Below, piece after piece: positions 1 to 64,000 of a stretch of DNA of 64,000 bases. Numbering within the stretch: position 1 is the stretch's first letter; each line of letters starts with the position of its first letter. Source of the stretch: Auricularia sp. M13 (taxonomy: Eukaryota; Basidiomycota; Agaricomycetes; Auriculariales; Auriculariaceae); contig CM073195.1 in NCBI GenBank assembly GCA_037042915.1, positions 3,472,001-3,536,000 of the forward strand, written 5' to 3'. The notes under the pieces are model-generated. The model was given only the letters and a program-made list of their open reading frames with translations, was not told where the DNA came from and did no database searches. Position numbers and translations under genes: made by a program.

Positions 1-926
1 TCCTTGACCCGCGCGGATCCAGGGGAGGCCTGCGCCTGGAATATCGTGAGTTTCTAGTTACTGTATGGCCAATCGAGACCAGGACCTGGTACGACGGGAG
101 TAGAACTTGTCGCAGTCGTGGCAGAAGACGAAGGAAGCTCGAATGTGACCACAAACGGTAGCTTGATTCCAAGGTAGAAGGTGAGCACGCGTAAAAAATG
201 CAGCGTGTGCAATAGCGCTGCGTTGATATGCTCTGCCGGAAATCCTGCGCATTCCAATGAGTTAAAGCAAATGTAAATGTATAATGATGAACGCACTTCT
301 CATATCACCAGGCACAGGCAGCACCAGACCGCCAATACTCCACTCTCCGCCGCGAACTTGCTGTATCCGGAAGACATTGAGCAAGTGGTGCGCTAGCAGC
401 GCGCGCGTCTGGGCCAGCTCGTGCGCGAGCTTGACCGCTTTGGCTTGCTGTTGAGCCAGCGGGCTCAAAGTGCTGCTGTTGGGCGTCGGAGCCTGCTGGG
501 TACGCGCTGCGCTCAAGGCTTGCCGTCTGGCTGCTATTGACGCGCGCAGGTGCGAGACGCGAGTTCGTTCTGCAATACCGAGTCAGTTTAAGCGAATCTG
601 GGCATCAAGATATAACAGACTGCGCTCGTTGTCCTGGCGCACGCGGTCGCGCTCGGCTCTGCTGGCTGATATGGAGCGTTCGAGCGCCGCGCCGTCTGCG
701 CGCTCGAGCCGGCCGGGCTCGATAGCCTTGAGCATGTGCTCGCTGCGCTGGACGACGGCGGACAACTCGGAAGAAAGACGGGCGTGGGCGTTCCGGAACT
801 CGCGCAAACTAAAAATGGCAAGCTTCAGCGCGGCCAGTGCATTAGCCAGGAGCGCACGCACTGAATGCGCAAGCAGTCGGCGCAGTAGAACTGCCGTTGT
901 CGTTGCTCGCATACTCGGCACTCCAT
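1..926 (-). CDS. Atg14/Vps38 (UVRAG)-like autophagy protein, 3' end cut by window
   Basis: The protein starts with a paired-cysteine motif, CRVCEQRQRQFYCADC, as in fungal Atg14. A coiled-coil segment follows (LRASIAARRQALSAA), then blocks such as IGGLVLPVPGDMR and FYLGIKLPF that are typical of the Atg14/UVRAG family. Proteins of this family are subunits of the class III PI3-kinase (Vps34) complex and direct it to autophagosome or endosome membranes. I resolve exons 926-862, 808-621, 569-297, 244-62 and one from about 35 or 29 to the left edge. Introns are 45-53 nt with GT-AG ends. ATG 926 is chosen because the cysteine motif begins directly there. Whether it is the Atg14 or the Vps38 paralogue cannot be told without the missing C-terminus. 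Confidence 0.8.
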
Positions 927-1216
927 CGCGTCCTGCGAGCACTGGGAATCATGTTGAGTATCGCGCTGGAGACTATGGGGCCTACTCACGATAGCAAATA
1001 TCCGTATGAGTGATAACAGGACAAAGAGCGCGCGTCGCTCGGAGCTAGCCGCCCTCGTTCTTGTGCCACCGGCGACCCTGTCATCTCTGAACCAAGTACT
1101 CACTTGCTGACAGGCCCTTTCTTGCACTTTCACGAATATGTCAATTCCAGCGTTTACTTTTTTTATACATTTAAATATTACACAGGTGAAACCATCGGCG
1201 TATTAGGAGGCTCCCG

Positions 1217-3903
1217 TCACCTTACCCTGGTCGACGCTCCTTCCGTTGAACACTGATCCACCATATCCTGCGGCAACGATAGACCCGCGGCTTCGGTTGG
1301 CATCGTGTAGAACTGAACAAGAAGGCCTATCGCCATGTGCCTGTAATTCATTCTGTGAGCATCAAGTCTACGGCGCGAAATCAAGGAAATGAAGATACCA
1401 CGAGATATCTAGTGTGGATCAACAGTTAAGCATGCAGCAGGCATTACTTCTCTGCAACCGAGTACTCACGACAGTGAAATGCCCAAGCTCCAGCTGGCTT
1501 GCTGTCAGCAACTGGACGCATGCACACTTAGTCCCAAACCGGGACATACGATTATTGGCCACAAAGCGCAGAACAGTCCACGTGAAACTTGGAATAAGAT
1601 GTGTGTCCCGCAAAAGCGGGTTTACGACATCGTCGACGTCTTGGCCTTGGTACCGTCCGTCTCCCGTGCCCATTATCCAGAATTTGTGGCCGTGAAGGTG
1701 GAATGGATGGTCCCCGTCATCTAATCGAGAGTTCCGAAGTAAGTACTGTGCATATCAATTACTGCGATAAACCGCGGCGCACCCAAGTTATCGATAATCA
1801 GGTCAATCACCTCAGAGTTGAGACTGGTGAGGATGAGCTGCGAGTTGTCGAAGGTGTTCGCGCCGACGGTGTCCGCCCCGAGATGGCTGAACAGCGTCGG
1901 CGAGCCCGACAGCGGCGTCCAACTCTGCGCACGCCGAAGAGTCAGATAATTGATCGCGTAAGTCCGCCAGAGACAACATTGATGTGAGAGCTCACCGTGC
2001 TGTTGATGAAAGCGAAGAAGCCGTTGTCGGCGGTGACCTGGAAGGAGACCGTGATCTTGTAGGTCCTACCAGTCACTTAGCTCCTGCAAGCTCAGGCAGT
2101 GATTGGCAACGTACAATGTCGCCTTTGGAGGGTGCTGCTTGGATGCGGGCCGCAACAACGCAGTGTCCATGAGCGTCAGGTTCTTGCCGGTCCCCGGATT
2201 GTTGTCGACAAGACCAGGATCCGGCATCGTGGAATTATCGACCCCGGTGTATTGAAGAACTCCGAGCGCGTTGCCGTTGAACCCGGGTTGGTCGTACTGA
2301 GGCTTCCATCAACACAGGGACGAAGAAATGCCAACGGGAGTCAGAGTACCGTGAACATGTCCTCTTGCACGACTGCGCGCATCCAGTACACTCCGGCAGT
2401 ATTATTCGTCGTGAGCAGCACGCTGTAACGTTGCGCGACGGAGACCTGTACTGCCTCAACGACATATGGTGCAACCTCAACGCCGTCCGTTTCGACGACG
2501 GTAAGGGGTGGCCATCGACGGAGAAGCGGACGTCGGCGAATGAGCCCGAATTGATGATTCGCAAGCGGTGGCTACGAGAAAAGTGAGTTTGACGGGCGCC
2601 ACGCGAGCCGGGAGAGGGTATACGCACGTAGCGTTAGGAGCCAGAGTCAATTTATAGTAAGTCCCGACCTGCGAGCCGTTTACGCCATATTGACCCATGC
2701 CATTGATGGTGCCCGTGTCCGGGACAGGCTCGTCTCCAGGAGTGCCGTCAATACCGCTAGGCTTGAGGAATAATGAGAGAAAGGAGGATGGTGGAGAGAA
2801 GAACGGTCGTACCGAAGTAAATGCAGCCAAGAGCTTGTCCGAAAATGTGTGATACATATCGCCAACCTGGATGAGCGAGTCCGTATCGTACGTTGGCGTG
2901 GACACGGTGGCGTTTGTTGGGTGTACGATGACTGCGAGGGCCGAAACATCAGCACAGCGGGATCGACAGACGAACGTGCGTGCCCACAGGCCCCAGTTAC
3001 ACCGTCTGTGTACTGTGTCATGTCTGTTGACCCGCATGTTAGTTGATTGCTGTATCCTGACTCGTTCCTGGCGTACAGTCTGCACCCGGGTGTCAGTAAA
3101 TGCGTCGTGACTTGAAATGTATTCAACGCACGGGAGCTGATCGATGAGAACTTGAGTTCAGGGTGCCGAGAACTTTGAGGAGACTTGTGTGAGACTTACT
3201 GCCACCACGTTGTTCCTGAGAAGTCGCCCAGCGTGAAGTTGTAGACGAGATCTTGACCAGGTGGGATTCCACACTGAAACGCATGAGAATGGTTTCCCCT
3301 CGCACGGTTTGAGGCGCACCTGGGTAATGCCATGTGTACCATCATAGAAAGGCGTACCACGCTGGTATAATCCGTGCCAGTGAATAGCACTAATAGACGT
3401 GAATTAGATCGAGGACAAAATAATTAACTTTGGATGGAACATGCGTTGCGTTTTGTGCGCGATTCATGACTCGAATAACGACACGATCATGTTGGTTGAC
3501 CTCTATTGTAGGCCCAGGCCATATATCTTGCGGTTCGAGACCATACTGTCAGTTTTTGTGGACGCGTTTGAGTTCAGCACGCACTGTTCACGACGACCAT
3601 GTCTTTTTCTACGCCAGCCGGTGCACCGCGTACGTTGGATATTGTGAAGTTATATTCACGAGTCTGTGGAGGATCCTTGGCCATGGCAGCTGCGCCCCTG
3701 ATGAAGAAAGCGTGTGAACCATTCTGTGCAGTGAGTTGGCTGGACAAGTTGCTCGTCGCGCCGGACGCTGCCGATGCATCCTTGTTCCTGTTTCGCAACC
3801 CGAGACCCAGCCCAAGCCCCAGGACCAACGCTAATAGCGCGACGCCAGCAACGAGCAAGATCACGATCGTATGAGCATGCTTGGACCTCTGGGCGGGTGC
3901 CAT
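1217..3903 (-). CDS. Membrane-anchored multicopper oxidase (laccase/ferroxidase type)
   Basis: A short cytoplasmic N-terminus is followed by a hydrophobic anchor at about residues 12-35, so this is a type II membrane or signal-anchor protein. Family blocks appear in order: YNFTISNVRGAPAGV, GPTIEVNQHDRVVIRV, the copper motif HWHG (about 3,371-3,382), HSH, the cupredoxin-2 block, HPFHLHGHKFW (about 1,675-1,715) and HCHISWHM near the end. All four copper-ligand motifs are therefore present. Such enzymes oxidise phenols or Fe(II) while reducing O2 to water. The gene has many introns. The HSH motif lies on a 19-nt exon (3150-3132), the next C-terminal region on a 24-nt exon (1493-1470), and HIS-W of the HCH motif on a 10-nt exon (1408-1399). 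The last exon is 1340-1217. Laccase versus ferroxidase cannot be decided here. Confidence 0.88.
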
Positions 3904-4142
3904 GACGGTCGCTGTAAGGCCCGGTCCGTGTCAAGTCAGTATATAGCACACGAGCAATTATAGAAGGACTTGCTTGAGAGCTGGAGCGCCCATCTGCGCT
4001 CATTGCGCCCGCCAATGGCATTCAGCACGTTCTATTCTATTGGCAGGCCTGACCACATGATCGTTGGAGCGCGCTTTCACCTGCTTTAAACGCGCATTCA
4101 TGTCTGCTGTCGTTGTCCGGAGCTCTCCCCTCGCTCCTCGCC
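3904..4142. promoter_or_regulatory. Divergent promoter between oxidase and acid phosphatase
   Basis: These 239 bp separate two start codons that point away from each other. A TATATA at 3940-3945 lies 37-42 bp upstream of the oxidase ATG and reads on both strands. Both products enter the secretory pathway, so shared control is possible, but this is inference. Confidence 0.5.
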
Positions 4143-6083
4143 ATGCGCGTCGCCGTCGCGTCTCTCGCTCTTGTGCTCGTTGCAGCTGCACCTACATTCG
4201 CAGCAATTGCCCAGAGCTTCTCGCCGCCATCGTCGAGCCCTACGAGCCAGTCAGGAAATTACACCGGGCAATCGAACAACACGCTCTCAAACGGCCCTCT
4301 TGTTCCCGGAAAAGCTTTCGATCGCTTTATTCAGATATGGTACGTGCGCAAAATTGATTGAAGATCTCAATCTTTACCGGCGGCGAGCTAGGCTCGAAAA
4401 CACGGACTTCGCAACCGCGGCGAGCTCCCCAGTGTTCCAGCGACTTGCGGCGCAGGGCATCACGCTCACGCAGTTCTATGCCCTCACACAGTAAGTACGG
4501 CTGTCCGAGTCGAGATGGATAGACACTGACGGGTGCAGCCCGTCTGAGCCCAACTACTGTGCTGGTTCGTCGCCGCCTCAGGGTTCCGCCCGTCCTGTCC
4601 CTGACTTTCACGTGTGCAGCTGCCGGGGGTGACTTCTTCGGCATGGGCGATGACAGCTTCTACGCCATCCCGAGCAATATCTCCACCATCGTCGACCTGT
4701 TGGACGCGAAGAGCATCTCTTGGGCCATGTACCAAGAGAACCTCCCCTTCGACGGCTTCTCGGGGTTCAACTACAGCCAGACGAACTACTTCAATGCGTC
4801 GGTCGGGAACTACGTCTATTATGTTCGGAAACACAACCCCGTCGCTTTTTATGACTCGGTGATGGGCAACGAGACTCGCGGTCTGCGCGTGCGCAACTGT
4901 TCGTAGGGCTCAGCAGCGTTCGAGCGCTCAGTCTCATTTGCTTACAGTCAACGACTTTGCAAATGACCTCAAATTGGACGCGCTTCCACAATGGTAGGCA
5001 CCTGGACTGCTCAAAATTTCAAATCACTGACCTAACTTGGTAGGATGTTTGTGACGCCAAATATGGTCTGTTTCCCGCACGTTCGCTAGGGAAAATACTT
5101 AAATAGTTTAGGTCAACGATGCGCATGATACGACGATAGACTTTGCGGCTGACTGGCTCAACTTCTGGCTGGTCCCGTTACTGGATAATGCGCAATTCAA
5201 CACGAACCGCACGCTGATTATGCTGACTTTTGACGAAAGGCAAGCCTTGCGCCTCAATATCTGTTCGCATCTGACCTGAACTCGCAGTGAAACCTCGCGC
5301 GAAGGGAATCGCATCTTTACGCTTCTTCTTGGCGGCGCGGTCCCGCGAAATCTGCACGGGACAAAAGACCCTCTATACTATACGCATTATTCCTCGTTGA
5401 GCACTGTGCAAAACAATTGGGGACTCGGCTCGCTCGGGCGCGGAGACACGAACAAGTTAGCCCATCATCGGCTTTGCTAGCAGTATAGCTGAATCCATCC
5501 AGGACCCTGGCCAACGTGTTTGAGCTCGTGGCCAACACTACCGGGTACAAGAACACGAACGTGACAGACCCCCCGCAGAACAACGAGTCCGCCACTATCC
5601 CCGGCCCTCTGAGTAGGCACGATCTCTCCCCCGTATACGCGATTCTCACATTCCGCCAGACCCGCGTTTATTCGTACCGTTCACTGCGCCGGACGTCAAT
5701 GCGACTGGGGCGGGCGGCGGGCCCGTGTTCGTCGGCCCAAACGTCGACATGAGCTTTACCCCAGCCAATCTACCCAAGCCAGTCAACCTAACGAAGTCTG
5801 GCTTCCCTTATTCTAGGGTATGTCGTGTCTGCGTCAGGAACGTTTTTTCTGATAGTCGCAGGATCCCGGTTTTGATTATTCTTCCGGCCATCTTGTCGTC
5901 ACCAATGGCGGAGATTTAGCTGGAGGAAACTCGACTTCTTCAGGTAACGGCGGTGGAAATGGTGGGTCTTCAGGCTCGGACACAGGGACCGACACTTCGT
6001 CCGCGCCGCGACGTCGGTCGCCTGAGTATCTTCTGCTTACGATAGTCGGAGCGATTGCATTCGTGTCAGCGTTCTTGCTGTAA
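4143..6083 (+). CDS. Secreted, GPI-anchored acid phosphatase (phosphoesterase family)
   Basis: A signal peptide (MRVAVASLALVLVAAA) is followed by family blocks of fungal acid phosphatases of the phosphoesterase superfamily: FQRLAAQGITLTQFYALT, HPSEPNY, TPNMVNDAHDTTIDFAADW and LIMLTFDE. The C-terminus is Ser/Gly-rich and ends in a hydrophobic tail (YLLLTIVGAIAFVSAFLL) with no charged residues after it, as expected for a GPI-anchor signal. Such enzymes release phosphate from organic esters at the cell surface. At least eight exons are visible; for example the first joins across 4339-4393 to give QIWLENTDF. The upstream extension in the same frame has no ATG, so 4143 is the start. The stop lies only 23 bp from the end of the convergent next gene. 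Confidence 0.87.
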
Positions 6084-6106
6084 ATCGAACGAGAGGGCAG
6101 TTACAA

Positions 6107-7689
6107 TCAATCGAACATTTTGAGATACTTCGCAGGCAGCGCAACAGTGCCATCAAGCCGCTCATACAGGCCCAGCCTCCCATTCACGCAGGCTAAGCTG
6201 AGCTTCATCCCCGGATGCTCCATAACGCGCTGGCGAACCTGGCGCAGCAGCTCTGCCAATTGCCTGTAGCTCTCCGCTTGCTTCTTCCGCGCCATCGCCA
6301 TCCTGTAGTACCCGGGTGTATACTTGCGCACGGTGGAGATGGCGCCGACTTTGTCGTAAAAGCCGACGTGCACCCGCTGCACTCCCGAGAGGAAAAGCTG
6401 GTCGCACAGCTCGTCCCAGCGTGGGAACCGCGTGTCGAAACAGGTAGTCAACTCGACGAGGTCCCGTTGCGCTACCTGACGACCTTCTGCAAGAACTCGG
6501 ATGACAGGCACTTCGGGCTCCCGCTGCTTCTCGCTTCGGCCCTCCCTCGGAGAAAACGAGGTATCATCATCCAAAAGATGAGAAATGTCGACAGAGCTGA
6601 CGCTTGTAGCTGCGGAGGGGTGCTCGTAGAACGAGAAGAGGGTGCTGGTTGGCGAACGCATGCCGTTGGAAAGTTCAGTGTCGCTCAGTGTTGCGCCGGG
6701 GCTCAGGGGCAATTCGTCGTGCTCCAGGGTCAAACCTTTGAGCAGATCTCCAAGCCTGCTGAATCCGACGGCATCCTGGGTCTCCTTTTCTACGCGGACA
6801 CCAGCGATTTCGTTGCTTGGCGTGGTCCGCAAATGCTTCGCTGCCGGCGAGCCTGGAGTCGCTTGCGGTGTTTCCTGGACACAGGCGTCGACCTCTGAAC
6901 GGACAAGCATTGTTATACCTTCCAATCGCTGATACAATAGACTTTTCTCAGCAAGCAAGTAGGCACTGCAGCATTGATTGAACGTACATATTTGACGATG
7001 CGATGGTGCCCCATAAACGGCATGTATGCTGTACCGTCGCGCTCATCTCTGGTAGCAGCACGCTCAAAGGCCAGTCCATGCCCATGAGCGTTCTTGATGT
7101 GAGGCTCGTTTGCGCGAAGCTCCCGTCGGGTCAACAGGATAGTCTTGTTCCCCGCCACATCCACGTCGACCCTGAATTCGCGTATCCATGCTGTATTTCC
7201 GCTGCTGCGTATCCAGCGAAGAAGTCTGCGCAGACTATTGCGAGCCGTGACAATATCGACTTTTGAGAGCGCATAGTCAGGGCGTTCCTGCCGGATCGAC
7301 GCGACGAGCGCGAGAAGTGGGTATTTCGGGACGGTGTCGGCGTTTTGGCGCTCGGCGACAGTATTGCTCTTGTCCCAGGGAAGGAGCTCGCCCACGCTGG
7401 GTTCGGACCAGATCGGCGGCATCCCTTCGCAGAACGGTTAACAAAATGTCACGAACACAACCGCACGCAGACCTGGAACGGCTATCATCGGAATTCCGGA
7501 CTCGTTGACCCAGCTGTACGAGCTGACGGCCTCGAGCTCGGCCAGTCGAATGTCAGCATCTGGGTTGCGACGAGGTTGAGCCAGGTCTGATAGCTGGAAG
7601 TCATGGAGCACTTCGCCCAGGCCGAGCGAAACATCCTCCTCGATAATAGCTTTGGATGGCTTGAGCTTGCTGGGTCTCTGGTGAAACAT
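6107..7689 (-). CDS. Conserved fungal protein of the 'geranylgeranyl pyrophosphate synthetase'-labelled family
   Basis: Family landmarks read in order: AVSSYSWVNE, VDIVTARNSLRRLLRWI, KTILLTRREL, GHGLAFERAAT, GHHRIVKY and LEGITMLVRSEVDACV, then a long low-complexity segment and a C-terminal block beginning DLVELTTCFDTRFPRWDEL. From memory this pattern matches a family very common in fungal genomes that is often annotated as geranylgeranyl pyrophosphate synthetase. No DDxxD prenyl-diphosphate motif is visible, so that label should not be taken as function. Three coding blocks are separated by introns near 7,450-7,421 and 6,998-6,950. An in-frame ATG at 7734 is an alternative start. It is tail-to-tail with the phosphatase gene. 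Confidence 0.72.
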
Positions 7690-7960
7690 TGCGGTCCGGA
7701 AGATGGTGAGACAGGCGCTGAAACACGTGTGCAAAGCGTTCGCGCGTTCAATGCAGGATCGGCACGCCTTCTTACTGAAACCACCAGTCTTTGCACAGAA
7801 GAATCCCCGTTACCAATGATAGCTGTCTGGAAGCTAATTTGAGAACCAGGCGCTTCAAAGCGGCAGGAGCGCACTCCAGTGAAAGCTCGAAGGCAAGACA
7901 TCGTTAGTCGAGGACTGCAGCAAGTTGCGCGGACGTAGACATAATAAAACGCAGCGGTTT

Positions 7961-8742
7961 ATGCCTCAGATAGGTATGGAGCATTGTATGAAAGTTGGGA
8001 ATTGGTCTGTTGACACCTTGACACCAAGATTGACCAAGATTCAAAGCCCGCCCTCAACTCTGACAATCTCAAAGCGTCGGATTTCACACGACATCCTCGC
8101 CGAGCGCTTACACTGCGATGAGGATATACTATCCAACCTTCAGGCGTACTGCGCGCGACTGCAAGCGGCTCGTCAATCCGCGGCTGTGACACTTATCGCC
8201 GCTCAGGCGCATCTGGAGACGCTCGACGAGGAGATAGCAAGTGTCAACGCCCGTTTGGAACCTCCCGCTCGCGTGTGCAGGAGTTGCGCATTCACCTGCC
8301 TTGCATGACCGCGCGCCTCCCCAACGGGCTGCTGGAAATTACACCAGTGGACTGGTACGACCAGGACGAGTTTCTGTCGACACTGCCGGAGTATGAGCGC
8401 AGCCGCGCGCTCTGGCCTTTTACCCTCTTCGCAGTCTGTAATGGCTGGCGCGAACTCGCATTGAAGACGCCGTCCCTTTGGTCGCTTATCACCACTCTGC
8501 TTCTATCGAGTGCCAACGCCGCTCAACTGCTTACCCTGGCGGAAACGCTTTGCCACCGGTCTCTAGCATCACCATTTGACATTCTTCTGTCCTGGAGCAA
8601 CTCGGCGTGGGACGAACGCTATACGGCTTCCATTCTTGAGACACTTGCTAAGGAATCTATGCGATGGAAAGGGTTCAATCTCAGTCTCCATCCAGGGCGT
8701 GGAAGACTCGTCCTACGTGCGTACGGCCTGAGTACAGTGTAG
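7961..8742 (+). CDS. F-box domain protein, probably truncated
   Basis: An N-terminal coiled coil (LQAYCARLQAARQ, AQAHLETLDEEIASVNARLEP) leads into RLPNGLLEI and then VCNGWRELALKTPSLW, the usual layout of the large Agaricomycete F-box family. F-box proteins recruit substrates to SCF ubiquitin ligases. The two parts lie in different frames that overlap around 8,275-8,308. A short intron (GT near 8241 to AG near 8279) or a frameshift would explain this. The ORF stops at 8742 with only about 140 residues after the F-box and few of the leucine-rich repeats usual in the family, so it may be a remnant. Confidence 0.6.
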
Positions 8743-9172
8743 CAGGCTGCTCACAGCGCTGCAGGCTGGGCGAATGTACCTGCTGGGCCCGTACCTCGCC
8801 TTCGCGTCGCTGGCTCGCAAGTCGGTGCGGTTCACGCTGCCGCTGTGCACTGTGCGCCGCGTCGAGCGCCTCAACTCGTGCACGGGGGCCTTCTCGCTCA
8901 GCCTGCTGCTCCGGCAAGGCCCAAGCTCATTCTGCAGCTGACGTCGCTGCGCCCGACGGCGGACGCCTTCTGCGCGCGCCTGCGCGACGCGCTCAAGATG
9001 CAGCTCCAGATGGGCAACATGCGCGCAATGAAGACGTTCGTTAAGACATGCTACTCCGAGTCGCTCGTCGCCTCCGGCAGCAACAGCGTCGAGAACGAGC
9101 GCGATGCGACCACGACGGCGCCCAGCAGTCCTAGCTCGGCGGGCTCGGCGGGGAGTCCATGTTTGCAATCGG
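8743..9172 (+). pseudogene. Fragment of a GRAM-domain TBC (Rab-GAP) gene
   Basis: Translation gives MYLLGPYLAFASLARKS, FTLPLCTVRRVERLN and, in another frame, QLTSLRPTADAFCARLRDAL and KTFVKTCYSE. These blocks are characteristic of the GRAM region of fungal TBC1D8/9-like Rab GTPase-activating proteins. The reading frame changes near 8925 without good splice sites. No TBC catalytic domain follows; instead the sequence passes into an acetyltransferase remnant. It is therefore a dispersed, decayed gene piece, probably brought here with the duplication that created the next feature. Confidence 0.55.
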
Positions 9173-9230
9173 TGCAGTCTGCGACAGAGAAGAGCACCGG
9201 CGCGACAGACGACAGACGATCCGTACTGCC

Positions 9231-10018
9231 AGTGTCTACACGCCACCAAGACATCGTCGCAAGGACGCAGCGTGTCGCATGATGCGGCTTCTTCATCGCG
9301 TCTTGGCAACGCCAGAGTCGCTCCCGCCGTTCCCTGCAGCGTGCGGCACACCACCTACCATTCTCCCGCCAGATTACAAACTCGGTGTGACCAGCGTGCT
9401 ATACAGCGATATCGGCGCAGAATTCAACGGCCTATGCGGCGATACGCGCGGGTGGATGGTAGACAGTCCAGTCAGCACTGCTTGGGAAGTGGCGAAGGTG
9501 CAAGAGGTGTTTGCTGCGTCCAGCGCACCGGACAAGCCAGCCACGATTCTCGGGAAGAATGACTTGGGAACAGTGTGGGCGCAGGACGGCGAACTGATGC
9601 GTGCAGACCGCACAGCGTCACCGTCATCGACGGCGACGATAACATTTGTGCCATGGCGTGGTGTCGGCGGCGTGCAAGTGTTCTGCAACGAATTTTTCCT
9701 CAGTATGGTCGGCAAGACTCTGAATGGATAGGTCGCGCGCATCTCTGCCGAGCAGGACGGATTGGCATATGCATCCTGGATAGTTGACAATTGGAGAGAG
9801 TGGAAGACACTCATCCTCAAGCGCATCCGATCCCAGTCCCCAGATCACTTCCGCACTCTCCTGCGTTCGGCGGTGCAGGTTGCGGCTGCCGCGACGGAGA
9901 ACCTACCAGAACGCCTATTAGTGTTGCGAAAGAGCGATGTCCGAACGACGCATCTGAACTGCCTCGCCTGGTACGGTCCTGGCGACAATGTCAAATGGCT
10001 CAACGAGAAGTGCGTTAC
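9231..10018 (+). pseudogene. LYC1-like N-acetyltransferase, decayed partial copy
   Basis: This is colinear with the intact gene downstream, beginning exactly at its fourth exon (AG before 9233: SVYTPPRHRRKDAACRMMRLL) and running to KWLNEK. The first three exons are absent; a GRAM-gene fragment lies there instead. An in-frame TAG occurs at 9729-9731 where the intact copy reads through. The acetyl-CoA loop reads RRKDAA rather than RRKGAA, so the glycine is lost. The last tiny exon (FVWC-stop) is not found after 10,018. All three points say this copy is non-functional. Confidence 0.75.
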
Positions 10019-10361
10019 TTTCAGCTTAAAATGGACAGCGTGTAGAGCACCAAGCCACATCTTGAAGGTTTGCATGGGGTTGTACAGTATTTCAGGCGTA
10101 CGCGTTCAACGTTCAGCGCTCAGCGCTCAGCTTTGACGATGCTGAAAGTGTTACTCGATCCACGGCGCCAATATACTACCTACCTCATTGAATATTTATG
10201 TACTACTGGATGTGTCGCCCATTGTACAACATCGATTTAATCCAGCATTGGGTGGATGATTTGCCCAGGATTTGCCCCATCAAGAACTAAGGATTTGACG
10301 CCGTGGCATTGTGGTGATCACCGGCGATCCGGCACGAGTGGCCCGTTCTCCCTCGACCACA

Positions 10362-11716
10362 ATGAGCGACACCGTCGATCTCTCGCAATATACGCTGTTC
10401 CCGGCCACTCCAGAACAAGTGCGCGAGTCGAGAACCCGTACTCACGCGCAATGGGGACGCGGCACCCGGCTGGAAGACTACCTCGAGAGAGATGCCAGGC
10501 TCGATGTCTTCGAGCATGCCGCCAACGGGCGACTTGTCACTTGGTAGGCTGCCCAAAGGAGATAGTCTATTGCACCTGAGGGAAAATTCCAGGGTCCTCG
10601 CACCGTTGTCAGACCCCAAGACGCTTGATTTCTTGTGTTCCTGCGAGACGTGAGTGTGCGGTCGCCTCAAGGGTTCGCTGGCTCATCGAAGCCTAGCTAT
10701 CGTCGGGAAGGCTTCGTTCGCATCCCAGGGGAAGCGAATCCCAGAGAGGAGACGATGTTCGGAGTAGCCAGGTATAGCAGAAGTATGCCAGTGAAGTACC
10801 TGGCGAAACTGAGCATGCGGTCAGTGTCTACACGCCACCAGAACACCGGCGCAAGGGCGCAGCGCGTCGCATGATGCGGCTTTTGCATCGGGTCCTCGCA
10901 GCGCCAGAGTCACTCCCGGCGTTTCCGACCGCATGGGGCACTGCGCCTCCCCAGCTTCCAGAAGGCCACAAGTTTGGTGTCGCCAGTGTGTTGTACAGCG
11001 ATGTTGGCGGCGGTTTCTACAGCATCTGCGGCCCGAGCGAGAATACCGCAGGATGGGTCGTCGACAGTCCGGTTGGCACTGTGTGGGATGTGTCCAAGGC
11101 GAAGCAGTTGTTTGCCGAAACGGGCACGCGCGATAAACTAGCAACTGTTCTCGCGATGGGTGACCTGGAGCAGGTGTGGGAGCAGGATGCTAAGCTCCTC
11201 CGGAAGGAGCTCGCGGAATCATCATCAGAGACGGTCGCGAGCCTGACCTACGTCCCGTGGCGCGGTGTTGGGGCCTTCCAGGTGCACCGGAACGCCTATT
11301 TCCTGGAGACACAGGGCAAGGCGGCCCTGAAAGACTGGGGCGCGCGTATCTCCTCTGAGACGGAGGATCTGGCGTTTGCGACGTGGACGATGGATGTGGA
11401 ACTCGACTTGAAGACGCTCATCTTCACGCGCATCCGGGCCAAATCGCCAGACCATTTTCGTGCGCTCTTGTATATCGCAGTCCAGACGGCGTCTACGAAC
11501 GGCCTGCGCTTTGTGGAGACGTGGAATTTGCCCGAACATTTGCTGGACGTTGCGACACAGCTTGGCGGGAAGACTGAGACCCGCACAGAGCATCTGAATA
11601 GCATCGCGTGGTATGGTCCTGGCGACGGCGTCAGATGGTTGAACAACGAAAAGTGAGTCTCTTTTAATTGGATCATGCGCTCGAAGCTGAGTTGTTGTAG
11701 GTTTGTCTGGTGTTGA
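10362..11716 (+). CDS. LYC1-like GNAT-fold N-acetyltransferase
   Basis: The protein matches the fungal LYC1 family (lysine N-acetyltransferase of yeasts, GNAT fold). Blocks include LFPATPEQVRESRTRTHAQWG at the N-terminus, VLAPLSDPKTLDFLCSCET, the acetyl-CoA loop YTPPEHRRKGAARRMMRLL, and a C-terminus ending NEKFVWC. Exons are 10362-10543, 10593-10649, 10697-10771, 10825-11652 and 11701-11716, all with GT-AG ends. The last exon codes for only five residues. It probably acetylates a small amine or amino acid such as lysine; the substrate is inferred from the family name only. It is the intact member of a tandem pair. Confidence 0.8.
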
Positions 11717-13155
11717 GGAGCGAGAACCACTTGAACTGTTCGCACAAGTTAATTCGTAACTATGTCATTGCGTCAGCATTAGTGAAGATCATATATCCAA
11801 CCTCTACAAAGTCATTGGTGCCAACGGCACAGAGATATTGCCAAGCGTGTCTTGCCCAGGCCCGTAAGCCATGGTCATCGCAGAGCGACATCTTGAATTG
11901 TCACGCAGATAAAGCGGTCCTGCCCTCCTTGTTTCCGAACGTGACTGGCCTGCACTGGCTGCATGGGCTCTAGTTTTACCGCCGCCGGCGCCGCCTGCGA
12001 ATAAGGGTACAGGACCTCGGCGCTTTCGCGCAGCTGCACCAGTTGGAGAACGACCGGTGGGGGCTGGGCTGCACAGCTCGTCCATACTTCATGAGCTCTT
12101 GGGCCTCTCGTGCACCGGCAGGAGGGTACTAGCGGCCAGGAGCGAGTGTGGAAACCGGTACGAAACGGCCGGGACGACCACCTATTCGTCTTGCGATGCG
12201 ACGCGCGGGAGGTTGGGAGCGCGATTGTGCAGAGCCCCCATAGAAACAAAGCCCAGAGCGACGCGCTCGCTACCGGCGCCGGCGAAGATAATTTCGAGGA
12301 ATTCAAGAGCCCGACGCACACTAGAGTTCGGCACGTTCACCCTCAGGAAGAGTTACACGACGCATTTTAACGTTATCCAGCCCAGCATCTATCACCTCTG
12401 GCTTCTCTTGAGCCGTTGTCAAAGCAGCAATAGGCCCGCCTATCATATTCAAACTTCAGGATGCGCTGCGTGTCCACTGAGTCACCGAGAGTAGCCCGAA
12501 TATGCTCGTCGCATTGTAGACACTTAGAAGTTGCCTCGTAACCGTCGAGGGGTGGCATTGAGGCACCAGATGACAGATGTCAGATGAGCAAGAAAAAAAG
12601 GAAGGAAAGGAGCGAGTCGCGTCGCGGAGGATGCCGAACCTCTCTTTTTCCCTGGCGTCCCATCAAACTCGTCCCTTGTCTCAGACTCCCAGCCTGCCGC
12701 ACTCTGTTGCAGATGCATTTGTTGTTCCACCCTCATCAGGGCCTCTCCACTGAGTGCAAACTTGCGATATGAGACGCGCCATATTGTCGCAACTCACCAA
12801 GTTGCCAACGGCTTCCTGCGTCTGTGCGCTGTGACCATCTAATGCGTCGCGAAGTTCCTGAAGGCAATGAACTCTGGTCACTGGATACTTCGAGCATAGC
12901 CTAGATGATGGTTGGTACACTCTTATCCTTGCATGCAACATAGTACTGTCGCTGACTGCGCGAATAGCCTGCACAATTGTACAGGAACTCAATCTGCTGA
13001 ATCTCTACAAGATCTCCGCGTACCGCAGAGCTTTCAGTTGCACTCAGGATGTCTCCTAACGACAGTGGTGTCCGTTGTCATCGTCTGAGTCCGCATCGCA
13101 ACCGTTGCTCGATGGAGGATCTGATTCTTCGGAGTGATCATGGTCCCGCGCTAGA
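11717..13155. other. Intergenic, no recognisable gene
   Basis: Open frames here are short and overlap on both strands. None shows a domain, a signal peptide or a consistent chain of GT-AG introns. A 60-residue minus-strand frame with CLQCDEHI near 12,500 was looked at and not recognised. Remnants of an eroded gene cannot be excluded. Confidence 0.4.
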
Positions 13156-13161
13156 TATAAA
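13156..13161 (+). promoter_or_regulatory. TATA box of secreted-protein gene
   Basis: TATAAA lies about 150 bp upstream of the ATG at 13308. A CT-rich stretch (13,255-13,300) follows just before the start, a usual feature of strongly expressed fungal promoters. Confidence 0.55.
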
Positions 13162-13307
13162 GCTAGCTTTCGCGTGCATCTGTTCCCCATCCCCACAGAC
13201 GTTGACGTCCCAACCCCCGCTCGCTCCATTCATTCGTGAGACGCGCCAGTCGCTGTCTTATTTTTTCCCCTTTTCTTCTACACATTCAGCCCCTGTTGCA
13301 TTGCACC

Positions 13308-14292
13308 ATGAAGGTCGCCTTCCAACTCGTTCTTGCTGCCGTCTTCGCCGCCTCCGTCAACGGAGGTCCCCTCAAGGCTCGCACCCCCCGCGGCGGCGAC
13401 GTTATCGTTCCTTTGCTTATCAGGGATCCCGGTACGTCAGACGTCAGAGCCTTGCATGGCAGATGTATTCACGCTTGGATTATGCAGAGTCCGTGGCTGC
13501 GCCTCAGCTCGAGGCTCGTCATAACGGCAACGGACGGCAACGGCGGCCTGGCACTGGGGGACGCCGCAAGGGTCCTTCTGCCAACACTCCTGCGCCCGCG
13601 CCCGCGCCTGCTCCTCCCGCGGACCCTGCGCCTGCTCCTCCTGCAGGCCCAGCTCCAGCTCCGGCGGACCCCGCGCCCGCTCCTGCAGACCCCGCTCCTG
13701 CGCCCCCCGCGGACCCTGCACCCGCGCCCGCACCTGAAGCCAACACCGCGCCGCCACCAGCCGCTGCAGGCGATGACGATATCGCGCGCCTTGCGCCTGA
13801 CCTGGGACACCAGGCTGGGATTAACCCGACGGGCACGGGCGACTGCGACGGGGCCGTCCTAAAGGACGACGGGACGCCGGTCAAGGTCCCCTGCAACTGC
13901 CCGCCGCCGCAGGACGTCTACATCAACGTACGTCGTTTGCTCGTGCGCATTCTCGGCCCCTGACAGGCGTGGGCGTCGACACAGGCACTCCGTGCAAACG
14001 TCCAAGCCGGATTCGCGATTAACCAGCCCGCGGTCGCTGTCACCTTCCCGACGGACGACAGCACTGGCGCCGAGATCGCGCGAATCACCGCTGCGCTGAT
14101 TACGCTTCAGAACCTGTATGCCTGTCATGCCTCAGCTTCCTGCAGGTGGCTGACATTCGCTGAACAGCAACGGCTCCGGTGTGGGATGCCCTGCCGCATC
14201 GACGACGCTTCTGGTGAGTAGGACGTCACCCTCGTAGAAGCAACGCCTCATGTACTTTGCAGGCCCGCCAGAAGGCGCTTCAAGGCTTGTAG
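13308..14292 (+). CDS. Small secreted protein with Ala/Pro repeat linker
   Basis: A signal peptide (MKVAFQLVLAAVFAASVNG) is followed by a long Pro-Ala-rich linker at about 13,595-13,745, where the unit PADPAPAP recurs. A compact C-terminal domain then reads GTGDCDGAVLKDDGTPVKVP, CNCPPPQDVYIN, TFPTDDSTGAEIARI, LQNLNGSGVGCPAAST and ARQKALQGL. That domain resembles a family of Agaricomycete secreted proteins of unknown role with conserved cysteines. Five exons; introns end at AG before 13488, 13990, 14168 and 14263. The linker DNA is strongly GC-rich and repetitive, so its length may vary between strains. Confidence 0.72.
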
Positions 14293-15307
14293 TACAAGAC
14301 GCTGATGTCTATTTTTGGGGCATAGTCGCTTGACAAACTCAGACTGTGTTCTTCTACTTTTACTTTCACGTGGAATGGAACGGCGCAAAGCCACGTCTTA
14401 CGGGATCGCGGACACTCGCTCAGTTGACGGCTTCAACTTGTTGGCTTTGCAAAGTCTGTCAAACATAATGTTCAGCGCGGGTGCGGGATGTTGCTCAGGC
14501 TTATGTTAAGCAGCAATGGCCCGTCGCCGTTCCGCAGCGCTGTCGCTGTGCAGCAGTACAGCACAAGTACAGCAGACGGCCGAGCGCGAAGCGAAGCCAT
14601 TGGATGATGACGGCGAGGCATGCGGGCCGTTGAACTGTGCTGCGGCTATTCGCACGATAGCTGATTATAGCGCACACCATCCTTGCTGTGTCGGCCGGAA
14701 ACCTGCCAGGCGCTCGCCTATCTGTGCATGCACACTGTGCGGCTTGTACAAACGTCGAATGTCCTGCCTGGCAGGTTGATCACCGATGTCCGATGTGTGC
14801 TCGCGGAACGGCGCCGACGCGCCGTAATGTTCCCGTTCAGTGGAGGAACTCGATCTGCTCTGCGCTCGTCCTCGACTGGACTGGCTCTGTCTCGATACGC
14901 TACTGTGGCTAGAGTTCTTGCTCCACCACCGAGCCCTTCTCTCCAGGGCCTGTGCTACTAGACTGCGGGCTGCGAACGCTCCAGAAGTTTCGGCCTCTCT
15001 GCGCGCGAATCGGTGATTGGCGAATTCACGGTCAGGACGCTCTGTTTGACAGTCCTGGGAAGCACCATGGAACTGTCCGTACTGTATGGACCTGCCTGCC
15101 GCAGACACCGATTCTCGCCAGAGTCGCGATGCTTCGAAGCCTGCGCGCAATTGGCCAGTGGGCGTTCCTTGTCTCGTTCATTTGGGCTCTCACTGGCGCT
15201 CGTGCATCATACCATGCTTCGGGACCTTGTGGGTACTCTATACAACGACCCAGCCTCCCGGCAGCTGTGCCTCTCTGACCTCAGGCGCCTTAACTGCGTA
15301 TGTGAGG
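14293..15307. other. Intergenic with a 12-bp inverted repeat
   Basis: No gene is recognised. A perfect inverted repeat AACCTGCCAGGC / GCCTGGCAGGTT lies at 14700-14711 and 14766-14777, 54 bp apart. The frames here are low-complexity Ser/Arg-rich shadows. Confidence 0.45.
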
Positions 15308-15314
15308 TATAAAA
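15308..15314 (+). promoter_or_regulatory. TATA box of small cysteine-rich protein gene
   Basis: TATAAAA lies 59-65 bp before the ATG at 15373, a normal distance for a short 5' UTR. Confidence 0.65.
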
Positions 15315-15372
15315 GCTGCTTGCATTCAACCGTCAGGCCTCGTACCCAGCCTACCACAACACAACAAAAGTC

Positions 15373-15847
15373 ATGCGCTGCTTCGCACTCTTCACTCTTG
15401 CTGCCTCTGCCTCCCTTTCCGCGGCGCTCGTGCTGCCGCGGGGAACAGGAACGCAGTGCGCGGTCTGCCCCAAGCAGATTGGCTCGGCCTCCGACGGCAC
15501 TCTCGTCAAGTACTACAGCAGCAGCACCCAGCTAGGAGCCCCAACATTTTGCATGTGGGTCATTTGCCGCGCGACAAGTTGTTCACGGCGGAGAGACTAA
15601 TGCCCTTAACCCCAGATACGGCTCAAACTTCAGCACGTTCTGCTGGTATGGGGTGAGCACGCGTTCGAGGCTCCTGATTTTAAACTGCCATTGACCACTC
15701 TGATATTCTCAGGGTGACGGCGGTCTTATGACCGCTCAGAGCAATGCGCTCTGCCCGCCGAGGACCACGACCAAAGACTGTCCGCCGCACAGCAACGTGG
15801 GTGCCTTTCCCGTTGACATTTGGCAGTTGGCTAACACCTTCTAGTAA
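15373..15847 (+). CDS. Small secreted cysteine-rich protein
   Basis: A signal peptide (MRCFALFTLAASASLSAALV) precedes a mature part of about 75 residues with paired cysteines: CAVCPKQIG, FSTFCWYG, ALCPPR and DCPPHSN. Four exons are visible: introns fall after PTFC (near 15,555), after CWYG (15,654) and after the final Asn, where the stop codon TAA at 15845-15847 is created on a last exon of only three bases. Such proteins occur widely in mushroom secretomes; no function is assigned. Confidence 0.62.
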
Positions 15848-16163
15848 ACATTTCTTTCTTATCACTGGATGGACCGCATTAGAGCAGCACCTCTGCCCGC
15901 ATAGACTCCTTAGAGGACTAGACGCCGGTGTCGGTACTATGATAGACATTTAGATGTTCGCACGGCGTAGACAGCTGTTACAGTATAAATGAAGGAATAA
16001 TTCGACCTTGACGTGCTTGTCTATGAGATTCCCTGACTCGACTTCCCCTCCACCGCCCCATCGTAAGGGGGGCGCCAAACATCGGTGAAACTGCGTTCCC
16101 TTTTCTGAATGAATACAGCTGTCAAGCTTGGGCCAAGGCTTCCCCAAGAAACCGTCGGACCAC
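15848..16163. other. Intergenic, nothing recognised
   Basis: A roughly 300-bp spacer between convergent genes. No element ends, promoters or coding signal were seen. Confidence 0.5.
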
Positions 16164-17388
16164 TTAGTGATCAGGAGAAACAAGAGTCAAGGCAGAATTT
16201 AAGAGATGCGCTGAAGAACCATCGATGGCCAAAACCGACGTGTCTTCGGTCTCCCTGTCAATGTCATCGAGGTACTCTGCGGCACCAGACATATGTGCGA
16301 CCTTGCATGCCACGGCATGCAATGCGAGATACTCCTTGCTCGGCGGGGGGAGCCCCTCGGCTTCTCGAAATACGACCGTGTCCGGAACTGTGTCCTGGAG
16401 GAACGGGTGTGCGGTTCGGACCGCATATCTGTTCCCCTTCCGCGAGATCAGCACGTAGGGCGAGCGGGAGGAGCCAACGAGCGTACCGACTCATGCTCGA
16501 ACCAGATGTTCAACGAGTCGAATTCCTCATGGACGGTCTTATCCATTGTGATGACGTTCGCGAGGCGGTGGACTCTCTGCCCATTCAGCTCATCGCGTAT
16601 TTGCGGTGACCCGAGCATGCTGAGAATTCTCCAGACGTGGCCAGCGTAGTGCGCCTCCTAAGTCAAAATCAGTGACGTGAAAGACACGAGATTAAATCAC
16701 ACCTCGTTGTCGTTTGTGTTAATGTTGGCGTTAATCGACTGTGGCACGACGTGTGCAGCTTCAGTTCGTGTTGTCGCAAGACCTTCCCTCCATTCGACCT
16801 TGTTCGCGAGCACGGACGCACGGTCCAGCGCTCCAGTGACGGCGCACCGCCAAAGCTCTCGACGCAATGCCTAAAAAAAATAGATCCAGAAGACTGAGAT
16901 GAGAGATAACGAGGCTGGACTCGCCGCCTTCTTGGCCGTGCGATGGTCGAGGTTGACCTCCTCTGCAACCCGCCGCAAGAGCTCTGCTTCATCATCAGAG
17001 TCAAGTCTAGAAGAGCGTTCGGACGGTGCGGGCGTCGGTCCTCTTGCACGTTTGACTCGCCATAGGTCAGACGGAGGCACGCAGCGCCGCGGACCTGCGA
17101 CTCACATACGCGGAGATAGTGCATGGTGAATAGATGCGCTAACTCTAGGAGTTTGTCGTTCTGGCCGTTGCACAAATCTATGTCGTGGGAAAGTGCCTCG
17201 ACGGCACTGTCTTGGCCCAACTCGTCGAGGACATACAAAAGGTGGCCGAGCAGGCGCGCCGCGACAACGTTCGTCATTCTCTGGTACTCGCAGTGCGCGT
17301 CGCGTTCGAGCGCTAAGCATGCGTTGTATGCTGCTTGACCATACGGTTTCTCAACAAAAGCATTAGGTCGAAGTGGTATGGCAGGCAT
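16164..17388 (-). CDS. Fungal HNH-nuclease-domain protein
   Basis: The N-terminal part reads NAFVEKPYGQAAYNACLALE and VVAARLLGHLLYVLDELGQD. The middle carries the HNH core: LRRELWRCAVTGALDRASV followed by EAAHVVPQSI. The C-terminal part reads VHRLANVITMDKTVHEEFD, LALHAVACKVAHMSGAAEYL and DGSSAHLLNSAL. This layout is that of a large Agaricomycete family annotated as HNH nuclease. The cellular role is unknown. At least four exons; the HNH exon is about 16,872-16,705, bounded by AG and GT. In-frame ATGs at 17424 and 17433 are alternative starts. The conserved AAH (nucleophile-activating His) is present. Confidence 0.78.
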
Positions 17389-18172
17389 GATGGTGGCTGG
17401 AAGAAAGGAATGACGCGCATTCATTCTCCGCACGAGGCGAACTCGGCGGCGGGCGCTTCCGAAAAGATTCCGTGACTAGTATGGAAGAACCAGGGTGTTT
17501 TCTCATACGCATACCTCTTTTCATGAGGTCATTAACATATAATGCAAGTAAAATAAGGATGGTCGTACGTTGGAACAACGGGCTGTGCGTAGCGGCGGCT
17601 TCCTTCCAAGTTCCTCGAACATACCTAAAATCACGCGTGTACCGGCTTCCCATGCGCTTCCGATGGTTCGCTTGGCTGTTCTACGTGGAGAGTACTCGGA
17701 GTCAAAAGTTGAAAAGCATTACATCTTAACGAGTCGCTCTCGGCGGCCGTCCGCGTCAGCGGGACCACCGTCTGCATCGCGAGCAAACTCTCGATCTCCG
17801 CTCCGCTGGGCGCCTGGTCGTGTAGAACCACATGGGGAGACTTCCAAACCAGAAGTCTTGCATCGCCTGGTGTAGTACGGTTCCCGAAGTGACGAAGGAC
17901 GAGATAGTCATCCATGGCGATAGCGCTCGACTTGATGAATAGCGCATGTAAGCTTCCACGACGGAAGTAACGTCCTCATGAACATTCTATTCGCTCGGGA
18001 GATTCATCCGGGGGTCATGCGCGGTCGTCATGATGCTTCCTTGAGTCCGCAATGACCGATGCCGTGATCCTGCGAAAGGAATAACCTGCAATTAATCTGG
18101 TTCAAGGAGGACATGGAATAGATGTCGTGATGCATGAGGCAGGGAGCGACGGAGAAACTATGAGATACTTCA
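17389..18172. other. Intergenic, weak minus-strand coding remnant
   Basis: A 94-residue minus-strand frame (17,915-17,631) begins MDDYLVLRHFGNRTTPGD. It has no partner exons that I could join and no recognised domain. It could be the wrecked N-terminus of a neighbour or chance. Confidence 0.3.
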
Positions 18173-19865
18173 TTAATTCGCGAGACTCTGCAGCACTCTT
18201 TCTATCGCGTTCCACCGAGCGCGGCGAACGTAGCCTTGCATTACGTACCCACCGTTAATCTACACAATGAGTATACCATCTGGACCTCAGGCTTTAGGAA
18301 GACGCACCTGATTAATGACAACGCTGTGGTCCGGAAGAAACGGCGCCAGGAGGAAGAAGAATGCACAGAGCTCGACACCAGGCCCGAAGTCAATCTTCGT
18401 CGGCGCACCGAGAATCTGGTTTGAGAATAGCCACGCATCGCTCGTTCTCCTGCGAGCAGGCACGACGGGCCTGCCGACTTCAGCGATGTACTGGGACCAC
18501 AATTGGACGTAGGGGACAGTGCGGAAAGCATCGATTGCCTGGCGGTGTGCGAGCGCTAGTTTTGCCAGGGAACCCTGCTTCACTTCTGTCTTTGTCAACA
18601 GGGGAAGGACAGTGGGAACTGAAGAATTGTGCGGATAGGTCGGGAAGTCTATGTGGAACAGAGTTAGAGCCGAGCAACCATGCGAGGGAAAGCGTACCTG
18701 GATGCAGCTTTTCAAGCGTCGAACGCATGGAAACCGCGGATGCAATGGATACCGTGTGGGTGTCGTCGTCTACGTCGTCCGCATACGATGCCTGACAAGG
18801 TGTTAGTAAAGACTAGAAGAAAGCCGAAAGGGCCATTTAGAGACGTGCCTGAACAAACCACATAAGTAAAATATCGCCAGTGGAGATGAACGCGCCAGGA
18901 GCGATCTGCGCAAGCTCCTCCTTGGCCTTTGCGACGATTTTCTGGACGACGTTTCTGAAAGTTGTCGGCATCAAGAACTGAGCACAGTAATGGCGTCGTA
19001 CCTCCCTAGAAATAGCGCGCGATCCTCCGCCTTCTGCCAAAGATACTCATATCCGACGCCGTAAGCGAGGCCCGCGAAGGTGGAGACACCGACAGGGTGA
19101 AATTCCCGCTTGAAGTTCACGAGCTGTTGTCCTTGCACGGAGTCGGGAGAGGCGACGAGAGGATCTTTGTTGAGCTTTTCGAGTGTGGACTGCATTATGT
19201 TTTCCCCGCTGAGGGGCGGTGGACTCCATGATCGCCCTGGATTAATCAGGAGGAATCGGGGAGACTCAAAGAAACTTTGCGAACCGTTGAGTTCTGCATC
19301 GAGTGCCTTGATGACCATACCAGCGCCAGTACCGTCGAATACGCCATGGGGGAGCGACACGCCGATGCCTGCAAGGGAGATTCAGCTCACGAGCGGTCGA
19401 GATGTGCATATTCTCACAGGTGGCGTCCGCAAATTCGCTGACATGGATCGACAGAATGGGCTGGCCAGTTTTCGTGTGCATAGAAAGCGATCCCTGAGTC
19501 TTGGCGTGCCTGAAGCATCCGAGGCCCGGTCGCCGGACCACACGAGCTGCATCGTCGCCGGACTGGGCAACGTCAACGCCTAGCGGCTTATCCCGAGCGC
19601 TGGCGTCGCGGGTGAAGCGGATGTTCGGTTCCGAGGCGCCAAGTGGTACCCGGACAGCGTATCTTCCACGACTGGCGTCCCACTCGATCTTGCCTGCTAG
19701 GAGCCTCCACTTATCGGTAGCCCGCTGGGCTGCCGCGAGCAGGTTATCTGCGTCGAAAGGCCCGCGTACGACGTAGGAATAAATCGCACCAGTGTTCTCG
19801 ACACCGGCTTGGTCAACACTGCTGAGCGGTACGAGCAACGAAGTGCCAGGCTGTGCCTCCGACAT
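18173..19865 (-). CDS. BAHD-family acyltransferase
   Basis: The N-terminus reads MSEAQPGTSLLVPLSSVDQA and then VRGPFDADNLLAAAQRATD. The catalytic motif HGVFDGTG (HxxxDG type) is at about 19,345 and the second family motif DFGPG at about 18,390, in the expected order and spacing. BAHD enzymes transfer an acyl group from acyl-CoA to an alcohol or amine; fungal members include trichothecene 3-O-acetyltransferase relatives. Five to six exons are visible; the final exon gives GGYVMQGYVRRARWNAIERV and the stop at 18173. The substrate cannot be read from sequence, and no biosynthetic cluster enzymes surround it. Confidence 0.8.
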
Positions 19866-20388
19866 GTCGCAAGGGGAAGAGGCTGAGATACAGTGGCTCG
19901 CCTAATAACTCAAGCCCAGCTCAAGCCTTGGGGTTTGCTTCTCCGTTTCCCACGGCGCGAATTTGATGCTGTGACAGAATTGCATCAGTCAATCCACTAT
20001 TTTGCAATCATCGCCCCAGAAGGTAAATGACCATCAGAGACTGACAGGAATCCGAGCCTTGCAGGGTCCATTGGTTGGCTTCAAGGCGCTAGGGTCATTT
20101 ACGAGTGAGTCATCGACCTGTAGCATATCTTGTTGCACTTACGATTCTGAGCTCAATCTCTCAATGTCAGTCGAAGAACAGACTTTGAGCATGAACATCA
20201 TGACACTTCGGTTCCTAGCAACCGATGTGCAATCGGTATTCTCACGCGTGCTTCTTGAAGCTTGGAAGATCCCTGCAAACGACTGCGGCATGTCTAGCCT
20301 GATTGCATAAGTATTCAATGAGTCCCACGACGCAGCAGGAGGCAACTGTTTTCTCCTTTCCGGCTCTAGCTCTTGCCTCGTCTCAACC
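19866..20388. other. Divergent intergenic spacer
   Basis: About 520 bp between the starts of the acyltransferase and the membrane protein, which point away from each other. No recognisable element is present; both promoters must lie here. Confidence 0.5.
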
Positions 20389-22040
20389 ATGGCCGCTCCC
20401 CCCGCCCCTCATTATCCGTTCTCGCTAGATCTCACTATCGGAGCGGTGGTGCGTAGGACTCGCGTGCAATGACAATTCGCAGTACTGAAGAGGTGTCAGG
20501 TCAATAGCGCATTCTGCTCCGTGGGTTGCGTTTTTTGTCATTTCCCCCGCTTCGCGCTGACGCACTGGACTAGATTTTCGGAATGGGGATTGTGGCTGCT
20601 ACTGGTCAGTCCGAATCTCAACAGCTCTGCGGTTAATCCGGACTAAAGCGCGTCATGCACCTTAGGCTATGTCTACTTCCTCTCGTTCCCAAAGGACAGA
20701 CTCAGCTTCAAGCTGCTGGCAGCCAGCGTCGTGGTTTTGTCGCTGGCCGACACCATCCTGAACGCGTACTGGTGCTACGGCTTCGCAGTTACTTCCTGGG
20801 GTAGTACGTGAACATGTGCTTCGTACAATTAGGTCCTCATGATACGCAACGTCTTCAGACCCTGTTGTCCTGGCCACGATGCCACTGTGAGCACGTCTTC
20901 CTTGCCCCTGATTATGAGATTCATAATTTACGGGATAACACACAGGGGGTTCATGATTCAGATGATCTTGGCGACGACCGTGACCTCAATCGTGCAATGC
21001 TTCTTCGCGTGGCGGCTATGGCTCATTAGCATGGGCTCATACATTGTCACCTTGCCCATCTTCGCCGCCTCCATTGTTCAATGGTGTACGCCCAGTCCTC
21101 TAGTCACAAACGCCGTTCTCACGAATCTAACACTAGGCATCGTCGTGTGGGTCATCGCTTTTTGGGCAGGCCATCGGTCGATGGCACAGGTTGGAGACGT
21201 TCTGTAAGCCTTGACTTTGATGCTCAGTACGCTCGACCTCGTCCTCATCCTCCCAGGCCTACAGCCTATGGGTGGCTCGTTGCTGCAGTGTACGTCTGTC
21301 CGTTCCTGAGCTTACAACCCGCCCTGTCCTCACAGGCTTTGGCACGCAGCGTGTCAGACGCGCTCATCACCGGGTGGATGGTGTATTTCCTCAAAGTGAA
21401 GGCGACGTTCAAGCCCGATAACACGAAGACGTCCGTTGAAACCGGGTGTTCATCTCGAGCTCGACTTTCTGACTCTCCCCTAGATCGTTCAGCTCTATCA
21501 TCTCGCGCACAGTCCAGGCAAACGTACTCTCCCTTGTCAAGTATGTAGCAAGCCAGTGTCGGCGACCGAAGCATCTAAGTGACTGCATCGATATAGCCAG
21601 GTTCTCACGTTCATTCTGTTCAAGGCAGATATCGGCATGTACTTTTGTGTGTTTGCTGCCCTGCTGTTTCATTCCCCAACTTCATGCTCACGTATCGATG
21701 GCAGTTCTGAACGACGTCCTCGTCAGCAAGGTGCAAGCACTGTCTCTTGATCGCGGGCTTTCTTTCTGATGTGTTGCCTGTGCCAGATCTACGCCTTCTC
21801 GCTCCTTGTATCCCGTACGAGAGCTGTCATCCCACTCTCTCTGCCATCGCTCACGCTCCTCCGAATGACACAGTGAACGCGCGGAAAAGCGCCACCGCAT
21901 TGTTTAATCTCTCAGAATCGCAGGGAGGGCCGAGCAAGTCGGCCGCGACAGGGTCGAACCTCATATCGCTCGCCCAGTTCAACGTCGGCTCGCACGGAGG
22001 ACGGAGCCGCGGCGGCGCCTCAGGCGTCCGCGTCCAGTGA
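20389..22040 (+). CDS. Seven-TM fungal membrane protein (DUF6534-like)
   Basis: Hydrophobic segments follow one another: FSLDLTIGAVIFGMGIVAAT, then FPKDRLSFKLLAASVVVLS, ADTILNAYWCYGFAVTSWG, SIVQCFFAWRLWLIS, ITLPIFAAS-like, ALARSVSDALITGWMVYFLK and a last one leading to VSKIYAFSLLVSLNARKS. The FPKDRL block and the terminal SLNAR block are hallmarks of the Agaricomycete DUF6534 family of unknown function. A hydrophilic C-terminus rich in Ser/Gly follows. About seven exons; the last junction joins 21,809 to 21,872. ATG 20389 gives a usual family N-terminus. Confidence 0.72.
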
Positions 22041-22711
22041 GCGCCGAGTCTCTCTTCGTCTTGCGGGAGTCATTAAATACATCCCAGAGAGACTGTCGAT
22101 ATACACACGGAGTCGGATGACGCGTGGGCGGGGAAGCGTTCGGTGAGGTTATTATGAGCATCAATTCTTCAGACGCTTACGAGCCCGATTCCGTTCGTAG
22201 TTTGCGCCTGTCTAAGCTCTCAGCGGCATTCCCGTATGCAAATACAAAAGTAGGGCTCGTGCTGCGAATTTTCGCTGAAGAGGAAGAGGAAGCGGCCGTG
22301 TTGCGTGCGCGTCATTCATTATGCCTTCCCGCACACTCACAGGGCGCCCATAATTGGAGAGGAATCATAGATATATCCATGGAATACAAAGAAACTTATT
22401 GGCATATATTGGGAACAAGGCATCATTTGGTGACAGGACGCATACATCCGGTTCGCACTACAGCGAGGCTTCGGTCGGCTGCGTGTAAATCGTGAGAACT
22501 GAGCGCTTGAGCAACTGAATCGGATCTCCTGATACCCGGTTCTCAAGCACACTTCTACATGCACTGTGGTGACTGTGATTGTTCTGCAGGAGTATTCGTG
22601 AAGGATGGATGCTGTAGGTGACACTGGCTCGGCGAGATGCTGGCTCGCAGGCAAATCAAACCCTGCAACCAATAGATGCACATGACGGGGTGATTGTAAA
22701 GCGTGCATAAC
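22041..22711. other. Intergenic, nothing recognised
   Basis: No domain, intron chain or repeat boundary is evident in this stretch, which lies between the last ordinary gene and the mobile-element region. Confidence 0.45.
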
Positions 22712-22860
22712 TGTCACAGTGACTGCTATATCACTCTCCGAGACGACGCTCGAGGGGAAGGGATGAGTGGAGAGGGAGGCGCGGATAAGCGGTATGATAG
22801 ACCAGACCAAACCTAAGGTACAAGAGGGGGCTCCGGCCCAGGTATATATCCGTATTGTTA
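22712..22860 (-). repeat. Diverged LTR remnant of the same family as the 23.7-kb element
   Basis: Read on the minus strand, this matches the promoter-to-end part of the intact LTRs nearby: a TATATA site, then TAGGTTTGGTCTGG, then ACCGCTTnTCCG, ending in GTGACA. The match is clear but far less than the identity of the two intact LTRs, so it is an older copy. Its upstream limit could not be fixed. It is a fossil piece without coding content. Confidence 0.55.
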
Positions 22861-23524
22861 CCCAAACTCCCTCCATCTGTCAAACGCGGACCCAATTTCC
22901 TTTTACAGCCTGCTTTCCCCGCCGCCCTGACCTGCTGCTTATATACTTTCTTTGTTTACCGTTGTTGCCTCCTCCTTGCTCATTCCCTTGCTCTCCGCTT
23001 GTGCTTGCGTCACGGCTCTATGACGTGTCCACACCGTTCTGTCCCCCTTGCGCTTGCGCCCAATTCCTCCTCTCCTTCGCTCGCGTCGTCCTTCCCGCCC
23101 CCGCCAACTGCTTGGCCTTCCCGCGCAGGCGTGACTGCTGGCTTGGCCCGGGCCCGGCCTGGCTAGCATGCCACGACTTGGCTAGCAACCCGCGGACAGC
23201 CGGCGCGCTGGACGTGCCGCGGACAGCCGGCGCGCTGGACGTGCCGCGGACAGCCGGCGCATGTCCGGACCTGCCGCAGCTACGTGGCCCTTTGCGCACC
23301 TCTTCTGCACTCTCTGTCTGGCGTCATGTGACGTTGTGTCTTTGGCCAAACGCGTCCTACGTCACACGTATTAGGGCACGTGATTCCATTACCCCGCTTA
23401 TGTCATCTGCACAATGTGGCGCGTTTTTCTGCATGGCCCGTCATATTCGCTGCGTTGTGGCTTATGTCATCTGCTCTACTGCATCACGGCTGTCTGCACA
23501 CACTCCTCTTCGCTGAACTCGCCC
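22861..23524. other. Left flank of the Helitron-like region with a 27-bp tandem repeat
   Basis: The stretch is pyrimidine-rich with no gene. At 23191-23268 a 27-bp unit beginning CGCGGACAGCCGGCGCGCTG occurs twice exactly and once partly. TGACGT-type sites occur near 23,329 and 23,353 (the latter reversed), upstream of the TATA box of the first cargo gene. The Helitron 5' end may lie here but was not located. Confidence 0.45.
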
Positions 23525-23531
23525 TATAAAA
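23525..23531 (+). promoter_or_regulatory. TATA box of first Helitron cargo gene
   Basis: TATAAAA ends 58 bp upstream of the ATG at 23590, matching the spacing seen for the other genes of this array. Confidence 0.6.
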
Positions 23532-23589
23532 TGAGACTTTGTGGACCTCCTCCGTCTGTACGGGCTCTACCCACATACACCAGCGTGCA

Positions 23590-26500
23590 ATGACTTCCTT
23601 CCTGTTGGCTGGCTATCTCGCAGTGTCAGGTGGCCGGCACATTGCTTCGGAGAACGCGTCTACGCATAAGACGACTCACCACGTCTTTTACGACACTGTT
23701 ATCCAGACGTGCGGACTCGACTTAACGGCAGAGATAAGGCACTTGTTGCGGTCATCACGGCCGTCGCAAGCTCTGTCCGCTTGCCCGCGGGTTTTACGCC
23801 GCTTCGCCGAGCGTTCGGTCGCTGCTGCATACAGTCGGCGCACTGTTTACCCTCGGACGGAGACTCGGCCAGAGTTATACACCTCGGGCTGTTCAACTCG
23901 GGATATGATCTGCACGCCGCTCTCTACCTACCTAGGGGGTGAGACGACCTCGGTGCATACCCCAATTCGGCTCGGTGGAGGCTTCTCACCTTCGGACCAA
24001 TGTTCGGCAGCTCCCCCCTCGCTGTATGCGTCGGATATGGGCGTTGTGGTGCTCGGGGCAGGCTCCAGAACCCCTTTGGACCTCGGGCGGACTCGGTGGG
24101 TCACCCTGGGCAACCTCGGAGGGTCGGAAACGCCTCTATTGGACCTCTCGTCGGTACGGTACCCCTCGGATGGATAGTAGGTCGGTTATCATCACCTGGT
24201 ACAAGCTCGGCTACATCCTCGGACCCTCGGCCCGTGGCTTCAACAGCTCGGCGCTCTCCCCGTGTACTCGGGAGGTGCCCTCCTTCTCGGTCCGTGCACT
24301 CGGTGGGTGTGTGTATGTGTGGCATACCTCGGCACCTTCGCCCTGTCTCGGACCCTGTTCGACTGGAGGTGTGGTAGAGTGCTAGCACTATGGGAGACGA
24401 TGGTGGATGGACCCTTTAGCTCCGGGATCACCATGGACCGGATCAGTGGACCTTGGGGATGGGTATATAGGTTGTGGGGTGTAGATGCGTGTACCCTAGG
24501 TTTGGTCTGGTCAATTGTACCGCTTGTCCGTTCTTCCTCGTCCTTCTCTCCTCTCTTGGGCGTCGGTCTCGGCGAGTGACGAGCGCTCTGCCGTGACATA
24601 AGACCAAACCTTCACTCCCTTTCGACCGACGCTCATCCCTCTTCTCCTTCCCCACACGGCCGCGGCGTCCTTTCGACTACTATCGCCCGTGTGTCACGCC
24701 GACGACCTCATCAGGCCGGCCTCGCCGTCAGCTAGCCGCTGTGCACCGGCCGAGGCCCATTGGCACCCGCATCCTTCTCCCTCGGAGTCGCCACCCACAC
24801 CGAGAAGCGAGGCGTACGCTGCCAAGGCCCTATCTCCACCCCATCGGCCGCAGCGCATGACCAAGCCCTTGGCACAGCCTCTCCACACGGTCGCGTGGGA
24901 TACCCCGATCCCGCCCCGGCGACCCCTGGTGCAGCACCTCCTTCGCACCCTCTACCCCGGCGAGTAAACCGAGACACTCGCCCACGCCCAAAACCCCGCC
25001 CCGGTTGTCTGGACTTGCGCGCTCAAGCCACAGCTGTTACACCTCTCCCTCTCGCACGCCATCGGCAGATGGGGCCTCGGCCGTGATCCGGATGGACTGG
25101 ATGCACGCGCCGCCACGCCCGAGATATGAATATCCTCGTCCCGAGGACGTCCACGAACCACCGGCCGCTGGCTGAACGACATGTACGACGTTTAACGATG
25201 TCCCGGGCTCGTGCCGAGGCTCCAATGACCAGTAACTTCGTTCGCTGCGCGGGATCACAGTCGCCGAGGGCGATTCTCACACGCTCTTTATTTCCCTCAT
25301 CATTTACTGGTCGGTGCGCAGGCGCAGCCGGACCGACAGGACACAGTACAGGACTGGAATCCAACCTCTCTCGGACCTTGGACTCGGCTGCAGGATGCTT
25401 GGGTCGGAAGATGCCACGCCAGGATGGACACGCCGAAGACTGGAACCAAACTCTCGGACCCACAGGAAGGAGTCCACTCGGTTTGGCGCTTGTTCGGACC
25501 CCCACGTCGATCACAGGTTCAGGAAGACTATTTATATTCTATACACGCGCCCATTGCGACAAGAAAACTATATACAAGACGGCCGACCCGAAACATCTAA
25601 TCCATGTCCATCGCCTCCTCCACCTCCTCCAGATCATCCTCCTCCTCCTCCTCCTCCGGACCCGACTCAGGTGGCGCGGATGCGCGCGAGGAGGCCGCCC
25701 CAGGTGTCACGGAGGAGCGCGATGACCGGGTAGCCGTACCCGCTACGAAGCGAGTGCCCCGACGCATCGCCGAGCGCAAAGGCGCCGGCGCCGACGGCTG
25801 CGCATTCGCGGCCGCACCCCCAGTGACCAGCGCCCACGCCGCCGCAAACTGGCCCATGAAGTTGGGGTGCAGTGCGGGCGCTGCGACCCCAAGCTCGCCC
25901 GGCGCCTCAATGGGCAGCGCCGGCAAGCTCTCCTTCGCGGCCCGGGATCTCGACGCACGGGACGACGACGAGGCGGGCGCCTGGGAGGTGACGGACGCGG
26001 CGCGGGAACGAGACGGCGGCGCACGCGTGCCCGACATCGGCGCCTTGGAACCCTTCCCGGTCTTGGTCCCGAATCCGAGTGGCGCGCGCAGGTCCTTCCA
26101 CGAGCATTTCACCTTCCGGCGCGAGCACTCGAGGCACGCCGCCAGCCCCTGCGCCGGAAGGCACTCGTCGTCGCGGTCCACGCATCGGCTGCATGGCTGC
26201 TGAATGTTAATACCCCGAGACCAGCAGCAGCAGAACGAAGTGCTCACCGACGTCGGGACCCCGTGGCGGTCGATCAGGCCGTCGGCAAACGCATTGTCCC
26301 ACGCCTGACGCCGCTCGCGCAGTGCCGGGCGCTCGTACACACCGGGCGGGGGAGTCCTCGGCCTACGCGGGTGGTGGAGAAGAGCCGACGCTGGCGGAGC
26401 AGACGCAGGCGGCGCGCGGACAGCAGACGACGAGCGCGGCGGACGAGGCGTTGGCGCCGAGCGCGCAGGAGGAGGCGGCCCCGATGGTCGCGACGATGAC

Positions 26501-28967
26501 GGTGCCGGTGCAGGACGGCGCGGCCTCGGAGCAACAGCGGACGGTGACGGCGCAAGCTCCTCGCACTCAGCATACAGCGGGTGCCCCGGCGGAACCTTCA
26601 ACGTCGAGCAGCGCGGGCGGAACGGAGCGTCAGAAGGTAGCGGCGGCAGACGCAACGCCAGTGGTCGGACCGGGTCAGACGGCGACGGCGACACGGTCAT
26701 AGACGGCAGAAGCAGGGCATCCGACGGCGGACGAGCACGCGGCCAGACTATCGGCCAGGACGCGGGCGGATGGCAGCAGCGCGAGCAGCAGGCGGCGCTC
26801 CGTCTCGAACTCGAGCTGACGGTGGCGGGCAAAGTCGCGGTGCGCGGACGGGATGCCAGGGTCGACGAGGGCGGCGACGATGCGATTCACGGCGTCGCCG
26901 AGCACGACGACACGGGCCTCCAGATCCTCGGGCCGGGCGCGAAAGGACAAAGTCCCCCAACACGGGCACCCAGGCGGGCCCCGCTGTTGGGCTGGTCGTC
27001 GCGGACGTGGTCAACGCGGTCAGGCGCGGGCATGGTGGTGGTATGAGGACAAGAAGCAAAACGACAGGCCGAAGCTTTATGTCAAACCGCGAATTGAATG
27101 GCCATTCAGTCCGCGGCGCCCTCGGCCCGTCATTTCGCCCTCCCCGCCTTGCGCCTCCCTCCCTCGGACGCTCCCTCGGCTCGCGGCTTGAAGGGGGGGT
27201 TATGTTGCGGTCATCACGGCCGTCGCAAGCTCTGTCCGCTTGCCCGCGGGTTTTACGCCGCTTCGCCGAGCGTTCGGTCGCTGCTGCATACAGTCGGCGC
27301 ACTGTTTACCCTCGGACGGAGACTCGGCCAGAGTTATACACCTCGGGCTGTTCAACTCGGGATATGATCTGCACGCCGCTCTCTACCTACCTAGGGGTGA
27401 GACGACCTCGGTGCATACCCCAATTCGGCTCGGTGGAGGCTTCTCACCTTCGGACCAATGTTCGGCAGCTCCCCCTCGCTGTATGCGTCGGATATGGGCG
27501 TTGTGGTGCTCGGGGCAGGCTCCAGAACCCCTTTGGACCTCGGGCGGACTCGGTGGGTCACCCTGGGCAACCTCGGAGGGTCGGAAACGCCTCTATTGGA
27601 CCTCTCGTCGGTACGGTACCCCTCGGATGGATAGTAGGTCGGTTATCATCACCTGGTACAAGCTCGGCTACATCCTCGGACCCTCGGCCCGTGGCTTCAA
27701 CAGCTCGGCGCTCTCCCCGTGTACTCGGGAGGTGCCCTCCTTCTCGGTCCGTGCACTCGGTGGGTGTGTGTATGTGTGGCATACCTCGGCACCTTCGCCC
27801 TGTCTCGGACCCTGTTCGACTGGAGGTGTGGTAGAGTGCTAGCACTATGGGAGACGATGGTGGATGGACCCTTTAGCTCCGGGATCACCATGGACCGGAT
27901 CAGTGGACCTTGGGGATGGGTATATAGGTTGTGGGGTGTAGATGCGTGTACCCTAGGTTTGGTCTGGTCAATTGTACCGCTTGTCCGTTCTTCCTCGTCC
28001 TTCTCTCCTCTCTTGGGCGTCGGTCTCGGCGAGTGACGAGCGCTCTGCCGTGACAGCACTGGGCTCCGAACAATGATGCGCTGCTACCTGACGGTACAAT
28101 CGTCGACATTCTCGCGAAGGTTTACGCGCCTCCCAAGGGCGGTGTTCAACTAGATGCCATCCACATCATCCCCTTTCCCGGTGATGCCGATTCTTCCACC
28201 TATGAGGACCACATTCCGCAGCGCGCCTTCCCCACCCTGATCGTACTCGGTCACATGGCTGCTAGCGCGGAAATTATGGACGATGGTATCTCTGTTGGTT
28301 ATCAGTTGCAAGCTTCCGATTACGTGCGCGATCAATCGCGATCGTCGCGCGTGTAGTGAGTCCGCATCTTGATCGTGTAAACGTCGGTTGACTTCCCTGC
28401 TGCAGTTGTCGTTTCGACGGTAATAAGCCACGTTGGAAGAAGACGCCTCGTCCACCGTCTGGAACCGGCGTCTTTGTCGTCGGTACTGCGTTTGGGGTTT
28501 ATGAGCCGGAAGAACATATCATGGTCGATGTTGAGCACGTCCAGCTTAACGTCGGTTCCAGGCCGGCCTCTGTCCCCGCCGCACGGGTTGAAGCTGGAGG
28601 CCCTCCCGCCAAACGTCGTCGCTTCCCTATGACTCCAGCATCCGCCAACGCGCCATCGTGAGTCAAAAACTGTTTCTGTGCGCGCTGTATGCGCTGTAAT
28701 TCAATTCCGCTTCAGTTCTAGCCGCGAAATCAACCCGTTTGCGAACGCTTCTGTTCCCGAGGAGACAGTGGAGGAAGATGCGGCCAGTCCGGCCGCTCCA
28801 GTGTACGTCTGTGGCATGTTAACAGCGTTCATGCCGTATTTCTGATTTCCACTTAGTAATCCGGAGGAGGCTACGAAGTCTAAGAGGGCGGCAGCCGGTT
28901 GCCGTACCATACGCGGTGCTGTTGCGACGGCGCGTCGCAATGAGAACGGCAACGCCGAAGAGTAGAT
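23590..28967 (+). CDS. Helitron cargo gene 1: OB-fold-like protein, split by an LTR element
   Basis: The first part (23590-23743) begins MTSFLLAGYLAVSGG. Coding resumes in the same frame immediately after the target duplication of the LTR insertion at 28,056-28,060. The second part reads DALLPDGTIVDILAKVYAPP, FPTLIVLGHMA, SDYVRD and VYCRFDGNKPRWKKTP, then a basic tail (AKRRRFPMTP) and a terminus ending NENGNAEE. The beta-rich blocks with RWKKTP recall a group of Agaricomycete proteins with single-strand-binding, OB-fold-like appearance; that is inference. Introns are visible near 28,356-28,404, 28,659-28,716 and 28,803-28,858. Downstream blocks carry no stop, so it was probably functional until the insertion. 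Confidence 0.6.
23744..24598 (+). repeat. 5' LTR of the non-autonomous element
   Basis: It has TG...CA ends. A TATATA lies in the U3 part near 24,464, after a stretch where CTCGG recurs very often. Confidence 0.88.
24599..25596. other. Interior leader of the non-autonomous LTR element
   Basis: About 1 kb downstream of the 5' LTR without a recognised reading frame. No gag-like capsid or zinc-knuckle motif was found. Confidence 0.45.
25597..26832 (-). CDS. Antisense Zn2Cys6-cluster ORF inside the non-autonomous LTR element
   Basis: This 411-codon frame runs opposite to the element. A Pro/Ala/Ser-rich N-terminal half leads to a cysteine cluster starting CSRCVDRDDEC with spacing C-x2-C-x6-C-x8-C-x2-C-x6-C, which fits the fungal GAL4-type Zn2Cys6 consensus. 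A GT-AG stretch with a TTAAC branch site lies directly before the cluster (about 26,252-26,202) and may be an intron. The protein ends in an acidic tail (PEEEEEEDDLEEVEEA). The Zn2Cys6 domain normally binds DNA, so a regulatory or chromatin role is possible. It lacks the fungal transcription-factor middle domain. Confidence 0.55.
   Translation of the reverse strand: MPATVSSSSRRSAACCSRCCHPPASWPIVWPRARPPSDALLLPSMTVSPSPSDPVRPLALRLPPLPSDAPFRPRCSTLKVPPGHPLYAECEELAPSPSAVAPRPRRPAPAPSSSRPSGPPPPARSAPTPRPPRSSSAVRAPPASAPPASALLHHPRRPRTPPPGVYERPALRERRQAWDNAFADGLIDRHGVPTSVSTSFCCCWSRGINIQQPCSRCVDRDDECLPAQGLAACLECSRRKVKCSWKDLRAPLGFGTKTGKGSKAPMSGTRAPPSRSRAASVTSQAPASSSSRASRSRAAKESLPALPIEAPGELGVAAPALHPNFMGQFAAAWALVTGGAAANAQPSAPAPLRSAMRRGTRFVAGTATRSSRSSVTPGAASSRASAPPESGPEEEEEEDDLEEVEEAMDMD
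27203..28055 (+). repeat. 3' LTR of the non-autonomous element
   Basis: Nearly identical to the 5' LTR and followed directly by the target duplication GCACT. Confidence 0.88.
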
Positions 28968-29148
28968 TATGAATGTGGACCCTGCTTTCGCGTTCCCGAG
29001 TCCGTGTGTTTCATTTTTTGTGTTTTCATCCACTATCACTTTGTGTCGAGAAAGACGAAAACTCTCAAAAACATGTATGCTATCCTAATTCCCAGATGTT
29101 GGCTTGGTCTATGCCCTATAATTAATATGTTTCTGACGTGAATGATCA

Positions 29149-29156
29149 TGACGTCA
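29149..29156. promoter_or_regulatory. TGACGTCA site upstream of cargo gene 2
   Basis: A perfect CRE/ATF-type palindrome, 148 bp upstream of the ATG at 29297, with a half-matching TGACGTGA at 29134-29141. TATTTAA lies at 29233-29239. Confidence 0.5.
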
Positions 29157-29296
29157 TCGCCGCTTTTGTGTCCCGAGTATGTTCTGGTACATTCTAGATC
29201 TAGACCCGAATGTCACGATAAAAGGCGGCGGTTATTTAAGGCGGCTCTGCGAGCCAGAATTCCCCATTCACAAACGTCTGTGTTCGCCAGATTGTC

Positions 29297-29621
29297 ATGG
29301 ACGCTCTCGCGATGAAGGCTCTCTTGAGCCAGCATGGCTGTGTGATTTGTGAACGCAATGCAGATATGCTTCTTCTAAGCGTACGCGTAGGCGATGTGAG
29401 TTTATCACATCAAGTCATCTGTGTGAATAGGACATGTCCTTATATTCCATTAGGAGACCGTGGCTCGTATCAAAATCGCTACAAACGCAGACACGGAAGT
29501 TATTGGCCGCTTGATAACGTCCGCAATGGAAGATTCGGTGCCCTGTTTTTGTATCCTGCCTACTACAGTGTTCAGAACGCCTTGATGTGTTTTCTGCGTC
29601 GCGCGTCGCTCTACGCGTTGA
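29297..29621 (+). CDS. Helitron cargo gene 2: small protein of unknown function
   Basis: The first exon reads MDALAMKALLSQHGCVICER and ends with VRVGD at a GTGAGT donor. The second exon, after ATTAG at 29,451, reads ETVARIKIATNADTEVIGRL and ends FCVARRSTR. The total is about 96 residues. A C-x2-C pair (GCVICE) is present but no second pair, so a zinc finger is not supported. A TATA-like site and a TGACGTCA site upstream match the other genes of the array. I do not recognise a family. Confidence 0.45.
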
Positions 29622-29661
29622 TGTTAGTGTAATGACATAACCGTGCCTCTTTGCCTGTTTG

Positions 29662-29669
29662 TGACGTCA
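29662..29669. promoter_or_regulatory. TGACGTCA site upstream of cargo gene 3
   Basis: A second perfect CRE/ATF-type palindrome, in the spacer between cargo genes 2 and 3. Confidence 0.5.
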
Positions 29670-29984
29670 TGAACAGGGTGGCTGTGTTTGCACTTTCTTG
29701 GATGTCCGGATGCAGATCTCTTTAAATGCTGACTTTCTGCATGCCGCACCGCAACATCCCGCCATGGCCCCTCGCTTCCGTGGTGAGTGAAGGTGTTCTC
29801 CAGCCCGCTCATTGCACTCACATGATGCAGATTGTCCCTGCGTATTCTATCGCAGGCAAGCAAGTATCGTTCGTCGCGATAGCCTGCCTCCAGCCGACGT
29901 GTTCCCCCAGCGCGCAATGCATGTGCGCCTTCATCTGCTTCTCCAGTGTGGCGCGTAACTCACGGTAGCGCGCAGTGCTATGAC

Positions 29985-30302
29985 ATGGCGCGCTCGGCTG
30001 AGGCGTTCGAGGGGTTGCCGCTCGTCGACTGGCGTTGCATCAGGCATCCTCGATATCCCGCCAAGTGGATGAAACGCGCCCTTCGCGATGTTCCCTATCG
30101 AAACATAGTCTTTCGCCGTCTACATCGCCTTCGTCTCCAGCTCGACGCGCTGGAGTTCGACGTTCACTTGGAGCTGGCATGCTCAAAGCGGGCCAAGCAG
30201 TCTGCGCGCAAGCGTCGCGCTCATTTTGAGAAATGGATTGGGAAGTTGAATGGCTTTCTCGACAAAGTCGACAACGAGATGCGTACGATCGTTTCATGGT
30301 GA
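29985..30302 (+). CDS. Helitron cargo gene 3: small basic protein of unknown function
   Basis: The frame from ATG 29985 gives about 105 residues, strongly basic and helical (RRLHRLRLQLDALEFDVHLE, KRAKQSARKRRAHFEKWIG), ending in MRTIVSW. A short upstream exon starting at 29,763 (MAPRFR, GTGAGT donor) could precede it, so the true start is uncertain. Lys/Arg spacing suggests an amphipathic or nucleic-acid-binding helix bundle. No family is recognised. Confidence 0.42.
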   Translation: MARSAEAFEGLPLVDWRCIRHPRYPAKWMKRALRDVPYRNIVFRRLHRLRLQLDALEFDVHLELACSKRAKQSARKRRAHFEKWIGKLNGFLDKVDNEMRTIVSW

Positions 30303-30880
30303 TGGTCCACCGACGCACCGACTTCAACTGGTTTTCGAGTGTCTCTGTATCTCTGTATCTACAAGTATCCTTCGCGCGTGTAGCATTATTGTAATATCAC
30401 CACTTGATTGGCATTATGATACTTTGTGAATTATCGCTTTTTCCTGGCACATTCCCATGTTGGGAAGCCGTGTGAACCTCTTCCGAAGCCGCAGATCTTC
30501 GACGCGTGCGTCGTCATCAACTCCGTTGGCACCGACGCCAAAGTCGACTTCCCTCAGCATCCACCCCGCCGCGGCGACCTAGGGACAGTGCCCATGACGG
30601 CCATTCGCTGACGTCATGTTTTGCATTGGATGCAACCCAGTGATGAGATCCAGCTTTGAGTTTAACTGAAATATAATTCCGCCATGTCTGTGTGCGCGGT
30701 GTCCCACGTCATACTGTCACTTCGGAGTTACGGTCGCTTACGTCGGACGTAATTTGCTGATTACATAAACGTCATCCAATTTTGACCGAAGGACATTTTT
30801 CGTCAAGTCCAGCGTCATGCGCCGCTGCCAGCTTATCATGGTGTGCCCGTGTTCTCTATGATGGCATGACTTTGGCTGGG
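30303..30880. promoter_or_regulatory. Spacer with TGACGTCA site before cargo gene 4
   Basis: A perfect TGACGTCA lies at 30609-30616. No gene is recognised in these 580 bp; an open frame around 30,426-30,611 lacks any context. Confidence 0.45.
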
Positions 30881-30887
30881 TATAAAA
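30881..30887 (+). promoter_or_regulatory. TATA box of cargo gene 4
   Basis: TATAAAA ends 55 bp before the ATG at 30943. Confidence 0.6.
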
Positions 30888-30942
30888 CGGACATAGATGG
30901 TCTGGCGGGCGGCGTCTGTCGCACCTTGGTAGCTGTCGCATC

Positions 30943-32137
30943 ATGCCGGGCATTCTCTGCAACACGTACTTCAACGTCTTCAACCCGACTTACCACGGTC
31001 CCGAGCCTGGCACCAACGACGCATACCACACCTATCTTTCGAGTTTCACCATCGAACGTGAGTCTGTTAGCATCTCGCATGCTCCGCATAACGCTGACGG
31101 GGTTGCAGGCTCGCATTTTGCTTTCTCAATTGCCCAGCCGGTCGATGAGCACAACCGCGGCCCTCTTCCGCACGGTGCGGTTGCCGAGGTCTACGGTACC
31201 TTGAGCGTCGTCGGCAAAGTGTTGCTCGTGACAGCATTTACCACCACGGGTCTTTATGTCGCGACGACACCAACTACTCGCTGCTCTGTGGACACCGAGT
31301 TTGAGCCGACTCTATTCTTTGTTGGCAGAGTATCAGCTCTGGGCAAGCTCGACATCACCAAGCCTGGCGTTCGTTCCGTTGACATCGCTGTTGACTGCAA
31401 CGACACTTGGCCCGTGCAGACCACCGTCATCCGGTGATTTGGACATCGCTGAGCGCTTACTGTGCTCGCGCTGAATGCAGTGCCTCGCAGCTGCTTCTTC
31501 AATCGCGATGAGCAGCGCTTCCAGTCTCTGGGCAGCATGGCCGTTGGCTTGCCCCTGGACATTGTCGGTGTTCTCATGGGCTGGGTCGACGGCAAGCTGG
31601 CAGTCGATGTGCACCAAGTCCGCATTAGCTACGACGGGCCGGTGCCAGTCCTGCCACTCGTTGCCCTGCATAGCCCGTTCGCTGACCGCGACATTGTGGA
31701 CGACCACGCCATTTTCGATGATATAACGGTTCTTCCGAAACGCGTGGGGTCGCGCGTCCCCGATGCTTCGACGTCAGTGACCAGGTACGCCAGCAGCCGC
31801 ACCCTTCCTTACACCTCGGCTGACTTTGATGCAGACCTCATGTCGTCGACGAGTCTTGCATCCCCGGTGCTGATTCACTCGTTGAAGGGTGCGAGTTTCG
31901 TTGCATTCCGTGTTATTTCGCCTAATATTTGTTCAGGTGGCAGCCAGCTGACGGTGCGCAATCGGCCAGAGAGGAGCTCGCCATAGGCCGCGCTCGCCGC
32001 GCTCGGCCTTCGATGCAAACGGGAAGGCATGCTCAGCAGACACCTTTGAGCGCCCAGCTGCCGAAGATCGTGTACGTCTTCACAGTTGCTCTGCACATGC
32101 TGGTCTTCTCACCAATTGACGTCGCATAGCGTCGTGT
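30943..32137 (+). CDS. Helitron cargo gene 4: two-domain OB-fold-like protein
   Basis: The first exon reads MPGILCNTYFNVFNPTYHGP and SSFTIER. The second continues HFAFSIAQPVDEHNRGPLPH, VAEVYGTLSVVGKVLLVTAF and TLFFVGRVSALGKLDI. The third begins CFFNRDEQRFQSLGSMAVGL, then DIVGVLMGWVDGKLAVDVHQ. Two successive beta-rich blocks with G-x-V / G-x-L patterns resemble paired OB-folds as in single-strand DNA-binding proteins. The tail is basic and disordered (REELAIGRARRARPSMQTG). Four or five exons with GT-AG ends (junctions near 31,063/31,109, 31,434/31,491 and 31,783/31,937). Single-strand binding in support of Helitron replication is inference. Confidence 0.58.
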
Positions 32138-32231
32138 AGGTGTCAGATGCAGCAGAATTTTCATGACTTGAACGCGTTGCTCGAATGTAGTGTAGGCTTC
32201 GTTATCAGTGTCTGTATCGGTAGTATGAATG

Positions 32232-32239
32232 TGACGTCA
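32232..32239. promoter_or_regulatory. TGACGTCA site and TATA upstream of cargo gene 5
   Basis: A perfect palindrome 110 bp before the ATG at 32349. A near match, TGACGTGA, is at 32293-32300 and TATAAA at 32313-32318. Confidence 0.5.
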
Positions 32240-32348
32240 GGTTGTGTCCGTGTAATGCCATTTTTTTTTCTGAAAATGGGGGAGCGCTGTGGTGACGTGA
32301 TAGTGCCATCGATATAAAGACTTGAGGCGATGAGATTGCTGCGGCACT

Positions 32349-32851
32349 ATGTCGCTCGCCTTCAATGGAGTCCTTGCTCTTATGCGCCCGCGGTGTCGGT
32401 CTATACAGATGCCATGGGAAAGCTGAGTGGTAATCGAGGAAACTTATGATACTTTCATCGAGGGCGAATTACTATGCATACCGATAGAGGCGGTATTGGT
32501 GTGGATACCGGACGAGGCCACTGAGAACTGTGAATTCACATTCGCCAAAGGTCAGAATGTCCAAATCATAGGTCGTATTACAGTGTCTTTCCGTGGTTTG
32601 GCGACTATTCGGGCGTTGCACATTGAGCTCGCTGAGCCGTACACTCTCCGTAGCCGTCTTCTGTACCAACCATTGATAACTGGAATCGGTCTCGTAGTCG
32701 GGCAGGTTTGTCCTTGGTATGGGGGCCCCAATGGAATCAATGGTGTGACAGTCGATATTGCAGGCCAATTCAACGTGTTGTAAGCAATACCCCTCCATCT
32801 AGCCAATATTCAGTGACACGCTGCAGCTGTGTCGCAGACAACATGCCGAAT
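32349..32851 (+). CDS. Helitron cargo gene 5: beta-rich OB-fold-like protein
   Basis: The main block reads FIEGELLCIPIEAVLVWIPD, FAKGQNVQIIGRITVSFRGL and LITGIGLVVGQVCPWYGG, an alternating hydrophobic pattern that suits a single OB-fold or similar barrel. The short start MSLAFNGVLALMRP at 32349 needs an intron before the main block, while an ATG at 32427 opens that block directly. A final GT-AG intron (32,783-32,811) extends the C-terminus to the stop near 32,851. It resembles cargo genes 1 and 4 in texture but not in alignable motifs. Confidence 0.5.
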
Positions 32852-33340
32852 AGAACTCTATTGAGCTTGCGCTACGCCAGACCTCTATTCATATGCGGAC
32901 GGTGTATAGGATGGAACTACAATGAGTCGTGCATCGTTGTGCGCGTGCTGCACGTGGCGGCTGTAGCGCTCGAGTTGATTCACTGCCTGCCTCACTAGGG
33001 TCCCAATCCTAGCATGCCGTCATTTGCTCAAATTTTCGTGCCTTAGTTGTGTTCGGGGAACAGTAGAAATTATGTCATGCTCTAGGCTTCACGTGATGCA
33101 ATTACATCACGTGACGTGTTTTCTCAATGTAGCACAACTCCTATTTGTTCAGATATACCGCGTCGCAATGAGATCGGTCCAGAATGCGTGAAAATTGTGT
33201 CATGCTTGGCTTCCTCATCAGACACGTTATGTGCCTGACGTCGTTAGTTCCCATTATGGTGCCCAATTGCTGTATGTATACAACATGACGCATGGTGCCC
33301 AGTATATGACGCCATGGCACATCAGCCCATGGATTCTACC
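32852..33340. promoter_or_regulatory. Rep promoter region
   Basis: A 490-bp spacer with repeated TGACG cores: CACGTGACGTG near 33,108, TGACGTCG near 33,237 and ATGACG near 33,306. No gene is seen. Confidence 0.4.
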
Positions 33341-33346
33341 TATAAG
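33341..33346 (+). promoter_or_regulatory. TATA box of Helitron Rep gene
   Basis: TATAAG ends 38 bp before ATG 33385. Confidence 0.5.
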
Positions 33347-33384
33347 TACGCGGGAATGAGTGATTGTAAGCATTCTGCGTACCG

Positions 33385-34321
33385 ATGGATTCCCAGACCT
33401 GGAAAGTCGCTCAACTGAAGAAGAACACGCTGTGGTGGGGCATCAACAAGAACTCTAACATGCCGCATCTGTGTAAACATTGTGGGAAAGAGCTACTCAC
33501 CGGTGAAGCCTCCGGGTTTTGCTGTGGACCGTGGGGAGAGAAACTGCATGATGTTGCATCTTTGCCACCGCTCCCTGAAGAATTCAGCGCTTTCCTTTCC
33601 GATCCTCGTGTTTCCTCTCTCTCTAGACTTCTAAACCTCGTGTACACGTTTGCTCAGTTGGAGTCCTCACATCAGTTCCCAGAAATTGGTCAGGGTCCTG
33701 CGCATTTTGCTGTGGAGGGCAAGATTTTCCATCGCATTAGGCCTACGTTCCAGAATTCAGCAGTTCACTGGCTGCTATATGATGGATTTATGAGAGGACA
33801 AGAGCCACACGCGTCTGCAAATTGGTTCAGCAAGCTTCCAGCTACCTGGATTGAGGCACTCTCCGCTGCGCTGCTGCGCGTCAACCCATACGTACGACTC
33901 ATCAATGTCTTCCGACAAAGTCCAGAGAGCGATCTCCCCAACATCCACTTGCTCATTCGGGACGCTGGCGAGAACGAGATAGCTGGCATTATGTGTTTCG
34001 ACAACACAGTAGAATCCGATGCGAAAGTAGGTACATTTTGGCACATGCGTTTCGGCCTTACTGAGGCGAGTAGCTGAGATCAGTAATAATCTCAAAGAAA
34101 CGTCGTCCAGCGCCGGGCTTTGTGGATTCCATCGACGAGACATCGTCCAATGTGCATTATATTTCGGCGGTGAACCGCTTCTGGGAGCCACTCGTGTATC
34201 CGCTGTTCTTCCCTCATGGGACTTTGGGTTGGGGAAGGGCCTCAGCTGCAGACAACAGGCTTGCCGCCGCAGACGACGGTCAGGACGTGATGACGAGCCA
34301 GATCTGGCATTGCTGCGCACG
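33385..34321 (+). pseudogene. Helitron Rep/helicase, 5' part
   Basis: The product starts MDSQTWKVAQLKKNTLWWGI and carries the conserved Helitron N-terminal zinc-ribbon block (LCKHCGKELLTGEASGFCCG), then LPPLPEEF, GKIFHRIRPTF, VHWLLYDGF and, after an intron at about 34,030-34,072, ISAVNRFWEPLVYPLFFPHG. This is the N-terminal region of the protein that nicks and unwinds DNA for rolling-circle transposition. The frame is open to the point where a Ty3/gypsy element is inserted (34,322) and resumes in the same frame beyond it, so the insertion interrupts an otherwise good gene. Confidence 0.82.
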
Positions 34322-35042
34322 TGTTAAGCCTGCTGTGCCTTGGGGTTTGGTTGCAAGGATAGTCGAACGTCCGGGCGCAGAGAACACTCGAACGAACAAC
34401 TAGAGCCTTCGGTGCGTTATTGAGCACACCGGCTACGTCGAGTAGCACGACCGAAGGGACCGCGAGCAGCAGAGGACTCAGACGAGTAAGTCGGGCGAGG
34501 GAAGAACCCAGAGGCGAAGTCGAGAGAGAGAGATAGAGTGTGCGAGGGGCACGACTATGTCGATTTCGTAACTGGGGAGCTAGATACAAAGTCGAGGGTC
34601 TTTTATACCTGGGGAGGTGATCCGATGTACTCGGAGTGTATCCTAGAGACGAAGGAGAGGGGGCCTCAGATCAATAGAGATCGTCGTCATCGGCCGATAG
34701 GATGAGTAAGAGCAAGTGGGTAAGGTATCGGGGGATCGGGCGAATGACGAGAGGCGAATGACTAAGACGAATGGAGCGAACCGGATATGAACACTATCGA
34801 TACAGTAGGGACAAGGCGAGTTAGGTGGATGTATGCGAGTAAGGAGAGAAGCTAGAGAAGTGAGGGAGAGGTCTAGAGGTAGAGGACGACGAGGAGAACA
34901 TATCCGAGCATATGAACACGAGGGAGATAAGCCGGGTATTCGGGAGCTTGACCGAGTTGACCGAGTTGGCCGAGTGACGTAGAATGACGCCGAGTGATGC
35001 CGAGAGCACGTGAGGTCCGCGGACCGGGGCACGGGCGTAACA
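34322..35042 (-). repeat. 3' LTR of chromovirus A
   Basis: Same family as 42,216-42,940 and 43,966-44,690. Confidence 0.92.
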
Positions 35043-35240
35043 GTATCCCCCCTTTACGTCCTGAGCCCACGAAGGACTGCAGCAACGCAAGGTGAATACA
35101 AAAAAATGAGATAGCACGCACTCGAGTCCGAATGGGGCCAAAAGATCGGGTCGGGTCGGAACGGGTCGGGCACAGATTAAAAGTGGTTGGGTCGGGAGTT
35201 GAATCGTCGAACCACTCTTGTCTTCTGCCCGCCGCCCACC

Positions 35241-36474
35241 ATGCCGCGATACGAATCGCTCGAGGACGTCGCCGCCGCGTACGACCGCAAGACCGTCGGC
35301 GCCGTCATGAGGTCGCTCGAGGACGACCCGACGATGGAGGCGCTGATCGCGGCGCACGAGGACGCGAAGCGGACGCTCGGCGGCCTGCAGCAAGAGGCCG
35401 TCGACGAGGAGGACCTCGACGCGATCGAGGCGTTCAGCGCGCGCAGGCGCCAGGCGAAGGCCGAGCTGCGCCTGGCGGCGCAGCGACGCTTCTGGCCGAG
35501 CGCGTGGCCAAGATTGCGGTGGACGCGGGCGCCAAGGCGACGAAGAGCCAGGCGTCGCCGGCGAAAGCGCCGACCACGAGCACGAAGGCGCCGGCGAAGG
35601 ACGCGAGGGAGACCGAGTCGCCGCCGAAGAGGCGGAAGGCCATGGAGGTATGGGTCGAGTTACCTCGACTGCGCGATCTGGCTAAGGTGCGCTTTTGTTT
35701 TTTAGGTCGATGTCGCGAAGACGGCTCAGGCGCCGCGCAAGGTCGCGCCGAAACCCGCGCCGGTCGCGGTCGCTCGCTCGCCGTCGCTCGGGGCGGGCGA
35801 GACGCTCGAGGACAACGACGAGGTCGAGGAGATCGCGAGCCCGGTGGCGCCGGCCGCGAAGCCCAAGCCCAAGCCCAAGCCGCGCGCAGGCGGCAAGTTC
35901 ACGGACAGGTGGCCGGAGGTGCCGTACGGGACGCGGTTCCCGAGCCAGGTAAGTTTTCGGTCGTTCGTGTTTTGCTCGCCGGGGCTGACATCGAGCAGTG
36001 CGAGGCCTGCGCCAAGCGCGGCGGCCAGTGCGTTCGGCAGCACCGGTCGAACACTTGCACCGCGTGTCATCAGACCCGGGGCAAGTGTACGCACTCGGGC
36101 AAGCCGTTCGTGCCGCGCGGCGAGAAGAGGGCGGCGTCGCCGAGTGCGTCGCCCGAGCGCCCCAAGAAGGTGCGCATCGTCGAGGGGACGACGCTGGGGA
36201 TGAGGGCGGCCGAGGACCGCGCGAAGACGGCCGAGCACCGCAGGGTCGTGGAGAACCACGCCCTGTGGACGAACAATTCGGTGCACAACATCGAGCGGAT
36301 GTTGTACCGGATGCTGCAGTGGCAAGCGCAGCAGTTTGGCCAGTCGATCGACGAGTCGATCGACGATCCGTTCACGAGCGAGGAGGAAGAGGAGGCCGAG
36401 GAGGAGGTCGAGGAGGAGTCCGAGGAGGAGGACGAGGAAGCGGTCGAGGAAGCGACCGAGGACGCGGACGAGTA
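35241..36474 (+). CDS. Antisense Zn2Cys6-cluster ORF inside chromovirus A
   Basis: It runs opposite to gag-pol, between pol and the 3' LTR. The start MPRYESLEDVAAAYDRKTVG has a good fungal context (CCCACCATG). Charged and Pro/Lys-rich segments lead to a cysteine cluster beginning CEACAKRGGQC with spacing C-x2-C-x6-C-x8-C-x2-C-x6-C, identical to the antisense ORF of the non-autonomous LTR element. A canonical GTAAGT...CAG intron (35,950-35,998) lies directly before the cluster, and another near 35,648-35,705. The protein ends in a long acidic tail. This copy does not look whole. The domain suggests DNA or chromatin binding; the benefit to the element is unknown. Confidence 0.55.
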
Positions 36475-36596
36475 GGCGATAGGGTAGAGTAGTAGCGGGT
36501 GCGACCAAAGTCGCCCAAAATGTAATAAATGACTGTTTCTTGGAATCGGGTGAAAAGCGAGTGAGCGAAGAAATAGCGAGTGAAAAAAGCGAGTGC

Positions 36597-39500
36597 TTAG
36601 ATGTTTTCGAATTTCTTGAGGATTTGCTGGAACTCTTGATAACTGCCGGGAGCGCTGGGATTTGCAGCATAGAAGTCTTGAACTGCTTCTTGCGCGTGTT
36701 CGAGATTTTCGGAGCCCATCTTGGTGGTCTCGGGGTCGTCGGGAGTGCCGATGTGACCGATCCAGCGAATGCGAAAACGAAGGCGCGAGTGACGATGGCG
36801 ATTGTCGATGCGTACGCTGAGTACTTCGAGCTCGTACTCTTGCTCGCCGTCGACGACGACGGGCGGAGGAGGTTCTTGACGTTGACCGGGGAACGCTTCT
36901 CGAGGGTGGGGTTCGAGTTGCGAGACGTGAAAGACCGGGTGTACGCGAGCGAGGTAGTCGGGTAGGCTGAGGGTGAACGATTGCGAGCTAGGTTGATCGA
37001 CGATCGGGAACGGGCCTAGGTAGCGATCGGCGAGTTTGCGGGTGGGCTGCGTCGTCTTGATGTGTTCTGAGAGGACGTAGGCCATGTCGCCGACCTTGAA
37101 GTCAGGCGGGGGAGTGCGTCGAGCATTCGCAGATGCAGTGTAACGTTTCTGAGCGGCAGCGATCTGCTCCTTCAGGACGTCCTGCAGTTCGTGGATGTCG
37201 ACAGCGAAGTCGCGGGCGCGAGCAGAGGCAACGTCGCGCTCGGGGTAGACGGAGATGTTCGGATGAAAACCCTTGTTGGCGAAGAAAGGCGAGACACCAG
37301 TCGAGTCGTTCGGGGTGTTGTTGTACGTGAATTCGGCGAGAGGGAGTAGCTCGGACCAGTTGTCCTGCTTGTAGTTGCAGTAGAGACGGAGGTACTGCTC
37401 GAGCGTCTGGTTCGTGCGTTCGACTTGACCGTTCGCCTCCGGGTGGTGACCCGAGGTGAAGTGCATGGTCATGTTGAGGAGCGAGCCGAGTGCGCGAAAG
37501 AAGCGGGAGACGAATTCGGAGCCGCGGTCGGTAGAGACGTGCGAGGGAGCGCCATGTTTGGCGAAGACATGGATGAGGAAGAGACGCGCGAGTTCTTCGG
37601 AGGTGATCTTGCCCTTGGTCGGGACGAAGATACCCTGCTTCGAGAGGCGATCAATAATGACGAGGATCGCGGTGTAACCGTTGGACTCAGGGAGTTGTTC
37701 GATGAAGTCCATCGAGATCGAGTCCCAGTTGCGAAGCGGAATCGGGAGCGGTTGAAGTCGACCGTACGGCTTGTGTCGTCGAGGTTTGCTGCGCCCACAG
37801 GTGACGCAGGCCTGGACGTAGGTACGAATCGAGTCGCGCAGGTCGGGCCAGTAGTACTCGCGGGCGACCATCTTGAGTGTCTTGTTCTGACCCGGATGGC
37901 CAGCGAGCGGGTGATCGTGCTTTTCGCGAAGGATACGAAGGCGACAATCGAGAGCGTTCGGTACGTAGATCCTGCCCTTGAACAGCAAGAATCCATCGTC
38001 CGAGGCTGACCAGTTGATCGCGTCATCGGTGCCGAGTTTCGAGCGAATGTCGAGCGAGTTCGTCCGAGTCGTACGAGGCGCGAATGTCATCCCGAATGGA
38101 CTGAGTGTCCATGATCGTGGCTGCGCGAAGGAAAGTCTCTTCAGCATACGTCGCGCGAAGGGAAGCGGCGAACTGTTCCGAAGTAAAAACGGGTCGGAAG
38201 TTCTGCGGGTTTGCGCTGGCGTAGCCACCATCCCCCTTTTGAGATAGACGTCGTGGCGGCGAGTGAGAGCATCGGGTTTGCCGCCGAGTCGACCGGGTCG
38301 AAAGCGAATGAGGAGGTTGAAGGTAGAAAGGTACTCGGACCAGCGAGCTTGCCGACGAGTGAGCATCTTCGTGGTAGAGAAATACTCGAGGTTCTTGTGG
38401 TCCGTGACGACGTCTATTGGGGTCTCGGCCCCTTCGAGGTAGTGTCGCCATAGTTCAAACGCCTCGAATATCGCGAGTAGCTCCTTGTCGTGCGTGTCGT
38501 AGTTGAGCTCGGTGGGAGTGAGCGTGCGCGAATGGAAAGCGACGGGGTGAACAGAGCCGTCCAGGAGGACGTGCGAGAAGATCGCCGCGATCGCGTAGTC
38601 GGAAGCGTCAGTCTCGACGACGCGAGGGAGAGCGGGATCGAAGTGGTGAAGGACGGGAGCGCAAGTGAACGCCTTCTTGAGCTCGTTGAACGCAGCGAGG
38701 CATTGCGGAGTGAAGTTCCACGTTGCGGTCTTTCGAGTGAGACGAGTGAGCGGGACGACGATATCGGAGTAATCGTAGATGAATCGTCGATAGAAGTTCG
38801 CGAAGCCGAGGAACGACTGGATGTCGCGAACGTTGCGAGGAACGGGCCATTCGAGGAGGGTGGCAATCTTCTTCGGGTCCATGCTGATGCCCTCGGGGCT
38901 GATGATGTACCCGAGGTACTCGATGGTGTCAGCATGGAACTCGCACTTCTCGGGCTTACAGAAGAGGTCATTCTCCCGCAGCCGTCGAAGGACCTCTCGA
39001 ACGTGTTCCTCATGCTTCGAGGGATCGTCTGAGTAGATGAGGATGTCGTCGAGGTAGACGGTGACCGTGACGTCGAGGAGGTCGGAGAAGATGTCGTTCA
39101 TGAAGCGCTGGAAAGCGGCTGGAGCGTTCGTGAGACCGAAAGGCATGACGAGATACTCGTAGGTGCCGTAGCGCGTTCGAAAGGCAGTCTTCCACTCGTC
39201 GCCGGCCGCGATGCGAACGTTGCTGTATCCGACACGAAGATCGAGCTTGGTGAACTTCTTGGCGGTGCGAAGGCGGTCGAGCGTGGACGAGATGAGCGGG
39301 AGCGGGTACTTGTCCTTCCGAGTGATCTTGTTGAGCCCACGATAATCGACGCATAGGCGAAGAGAACCGTCGGCCTTCTTGACGAAGAGAACCGGGGCGC
39401 CACCGGGGACGACGAAGAGCGAATGTGTCCTTTGCTGAGGTTATCCTGAATGTACTCCCGAAGCGCGAGTTGCTCGGGCTCGGAGAGCGAGTAGATCGGA

Positions 39501-40306
39501 CCGGATGGGAGAGGCTTGCCTTCTTCCATGTCGATCTTGAGATCGTACGGCCGATGTTCAGGGAGTCGATTCGAGGCCTCCTTTGAGAAGACGTCGAGGA
39601 ACTCGTGATAACACTCGGGGATGCCTTCGCCGGTTTCCGAGGCCGGGTTGGCAGACGCAGAGCGAGCGGGCACCGATGGATCTCGAATGTAGATGGCCGA
39701 GACCATCGAGCCGCGAAGTCGACGAGAGGTGTCGAAGGCTGCGGCGCCGATGATCTTGATGTCGACGCGAGCAGCGGCCGCGCGAAGGGCGGTTTCGTCC
39801 ATCGGCGGTTCGGGAGGCAGAGTACGTGGCGCGGGAGGAGGTGACGACGGAGTCGGAGGATCCGAGTCGAGCGAAAACCCAGGGACGAAACCCAAGGGAT
39901 CCGAGGGCGAGACACGAGTGGGGAAAGAGATGCGGTGATGGAACCAGTCAATCCTAGGATTGTAGCGGGCCAACCAGCGGTATCCCAGCACTGCAGAGCA
40001 AGTCGGATCTAGAGTGGTGAGGAGGAAGTTGATGATCATCGAAGTTCCGCAAGGGAAGCGGACGGGAAGCGACACGTATTTGGAGATAACACCGCGATAG
40101 GAGCCGTCGAAGAGCCGAAGGCGTAGCGGTTGATCGAGAGACTTTTGAGGGAGTCGAAGACTCTCGGCGAACTGAGTATCGAGGAACTGATCTTCGGAGC
40201 CGGAGTCGACGAGTGTGCGAAAGGATGGGACAGCGTCGGAGGAAAGGACGACGATGAGAGCGTCTTGATCGGTGAGCGCGGCAGCGTTCAACCGAGTGTA
40301 AGGCAT
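36597..40306 (-). pseudogene. pol of chromovirus A (protease, RT, RNase H, integrase, chromodomain)
   Basis: The order is aspartic protease ([15 protein letters not shown]), reverse transcriptase with YLDDILIYS, RNase H ([14 protein letters not shown]), a zinc-binding HHCC region, integrase core ([26 protein letters not shown]) and a C-terminal chromodomain after [14 protein letters not shown]. The chromodomain and this order place it in the chromovirus branch of Ty3/gypsy. The chromodomain of such elements steers integration to particular chromatin. The frame is broken, about two breaks in all. Confidence 0.9.
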
Positions 40307-40353
40307 CTTGGGCTTGACGCAGTTGGCCCTAGATGCCCGTGGGGAACTTCCCG

Positions 40354-40677
40354 TTAGTTTTTCGCTTCTGCCGGGGCAGAAGCGGCGGCGCCCGAGGGAG
40401 CGGGAGCCGGCGTCGAGGAAGTCGCGGGTTGAGCCTTAGCGGCGCGACCCTTCGACTCGCGATTGTGAGCGGCCTTGCGGCACTCGGACGCGGTGTGGCC
40501 GGCATGGCCACAGTAGAGGCAGAGGTTGTTATCGAGGCGACGGCGTCGTTCGGCGTCGTTGAGCTTGCCGTTTGAGTTGAGGTTCTTCGCGACGTCGTCC
40601 TTCGACTTGGTCGTGGTCTTTGAAGACGAGCGGGCCGAGGTCGAGGACTGACCCCTCGAGTTCGAGTGGTTGTTCGA

Positions 40678-40708
<31 letters not shown>

Positions 40709-42183
40709 GCGCGCGCGTTGGACTTGGTGTTCGATCGGGAGCCCGATTGAGGCGTCGCGGTCGAGGTGGTCTTCTGCGCTTTACGGGGTTCGTTCGCGTG
40801 CTCGAGAGCTTGCTCGTCCTTATCGATCCAGTAGTTGGCGTCGATGCTAAGAGCGAGCGCAGCGAGTGGCGTCAGAGAAGCCGGGCGTTGAGCTACTTGA
40901 GCAGCGAAGACAGATTTGATGCGGCGAGGGAGTCCGCGATAGAATTGCGAGGCGAGTGCAGCGTCGTCCCAGCCGAGCAGTTTGGCGTATTCGTCGAACT
41001 GGAGCTTGTAGCGGGCGACCTTGCCGTTGTCGGCCATTTGCAGTCGTCGAATCTTGACTTCGGCGCGTTCGCGTTCGTTCGTGACGCCGAAGGTGATCGT
41101 GAGTTCGTTCTTGAATTCGTTCCAGTCTTCGAGGAACTCGTAGCCGGGAGGCGGATTTGGGACGAGAGGAACGTAGCCGCCCCACCATTCCTTCGCCCGA
41201 CCCGAGAGATAGGTCGCGGTGAAGAGAATCTTCTCGCGGGACGTCTGGTACTTCTGAGGGTTGGCGAGGAAGTAGGTTTCGCAGTCGATGAGGAATCCGC
41301 GAAGTTTGTTGGCGTTTTCGCCGTCGAATTTGTCGGGTTTGGCGGCGTCGATGCGAGAGCCGCTGTCGCGGTCGACGAAGTAGACACGAGGGACGTTGTC
41401 GTGTTGATCGTGGAATTGTCGTTCGCGATCGACGTCCGAGTCGTAGCCGTCCGACGGAGGGTCGAAGGGAGGTCCCGGGGGACCAGGAGGATCGTTACCG
41501 CCACCACCGCCCCCACCGCCGCCACCTCCGGGAGGAGGGTTCGGAGGATGCGAGCCGTGCGAGTGGTGCGAGTGGTGCGAGTGGTGCGACGAGGGCGAGG
41601 GAGCACCTCGATGACCACCACCGCCACCGCCGCCTCCGCCGCCTCCGCCTCCACCGCCGCCACCTCCGCCGCCTCCTCCGCCACCCCCGCCGCCACGCCG
41701 GGGCGTGTTAGGGGTGCCGGATGGGAAGAAGCCGCGGAACGACGAGGAGTGCTGCGAAAAACGAGGAGTCGAGCGAGAGCCGGTGTACGGGACGAGCGCG
41801 AGAGGGTGTCGAGAGCTGAGCGAGTGAGTCGAGGGATGCGAAGGCGATCGTGTCGTGTGACTTGAGGGAGGGTAGGAACCGCTCGGGTCCACGCGTAGTG
41901 TGGACTGGGCTGGCGAGAAACGCGAGGTGTGAAGCGAGCCGGAGAGAGTGTATTGCGAGAGGATTTCGTCATCATCGTTCGGCGGTTGCGAGTGCCGAGA
42001 TGATCCGAAGCGGCTAGTGCCCGACATCGAGACTGATGGCGAAGGCGTAGCCGGCTGAGGAGGTTGTTGGTCGCGAAGACGAGCCTGACGACGAGCTTCG
42101 CGAAGGATAGCGTCGGGGGAGTCGAGTAGAGGATGAGGTTCTTCCTGGTTTCTTCTGAGATTCTGTCGAGTCCCAAAGGCCAT
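40354..42183 (-). CDS. gag of chromovirus A
   Basis: A 609-residue frame starting MAFGTRQNLRRNQEEPHPLL. A Ser/Pro-rich N-terminus and a long polyglycine tract (about 41,600-41,700) precede the capsid-like region (KLRGFLIDCETYFLANPQKY, FTATYLSGRAKEWWGGYV). The C-terminus has a CCHC zinc knuckle, CLYCGHAGHTASEC. Gag and pol are separate frames with 47 bp between them. This frame looks whole. Confidence 0.88.
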
Positions 42184-42185
42184 AC

Positions 42186-42206
42186 AACTCGAGCAGAGCT
42201 CGAGTT
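42186..42206 (-). other. Perfect hairpin between 5' LTR and gag
   Basis: AACTCGAGC and GCTCGAGTT form a 9-bp stem around a 3-nt loop, starting about 10 nt after the LTR and ending a few bases before the gag ATG. The same structure is in the second copy at 44700-44720. It occupies the place where a primer-binding site is expected. Confidence 0.6.
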
Positions 42207-42215
42207 ACGAAATAC

Positions 42216-42940
42216 TGTTAAGCCTGCTGTGCCTTGGGGGGTTTGGTTGCAAGGATAGTCGAACGTCCGGGCGCAGAGAACACTCGAACGAACAACTAGA
42301 GCCTTCGGTGCGTTATTGAGCACACCGGCTACGTCGAGTAGCACGACCAAAGGGACCACGAGCAACGGAGGACTCAGACGAGTAAGTCGGGCGAGGGAAG
42401 AACCCAGAGGCGAAGTCGAGAGAGAGAGATAGAGTGTGCGAGGGGCACGACTATGTCGATTTCGTAACTGGGGAGCTAGATACAAAGTCGAGGGTCTTTT
42501 ATACCTGGGGAGGTGATCCGATGTATTCGGAGTGTATCCTAGAGATGAAGGAGAGGGGGCCTCAGATCAATAGAGATCGTCGTCATCGGCCGATAGGATG
42601 AGTAAGAGCGAGTGGGTAAGGTATCGGGGGATCGGGCGAATGACGAGAGGCGAATGACTAAGACGAATGGAGCGAACCGGATATGAACACTATCGATACA
42701 GTAGGGACAAGGCGAGTTAGGTGGATGTATGCGAGTAAGGAGAGAAGCTAGAGAAGTGAGGGAGAGGTCTAGAGGTAGAGGACGACGAGGAGAACATATC
42801 CCGAGCATATGAACACGAGGGGAGATAAGCCGGGTATTCGGGAGCTTGACCGAGTTGACCGAGTTGGCCGAGTGACGTAGAATGACGCCGAGTGATGCCG
42901 AGAGCACGTGAGGTCCGCGGACCGGGGCACGGGCATAACA
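42216..42940 (-). repeat. 5' LTR of chromovirus A
   Basis: 725 bp, followed by the target duplication GCACG. It matches the LTR at 43,966-44,690 almost base for base in inverted orientation. Confidence 0.92.
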
Positions 42941-43965
42941 GCACGTTTGTTACGCGAAGAAAGGTTTTCCATTTTTGGAAGACTGACCAATGAATACGTC
43001 GTTGATATGTTCACGCGCAATATTGAGTCGCGACTCGCGTACATTCGTTTTAGCCAAGCTGCAGCGCACCGCGAAGACACGGCATTGATGGGATTGGAAG
43101 CCCCGATGGACTCTGAAAACGTTTTTCTTCCGTCTTCATTCCTCGGTTCCAACGCTTGGTGTTCGGACCAGATCACGGACGCGCTCACCATTGCTGCCAA
43201 CTGCGGCGTACCGACATTCTTTGTCACAATGACCTGCAATCCGGACTGACCAGAAGTGCGCCAGAAGCTGCGGCCAGGCCAGGGCTGGCAAGATGTTCCG
43301 CTCGTGATCGCCCGCGTGTTCAAGCAGAAGCTGGGCGTCTTGATGAAGACTTTGAAGACTATGTTTCCGCACACTGGTGGTATAGTAAGCTTGCGCTTTG
43401 TCGTGCTTAGTTTGGCGTGCCTAATTGCGCGCAGGTTTATTGACTGTCTGCCGTTGAGTTTCAGAAGCGAGGATTCCCTCACTGTCATATCCTAATCAAA
43501 TATGAATGGGATTGCATTACTGCCTCGGACATTGATGCGGTGGTCTCTGCGGAGATGCCCAAAAGTGCAGCTGACGCTGCATTGGTTCAGCGTTTCATGA
43601 CGCACAAACATCCCGTGCAGCGCGATGACCCCAGCAAAGTCACCATACCGAAATACTGTCAGCGACGAGCGCGCGTGTTTGATGCCCACGGTACGGAGGC
43701 TGACACAGTCTGCCACTTCGGATATCCCAAACCGATTCGTGAGACCACCTCGCTGTCCTTCGACGGACACCCACAGTACAGGCAACGTCAAGCAGAAGAT
43801 AGCAATGTCGTTCCGCACTGTTTGCCCCTTCTGCGAGCCCTCGACTGCCATATCAACTTCGAGGTCGCCAACTCGTCGCACATCTTTCAATACCTATTCA
43901 AGTACATACGAAAAGGTAAGCCTTTGTCGTCTTTGGTGCCTGGGATACATCGTTGAAGATGCCTC
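42941..43965 (+). pseudogene. Helitron Rep, HUH-domain part
   Basis: Coding resumes after the chromovirus with RFSIFGRLTNEYVVDMFTRN, then VFLPSSFLGSNAWCSDQITD, PTFFVTMTCNPD, and after an intron VEFQKRGFPHCHILIKYEWD and VVPHCLPLLRALDCHINFEV. The metal-binding HUH motif (HCH, 43480-43488) is intact. Two in-frame TGA codons are present, at 43247-43249 (family has Trp) and 43441-43443, so this copy no longer makes full-length Rep. The helicase domain and catalytic tyrosines would lie further on and are absent, cut off by the second gypsy copy. Confidence 0.8.
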
Positions 43966-44690
43966 TGTTACGCCCGTGCCCCGGTCCGCGGACCCCACGT
44001 GCTCTCGGCATCACTCGGCGTCATTCTACGTCACTCGGCCAACTCGGTCAACTCGGTCAAGCTCCCGAATACCCGGCTTATCTCCCCTCGTGTTCATATG
44101 CTCGGGATATGTTCTCCTCGTCGTCCTCTACCTCTAGACCTCTCCCTCACTTCTCTAGCTTCTCTCCTTACTCGCATACATCCACCTAACTCGCCTTGTC
44201 CCTACTGTATCGATAGTGTTCATATCCGGTTCGCTCCATTCGTCTTAGTCATTCGCCTCTCGTCATTCGCCCGATCCCCCGATACCTTACCCACTCGCTC
44301 TTACTCATCCTATCGGCCGATGACGACGATCTCTATTGATCTGAGGCCCCCTCTCCTTCATCTCTAGGATACACTCCGAGTACATCGGATCACCTCCCCA
44401 GGTATAAAAGACCCTCGACTTTGTATCTAGCTCCCCAGTTACGAAATCGACATAGTCGTGCCCCTCGCACACTCTATCTCTCTCTCTCGACTTCGCCTCT
44501 GGGTTCTTCCCTCGCCCGACTTACTCGTCTGAGTCCTCCGTTGCTCGTGGTCCCTTTGGTCGTGCTACTCGACGTAGCCGGTGTGCTCAATAACGCACCG
44601 AAGGCTCTAGTTGTTCGTTCGAGTGTTCTCTGCGCCCGGACGTTCGACTATCCTTGCAACCAAACCCCCCAAGGCACAGCAGGCTTAACA
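43966..44690 (+). repeat. 5' LTR of chromovirus B
   Basis: 725 bp, TG...CA ends, same length as the 5' LTR of copy A and differing from it at only a few positions. Confidence 0.92.
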
Positions 44691-44722
44691 GTATTTCGTA
44701 ACTCGAGCTCTGCTCGAGTTGT

Positions 44723-46194
44723 ATGGCCTTTGGGACTCGACAGAATCTCAGAAGAAACCAGGAAGAACCTCATCCTCTACTCGACTCCCCGACGCTATCC
44801 TTCGCGAAGCTCGTCGTCAGGCTCGTCTTCGCGACCAACAACCTCCTCAGCCGGCTACGCCTTCGCCATCAGTCTCGATGTCGGGCACTAGCCGCTTCGG
44901 ATCATCTCGGCACTCGCAACCGCCGAACGATGATGACGAAATCCTCTCGCAATACACTCTCTCCGGCTCGCTTCACACCTCGCGTTTCTCGCCAGCCCAG
45001 TCCACACTACGCGTGGACCCGAGCGGTTCCTACCCTCCCTCAAGTCACACGACACGATCGCCTTCGCATCCCTCGACTCACTCGCTCAGCTCTCGACACC
45101 CTCTCGCGCTCGTCCCGTACACCGGCTCTCGCTCGACTCCTCGTTTTTCGCAGCACTCCTCGTCGTTCCGCGGCTTCTTCCCATCCGGCACCCCTAACAC
45201 GCCCCGGCGTGGCGGCGGGGTGGCGGAGGAGGCGGCGGAGGTGGCGGCGGTGGAGGCGGAGGCGGCGGAGGCGGCGGTGGCGGTGGTGGTCATCGAGGTG
45301 CTCCTCGCCCTCGTCTGCACCACTCGCACCACTCGCACCACTCGCACGGCTCGCATCCTCCGAACCCTCCTCCCGGAGGTGGCGGCGGTGGGGGCGGTGG
45401 TGGCGGTAACGATCCTCCTGGTCCCCCGGGACCTCCCTTCGACCCTCCGTCGGACGGCTACGACTCGGACGTCGATCGCGAACGACAATTCCACGATCAA
45501 CACGACAACGTCCCTCGTGTCTACTTCGTCGACCGCGACAGCGGCTCTCGCATCGACGCCGCCAAACCCGACAAATTCGACGGCGAAAACGCCAACAAAC
45601 TTCGCGGATTCCTCATCGACTGCGAAACCTACTTCCTCGCCAACCCTCAGAAGTACCAGACGTCCCGCGAGAAGATTCTCTTCACCGCGACCTATCTCTC
45701 GGGTCGGGCGAAGGAATGGTGGGCGGCTACGTTCCTCTCGTCCCAAATCCGCCTCCCGGCTACGAGTTCCTCGAAGACTGGAACGAATTCAAGAACGAAC
45801 TCACGATCACCTTCGGCGTCACGAACGAACGCGAACGCGCCGAAGTCAAGATTCGACGACTGCAAATGGCCGACAACGGCAAGGTCGCCCGCTACAAGCT
45901 CCAGTTCGACGAATACGCCAAACTGCTCGGCTGGGACGACGCTGCACTCGCCTCGCAATTCTATCGCGGACTCCCTCGCCGCATCAAATCTGTCTTCGCT
46001 GCTCAAGTAGCTCAACGCCCGGCTTCTCTGACGCCACTCGCTGCGCTCGCTCTTAGCATCGACGCCAACTACTGGATCGATAAGGACGAGCAAGCTCTCG
46101 AGCACGCGAACGAACCCCGTAAAGCGCAGAAGACCACCTCGACCGCGACGCCTCAATCGGGCTCCCGATCGAACACCAAGTCCAACGCGCGCGC

Positions 46195-46225
<31 letters not shown>

Positions 46226-49013
46226 TCGAACAACCACTCGAACTCGAGGGGTCAGTCCTCGACCTCGGCCCGCTCGTCTTCAAAGACCACGACCAAGTCG
46301 AAGGACGACGTCGCGAAGAACCTCAACTCAAACGGCAAGCTCAACGACGCCGAACGACGCCGTCGCCTCGATAACAACCTCTGCCTCTACTGTGGCCATG
46401 CCGGCCACACCGCGTCCGAGTGCCGCAAGGCCGCTCACAATCGCGAGTCGAAGGGTCGCGCCGCTAAGGCTCAACCCGCGACTTCCTCGACGCCGGCTCC
46501 CGCTCCCTCGGGCGCTGCTGCTTCTGCCCCGGCAGAAGCGAAAAATTAACGGGAAGTTCCCCACGGGCATCTAGGGCCAACTGCGTCAAGCCCAAGATGC
46601 CTTACACTCGGTTGAACGCTGCCGCGCTCACCGATCAAGACGCTCTCATCGTCGTCCTTTCCTCCGACGCTGTCCCATCCTTTCGCACACTCGTCGACTC
46701 CGGCTCCGAAGATCAGTTCCTCGATACTCAGTTCGCCGAGAGTCTTCGACTCCCTCAAAAGTCTCTCGATCAACCGCTACGCCTTCGGCTCTTCGACGGC
46801 TCCTATCGCGGTGTTATCTCCAAATACGTGTCGCTTCCCGTCCGCTTCCCTTGCGGAACTTCGATGATCATCAACTTCCTCCTCACCACTCTAGATCCGA
46901 CTTGCTCTGCAGTGCTGGGATACCGCTGGTTGGCCCGCTACAATCCTAGGATTGACTGGTTCCATCACCGCATCTCTTTCCCCACTCGTGTCTCGCCCTC
47001 GGATCCCTTGGGTTTCGTCCCTGGGTTTTCGCTCGACTCGGATCCTCCGACTCCGTCGTCACCTCCTCCCGCGCCACGTACTCTGCCTCCCGAACCGCCG
47101 ATGGACGAAACCGCCCTTCGCGCGGCCGCTGCTCGCGTCGACATCAAGATCATCGGCGCCGCAGCCTTCGACACCTCTCGTCGACTTCGCGGCTCGATGG
47201 TCTCGGCCATCTACATTCGAGATCCATCGGTGCCCGCTCGCTCTGCGTCTGCCAACCCGGCCTCGGAAACCGGCGAAGGCATCCCCGAGTGTTATCACGA
47301 GTTCCTCGACGTCTTCTCAAAGGAGGCCTCGAATCGACTCCCTGAACATCGGCCGTACGATCTCAAGATCGACATGGAAGAAGGCAAGCCTCTCCCATCC
47401 GGTCCGATCTACTCGCTCTCCGAGCCCGAGCAACTCGCGCTTCGGGAGTACATTCAGGATAACCTCAGCAAAGGACACATTCGCTCTTCGTCGTCCCCGG
47501 GTGGCGCCCCGGTTCTCTTCGTCAAGAAGGCCGACGGTTCTCTTCGCCTATGCGTCGATTATCGTGGGCTCAACAAGATCACTCGGAAGGACAAGTACCG
47601 CTCCCGCTCATCTCGTCCACGCTCGACCGCCTTCGCACCGCCAAGAAGTTCACCAAGCTCGATCTTCGTGTCGGATACAGCAACGTTCGCATCGCGGCCG
47701 GCGACGAGTGGAAGACTGCCTTTCGAACGCGCTACGGCACCTACGAGTATCTCGTCATGCCTTTCGGTCTCACGAACGCTCCAGCCGCTTTCCAGCGCTT
47801 CATGAACGACATCTTCTCCGACCTCCTCGACGTCACGGTCACCGTCTACCTCGACGACATCCTCATCTACTCAGACGATCCCTCGAAGCATGAGGAACAC
47901 GTTCGAGAGGTCCTTCGACGGCTGCGGGAGAATGACCTCTTCTGTAAGCCCGAGAAGTGCGAGTTCCATGCTGACACCATCGAGTACCTCGGGTACATCA
48001 TCAGCCCCGAGGGCATCAGCATGGACCCGAAGAAGATTGCCACCCTCCTCGAATGGCCCGTTCCTCGCAACGTTCGCGACATCCAGTCGTTCCTCGGCTT
48101 CGCGAACTTCTATCGACGATTCATCTACGATTACTCCGATATCGTCGTCCCGCTCACTCGTCTCACTCGAAAGACCGCAACGTGGAACTTCACTCCGCAA
48201 TGCCTCGCTGCGTTCAACGAGCTCAAGAAGGCGTTCACTTGCGCTCCCGTCCTTCACCACTTCGATCCCGCTCTCCCTCGCGTCGTCGAGACTGACGCTT
48301 CCGACTACGCGATCGCGGCGATCTTCTCGCACGTCCTCCTGGACGGCTCTGTTCACCCCGTCGCTTTCCATTCGCGCACGCTCACTCCCACCGAGCTCAA
48401 CTACGACACGCACGACAAGGAGCTACTCGCGATATTCGAGGCGTTTGAACTATGGCGACACTACCTCGAAGGGGCCGAGACCCCAATAGACGTCGTCACG
48501 GACCACAAGAACCTCGAGTATTTCTCTACCACGAAGATGCTCACTCGTCGGCAAGCTCGCTGGTCCGAGTACCTTTCTACCTTCAACCTCCTCATTCGCT
48601 TTCGACCCGGTCGACTCGGCGGCAAACCCGATGCTCTCACTCGCCGCCACGACGTCTATCTCAAAAGGGGGGATGGTGGCTACGCCAGCGCAAACCCGCA
48701 GAACTTCCGACCCGTTTTTACTTCGGAACAGTTCGCCGCTTCCCTTCGCGCGACGTATGCTGAAGAGACTTTCCTTCGCGCAGCCACGATCATGGACACT
48801 CAGTCCATTCGGGATGACATTTGCGCCTCGTACGACTCGGACGAACTCGCTCTCGACATTCGCTCGAAACTCGGCACCGATGACGCGATCAACTGGTCGG
48901 CCTCGGACGATGGATTCTTGCTGTTCAAGGGCAGGATCTACGTACCGAACGCTCTCGATTGTCGCCTTCGTATCCTTCGCGAAAAGCACAATCACCCACT
49001 CGCTGGCCATCCG
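44723..49013 (+). pseudogene. gag-pol region of chromovirus B
   Basis: Same parts as in copy A: zinc knuckle CLYCGHAGHTASEC, protease [24 protein letters not shown] and RNase [13 protein letters not shown]. Integrase and chromodomain are missing. It is broken. Confidence 0.85.
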
Positions 49014-49527
49014 CCAGATATGTTAGACACTTATATTTAATTTAGTTTCAGCCTTAGCCACTGTCCATCGTTTGTGCCAGTTCTCCAGTCCACTGCTCGG
49101 ACACGATCTGATCGTGCATGCTAGAAGTCAGGCCGCTCCTGTTGTGAAATGGAGCAGTGTTGAATGGAGATTGAGGGAGTGGGAGACCCGACCCCACAGT
49201 GGCTATAGTAGTTTATTTTGGAGCAATCGATCCCAAGAGAGGAGGCTATCTGATCCCTTGCAATTGTGACTCGCGCCCAATGGGCCGGCATGACCTGCGA
49301 TTGGTCAAGTGACATGTTTGGGGTTCCGACTTTCTCCTGCCAGAAGTTCTGCAGGTTGTTCTCATGTTCACCTGCACATGCTCCTCCTGCTTCTTTCTAC
49401 TGCGCCGAAGAATTCACGCGCCATCCTCCGCTCGCAATTGTGTTTGGATGCCGCATAAAAGTGCGTGCGCACGACCCCAGCTTGACACCCACCCCTGTCC
49501 AAGTGTTTTCGTCTCTACTCATCTATC
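49014..49527. other. Junction and promoter region
   Basis: The first bases (CAGATATGTTAGACACTT) are shared with 57,315 onward, see findings. The rest shows no gene. A TATA-like CATAAAA at 49454-49460 lies 68 bp before the ATG at 49528. Confidence 0.45.
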
Positions 49528-49692
49528 ATGATGCCTACTGTCAACATCAACGTCGACCTGGACAAGGTCACAAAGACCCTTCAGGATCTCGGAACTCGCG
49601 CCACTGCTCGTGCCCAGGGGACGGTTCTTCATGCAGACAAGTCTTGGGACGATGTGGCAGAGCTGAAGAAGTGGCTCAATCTACTGAAGTAG
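49528..49692 (+). CDS. Small host-like gene, 5' part
   Basis: The frame reads MMPTVNINVDLDKVTKTLQD, then AQGTVLHADKSWDDVAELKK, and stops after 54 codons at 49690-49692. The stop is 1 bp before the target duplication of the hAT MITE. Beyond the MITE (56,457 on) the same frame is open again and codes for similar helical, charged sequence, so the two pieces may have been one gene with a later stop, or an intron may skip it. I do not recognise the family. Confidence 0.4.
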   Translation: MMPTVNINVDLDKVTKTLQDLGTRATARAQGTVLHADKSWDDVAELKKWLNLLK

Positions 49693-50282
49693 CACAAGCC
49701 CTAGTGTAGCCGGAGTCCGGTTCGCGAACCTCCGAACCCCCGAACCAAACCCGAACCAAACCGAGGTTCGGGCTGGTTCAGGTTCAGGTTCAGTGCCAAG
49801 CCGAACCTCGTCCGAACCGTGTTCAAACCGAACCGAACCTGCGAACCTCCTCCTATATAAAGCTCAGACATCTCAACTTTTGTTGGGTTAAAGACCACCT
49901 TTGTCCCAGTTCTGCTTATGTAACATGTATATCAGCTCTACGAAGGTGTCTATCAAACCTTAGGCATTGTTGGCAAGGAGTTGAGGAGGCAACCAGATGA
50001 CATAATACATTCCCACAATGTGATATGCAAGCTTGCAGCTCTAAAATCAGGCTCTTCAAGACCTTATAACATTAACAGAGAGTCATAATCATGAATTATG
50101 ATCAACCACCATCCATATGTGCTTCGTACTAGTATTTAAAGTATCTATTTATGATTATATAGTGTGTTCAAGGTTCGAACCCCGAACCGAACCCGAACCG
50201 AACCCCAGGTTCGGGTTTGATGGTTCAGGACCAGGTTCGGTTCGAGGTTCGGAAAAATTGCCGCCGAACCGCACCGAACCGA

Positions 50283-50452
50283 TGAGGGCGGCTCGGGGAC
50301 TCGTCGGCCTCGGTCGGGAAGAAGACGAAGACAAAGTGGATTCGGATGCAAACACGGACTCGGGCCCTACACACTGGGCCCGCACTCTACAGTCACCGGA
50401 CCTATCCCTCGGACCTACTCTCCTATCCCCTACTGCTCCCGAGCCGCCCACA
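50283..50452 (-). repeat. 3' LTR of gypsy element C
   Basis: 170 bp, with an 11-bp terminal inverted repeat (GGGCGGCTCGG / CCGAGCCGCCC). Confidence 0.85.
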
Positions 50453-50503
50453 GGTGCCCCCCCTATGGTGTGCCCCTCCTGGGCGCATCACACCCCAAAA
50501 AAC

Positions 50504-53500
50504 CTAAACGTCCCCCTTCTCCATCACCCGCGACGGTACCCACCATCGTAGGCGTCTCCCAGACACGTATAGCCCGCCTTCCGTCTCGCCGCGAGCGCGC
50601 ACCTTCCACGATCCCAAGTACCTGTCCACAATCTCCATCGGGGCTGACCACTTGGCCTCGAGCTTGGACAGCGTTGACATAGTGCTGTCCAGGCGGTCCT
50701 GGTACACCTGGACCATGTCGCCGACCTCGAACTCCGTCTCCTTGACGCGGTCGTCGAACTCGGCCTTCCGCGCTGCGGCATGTTCCAGCGTGCGCGCGTG
50801 CACGTCGTCCCGCAGTGTCTCGGCCAGCGCCATGTGTTCGCGCGCCTCCGCAGCCGACGCTGGCGGCGGTGTGGCGTCCCGCTGCTCACCGCGGCCCGTC
50901 AGCGTCATGCCGAAGAGCATCTCGCGCGGGGTGTACCCCAGCGGCAAGACCACCCGCGAGTTGATGTCGGCGATCGCCTTTGCGAGGAAGTCAGGCCAGC
51001 GCGCGGGTGTCAGCTTCGCCATCTCCGCCGCGGACATGGCTGTGTCGTCCTCGACGAAGTCCGGTTGACAATATCGGCGGAGTCGTCCCAGCAGCGTGCG
51101 GTTGGTCTCCTCGACCAGGCCGTTGGCCCACGGAGAGTAGGGAGGCGTCTTTGTGTACTCGATGCCGGCCTCCTTGCAGTACGTGTGTACCTCCCTACAA
51201 TCGAAGTGGCTGCCACCGTCTGTGCCAAAGAGTTCCGGCGGCGCGAACGTCTCGTTCATGTTGCGCAAGCTGGCGACCGTGAACGCGCCCGAGCCAGCTT
51301 TCTTGGTCGACTTGTAGCCCCATACGAAGCGCGAGTTGACGTCGACGAACAGCAGTACCGTCCTGTACCCGCCCTTCCCGATCGGCAAGGACAAGTAGTC
51401 CGCCGTGACCATGTCGAATGGGCGCGCGCGCGTCAGGGGCTCCATGAGCGTAAGCTTGTGCCGGGTCCCGAACGCTTTGCACGGCGAGCAGTCTTGGATC
51501 GCGGCCACGACGTCCCGGCGCATATTCGGCCAGAAGTACCGCATCCGCAACGACTCCTCGCAGAGGTCGCGCCCCCAGTGCCCGTGCGCATGGCATTCCG
51601 CCGCTCGCGCGCGCCCCTCCTCGGCCGTCAGGCACTCCACCTTCGGTGCGCGATGTGCGTGCTTTCCGCCGACGCGCCACAGCTTGCCGCCGGCGACGAC
51701 GTAGTCCCTGGCTTGGTAGCGCGTCCGCCGCGCTTGTGCGGCCGTCAAGCTCTGGTCGACTTTCAGCGCGGCCAGCCATTCGACGATATTATGGAAATAC
51801 GCATCTTTAGCGAAGCGCGCTCGCAGCGCGCTGTTGGCTTCCCCCTCGACCTCGACGCTGAAGGCGTCCGCCGCGAGGACCCGCTCTTCCCAGTCGGCGA
51901 GGACAGTGCCCTGCCCGCCGTCCACGTCGCGGTCGTAGCACGACGTCCATTTCCTACTCAGGCCGTCCGCCTGGTTGTCGACGCCCGCGCGGTGCCGGAT
52001 GTCGATTATCTGGCGGGCGATAACGGCCTCCATCCAGCGGGTGTGGGTGCTCGAGAGTTCGTCGCTGTTCAGCGTGTCCCGCAAGGCCCTGCAGTCCGTG
52101 ACGAGCTCCAGCGGTTGGCCGAATACAATCTTGTCAAATTTGTCGAGGCTGAATTTGAGCGCCGCGAACTCGAGCATATACGGCGTGTAGCGCTCTTCCG
52201 CGCGCGATGTGCGCTTCGATGCATACGCGACTGGGAACTCGCGCTCCACCTCCGCTCCGGTGCCGTCTCGCACCTTCCACCGCTGTGTCAGCGTGGCTCC
52301 GAAGCCTGTCTTCGAGCCGTCCGTAGTCACTATAAAAGGTCGATCGTACTGCGGCGGCTTCAGTAGGGGCTCCGTCGTCATTATGCCCTTCAACTTAGCA
52401 AAGGCGTGGCGCTGTTCGAGTCCCCATTTCCACCCCACTGTCTCCTTCTTCAACGCGCGCTTGTATGCGCCTTTCGCCGCCGGGCCGCCGCCCTTGGGAC
52501 GCTCAGCGCGGACGTCGCGGGTGAGGTCCGTTAGCGGGCGTGCGATGCGTGCATAGTCCTTGATGAGGGCGCGGAAGTGGCCCGTGAGGCTCGTGAAGCC
52601 GAGGACCTCGTGCGCGTTCTGCGGCTCCGGCCAGTCGAGGACTGCGGCGACCTTCGCGAGAACCGGCTGCACGCCCGCCGCCGAGATGCGCGCCCCTGCG
52701 AACGTCGCTTCAGTCATGAATAGCTCCGACTTCACCGCCGAGAGCGAGAGCTTGCGCTCCCGGCAGCGCGTCAGGAACTTCCTCATCTTCCCCATGAGCG
52801 CCTTGAAGTCGTCATCCCACAGGCAGCAGTCGTCTACCCATGGTTCGACGATGTCGCCCGTGAGACCCTCCATCGCCGTCGCGACCATCTCCCCGAAGGT
52901 GTTGGGAGCGCCGGTGAGCCCGAAGCACATGCGCGGGGTCACGTACATGCCCCGTCCCGGGATGGCGAACGCCGTGTACGCGATATCCTCCTGTGCGACG
53001 GCGATGGCGTTGAACCCCGCCATGAAGTCCAGCACGCAGACATATCGGTGGCCCGCGGCGCGCTGCTGTTTCGCTGCAAGGTCACCCATTGGGAAGCTAG
53101 AGTGCTGGCTGACTTTGTTGAGACCAATAAACGAATGGCATAGGCGCCACTTAGCTTTTGCGGGGGGTGCGGCCGTACCGTCTCCCCCCTGGCTAGGTGG
53201 CACGCGTTGCTCCTCAGCGGGCGGCACCTGCTCCCACATCGGCGGAAGCCCTGCGCGGACGCACTCCTCGTTCGCGCGCCTGCGCAGGTCGTCCAGTGAG
53301 AGGCCAGCCTGGCCCTTGTCCTTGGGTGCCAGCGTGATAGCTGACACCCACTTCGCTGCGCTTGCCGGGATCCGGCGCACGACGTCGTTGCGCTCCATCT
53401 CGTCCAGGGCGCCGTATAGCCATTCGCGTTGCGGTTCGGTCAGCGGTTTCTGGTGCGCGACCCGCGGTCCTTGCGTGCCTTCCGGGACGCCCAGCCTGTG

Positions 53501-54772
53501 TTCGATGAAGTCGACAAGTTGCACCTCGTCGGCCGACAACGTGAAGACGTCTGCGAACTCGCGAATCAGCGCATCTACCTGCACTTTCTCGTCGGGCGAG
53601 ATGTCCAGCCCGACACGCACCGCGTCGACCACGCGCTGCACGCGCTCAGGTGCCATCCGCTCCGCCGTCGTCATAGACGAGCCCCGCGCGGGTGCGAGCA
53701 TCTGCTGCACGTGCAGCAGCTCCGAGATCGCCTCCTCCCAGTGTTTGGTCCCCACCGGGCACGCGTCCTCCCCGCCCGTCGTCTCCTCCGTCCACACCCC
53801 CATCAGCGCCTCGGTGTGCGCCTCGCGCTGCGCCGTTGCCCTGCGTATCGCGTCGTCCAGCACCAGGCGCTCGAGCTCCGCGGCTTCTGCTGCTGCCCGG
53901 CGTCGCGCCCCACGGACTCGCCGCAGCTTCGCGATAGCGAGCACCTCCACGGCGTCGCCGTCGCCCTCCACCTCTTCTTCGCCTGCCGCGACCCGCATGC
54001 CCGTCGCGCGCTCGATTGCGCGGTCCAGTTCCGCTGCCAAAGGCGCTGGGCACGGTGTCGAGGGAGTCACGCAGGTCGGTGCTGCTGTGACGGCGGTCGG
54101 CTGCGTGTCCAGTGCCGACGTAGCGCTCTCGTTGCACAGGCGGAGCGGTGGGCGAGCTTTGTCCGCCCAGCCCAGCGTGTCGTCCGCGTAGTCGTGTGCC
54201 AGCCCGGCTCGCTGCAGCCACGGTTTGCCGAGCAGCGCCGTGAAGCTACCATGCGAGTCGAAGACTTCAAAGCCGGCGGGCGCCTCGACCGCGCCCATTT
54301 TGACTGTGCCGACCCACCTTCCAATGGAATCGACGATGGCGCCGTTGGCCACGCGCGCGCGTGCCATTGACGGGCGGAGGCGCCCGAGCTTGCCGCGGTT
54401 GCCGTCGTAGAACGTCCAATCCAGGACGTTGATCATGCCTCCCCCATCGACGGTGGCGCTCGTACGTGCGCATTTTCTCCCTCCCCTCGCGTCTGTCACC
54501 GCGCCCCACATTGACGCAGTGTGTTTGAACGGCCTGGTGCGCTTGTATGTCGTCGATTGGATATCTAAGAGCTCGAAGGGCTCCGTGCACGAATACGAAA
54601 AGAGATTTGTATTCAGCATACGGTCCCAAGACTGCGTAAGACAAGGAACTCCCCTCGAGGGGGCGCATACCGCTAACCCCCGTCCAATTGATGACGCTTT
54701 TGCACCTGCTGCTCCTGGCTCCGCGGCGACCTTGTCGTCGCTTGGCGGATGTTGCGCGCGCGGCGCGTCCAC
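50504..54772 (-). CDS. pol of gypsy element C
   Basis: A single 1,422-codon frame. The N-terminal part contains a retropepsin-like region (FEVFDSHGSFTALLGKPWLQ). The RT follows, with AKWRLCHSFIGLNKVSQHSS, FGLTGAPNTFGEMVATAMEG and the catalytic box as WVDDCCLWDDD. RNase H reads VTTDGSKTGFGATLTQRW. Integrase begins AECHAHGHWGRDLCEESLRM, with GTDGGSHFDCREV and SPWANGLVEETNRTLL. The RT box VDD instead of YxDD is a variant. No chromodomain was found. The reading frame looks whole. Confidence 0.85.
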   Translation of the reverse strand: MDAPRAQHPPSDDKVAAEPGAAGAKASSIGRGLAVCAPSRGVPCLTQSWDRMLNTNLFSYSCTEPFELLDIQSTTYKRTRPFKHTASMWGAVTDARGGRKCARTSATVDGGGMINVLDWTFYDGNRGKLGRLRPSMARARVANGAIVDSIGRWVGTVKMGAVEAPAGFEVFDSHGSFTALLGKPWLQRAGLAHDYADDTLGWADKARPPLRLCNESATSALDTQPTAVTAAPTCVTPSTPCPAPLAAELDRAIERATGMRVAAGEEEVEGDGDAVEVLAIAKLRRVRGARRRAAAEAAELERLVLDDAIRRATAQREAHTEALMGVWTEETTGGEDACPVGTKHWEEAISELLHVQQMLAPARGSSMTTAERMAPERVQRVVDAVRVGLDISPDEKVQVDALIREFADVFTLSADEVQLVDFIEHRLGVPEGTQGPRVAHQKPLTEPQREWLYGALDEMERNDVVRRIPASAAKWVSAITLAPKDKGQAGLSLDDLRRRANEECVRAGLPPMWEQVPPAEEQRVPPSQGGDGTAAPPAKAKWRLCHSFIGLNKVSQHSSFPMGDLAAKQQRAAGHRYVCVLDFMAGFNAIAVAQEDIAYTAFAIPGRGMYVTPRMCFGLTGAPNTFGEMVATAMEGLTGDIVEPWVDDCCLWDDDFKALMGKMRKFLTRCRERKLSLSAVKSELFMTEATFAGARISAAGVQPVLAKVAAVLDWPEPQNAHEVLGFTSLTGHFRALIKDYARIARPLTDLTRDVRAERPKGGGPAAKGAYKRALKKETVGWKWGLEQRHAFAKLKGIMTTEPLLKPPQYDRPFIVTTDGSKTGFGATLTQRWKVRDGTGAEVEREFPVAYASKRTSRAEERYTPYMLEFAALKFSLDKFDKIVFGQPLELVTDCRALRDTLNSDELSSTHTRWMEAVIARQIIDIRHRAGVDNQADGLSRKWTSCYDRDVDGGQGTVLADWEERVLAADAFSVEVEGEANSALRARFAKDAYFHNIVEWLAALKVDQSLTAAQARRTRYQARDYVVAGGKLWRVGGKHAHRAPKVECLTAEEGRARAAECHAHGHWGRDLCEESLRMRYFWPNMRRDVVAAIQDCSPCKAFGTRHKLTLMEPLTRARPFDMVTADYLSLPIGKGGYRTVLLFVDVNSRFVWGYKSTKKAGSGAFTVASLRNMNETFAPPELFGTDGGSHFDCREVHTYCKEAGIEYTKTPPYSPWANGLVEETNRTLLGRLRRYCQPDFVEDDTAMSAAEMAKLTPARWPDFLAKAIADINSRVVLPLGYTPREMLFGMTLTGRGEQRDATPPPASAAEAREHMALAETLRDDVHARTLEHAAARKAEFDDRVKETEFEVGDMVQVYQDRLDSTMSTLSKLEAKWSAPMEIVDRYLGSWKVRARGETEGGLYVSGRRLRWWVPSRVMEKGDV

Positions 54773-54816
54773 GGCGCGCGCGTATGAGCGAACAGGAGGA
54801 GGCGGCGCGTGCTCAT

Positions 54817-56148
54817 CTACGCCGTCTCCTCCCCATTTCCCGCGGCTCCTTCGTCGAATTCCAGCTCCACGTCCTCATCGACCTCCTCCTCCTGCTCCAG
54901 CTGGTGCAGCGGCGACGGCGTGCCCGGGGTAGACGGGAAGCCACCGCGCGCGTTCCACATACCGCGCTGCGCGAACAGGCCGCGCTGCGCGTTCCAGCTC
55001 CCGCCTCGCTGCGGCGTCGCGAACCCGCGGGGCGATCCCAGCGCGCCCGGCGTCATGGGCACTGCGCGCGGCTGCTGCATCTTCGCCGCGGTTGCGCGGA
55101 CGTTGGCGCGGTATTTCTGCTCCAACTCGGGCAGCGGGCTCGCCGATACGCACGAGTAGCGCGTATGCGAGGGCGTCTCTGGCTCGCCGCAGCGCGTGCA
55201 CCCCGCCATCGCGTGCGCCGTGCCCGGCGTGAGCGGATACTGGCGGCTGGGGAGCGCCTTCCCGTCCGGCCACCTGGCGGCCCACTCGCGGCGTTCTTGC
55301 TCGACGCGCGCGACGGTCGCGTGGTTCCTGGGCGGCGGCGGTGTGTCGAAGAGCGTGGGTGGCCCGGGCGCGGCGGCGCGCCATGACTGCGGCGTCGTCT
55401 GCTGTTGCGGCGGCGGCGCCTGGTACTGCTGCTGCTGCTGCTGGCGGGTCTGCTGGTACGGCTGGGTGTACGTCGGCGCGGGCGTGTTTTGCCTGCTCTC
55501 GATGGCGTCCAGGCGGTCGAAGAGCCTTTGCCTGCTCTGTATCGCCGCCGTGTCGAGCCTGCCGAGCTCCTCGCACCACCGATCCCACGGCAGCTGCGCG
55601 TGCTGCTGCATGAGCTCCTCCATCGCGGGCGGCACCTGCTTGGATGCGGCCCGAATCAGCGCGACGTGGGGCAGCGTCGACTTGATGCTCAGTGTCTTGA
55701 GCTTTTCCGCGAAGACCGTGTGCGCGTTCCGCGTGGCGTTGCCTGTGCCCGTGGGGATGCGCGTGTCCAGTTGCGACGTCTCGAAGACGTGGGCGTAGAA
55801 GGCGTCGATGTGTTCCGTTACCGGAACCGCCCGAGCTTGCACCGGCGGCCATTTGACGTCAAATTCGAGTTGAATGTTCACCCACGCGGCCTTCTGGACG
55901 GGCGTCAGGTTGTTGAACCAGCTCTCCGCCTCCGATCCGGGCGCGAGGTGAAGCGGGAACGCGCGGGCGTGGGCCTCGGGCAGTCGGGTTGCCGGCAGCG
56001 TCAGTGTGTGCACCAGCATGCACTTCTTGAAGTCCCGCATCCACATCTGGGCCTCCTCTGGGTCGTCCCCTATCAGGTCCCGCATCTCCAGGGTCGGTTG
56101 CATCATGTCAGTCGCTAGGTGCGGGGGTGTATCCCGAGACCAATTCAA
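54817..56148 (-). CDS. gag of gypsy element C
   Basis: A 443-residue frame starting MNWSRDTPPHLATDMMQPTL. The capsid-like region includes AQMWMRDFKKCMLVHTLTLP and WFNNLTPVQKAAWVNIQLEF. A long Gln-rich stretch (QQTRQQQQQQYQ) and a CCHC-type knuckle (CTRCGEPETPSHTRYSC) follow. The C-terminus is strongly acidic. Its stop lies 44 bp before the pol start codon. It looks whole. Confidence 0.82.
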   Translation of the reverse strand: MNWSRDTPPHLATDMMQPTLEMRDLIGDDPEEAQMWMRDFKKCMLVHTLTLPATRLPEAHARAFPLHLAPGSEAESWFNNLTPVQKAAWVNIQLEFDVKWPPVQARAVPVTEHIDAFYAHVFETSQLDTRIPTGTGNATRNAHTVFAEKLKTLSIKSTLPHVALIRAASKQVPPAMEELMQQHAQLPWDRWCEELGRLDTAAIQSRQRLFDRLDAIESRQNTPAPTYTQPYQQTRQQQQQQYQAPPPQQQTTPQSWRAAAPGPPTLFDTPPPPRNHATVARVEQERREWAARWPDGKALPSRQYPLTPGTAHAMAGCTRCGEPETPSHTRYSCVSASPLPELEQKYRANVRATAAKMQQPRAVPMTPGALGSPRGFATPQRGGSWNAQRGLFAQRGMWNARGGFPSTPGTPSPLHQLEQEEEVDEDVELEFDEGAAGNGEETA

Positions 56149-56267
56149 GCCGGTGTTGTTATTGAAAAAGGACCTATGCTGCGCGCCAATCTGCGCAGCT
56201 GGGGTGATGTACCGTCGGTCGGCCAGAGTGGATGACCGTGAACCCGGATCTCGTAGTGATCACCACG

Positions 56268-56437
56268 TGAGGGCGGCTCGGGGACTCGTCGGCCTCGGTC
56301 GGGAAGAAGACGAAGACAAAGTGGATTCGGATGCAAACACGGACTCGGGCCCTACACACTGGGCCCGCACTCTACAGTCACCGGACCTATCCCTCGGACC
56401 TACTCTCCTATCCCCTACTGCTCCCGAGCCGCCCACA
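56268..56437 (-). repeat. 5' LTR of gypsy element C
   Basis: Same 170-bp sequence as the 3' LTR; the hAT MITE end resumes immediately after it. Confidence 0.85.
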
Positions 56438-56456
56438 CCGAACATCGGCTACACTA

Positions 56457-56845
56457 ACAAGCCCAAAGCACAAGCTGGTACCGGCCTCCTGAGCAATGCA
56501 AAGTTCGATGAACTCATGAAACAAGTCAAGCGGTAAGCACACATTCTAAAATTCTATTGGGATCTCGACTTACGTACCACAGTATTAGCAAGAAACTTGA
56601 AGATGCGCAGGACCACCCCTCTTTATCAGCCGCGCAAGTCGTTAAGACAGTCATTACGATGCACAAGCCATCCGAGGCTCAAGGCGCTGCCCGCAAGGCA
56701 GTTTCCAAGGAAGTCGCCAAGGATCTGGTCCGTCTTTACGAGGCTTTCTGGGTATGCAGTCCGCTCGACGCATCCGAGACCAGGGTACGGGCTAACGTAG
56801 CACTCTTAGAGCGCCCTGACTGGGAACAGAGCGCATGATATCTAG
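56457..56845 (+). CDS. Small host-like gene, 3' part
   Basis: Right of the MITE the frame reads KAQAGTGLLSNAKFDELMKQ, then after a GT-AG intron (56,535-56,582) KKLEDAQDHPSLSAAQVVKT, HKPSEAQGAARKAVSKEVAK and LVRLYEAFW. Another intron (56,750-56,810) leads to the stop at 56843-56845; reading through it instead gives a stop at 56838. The protein is helical and charged with no known domain. Expression as a separate gene would need a new promoter in the MITE or LTR. Confidence 0.4.
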
Positions 56846-56946
56846 ATCGACGCTCAGCATGAGATTGAGGTCAATGAGGCGGACTGGAAGGCTGAGGAGA
56901 CTGCCTGAGTGCTTGATATGATTTTGTAATTCCTGATCGTCGTAAT

Positions 56947-57310
56947 TCACGACGCGCGCATGTTTGCAAAGCTTTGCGGGCCAGAGAAGTTGAGTGGTGT
57001 TGGAGGAAGTCTACTAGACCACGGCCGTATCAATGGAGAAAACCAAGCACAACACGAGCAAACAGAAAATCGACCAGAGTGAGTAAGTATCTTCGCACAT
57101 GCCTCAGGCATGTCGAATAATCTCCACTGTCTTTTGCATTCTCGATGCTGACGAGGATGAGGGGCACCGGCATGCACTTCCGCCAAAATGGAAGATGGGA
57201 CAGGCAATGTTCCAGAGAGGCCACACATTCTGCAGCCGATGGGCGCAGAGCAGGGTCATCGCCGCTCATGCGCTGGAATAATTCCTGACCATCACGAGAC
57301 AGCTGTAAAA
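56947..57310 (-). pseudogene. Protein kinase, 3'-terminal fragment
   Basis: The frame after an acceptor TTTTACAG reads LSRDGQELFQRMSGDDPALR and PSAAECVASLEHC, the end of a protein kinase domain (subdomain XI arginine present in ALRPSAAE). The C-terminal extension is FWRKCMPVPLILVSIENAKD. Upstream exons are missing: sequence beyond 57,315 is the repeat-like stretch described next. It is thus a broken-off 3' piece of a kinase gene. Confidence 0.55.
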
Positions 57311-57962
57311 GACAGATATGTTAGACACTTGTATTTTGGTTTGCTACTCCCAGCTCCCAGAACTCCCAGGTCCTGACTTTGACTGCTCCTGACTCCTGAA
57401 CCCGAGACTTGTACTCCCAAAGCACCTGTATATCACCTGATTCCGGCCTGTTGATAAGGAAAAGTCGGGCCGGCATTTCCTTATGATGATACTCGTTTGC
57501 CTTTCCCCCCACTTACAGCAGTATTTTCTGCTAATTCCTGCTGGAATATCAGCTGCTGAGCCAAGCCAGCTGAGCGGGCGGCCGGGGTCAGGGCCTGCGG
57601 ATTGCCCGGGGCATCATCTCCGTTCGCCGTTGACAGCACCGCGCGTCAACGTCATCAATGCCTCCGGGCATGTTTGGCGCTGCCCATCACCATCGCCGTC
57701 GCCGTCGCCGACGACGACGCCAGCAGCTCCTTGAGTTCCCGTCCGTTTGCCTTCGGAAAAAATGCAAACTTATGAAGTTGCTTATTTTGAGAAACATTAT
57801 GCAAAGTATGAGCTCTGTAAATCAAGGAACTACCTAAGGCACATGGTGACGGGAGTCAATGAGAGCATGGCAGCATAGCGGAAAGACGGTAAACAGGGGG
57901 ATGGTGACAGAGCAGACATGGGCATGTGCGGGGGGTAGGAACTAGGGGCGGAAGGAGGTGGA
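57311..57962. other. Noncoding insert-like stretch
   Basis: It starts with CAGATATGTTAGACACTT, shared with 49,013 onward. A run of CTCCCAG/CTCCTGA repeats follows (57,349-57,420), then a CATCGCCGTCGCC minisatellite at 57,688-57,722. No gene is seen. It may be a solo LTR or MITE whose other end I could not define. Confidence 0.4.
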
Positions 57963-59517
57963 CTAGGTAGTGGAGGACTCGGACTGTGCGGCGGACGACG
58001 TGGAAGCAGCGGGAGCGGGAGCGGGAGGGGCAGCAGCGGGAGCGGTGGTGGAAGCAGCGGCGGTGGACTTGGTGCTGGAAGCAGCGGCGGAGGCGGTGGA
58101 CTTGCGTGCATTTTTCTTAGCAGCAGTCGCCGTCTTCTTGCCGCGCGCCTTTGCAGCGTCAGTCACGCTGTTCTCCTTGTCGGCCTCCGCGTCCTTTGGC
58201 ATGCGCTTCTTGTAGGGTCCGCGTTTCTTGTTCTTGTCGCTGCGCTCCTTCCTCTCGGGCGCGGGTGGTGCGGTCGACAACTGGGCCTCGCGCTCCTCCT
58301 CCGGCACGCGCTCCCAGCGGCAGGTCTTGTTGAGTAGCGCCGCATGCAGCTTGCGCAGCTCGCCGATTTTTCCAATTGAGCCGGGGTTGCACACCTTGTC
58401 GCCATAAGTCCAACCGACAAGTCGCACGCCGTACTCCGCCACGATGGACGCCTCGTAGGTGGCGTAGTTCATCTCGTAGTGCTCGTCTGTACCAAGGACT
58501 GCGTTCACCGCGATGTCTGGAGATTGTTAGCGCTACGGACGCAGTGCAGAGCACAGGGGTACGCACTCAGTTTCATCTGAATGAAATGCCGGACCTCGTG
58601 CTTGAGCTGGTTTGGCGACTTGCGGCTGGCAGGACCCAGCACTCCTGCGACATTGTTAATGCCAAGACTGCGCGGAAGAGCAGGCGACGTACCTTCTGGG
58701 CCGTGGACTGCCCAAAGTTCAAACATGCGGACCATTTGCTCGGGCGTCTTGCCCATGTAGAGCGCGATGAACTCCTTGACATTGTCCGAGCAGAGGATAA
58801 CGGGGTTGATCCTCTGGTCCGCGTCCGAACGTACGCCCATAAAGAACGACTGCAAGCCGTACCGCACCTCTGCGGACTCCATCTGAAAGCGACATCAGGG
58901 ACCTGCGCGCGCAACACTGCGCAAACTCACCTCGCGCGCGAGTCCATTGATCGTATGAGCGTGGTCCGTCTCTTCGCCCTTGCGGTTGCGGCGCTTTTGA
59001 ACGTTGCGTTCGGCCTGCCATTCCTTGAGGCAGGCCAGCCACTTCGCCTTTTCTTCGGGCGGGTGGTCAGTATACGCAATCGGCTCAGCACGGATGGCGC
59101 GATGGATGTCCTGGAGGCCTAGGCGGTTGCCCTTGCTTTTGCCTGTAAACAATGTTAGCGCTGCGATAGCAATGCGCGCAAGCTTACCTTCGTTGAGCTG
59201 CGTGGCCATGAAATGAACATAGGCTTGCCACAGCAGACCGTTGGGGTGCGAAACCCGCGTCTTGAATAGACGGTTGCGAACTTCGCTCTCGGACCTGTGA
59301 ACGCAATGAGAGGTAGCTAGGTAAATAAGACTGCGACTTACTTATTGTATAGCTTGGCGCCGTCCTTGACAAAGCCCTGGATTTGTTGGTGCGCGCCCTG
59401 AATGAACGTGTCGTACTTCTGCTTATTCTCCTGGCTCAGACGCCTCTTGGCCGTACTGCGCTTGACGGACGCGCGCTTGGGCACGAGGGCCGACAGTTTG
59501 CGTTGGATCCTGCCCAT
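57963..59517 (-). CDS. Agaricomycete-specific protein family of unknown function
   Basis: The start is MGRIQRKLSALVPKRASVKR. Landmarks follow: NKQKYDTFIQGAHQQIQGFV, LGLQDIHRAIRAEP, EKAKWLACLKEWQAERNVQK, then SAEVRYGLQSFFMGVRSDAD, MGKTPEQMVRMFELWAVHGP, a YEASIVAEYGVRLVGWTYGD block and NPGSIGKIGELRKLHAALLN. From memory this layout matches a large family found in many mushroom genomes, usually hypothetical and often near transposons. The C-terminus is Lys/Ala-rich (KKTATAAKKNARKSTASAAA) and possibly nuclear. At least six exons. No catalytic motif is evident, so no role is proposed. Confidence 0.68.
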
Positions 59518-59639
59518 GGAGTGGAGAGGGAAAAAAATCAGTCGGACTTTTAGTATGCCGGTATGAACCTTATGTACTGCGGGCAATTGCCGCGCTACTG
59601 CCCATGCATGCATGCAGCAAGGGTGTTCTATAGAAATGT

Positions 59640-61397
59640 AGTGAGCAGGACGTACACGAGCGCGCCGCGCAGACAAAGGCGAGTTGGCATAATCCAAGAG
59701 ATCTGCAGGGTACAGGGTGCGAGCAGAGGAAAGAACATTAGGGGGGAGCGGGCAAGTGGTGCGAGTGCGCATATCTACGAGTGCTATGTGCTTGGGTCAG
59801 TAGAGTTATTTGGAGAAAGAAGCGAGTACCTACAACAAGTAGGTCGACCGGGAAACCATCGCGTGCATCGAGCGCAGCCGCAAACGTGATCTCTGCCGCG
59901 TCGACCGGGTCCACGTTGTCCTCGAGCATGGCGGCCAGGGCAGAGGGCAGGTCGAGAGTCGCCACGAGTTGAGCGATGGTGCGCTCACGCACATCCGTCG
60001 ACGCAACGCGAGCAATCAGGAGAGGGAGGCGGGGTGTCTGTCCGTCGCGCGCATGCTCAGCCGTAATCCTGCGAGCGTTGAACAGGCGACCATCGAGGTC
60101 GGCCTCTTCCTCGTCGTTGGACGCCTCGTCGCCAACTTCATCTGGATGGCACACAGTCGTTAGCAATTAATACACTGCTCGCGGCTCGAAGTACCTGCGA
60201 AGTCGTCCTCGGCGAAAGGCTGCGAAGAGCCTGCGAGATGACCATGATGCCCTGCTGCCTTGCGACGGCGGCCCCACAACTCGATGTGCGGCTTCGCGAT
60301 CTCCTTGCGAATGAACTTCATGAGCCCCATGTGCACTGGTGCAAACTCCTCGGCGACGTCAAGCCCGGTGCCGGAGAGTGCAGGGGCACGGTGCGTGACG
60401 GGAATATGCGCGTAGCGCAGGACAATCTTGCTCGGGTCGATCACTCGCACCACCGTCTCGTCGTTCTCGTCCATGCGTTCGAGATTGTTCGGATTCCCGT
60501 GCGGACTGACGACATAAATCATGACGAGGCAGCCGGTCTGATATTCGAGCGCATACGCCTGCTCATCAAGTGAGAGGGCGGGCTAAAAGGAAAATACAAA
60601 ACGACGTACACTGCGCTTGAGGTCACGAACATGCCGCGTGGTGGCGACGTTGCGCTTCTTGGCGTTTGTCTCGTACATCGAGTGGAAGAGAACACCCGCC
60701 GCCGAGTAATCGCACGCCGAGACGATGAAGTCGTTCTGGAAGGCGCGTGCCGCTGCATGGTCGGCAAGGCTTGTAGGCAGACCGTGCTCCGATCTCTTCT
60801 GCTCCCAGAGGTCCGCAGCGTCCACGCTCAACAGCTGCCTGGCTGGCATGTTGGGCCTGAGCAGGTCTGCGAAGTCTTCAGCGATTGCACAGCACTAAGC
60901 AAAGGAACATACCATCGGCGCTGTGGCGCCTGACGACGCGCTGGGTCTTGGACACGCCGCCCGGTTTGGGGCGCAGGTCGTCTGGCACTGCAGGCACGGG
61001 GCGTGGGGTGTGCGCAGACCCAACAGGCACGTCGACGACTGGTGAACCAACACCGGCTCTCGTGCGCTTCGTCGGGCTGCGAGATGCCTCGCGCTCGATC
61101 GATAGCGCAGCCAGGGCATCGATAGGCAGCTGCTGAGTAGGCTGCCTATGCTTGCGTGACGGGGTGTGCGGCGGCCAGACGGGCTCGATGTTCGGCGGTG
61201 GGGAAGAGTCCCTTGCGCGGTTCGAGGACTTGTGCGGGCTGTTCGAGAACTATTACTAGTGTCAACGCGAGCCCGTGTTGCCGAGACACACAACGTACCA
61301 TGATGCAACTGTCGGCGCCCTGTGGAAGCGGTGGTGCCGCGGACGGTGCGCGTGGTGAGAGGTTGAGTGCAGGCCCGGCAAAGTCCGATGTCGACAA
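59640..61397 (-). CDS. Unrecognised gene between the family gene and KDZ transposase
   Basis: Exons recognised by open frame and GT-AG ends read, in order: a Pro/Ser-rich N-terminus (NLSPRAPSAAPPLPQG, TPSRKHRQPTQQLPIDALAA), LLRPNMPARQLLSVDAADLW, FQNDFIVSACDYSAAGVLFH, VIDPSKIVLRYAHIP and HMGLMKFIRKEIAKPHIELW, then an acidic stretch (DEASNDEEEADLDG) and LPLLIARVASTDVRERTIAQ. The C-terminal exon near 59,760-59,640 is uncertain. I do not recognise the family. Its direction and its place between two transposon-associated genes suggest it belongs to the same mobile neighbourhood; that is inference. Confidence 0.5.
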
Positions 61398-62135
61398 GAA
61401 ATGTTCAAGAATTCGAAAAGAAATTCACAGGGAGCAGCGTGCAGGTCTCAGCACAAGGAAACATTATAGAAATAATATGCGCACCGTAATCTGCGAGTTT
61501 GAGGCGAAAAAAATGCTTGAGCAGCTGGGGAAGCAGCACATCAGCAGGTCAGTCCATTGTGTCGAGAACTCGAAGTACCACGCACAGACTGCAAGGCCAG
61601 CTGGACAAAAAGCTTCCTAGATGCCGTCCTTTATATCCCGCAGAGTGTTGGACGGAGTGACGGGTGTGAGAGAGGAAATGTGCACCTTCTGTGACAGGGT
61701 CAACTTCGTCGTTGACCAAGCACCACGCATGCTCCTTCGTCTAAGAAGGCGCGATTGGTCGTCTTGTAAGCAAGTCAGCATACGTCAGATAGTGAGCGAG
61801 ACTTGACATACACATATTTCGACTGAGAACGAGGTCGTTTGCGTTGCGTGTGACTGGTTCATGACGCTGAGCATGTAGAAGCACCACCCGGTCAACCGGC
61901 CCAGCAACTGACTGAGACCGGGGAAACACCTGTGTCGGGGTGAAGAACGAGCACTGGGAGCTCAGCTGCAGGGTTCTTATGTGATGAGACACGCACTGCA
62001 CGCGTGCGTGGTGGCCGCATGTCGAGTCTCTCAATCACTTGTCCCGATGCTTCCTTTGTTGCCAACACATGATCTGAGGCACGGGAACTGTTCCAGTAGA
62101 AAGCTAGCTACCATTGCACTGTCTACAATCCGAAT
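61398..62135. other. Intergenic spacer before the KDZ gene
   Basis: No gene, terminal repeat or known element was seen in these 740 bp. Confidence 0.45.
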
Positions 62136-64000
62136 CTACAGCTCAAGCCGTCCTATGTAGTCCTGTACAGCGAGAACCTGCTCAGCCAAGTCGTCATCCA
62201 ACTCATCCCCGCTCCCTGCCTCCTCTGCATCATCCGTGCCCAGCGGCGATGGGTCAGGAGGTGACGTGGCATCATTGCGCGACGTGGCTGCGCCTTCCCG
62301 TGACCCAGGGGCAAGACAGGCCTGGACGTATGCCGCCAAGCCGGTTCTCTGCCCGAGCCTGCTGATACGAGCCATGTGGAGAGCGTTGACCGCACTGCGG
62401 CGCCGGTGCAGACGCGTGACCTCCCCGAGGAGAGCGTGGTCTTGCTGCTTGAGTGCAGCAATGATTCGCTCCAGCTCGACGCCCTCGTCGCGGATCGAGC
62501 AGACGAGCCGCCGCAGTTCCACCTTACAGCGCACGAGCTCTTCGCGCGCGCGCAGGATCTTGTAGTGCTTTGTTGCCGCCTCGCGGTTTACGGGCTTTGA
62601 CCACTCGCGCTCCCGCACATCCCCGCGCCGCGCGAGACGTAGTAAATCGAATTCTTGAAGTTCGGTCCACTCCATCAGAGTCGCAAAATCGACGACCAGG
62701 GCCGGGGGATCTAGGCTCTTCGCTGCGTCGTTGTAGGTCTTGACTGCGGTCGCGATAGCTTTCGAGCGCGACTTGATGCTCTTACCGATAGCCTCCCGCA
62801 TTTTGTACCCTGCACGGTCTATCAGTACGATGCACCCATGTGTTATGTATTGTACGCACCCGTCCCGTATGCATGCGTTTTTGCGAGCTCAAACATGCGC
62901 TGGAGCATGAGAAGCTCGAGCCGATCTACCGCGCGCATGTAATCGCGCAGGCGAATCTTCTCGAGCGTCGCCTTGTATTCGACGGACTCCGGGTGCCACT
63001 GCGTGTCGATACGCAGCATGCGCTCCAACGACTCGACGTTTGCCAGCGCGGCCATGTACGCGTCGTGCGCGCGCTTCTTCTTGGTGGAGCGCTTTGCGAT
63101 TGTGCTGTGCGAGGCGTTCGACATGTCCTGCGGGTTGAATACAATAAAGCCGGACTCGAGCTCGGCGCGCGATTGCTCAGCGGTTGCCCTACGAAGTGTT
63201 AGAAATACAAACGGGTGAATAGAACTAAATGGATGACTGACTTGACCTTGTCCAACTCGCGCAGCGCCTCAACGTAATCCATTGCCAGGACGTCCTCCTC
63301 CGGCTCCGTCTTCAAAGACTCTAGGTACTGCTGCTCCTCGGTACGCCAGCCCTCGATGACGGCGTCAGTGAGCCCTCGGGTGGTCTTGAATTCGTTGAGG
63401 ACAGGCTCGTATTCGTCTAGTATTTGTCGTGCCTGTATAACGTTGTTGCAGAGAAATGTACCTGGCAGTTGTTAGAAGCCAACTCGCGCGCGGATCGCCG
63501 ACTCACTCAGCGCGGCGTACTTCTCGTCGTCCCATGAGGTCATGAAAAGCTCCAGGAACTGGGAATAATGGAAGTGCGTTGCGTGCCGCACCCCACCCGC
63601 GACGTGGTTGCTCGAAGAAAAGAAACGTTCGCACGTCTCTAGTTCTTCGAGTCCGAAGCCCTTGATGTAGAGCGGATGCTCGGTCACCTGGCACAGGCGA
63701 TTATGCCCGTAGCCATGGAATGAATTCATCCGTATGCGCAGGCCCTGAGCCTGCGCGCGTTCGCCGAGGGAGCTCCGCGTGAGCGTGCCCTGTAGTGCAC
63801 AGCCAATGTCGGCAGCGCCAACGAGAGGTGTAAGTCCTGCGCTCAGAATCCGCGCAAACATGCCGAGCGGGTATTTGGCGCTGTCCAGGAATCAGTACCA
63901 CATGCTGCCGTTACTGCTGTACACATACAGCTCGCCGCTTTTCCTCATCTCGCAGTACCACAAGACGAGGCCATGGCGACACAGCGCCACGTAGATGCCC
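62136..64000 (-). CDS. KDZ (Kyakuja-Dileera-Zisupton) transposase, 5' end outside window
   Basis: The visible C-terminal half reads GIYVALCRHGLVLWYCEMRK, then LAKYPLGMFARILSAGLTPL, GAADIGCALQGTL, MNSFHGYGHNRLCQVTEHPL, GLEELETCERFFSSSNHVAG and, near the end, KMREAIGKSIKSRSKAIATA and FDLLRLARRGDVREREWSKP. These are standard blocks of fungal KDZ transposases, DDE-type enzymes that move large mushroom DNA transposons. Clean introns are at 63928-63881 and 63506-63462, near 63,240, and before the C-terminal exon. No stop or frameshift was seen in this part, so the gene may be active. The N-terminal cysteine-cluster region is beyond the right edge. Confidence 0.85.

Follow-up and report, generated by a model that had tools for sequence, protein, structure and literature searches.

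An antisense six-cysteine-cluster gene under purifying selection in LTR elements of Auricularia sp. M13

We found that two LTR elements in a 64,000-nucleotide stretch of Auricularia sp. M13 DNA (the window), the non-autonomous NA and the autonomous A, each carry a gene for a cysteine-cluster protein on the strand opposite to the element, adjoining the polypurine tract and 3' LTR. This confirms a preliminary description of the two ORFs, with which our coordinates and motifs agree, and the case is stronger than first described: in A, NA and a further family, B, the gene is protein-coding and evolves under purifying selection, its position is established in four families, and its intron signals are firm in A, NA and a fourth family, D. 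The exact pattern C-x2-C-x6-C-x8-C-x2-C-x6-C occurs at 26193-26104 (minus strand) in NA and at 35999-36088 (plus strand) in A. Even a loosened motif returned these two clusters and nothing else on both strands of the window, where 60 order-1 Markov sequences modelled on it gave 0 exact and 0.017 loose matches per 64 kb. The motif was absent from both strands of a third element, C (50283-56437), in which about 50 nt separate the pol frame (50504) from the LTR (50452). As had been claimed, NA and A differ in LTRs and interiors; blastn of A 34300-36600 against NA yielded no LTR match and just three matches of 40-49 nt, in codons of the Glu-rich tail.

In NA, where pol was not found, the antisense gene occupies the slot by the 3' LTR, and the element comprises the following features (window positions):

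23744..24598, plus strand: 5' LTR, TSD GCACT just outside, 99.77% identical to 27203-28055 over 855 nt
24599..25560, plus strand: leader, with PBS region and apparently non-coding interior (six-frame pN/pS windows, 9 rows)
25597..26196, minus strand: antisense gene exon 2, with PC-SRC..KVKC cluster (26193-26104), linker and Glu/Asp-rich C terminus
26197..26247, minus strand: intron, 51 nt, GTGAGC..CAG with branch-like TRAC, phase 0, directly 5' of the cysteine-cluster exon
26248..27033, minus strand: antisense gene exon 1, ATG at 27033 (alignment of 7 representatives)
27191..27199, plus strand: polypurine tract, read from sequence; the tract and LTR start of family B are near-identical
27203..28055, plus strand: 3' LTR, pairing with 23744-24598

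The leader is 95-98% conserved at 24600-25080 with a consistent coding frame absent from the same six-frame windows of 9 rows, and no second coding frame was found in NA beside the antisense gene. The window copy of exon 1 contains frame breaks, and intact copies lie elsewhere in the genome: exon 1 is open and in frame in 8 of the 26 copies examined and both exons are open in 5, the other 21 being broken or of openness not established. The intron measures 52 nt in two copies.

Element A is read on the minus strand; its antisense gene is on the plus strand, flanked by pol and the 3' LTR:

about 34322..35043, minus strand: 3' LTR, 98.3% identical to 42216-42941, TSD CGTGC
35241..35647, plus strand: antisense gene exon 1, ATG 35241, pN/pS 0.38 and 0.48 in two parts
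near 35648..35705, plus strand: proposed first intron, uncertain, GTATGG..AG
35706..35948, plus strand: antisense gene exon 2, 0 stops, weak constraint (pN/pS 0.62)
35949..35998, plus strand: intron directly 5' of the cysteine cluster, 50 nt, GTRAGT..CTGAC..AG, phase 0
35999..36475, plus strand: antisense gene exon 3, with CEAC..TRGKC cluster (35999-36088), predicted helix, acidic tail and stop
36597..39440, minus strand: pol, with RT, RNase H, integrase and Tf2-type SH3 (Pfam)
42216..42941, minus strand: 5' LTR, pairing with 34322-35043

Pfam matched RT, RNase H and integrase in this pol and did not report Chromo; pol and the antisense gene converge tail to tail, with about 120 nt separating the pol end from the antisense stop. 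The window copy of A shows frame changes within exon 1. An intron directly before the cluster had been proposed for both elements, and both carry its splice signals (NA 26247-26197, A 35949-35998), the 21 rows shown for A retaining GT, CTGAC and AG. The two ORFs are real as first outlined, with altered extents: the NA gene starts further upstream, at ATG 27033, and A probably has a second intron near 35648-35705. There, length differences among copies would shift the frame if unspliced; the intron is uncertain because part of the stretch shows a synonymous-looking pattern, one frame having pN/pS 0.32 and 0 stops. Recurrence in other copies had been set beforehand as a test, and in the source genome an opposite-strand gene lies beside pol in 38/40 scored A copies and beside the leader in 32/32 longer NA leader copies.

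Selection at the codon level, a second check suggested for the gene, was evident in both elements. In NA, exon 2 has dN/dS 0.18, falling to 0.11 in the cluster, with 0 stops in 21 pairs (L027 and L028, which aligned only over the 3' end of the gene, were left out of the NA test). Exon 1 in the window frame gave 0.18 (26499-26248), 0.42 (26886-26500) and 0.66 (27034-26887), and the intron keeps its splice sites while its interior drifts (dN 0.58 and dS 0.85, vs dN 0.069 in exon 2). In A, exon 3 shows pN/pS 0.19 in the antisense-gene frame, with a stop in 1 of 21 rows, vs 0.45-2.00 in the other five frames; the antisense frame is likewise the most constrained one in B.

The gene extends to two more families: B, an LTR element in which pol was not detected and whose gene sits in the slot by the 3' LTR with a sense chromodomain ORF adjacent, and D, where it lies on the opposite strand about 320 nt past the stop of a chromovirus pol (RVT_1 to Chromo matched, Chromo at 30.3 bits vs a cut-off of 25.1; 72% identical to A pol over 932 aa; D LTRs not located). 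D also has an intron directly before the cluster exon. Splicing is putative in B and in L061, where the intron is of frame-preserving length; the B stretch also has pN/pS 0.29. Two single-copy genes share the domain, L061 (nearest A, E 0.003) and L057 (nearest NA, E 7e-4); the weak matches L060, L062, L063, L077 and L078 were dropped, the cluster being absent. The spacer between the cluster halves is x8 in A and NA, x10 in B and x13 in D, and the first half of the L057 cluster contains x8. Likeness beyond the cysteines is significant for A vs B (p 0.0002), B-NA (p 0.009), D-NA (p 0.005) and D-A (p 0.007) and not for A-NA (p 0.13); in this last pair, the intron that precedes the cluster has the same insertion point and phase 0. 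The earlier view of an old shared architecture, as opposed to a recent copy, is supported, as are the intron signals and purifying selection. The acidic tail described for A and NA recurs in L061 and is not universal, since family D ends in a basic C terminus. No relatives outside the source genome were found in IMG/VR with the cluster alignment, A pol or the B protein as queries, nor any of the NA protein among GTDB contigs, which says little on fungi because these collections are viral or prokaryotic.

The Gal4-type Zn_clus domain is a binuclear zinc fold that binds CGG-type DNA sites, with the spacing C-x2-C-x6-C-x5-12-C-x2-C-x6-8-C. A, NA and B fall inside this range and D, with x13, outside it. 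The GAL4-type spacing first noted for A and NA holds, but membership in the canonical domain was rejected on score and half order. Against Pfam PF00172 (curated cut-off 21 bits), NA reached 17.2, B 7.9 and L057 17.6 bits, all below the cut-off, A, D and L061 had no match, and L057 scored higher for zf-ANAPC11 (19.8 bits, likewise sub-cut-off); of the 35 places over the Zn_clus cut-off in the source genome, none is one of these genes. In the sub-threshold alignments of NA, B and L057, profile positions 1/2-14 fall on the second half of the cluster. Judged by half-profile scores, the halves appear swapped relative to Gal4, clearly in NA (68/5000 shuffles as extreme) and B (35/5000) and weakly in A and D, where the swap is not significant (1273/5000 and 1530/5000); it is absent in L061. 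Run against 177,635 distinct PDB sequences, the profile of the family matched five with E no higher than 10 (best E 0.44), all of them Zn2Cys6 regulators (LAC9, LEU3, PUT3). Structure models had low confidence in the cluster (pLDDT about 43-46 for the A cluster; mean 54.6 for the NA model) and predicted a helix at residues 65-112 of A exon 3; basic stretches follow the cluster.

We give even chances to the reading that the gene encodes a nuclear regulator of the element's own LTR, as an antisense accessory gene with its own promoter. We infer that this accessory gene, placed after pol and ahead of the 3' LTR on the strand opposite to gag-pol, would be expressed from a promoter beside the polypurine tract and 3' LTR, towards pol, and that its intron would outlast retrotransposition because the spliced strand would not be the reverse-transcribed one. 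The product would be nuclear and would combine a six-cysteine cluster, most likely holding two zinc ions, with helical segments and charged tails. It would most likely bind DNA, either within the LTR or in host chromatin, and so raise or time transcription of the element that carries it. The non-autonomous NA and B may retain the gene because the carrier copy would gain when the element is new or rare in the nucleus. Help to non-autonomous relatives, one of the roles suggested at the outset, fits NA poorly, since NA carries its own copy. A wider proposal is tentative, and we hold it to be possible at a good deal less than even chances: a retroelement DNA-binding family would be built on a Zn2Cys6-like cluster with swapped halves, a natural circular permutation, lying antisense and with an intron in autonomous chromoviruses and forming the sole gene of non-autonomous LTR elements, each of which would spread via its own regulator with all enzymes borrowed, a selfish-regulator lifestyle under selection.

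It is unlikely that the protein acts instead after transcription, on element RNA, cDNA or the pre-integration complex, as a nucleic-acid chaperone, nuclear-import or target-site factor. The basic stretches past the cluster are consistent with such a role, the adjacent sense chromodomain ORF of B makes a chromatin-targeting pair conceivable, and accessory nuclear roles have been proposed for plant antisense ORFs (PMC7264820); however, an antisense, intron-bearing, separately transcribed gene would be an odd source of a particle component, and the sub-threshold likeness is to halves of DNA-binding transcription factors. Somewhat less probable again is an anti-silencing factor directed, at element copies, against host heterochromatin, DNA methylation or small RNA from convergent transcripts. 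The tail-to-tail layout could yield double-stranded RNA, and every one of the 8 NA representatives examined retains the gene, their LTR pairs, at 99.2-99.9% identity, marking them as recent insertions, but the domains found give no pointer to the silencing machinery. We regard as improbable repeated capture from a host family of cysteine-cluster genes, with the common placing partly due to convergence: L061 near A, L057 near NA and the non-significant A-NA likeness would suit it, whereas strand, slot and intron point agree in A, NA and D, likeness is below p 0.01 for A-B, B-NA, D-A and D-NA, and domestication of element genes would explain the single-copy genes equally well. It is very improbable that GC-rich codon bias produced the ORF as a side effect and that the antisense RNA or the DNA is all that counts: the GC-rich window does contain long overlapping frames on both strands and the mirror sense frame of NA has pN/pS 0.31-0.59, but constraint peaks in the antisense frame in NA exon 2, A exon 3 and B, the mirror frame is less constrained all along the NA gene and has stops in most windows, and the introns drift, so that the six-frame selection tests contradict a spurious frame, which we rejected.

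What antisense accessory genes do in LTR retrotransposons has been called an open question (PMC7264820). The present case combines a recognisable domain type, codon-level selection and an intron by which RNA data would readily reveal the transcript, and the effect of the gene is testable without gag-pol because it stands alone in non-autonomous elements. If the swapped order is real, the definition of a Zn2Cys6 protein widens and the miss by the standard model is explained. Like the Zn(2)-Cys(6) proteins of PF00172 (Gal4, Put3, Leu3, Lac9), the element proteins have C-x2-C-x6-C twice, one basic half and sub-threshold profile matches; the basic half comes first in the Gal4 type and appears second in NA and B, weakly so in A and D. 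HBZ of HTLV-1 is a bZIP protein, and its likeness to our case is one of layout only, as an antisense gene, the domain being unrelated. It is reported as a nuclear antisense-gene product critical in the virus life cycle (PMC11963269). Another case is brtn, the additional antisense gene of Boty / BcGypsy1 in Botrytis (Zhao et al. 2011 as cited in PMC7264820, PMC8365987), likewise borne by a gypsy element of a fungus; it differs in its ascomycete host, and the passages on it in those two papers describe no zinc cluster. A close parallel in layout is the plant aORF-3R class of Ty3/gypsy antisense ORFs between pol and 3' LTR, reported for Grande (GENE23), RIRE2, Retand (ORF4/TRP28) and PvRetro13, with GENE23 described as nuclear, TRP28 predicted to bind DNA, and an own promoter reported for the Grande ORF (PMC7264820, PMC11963269). 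Strand, slot, retention in most copies and a suspected nuclear or DNA-binding product are alike (PMC7264820, PMC11963269), and the fungal gene agrees with this class in its antisense slot and in being conserved like a protein gene in most copies; an antisense transcript from an own promoter, a third trait of the class, is predicted for it. The plant ORFs are set apart by their descriptions as other protein types (TRP28, SMC domain), which mention no cysteine cluster, and the fungal gene, unlike them as described, bears an intron and occurs also in non-autonomous elements, being the sole gene found in NA. Antisense accessory ORFs are already known in plant elements and Boty; the type of protein appears to be new, in that no title or abstract opening among the literature matches listed describes an antisense ORF of zinc-cluster type in LTR elements.

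Scanning all six frames of the window with a regular expression for the cysteine spacing C-x2-C-x6-C-x8-C-x2-C-x6-C, we obtained exactly two matches, at 26193-26104 (-) and 35999-36088 (+), and none in 60 order-1 Markov sequences. Each lies in an ORF that is antisense to its own LTR element and adjoins the 3' LTR of that element, as the preliminary description had proposed.

LTR elements with an antisense cysteine-cluster gene
23744-28055, + strand: non-autonomous element NA; LTRs 99.8% identical, TSD GCACT
27033-26248 and 26196-25597, - strand: exons 1 and 2 of the NA antisense gene
42941 to about 34322, - strand: chromovirus-like element A; LTRs 98.3% identical, TSD CGTGC
35241-36475, + strand: antisense gene of A; exon 3 (35999-36475) holds the cluster
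Locus L058, elsewhere in the genome, 4.2 kb: element of family B; LTRs 98% identical, TSD GGTCG

The LTRs of A and NA were said to differ, and indeed gave no blastn match to each other; A 34300-36600 and NA share three short matches, located in codons of the Glu-rich tail. Both window copies of the antisense gene are broken in exon 1. The window also holds a second, truncated and inverted A copy (43965-49013, +), about 1 kb from the first, with arms mostly 98-100% identical and an end short of the antisense gene; an LTR fragment 95% identical to the family B LTR (22711-22849, -); and a different gypsy element (50283-56437, -), whose 170-nt LTRs are identical and whose pol frame spans 1456 aa, and which lacks the antisense motif.

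Across the genome (52.1 Mb, 14 contigs), the NA ORF matched 36 rows at 70-100% identity and the A ORF 42, fragments being counted as rows. The expected homologous ORF recurred at the same position in this genome. Among A pol ends chosen independently of the ORF, of which 40 of 66 candidates were scored, 38 had the antisense exon beside them on the opposite strand, two of the 38 retaining just 26 and 50 aa of it. It was likewise present in 32 of 32 NA leader copies longer than 600 nt, a count that left out three shorter leader rows, one without an adjacent ORF row. Exon 1 of NA is open and in frame in 8 of 26 copies examined, and five can be read without interruption from exon 1 into the tail, with copy L009 not matched by the splice pattern. 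Some NA copies stand head-to-tail (C3:2500918-2512596 and C11:2666049-2677839), mostly spaced by about 3.46 kb and once by 4.3 kb, as if neighbours shared LTRs.

Codon-level analysis revealed purifying selection on the antisense frame, including its cysteine cluster. All selection figures are pooled pairwise counts rather than independent events, Jukes-Cantor corrected for NA (dN/dS) and uncorrected for A and B (pN/pS). NA exon 2 gave dN 0.069 and dS 0.379 (ratio 0.18; 7 representatives, 21 pairs) without a stop, and the cluster 0.11 in the same set; the other five frames gave 0.31-2.57 with stops, 0.31 being the mirror frame. The 3' to 5' parts of exon 1 gave 0.18, 0.42 and 0.66 when read in the frame of the window copy, itself interrupted in this exon, and the intron and 37-nt downstream flank diverge far more than the coding parts. 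An interior scan of NA (9 rows) gave 0.25-0.46 for the antisense frame in windows starting from 25560 to 26760, a weaker 0.31-0.59 throughout for the mirror sense frame, and no consistent coding frame in the leader, so the antisense gene is the sole gene found in NA. Part of this leader (24599-25080) is 95-98% identical between subfamilies, with parts of the ORF region near 79%; this may mark a signal for packaging or priming, or may reflect template switching. Exon 3 of A gave 0.19 (21 rows, one with a stop) and its other frames 0.45-2.00, with the earlier exons less constrained (0.38, 0.48, 0.62). For B (12 rows) the ratio was 0.34 over the gene as a whole and 0.20 within its cluster.

Family B (L058, L059) was reached via weak matches and comprises 41 rows including fragments. 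Its antisense gene also adjoins the 3' LTR, and a chromodomain (Pfam E 6e-9) is encoded by a sense ORF early in the interior (L058:3-1037, +); the L058 element gave no tblastn match to A gag, A pol or the pol of C, the window's other gypsy element. LTR ends, PBS region and PPT are common to B and NA, which suggests that the same putative helper may mobilise both. An A-type LTR (L074:4112-4836, 94-95% identical) lies about 2 kb from a B element. Family D (L075) occurs at four places. Its antisense gene neighbours an extended open pol frame in which RT, RNase H, integrase and Chromo domains are recognised. Its position is defined relative to pol: the gene lies on the opposite strand and terminates about 320 nt past the stop codon of pol. 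D pol is 72% identical to A pol over 932 aa and its gag-like frame 38% identical to A gag over 338 aa, whereas only 6 of 28 non-Cys cluster residues are common to D and A, so divergence is far greater in the D cluster than in pol. The domain also occurs in two single-copy genes: L061 is closest to A (E 0.003), L057 to NA (E 7e-4).

The likely GT-AG intron directly before the cluster was supported by signals in A (GTRAGT..CTGAC..AG, 50 nt) and NA (GTRAGY..TRAC..CAG, 51-52 nt), in phase 0 and with 0 or 1 residue before the first cysteine. D has GTAAGT..CTGAC..TAG; read in the frame of the exon, the acceptor contains a stop codon, so that an unspliced transcript would be translated no further. 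B (69 nt) and L061 have similar signals but a length that keeps the frame, which, with a pN/pS of 0.29 over the putative intron in B, makes retention possible in both; the sequence before the L057 cluster has no such signal. The proposed first intron of A (35648-35705) varies in length between copies, and differences within 35648-35686 are mostly synonymous, as if this part were sometimes translated.

With the cysteines fixed, we compared the residues between them (p values uncorrected for many tests). Element-family clusters resembled one another (A-B p 0.0002, D-NA 0.005, D-A 0.007, B-NA 0.009, D-B 0.037), as did pairings with single-copy genes (B-L061 and NA-L057 0.002, NA-L061 0.006, L061-L057 0.016); likeness was not significant for A-NA (0.13), A-L061 (0.054), A-L057, B-L057, D-L061 and D-L057. 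Three canonical Zn2Cys6 domains resembled one another in the same test, and of their 15 pairings with A, B, NA, L061 and L057 only that of NA with L053 fell below 0.05 (0.025).

Membership of the GAL4 type did not hold up against the Pfam Zn_clus model, whose cut-off none of the antisense proteins tested reached, though it finds 35 places over cut-off in the same genome. Below threshold, the first half of the model (positions 1/2-14) fell on the second half of the cluster in NA (E 0.006), L057 (E 0.004) and B (E 4.4); L057 matched zf-ANAPC11 slightly better (E 8e-4), also below threshold. With E values up to 10 allowed, a family profile searched against 177,635 PDB sequences produced five matches, every one to a Zn2Cys6 regulator, the best at E 0.44 and none significant alone. 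In four of the alignments the family's second half pairs with the first half of the PDB chain; the one to LEU3 (2erg) lies further along (chain residues 21-51). Half-profiles derived from canonical domains (11 and 9 halves) separated known halves cleanly on leave-one-out. They scored NA and B as swapped (a result equalled or exceeded in 68 and 35 of 5000 shuffles), only leaned that way in A and D (1273 and 1530 of 5000), and gave no swapped order in L061. AlphaFold models from window sequences alone did not fold the cluster with confidence. Our working hypothesis, drawn from these sequence comparisons, is that the cluster is Zn2Cys6-like and probably has its two halves swapped.

Going beyond coding, selection and splice signals, we infer as the best-supported reading that the antisense protein is an element-encoded nuclear regulator. 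An element moving via RNA can keep an intron if its sense RNA is unspliced there, which fits an antisense gene. For known systems, PMC11963269 reports a DNA-binding prediction for TRP28 of Retand and describes some elements as non-autonomous, brtn is cited in PMC8365987, and PMC5408684 and PMC8220671 cover additional ORFs both in rotifer elements and as a general class; the word "antisense" is absent from the main text of PMC3248453 and PMC3411680. Antisense additional ORFs are therefore already known as a class, and the putatively Zn2Cys6-like antisense gene is a variant of that class.
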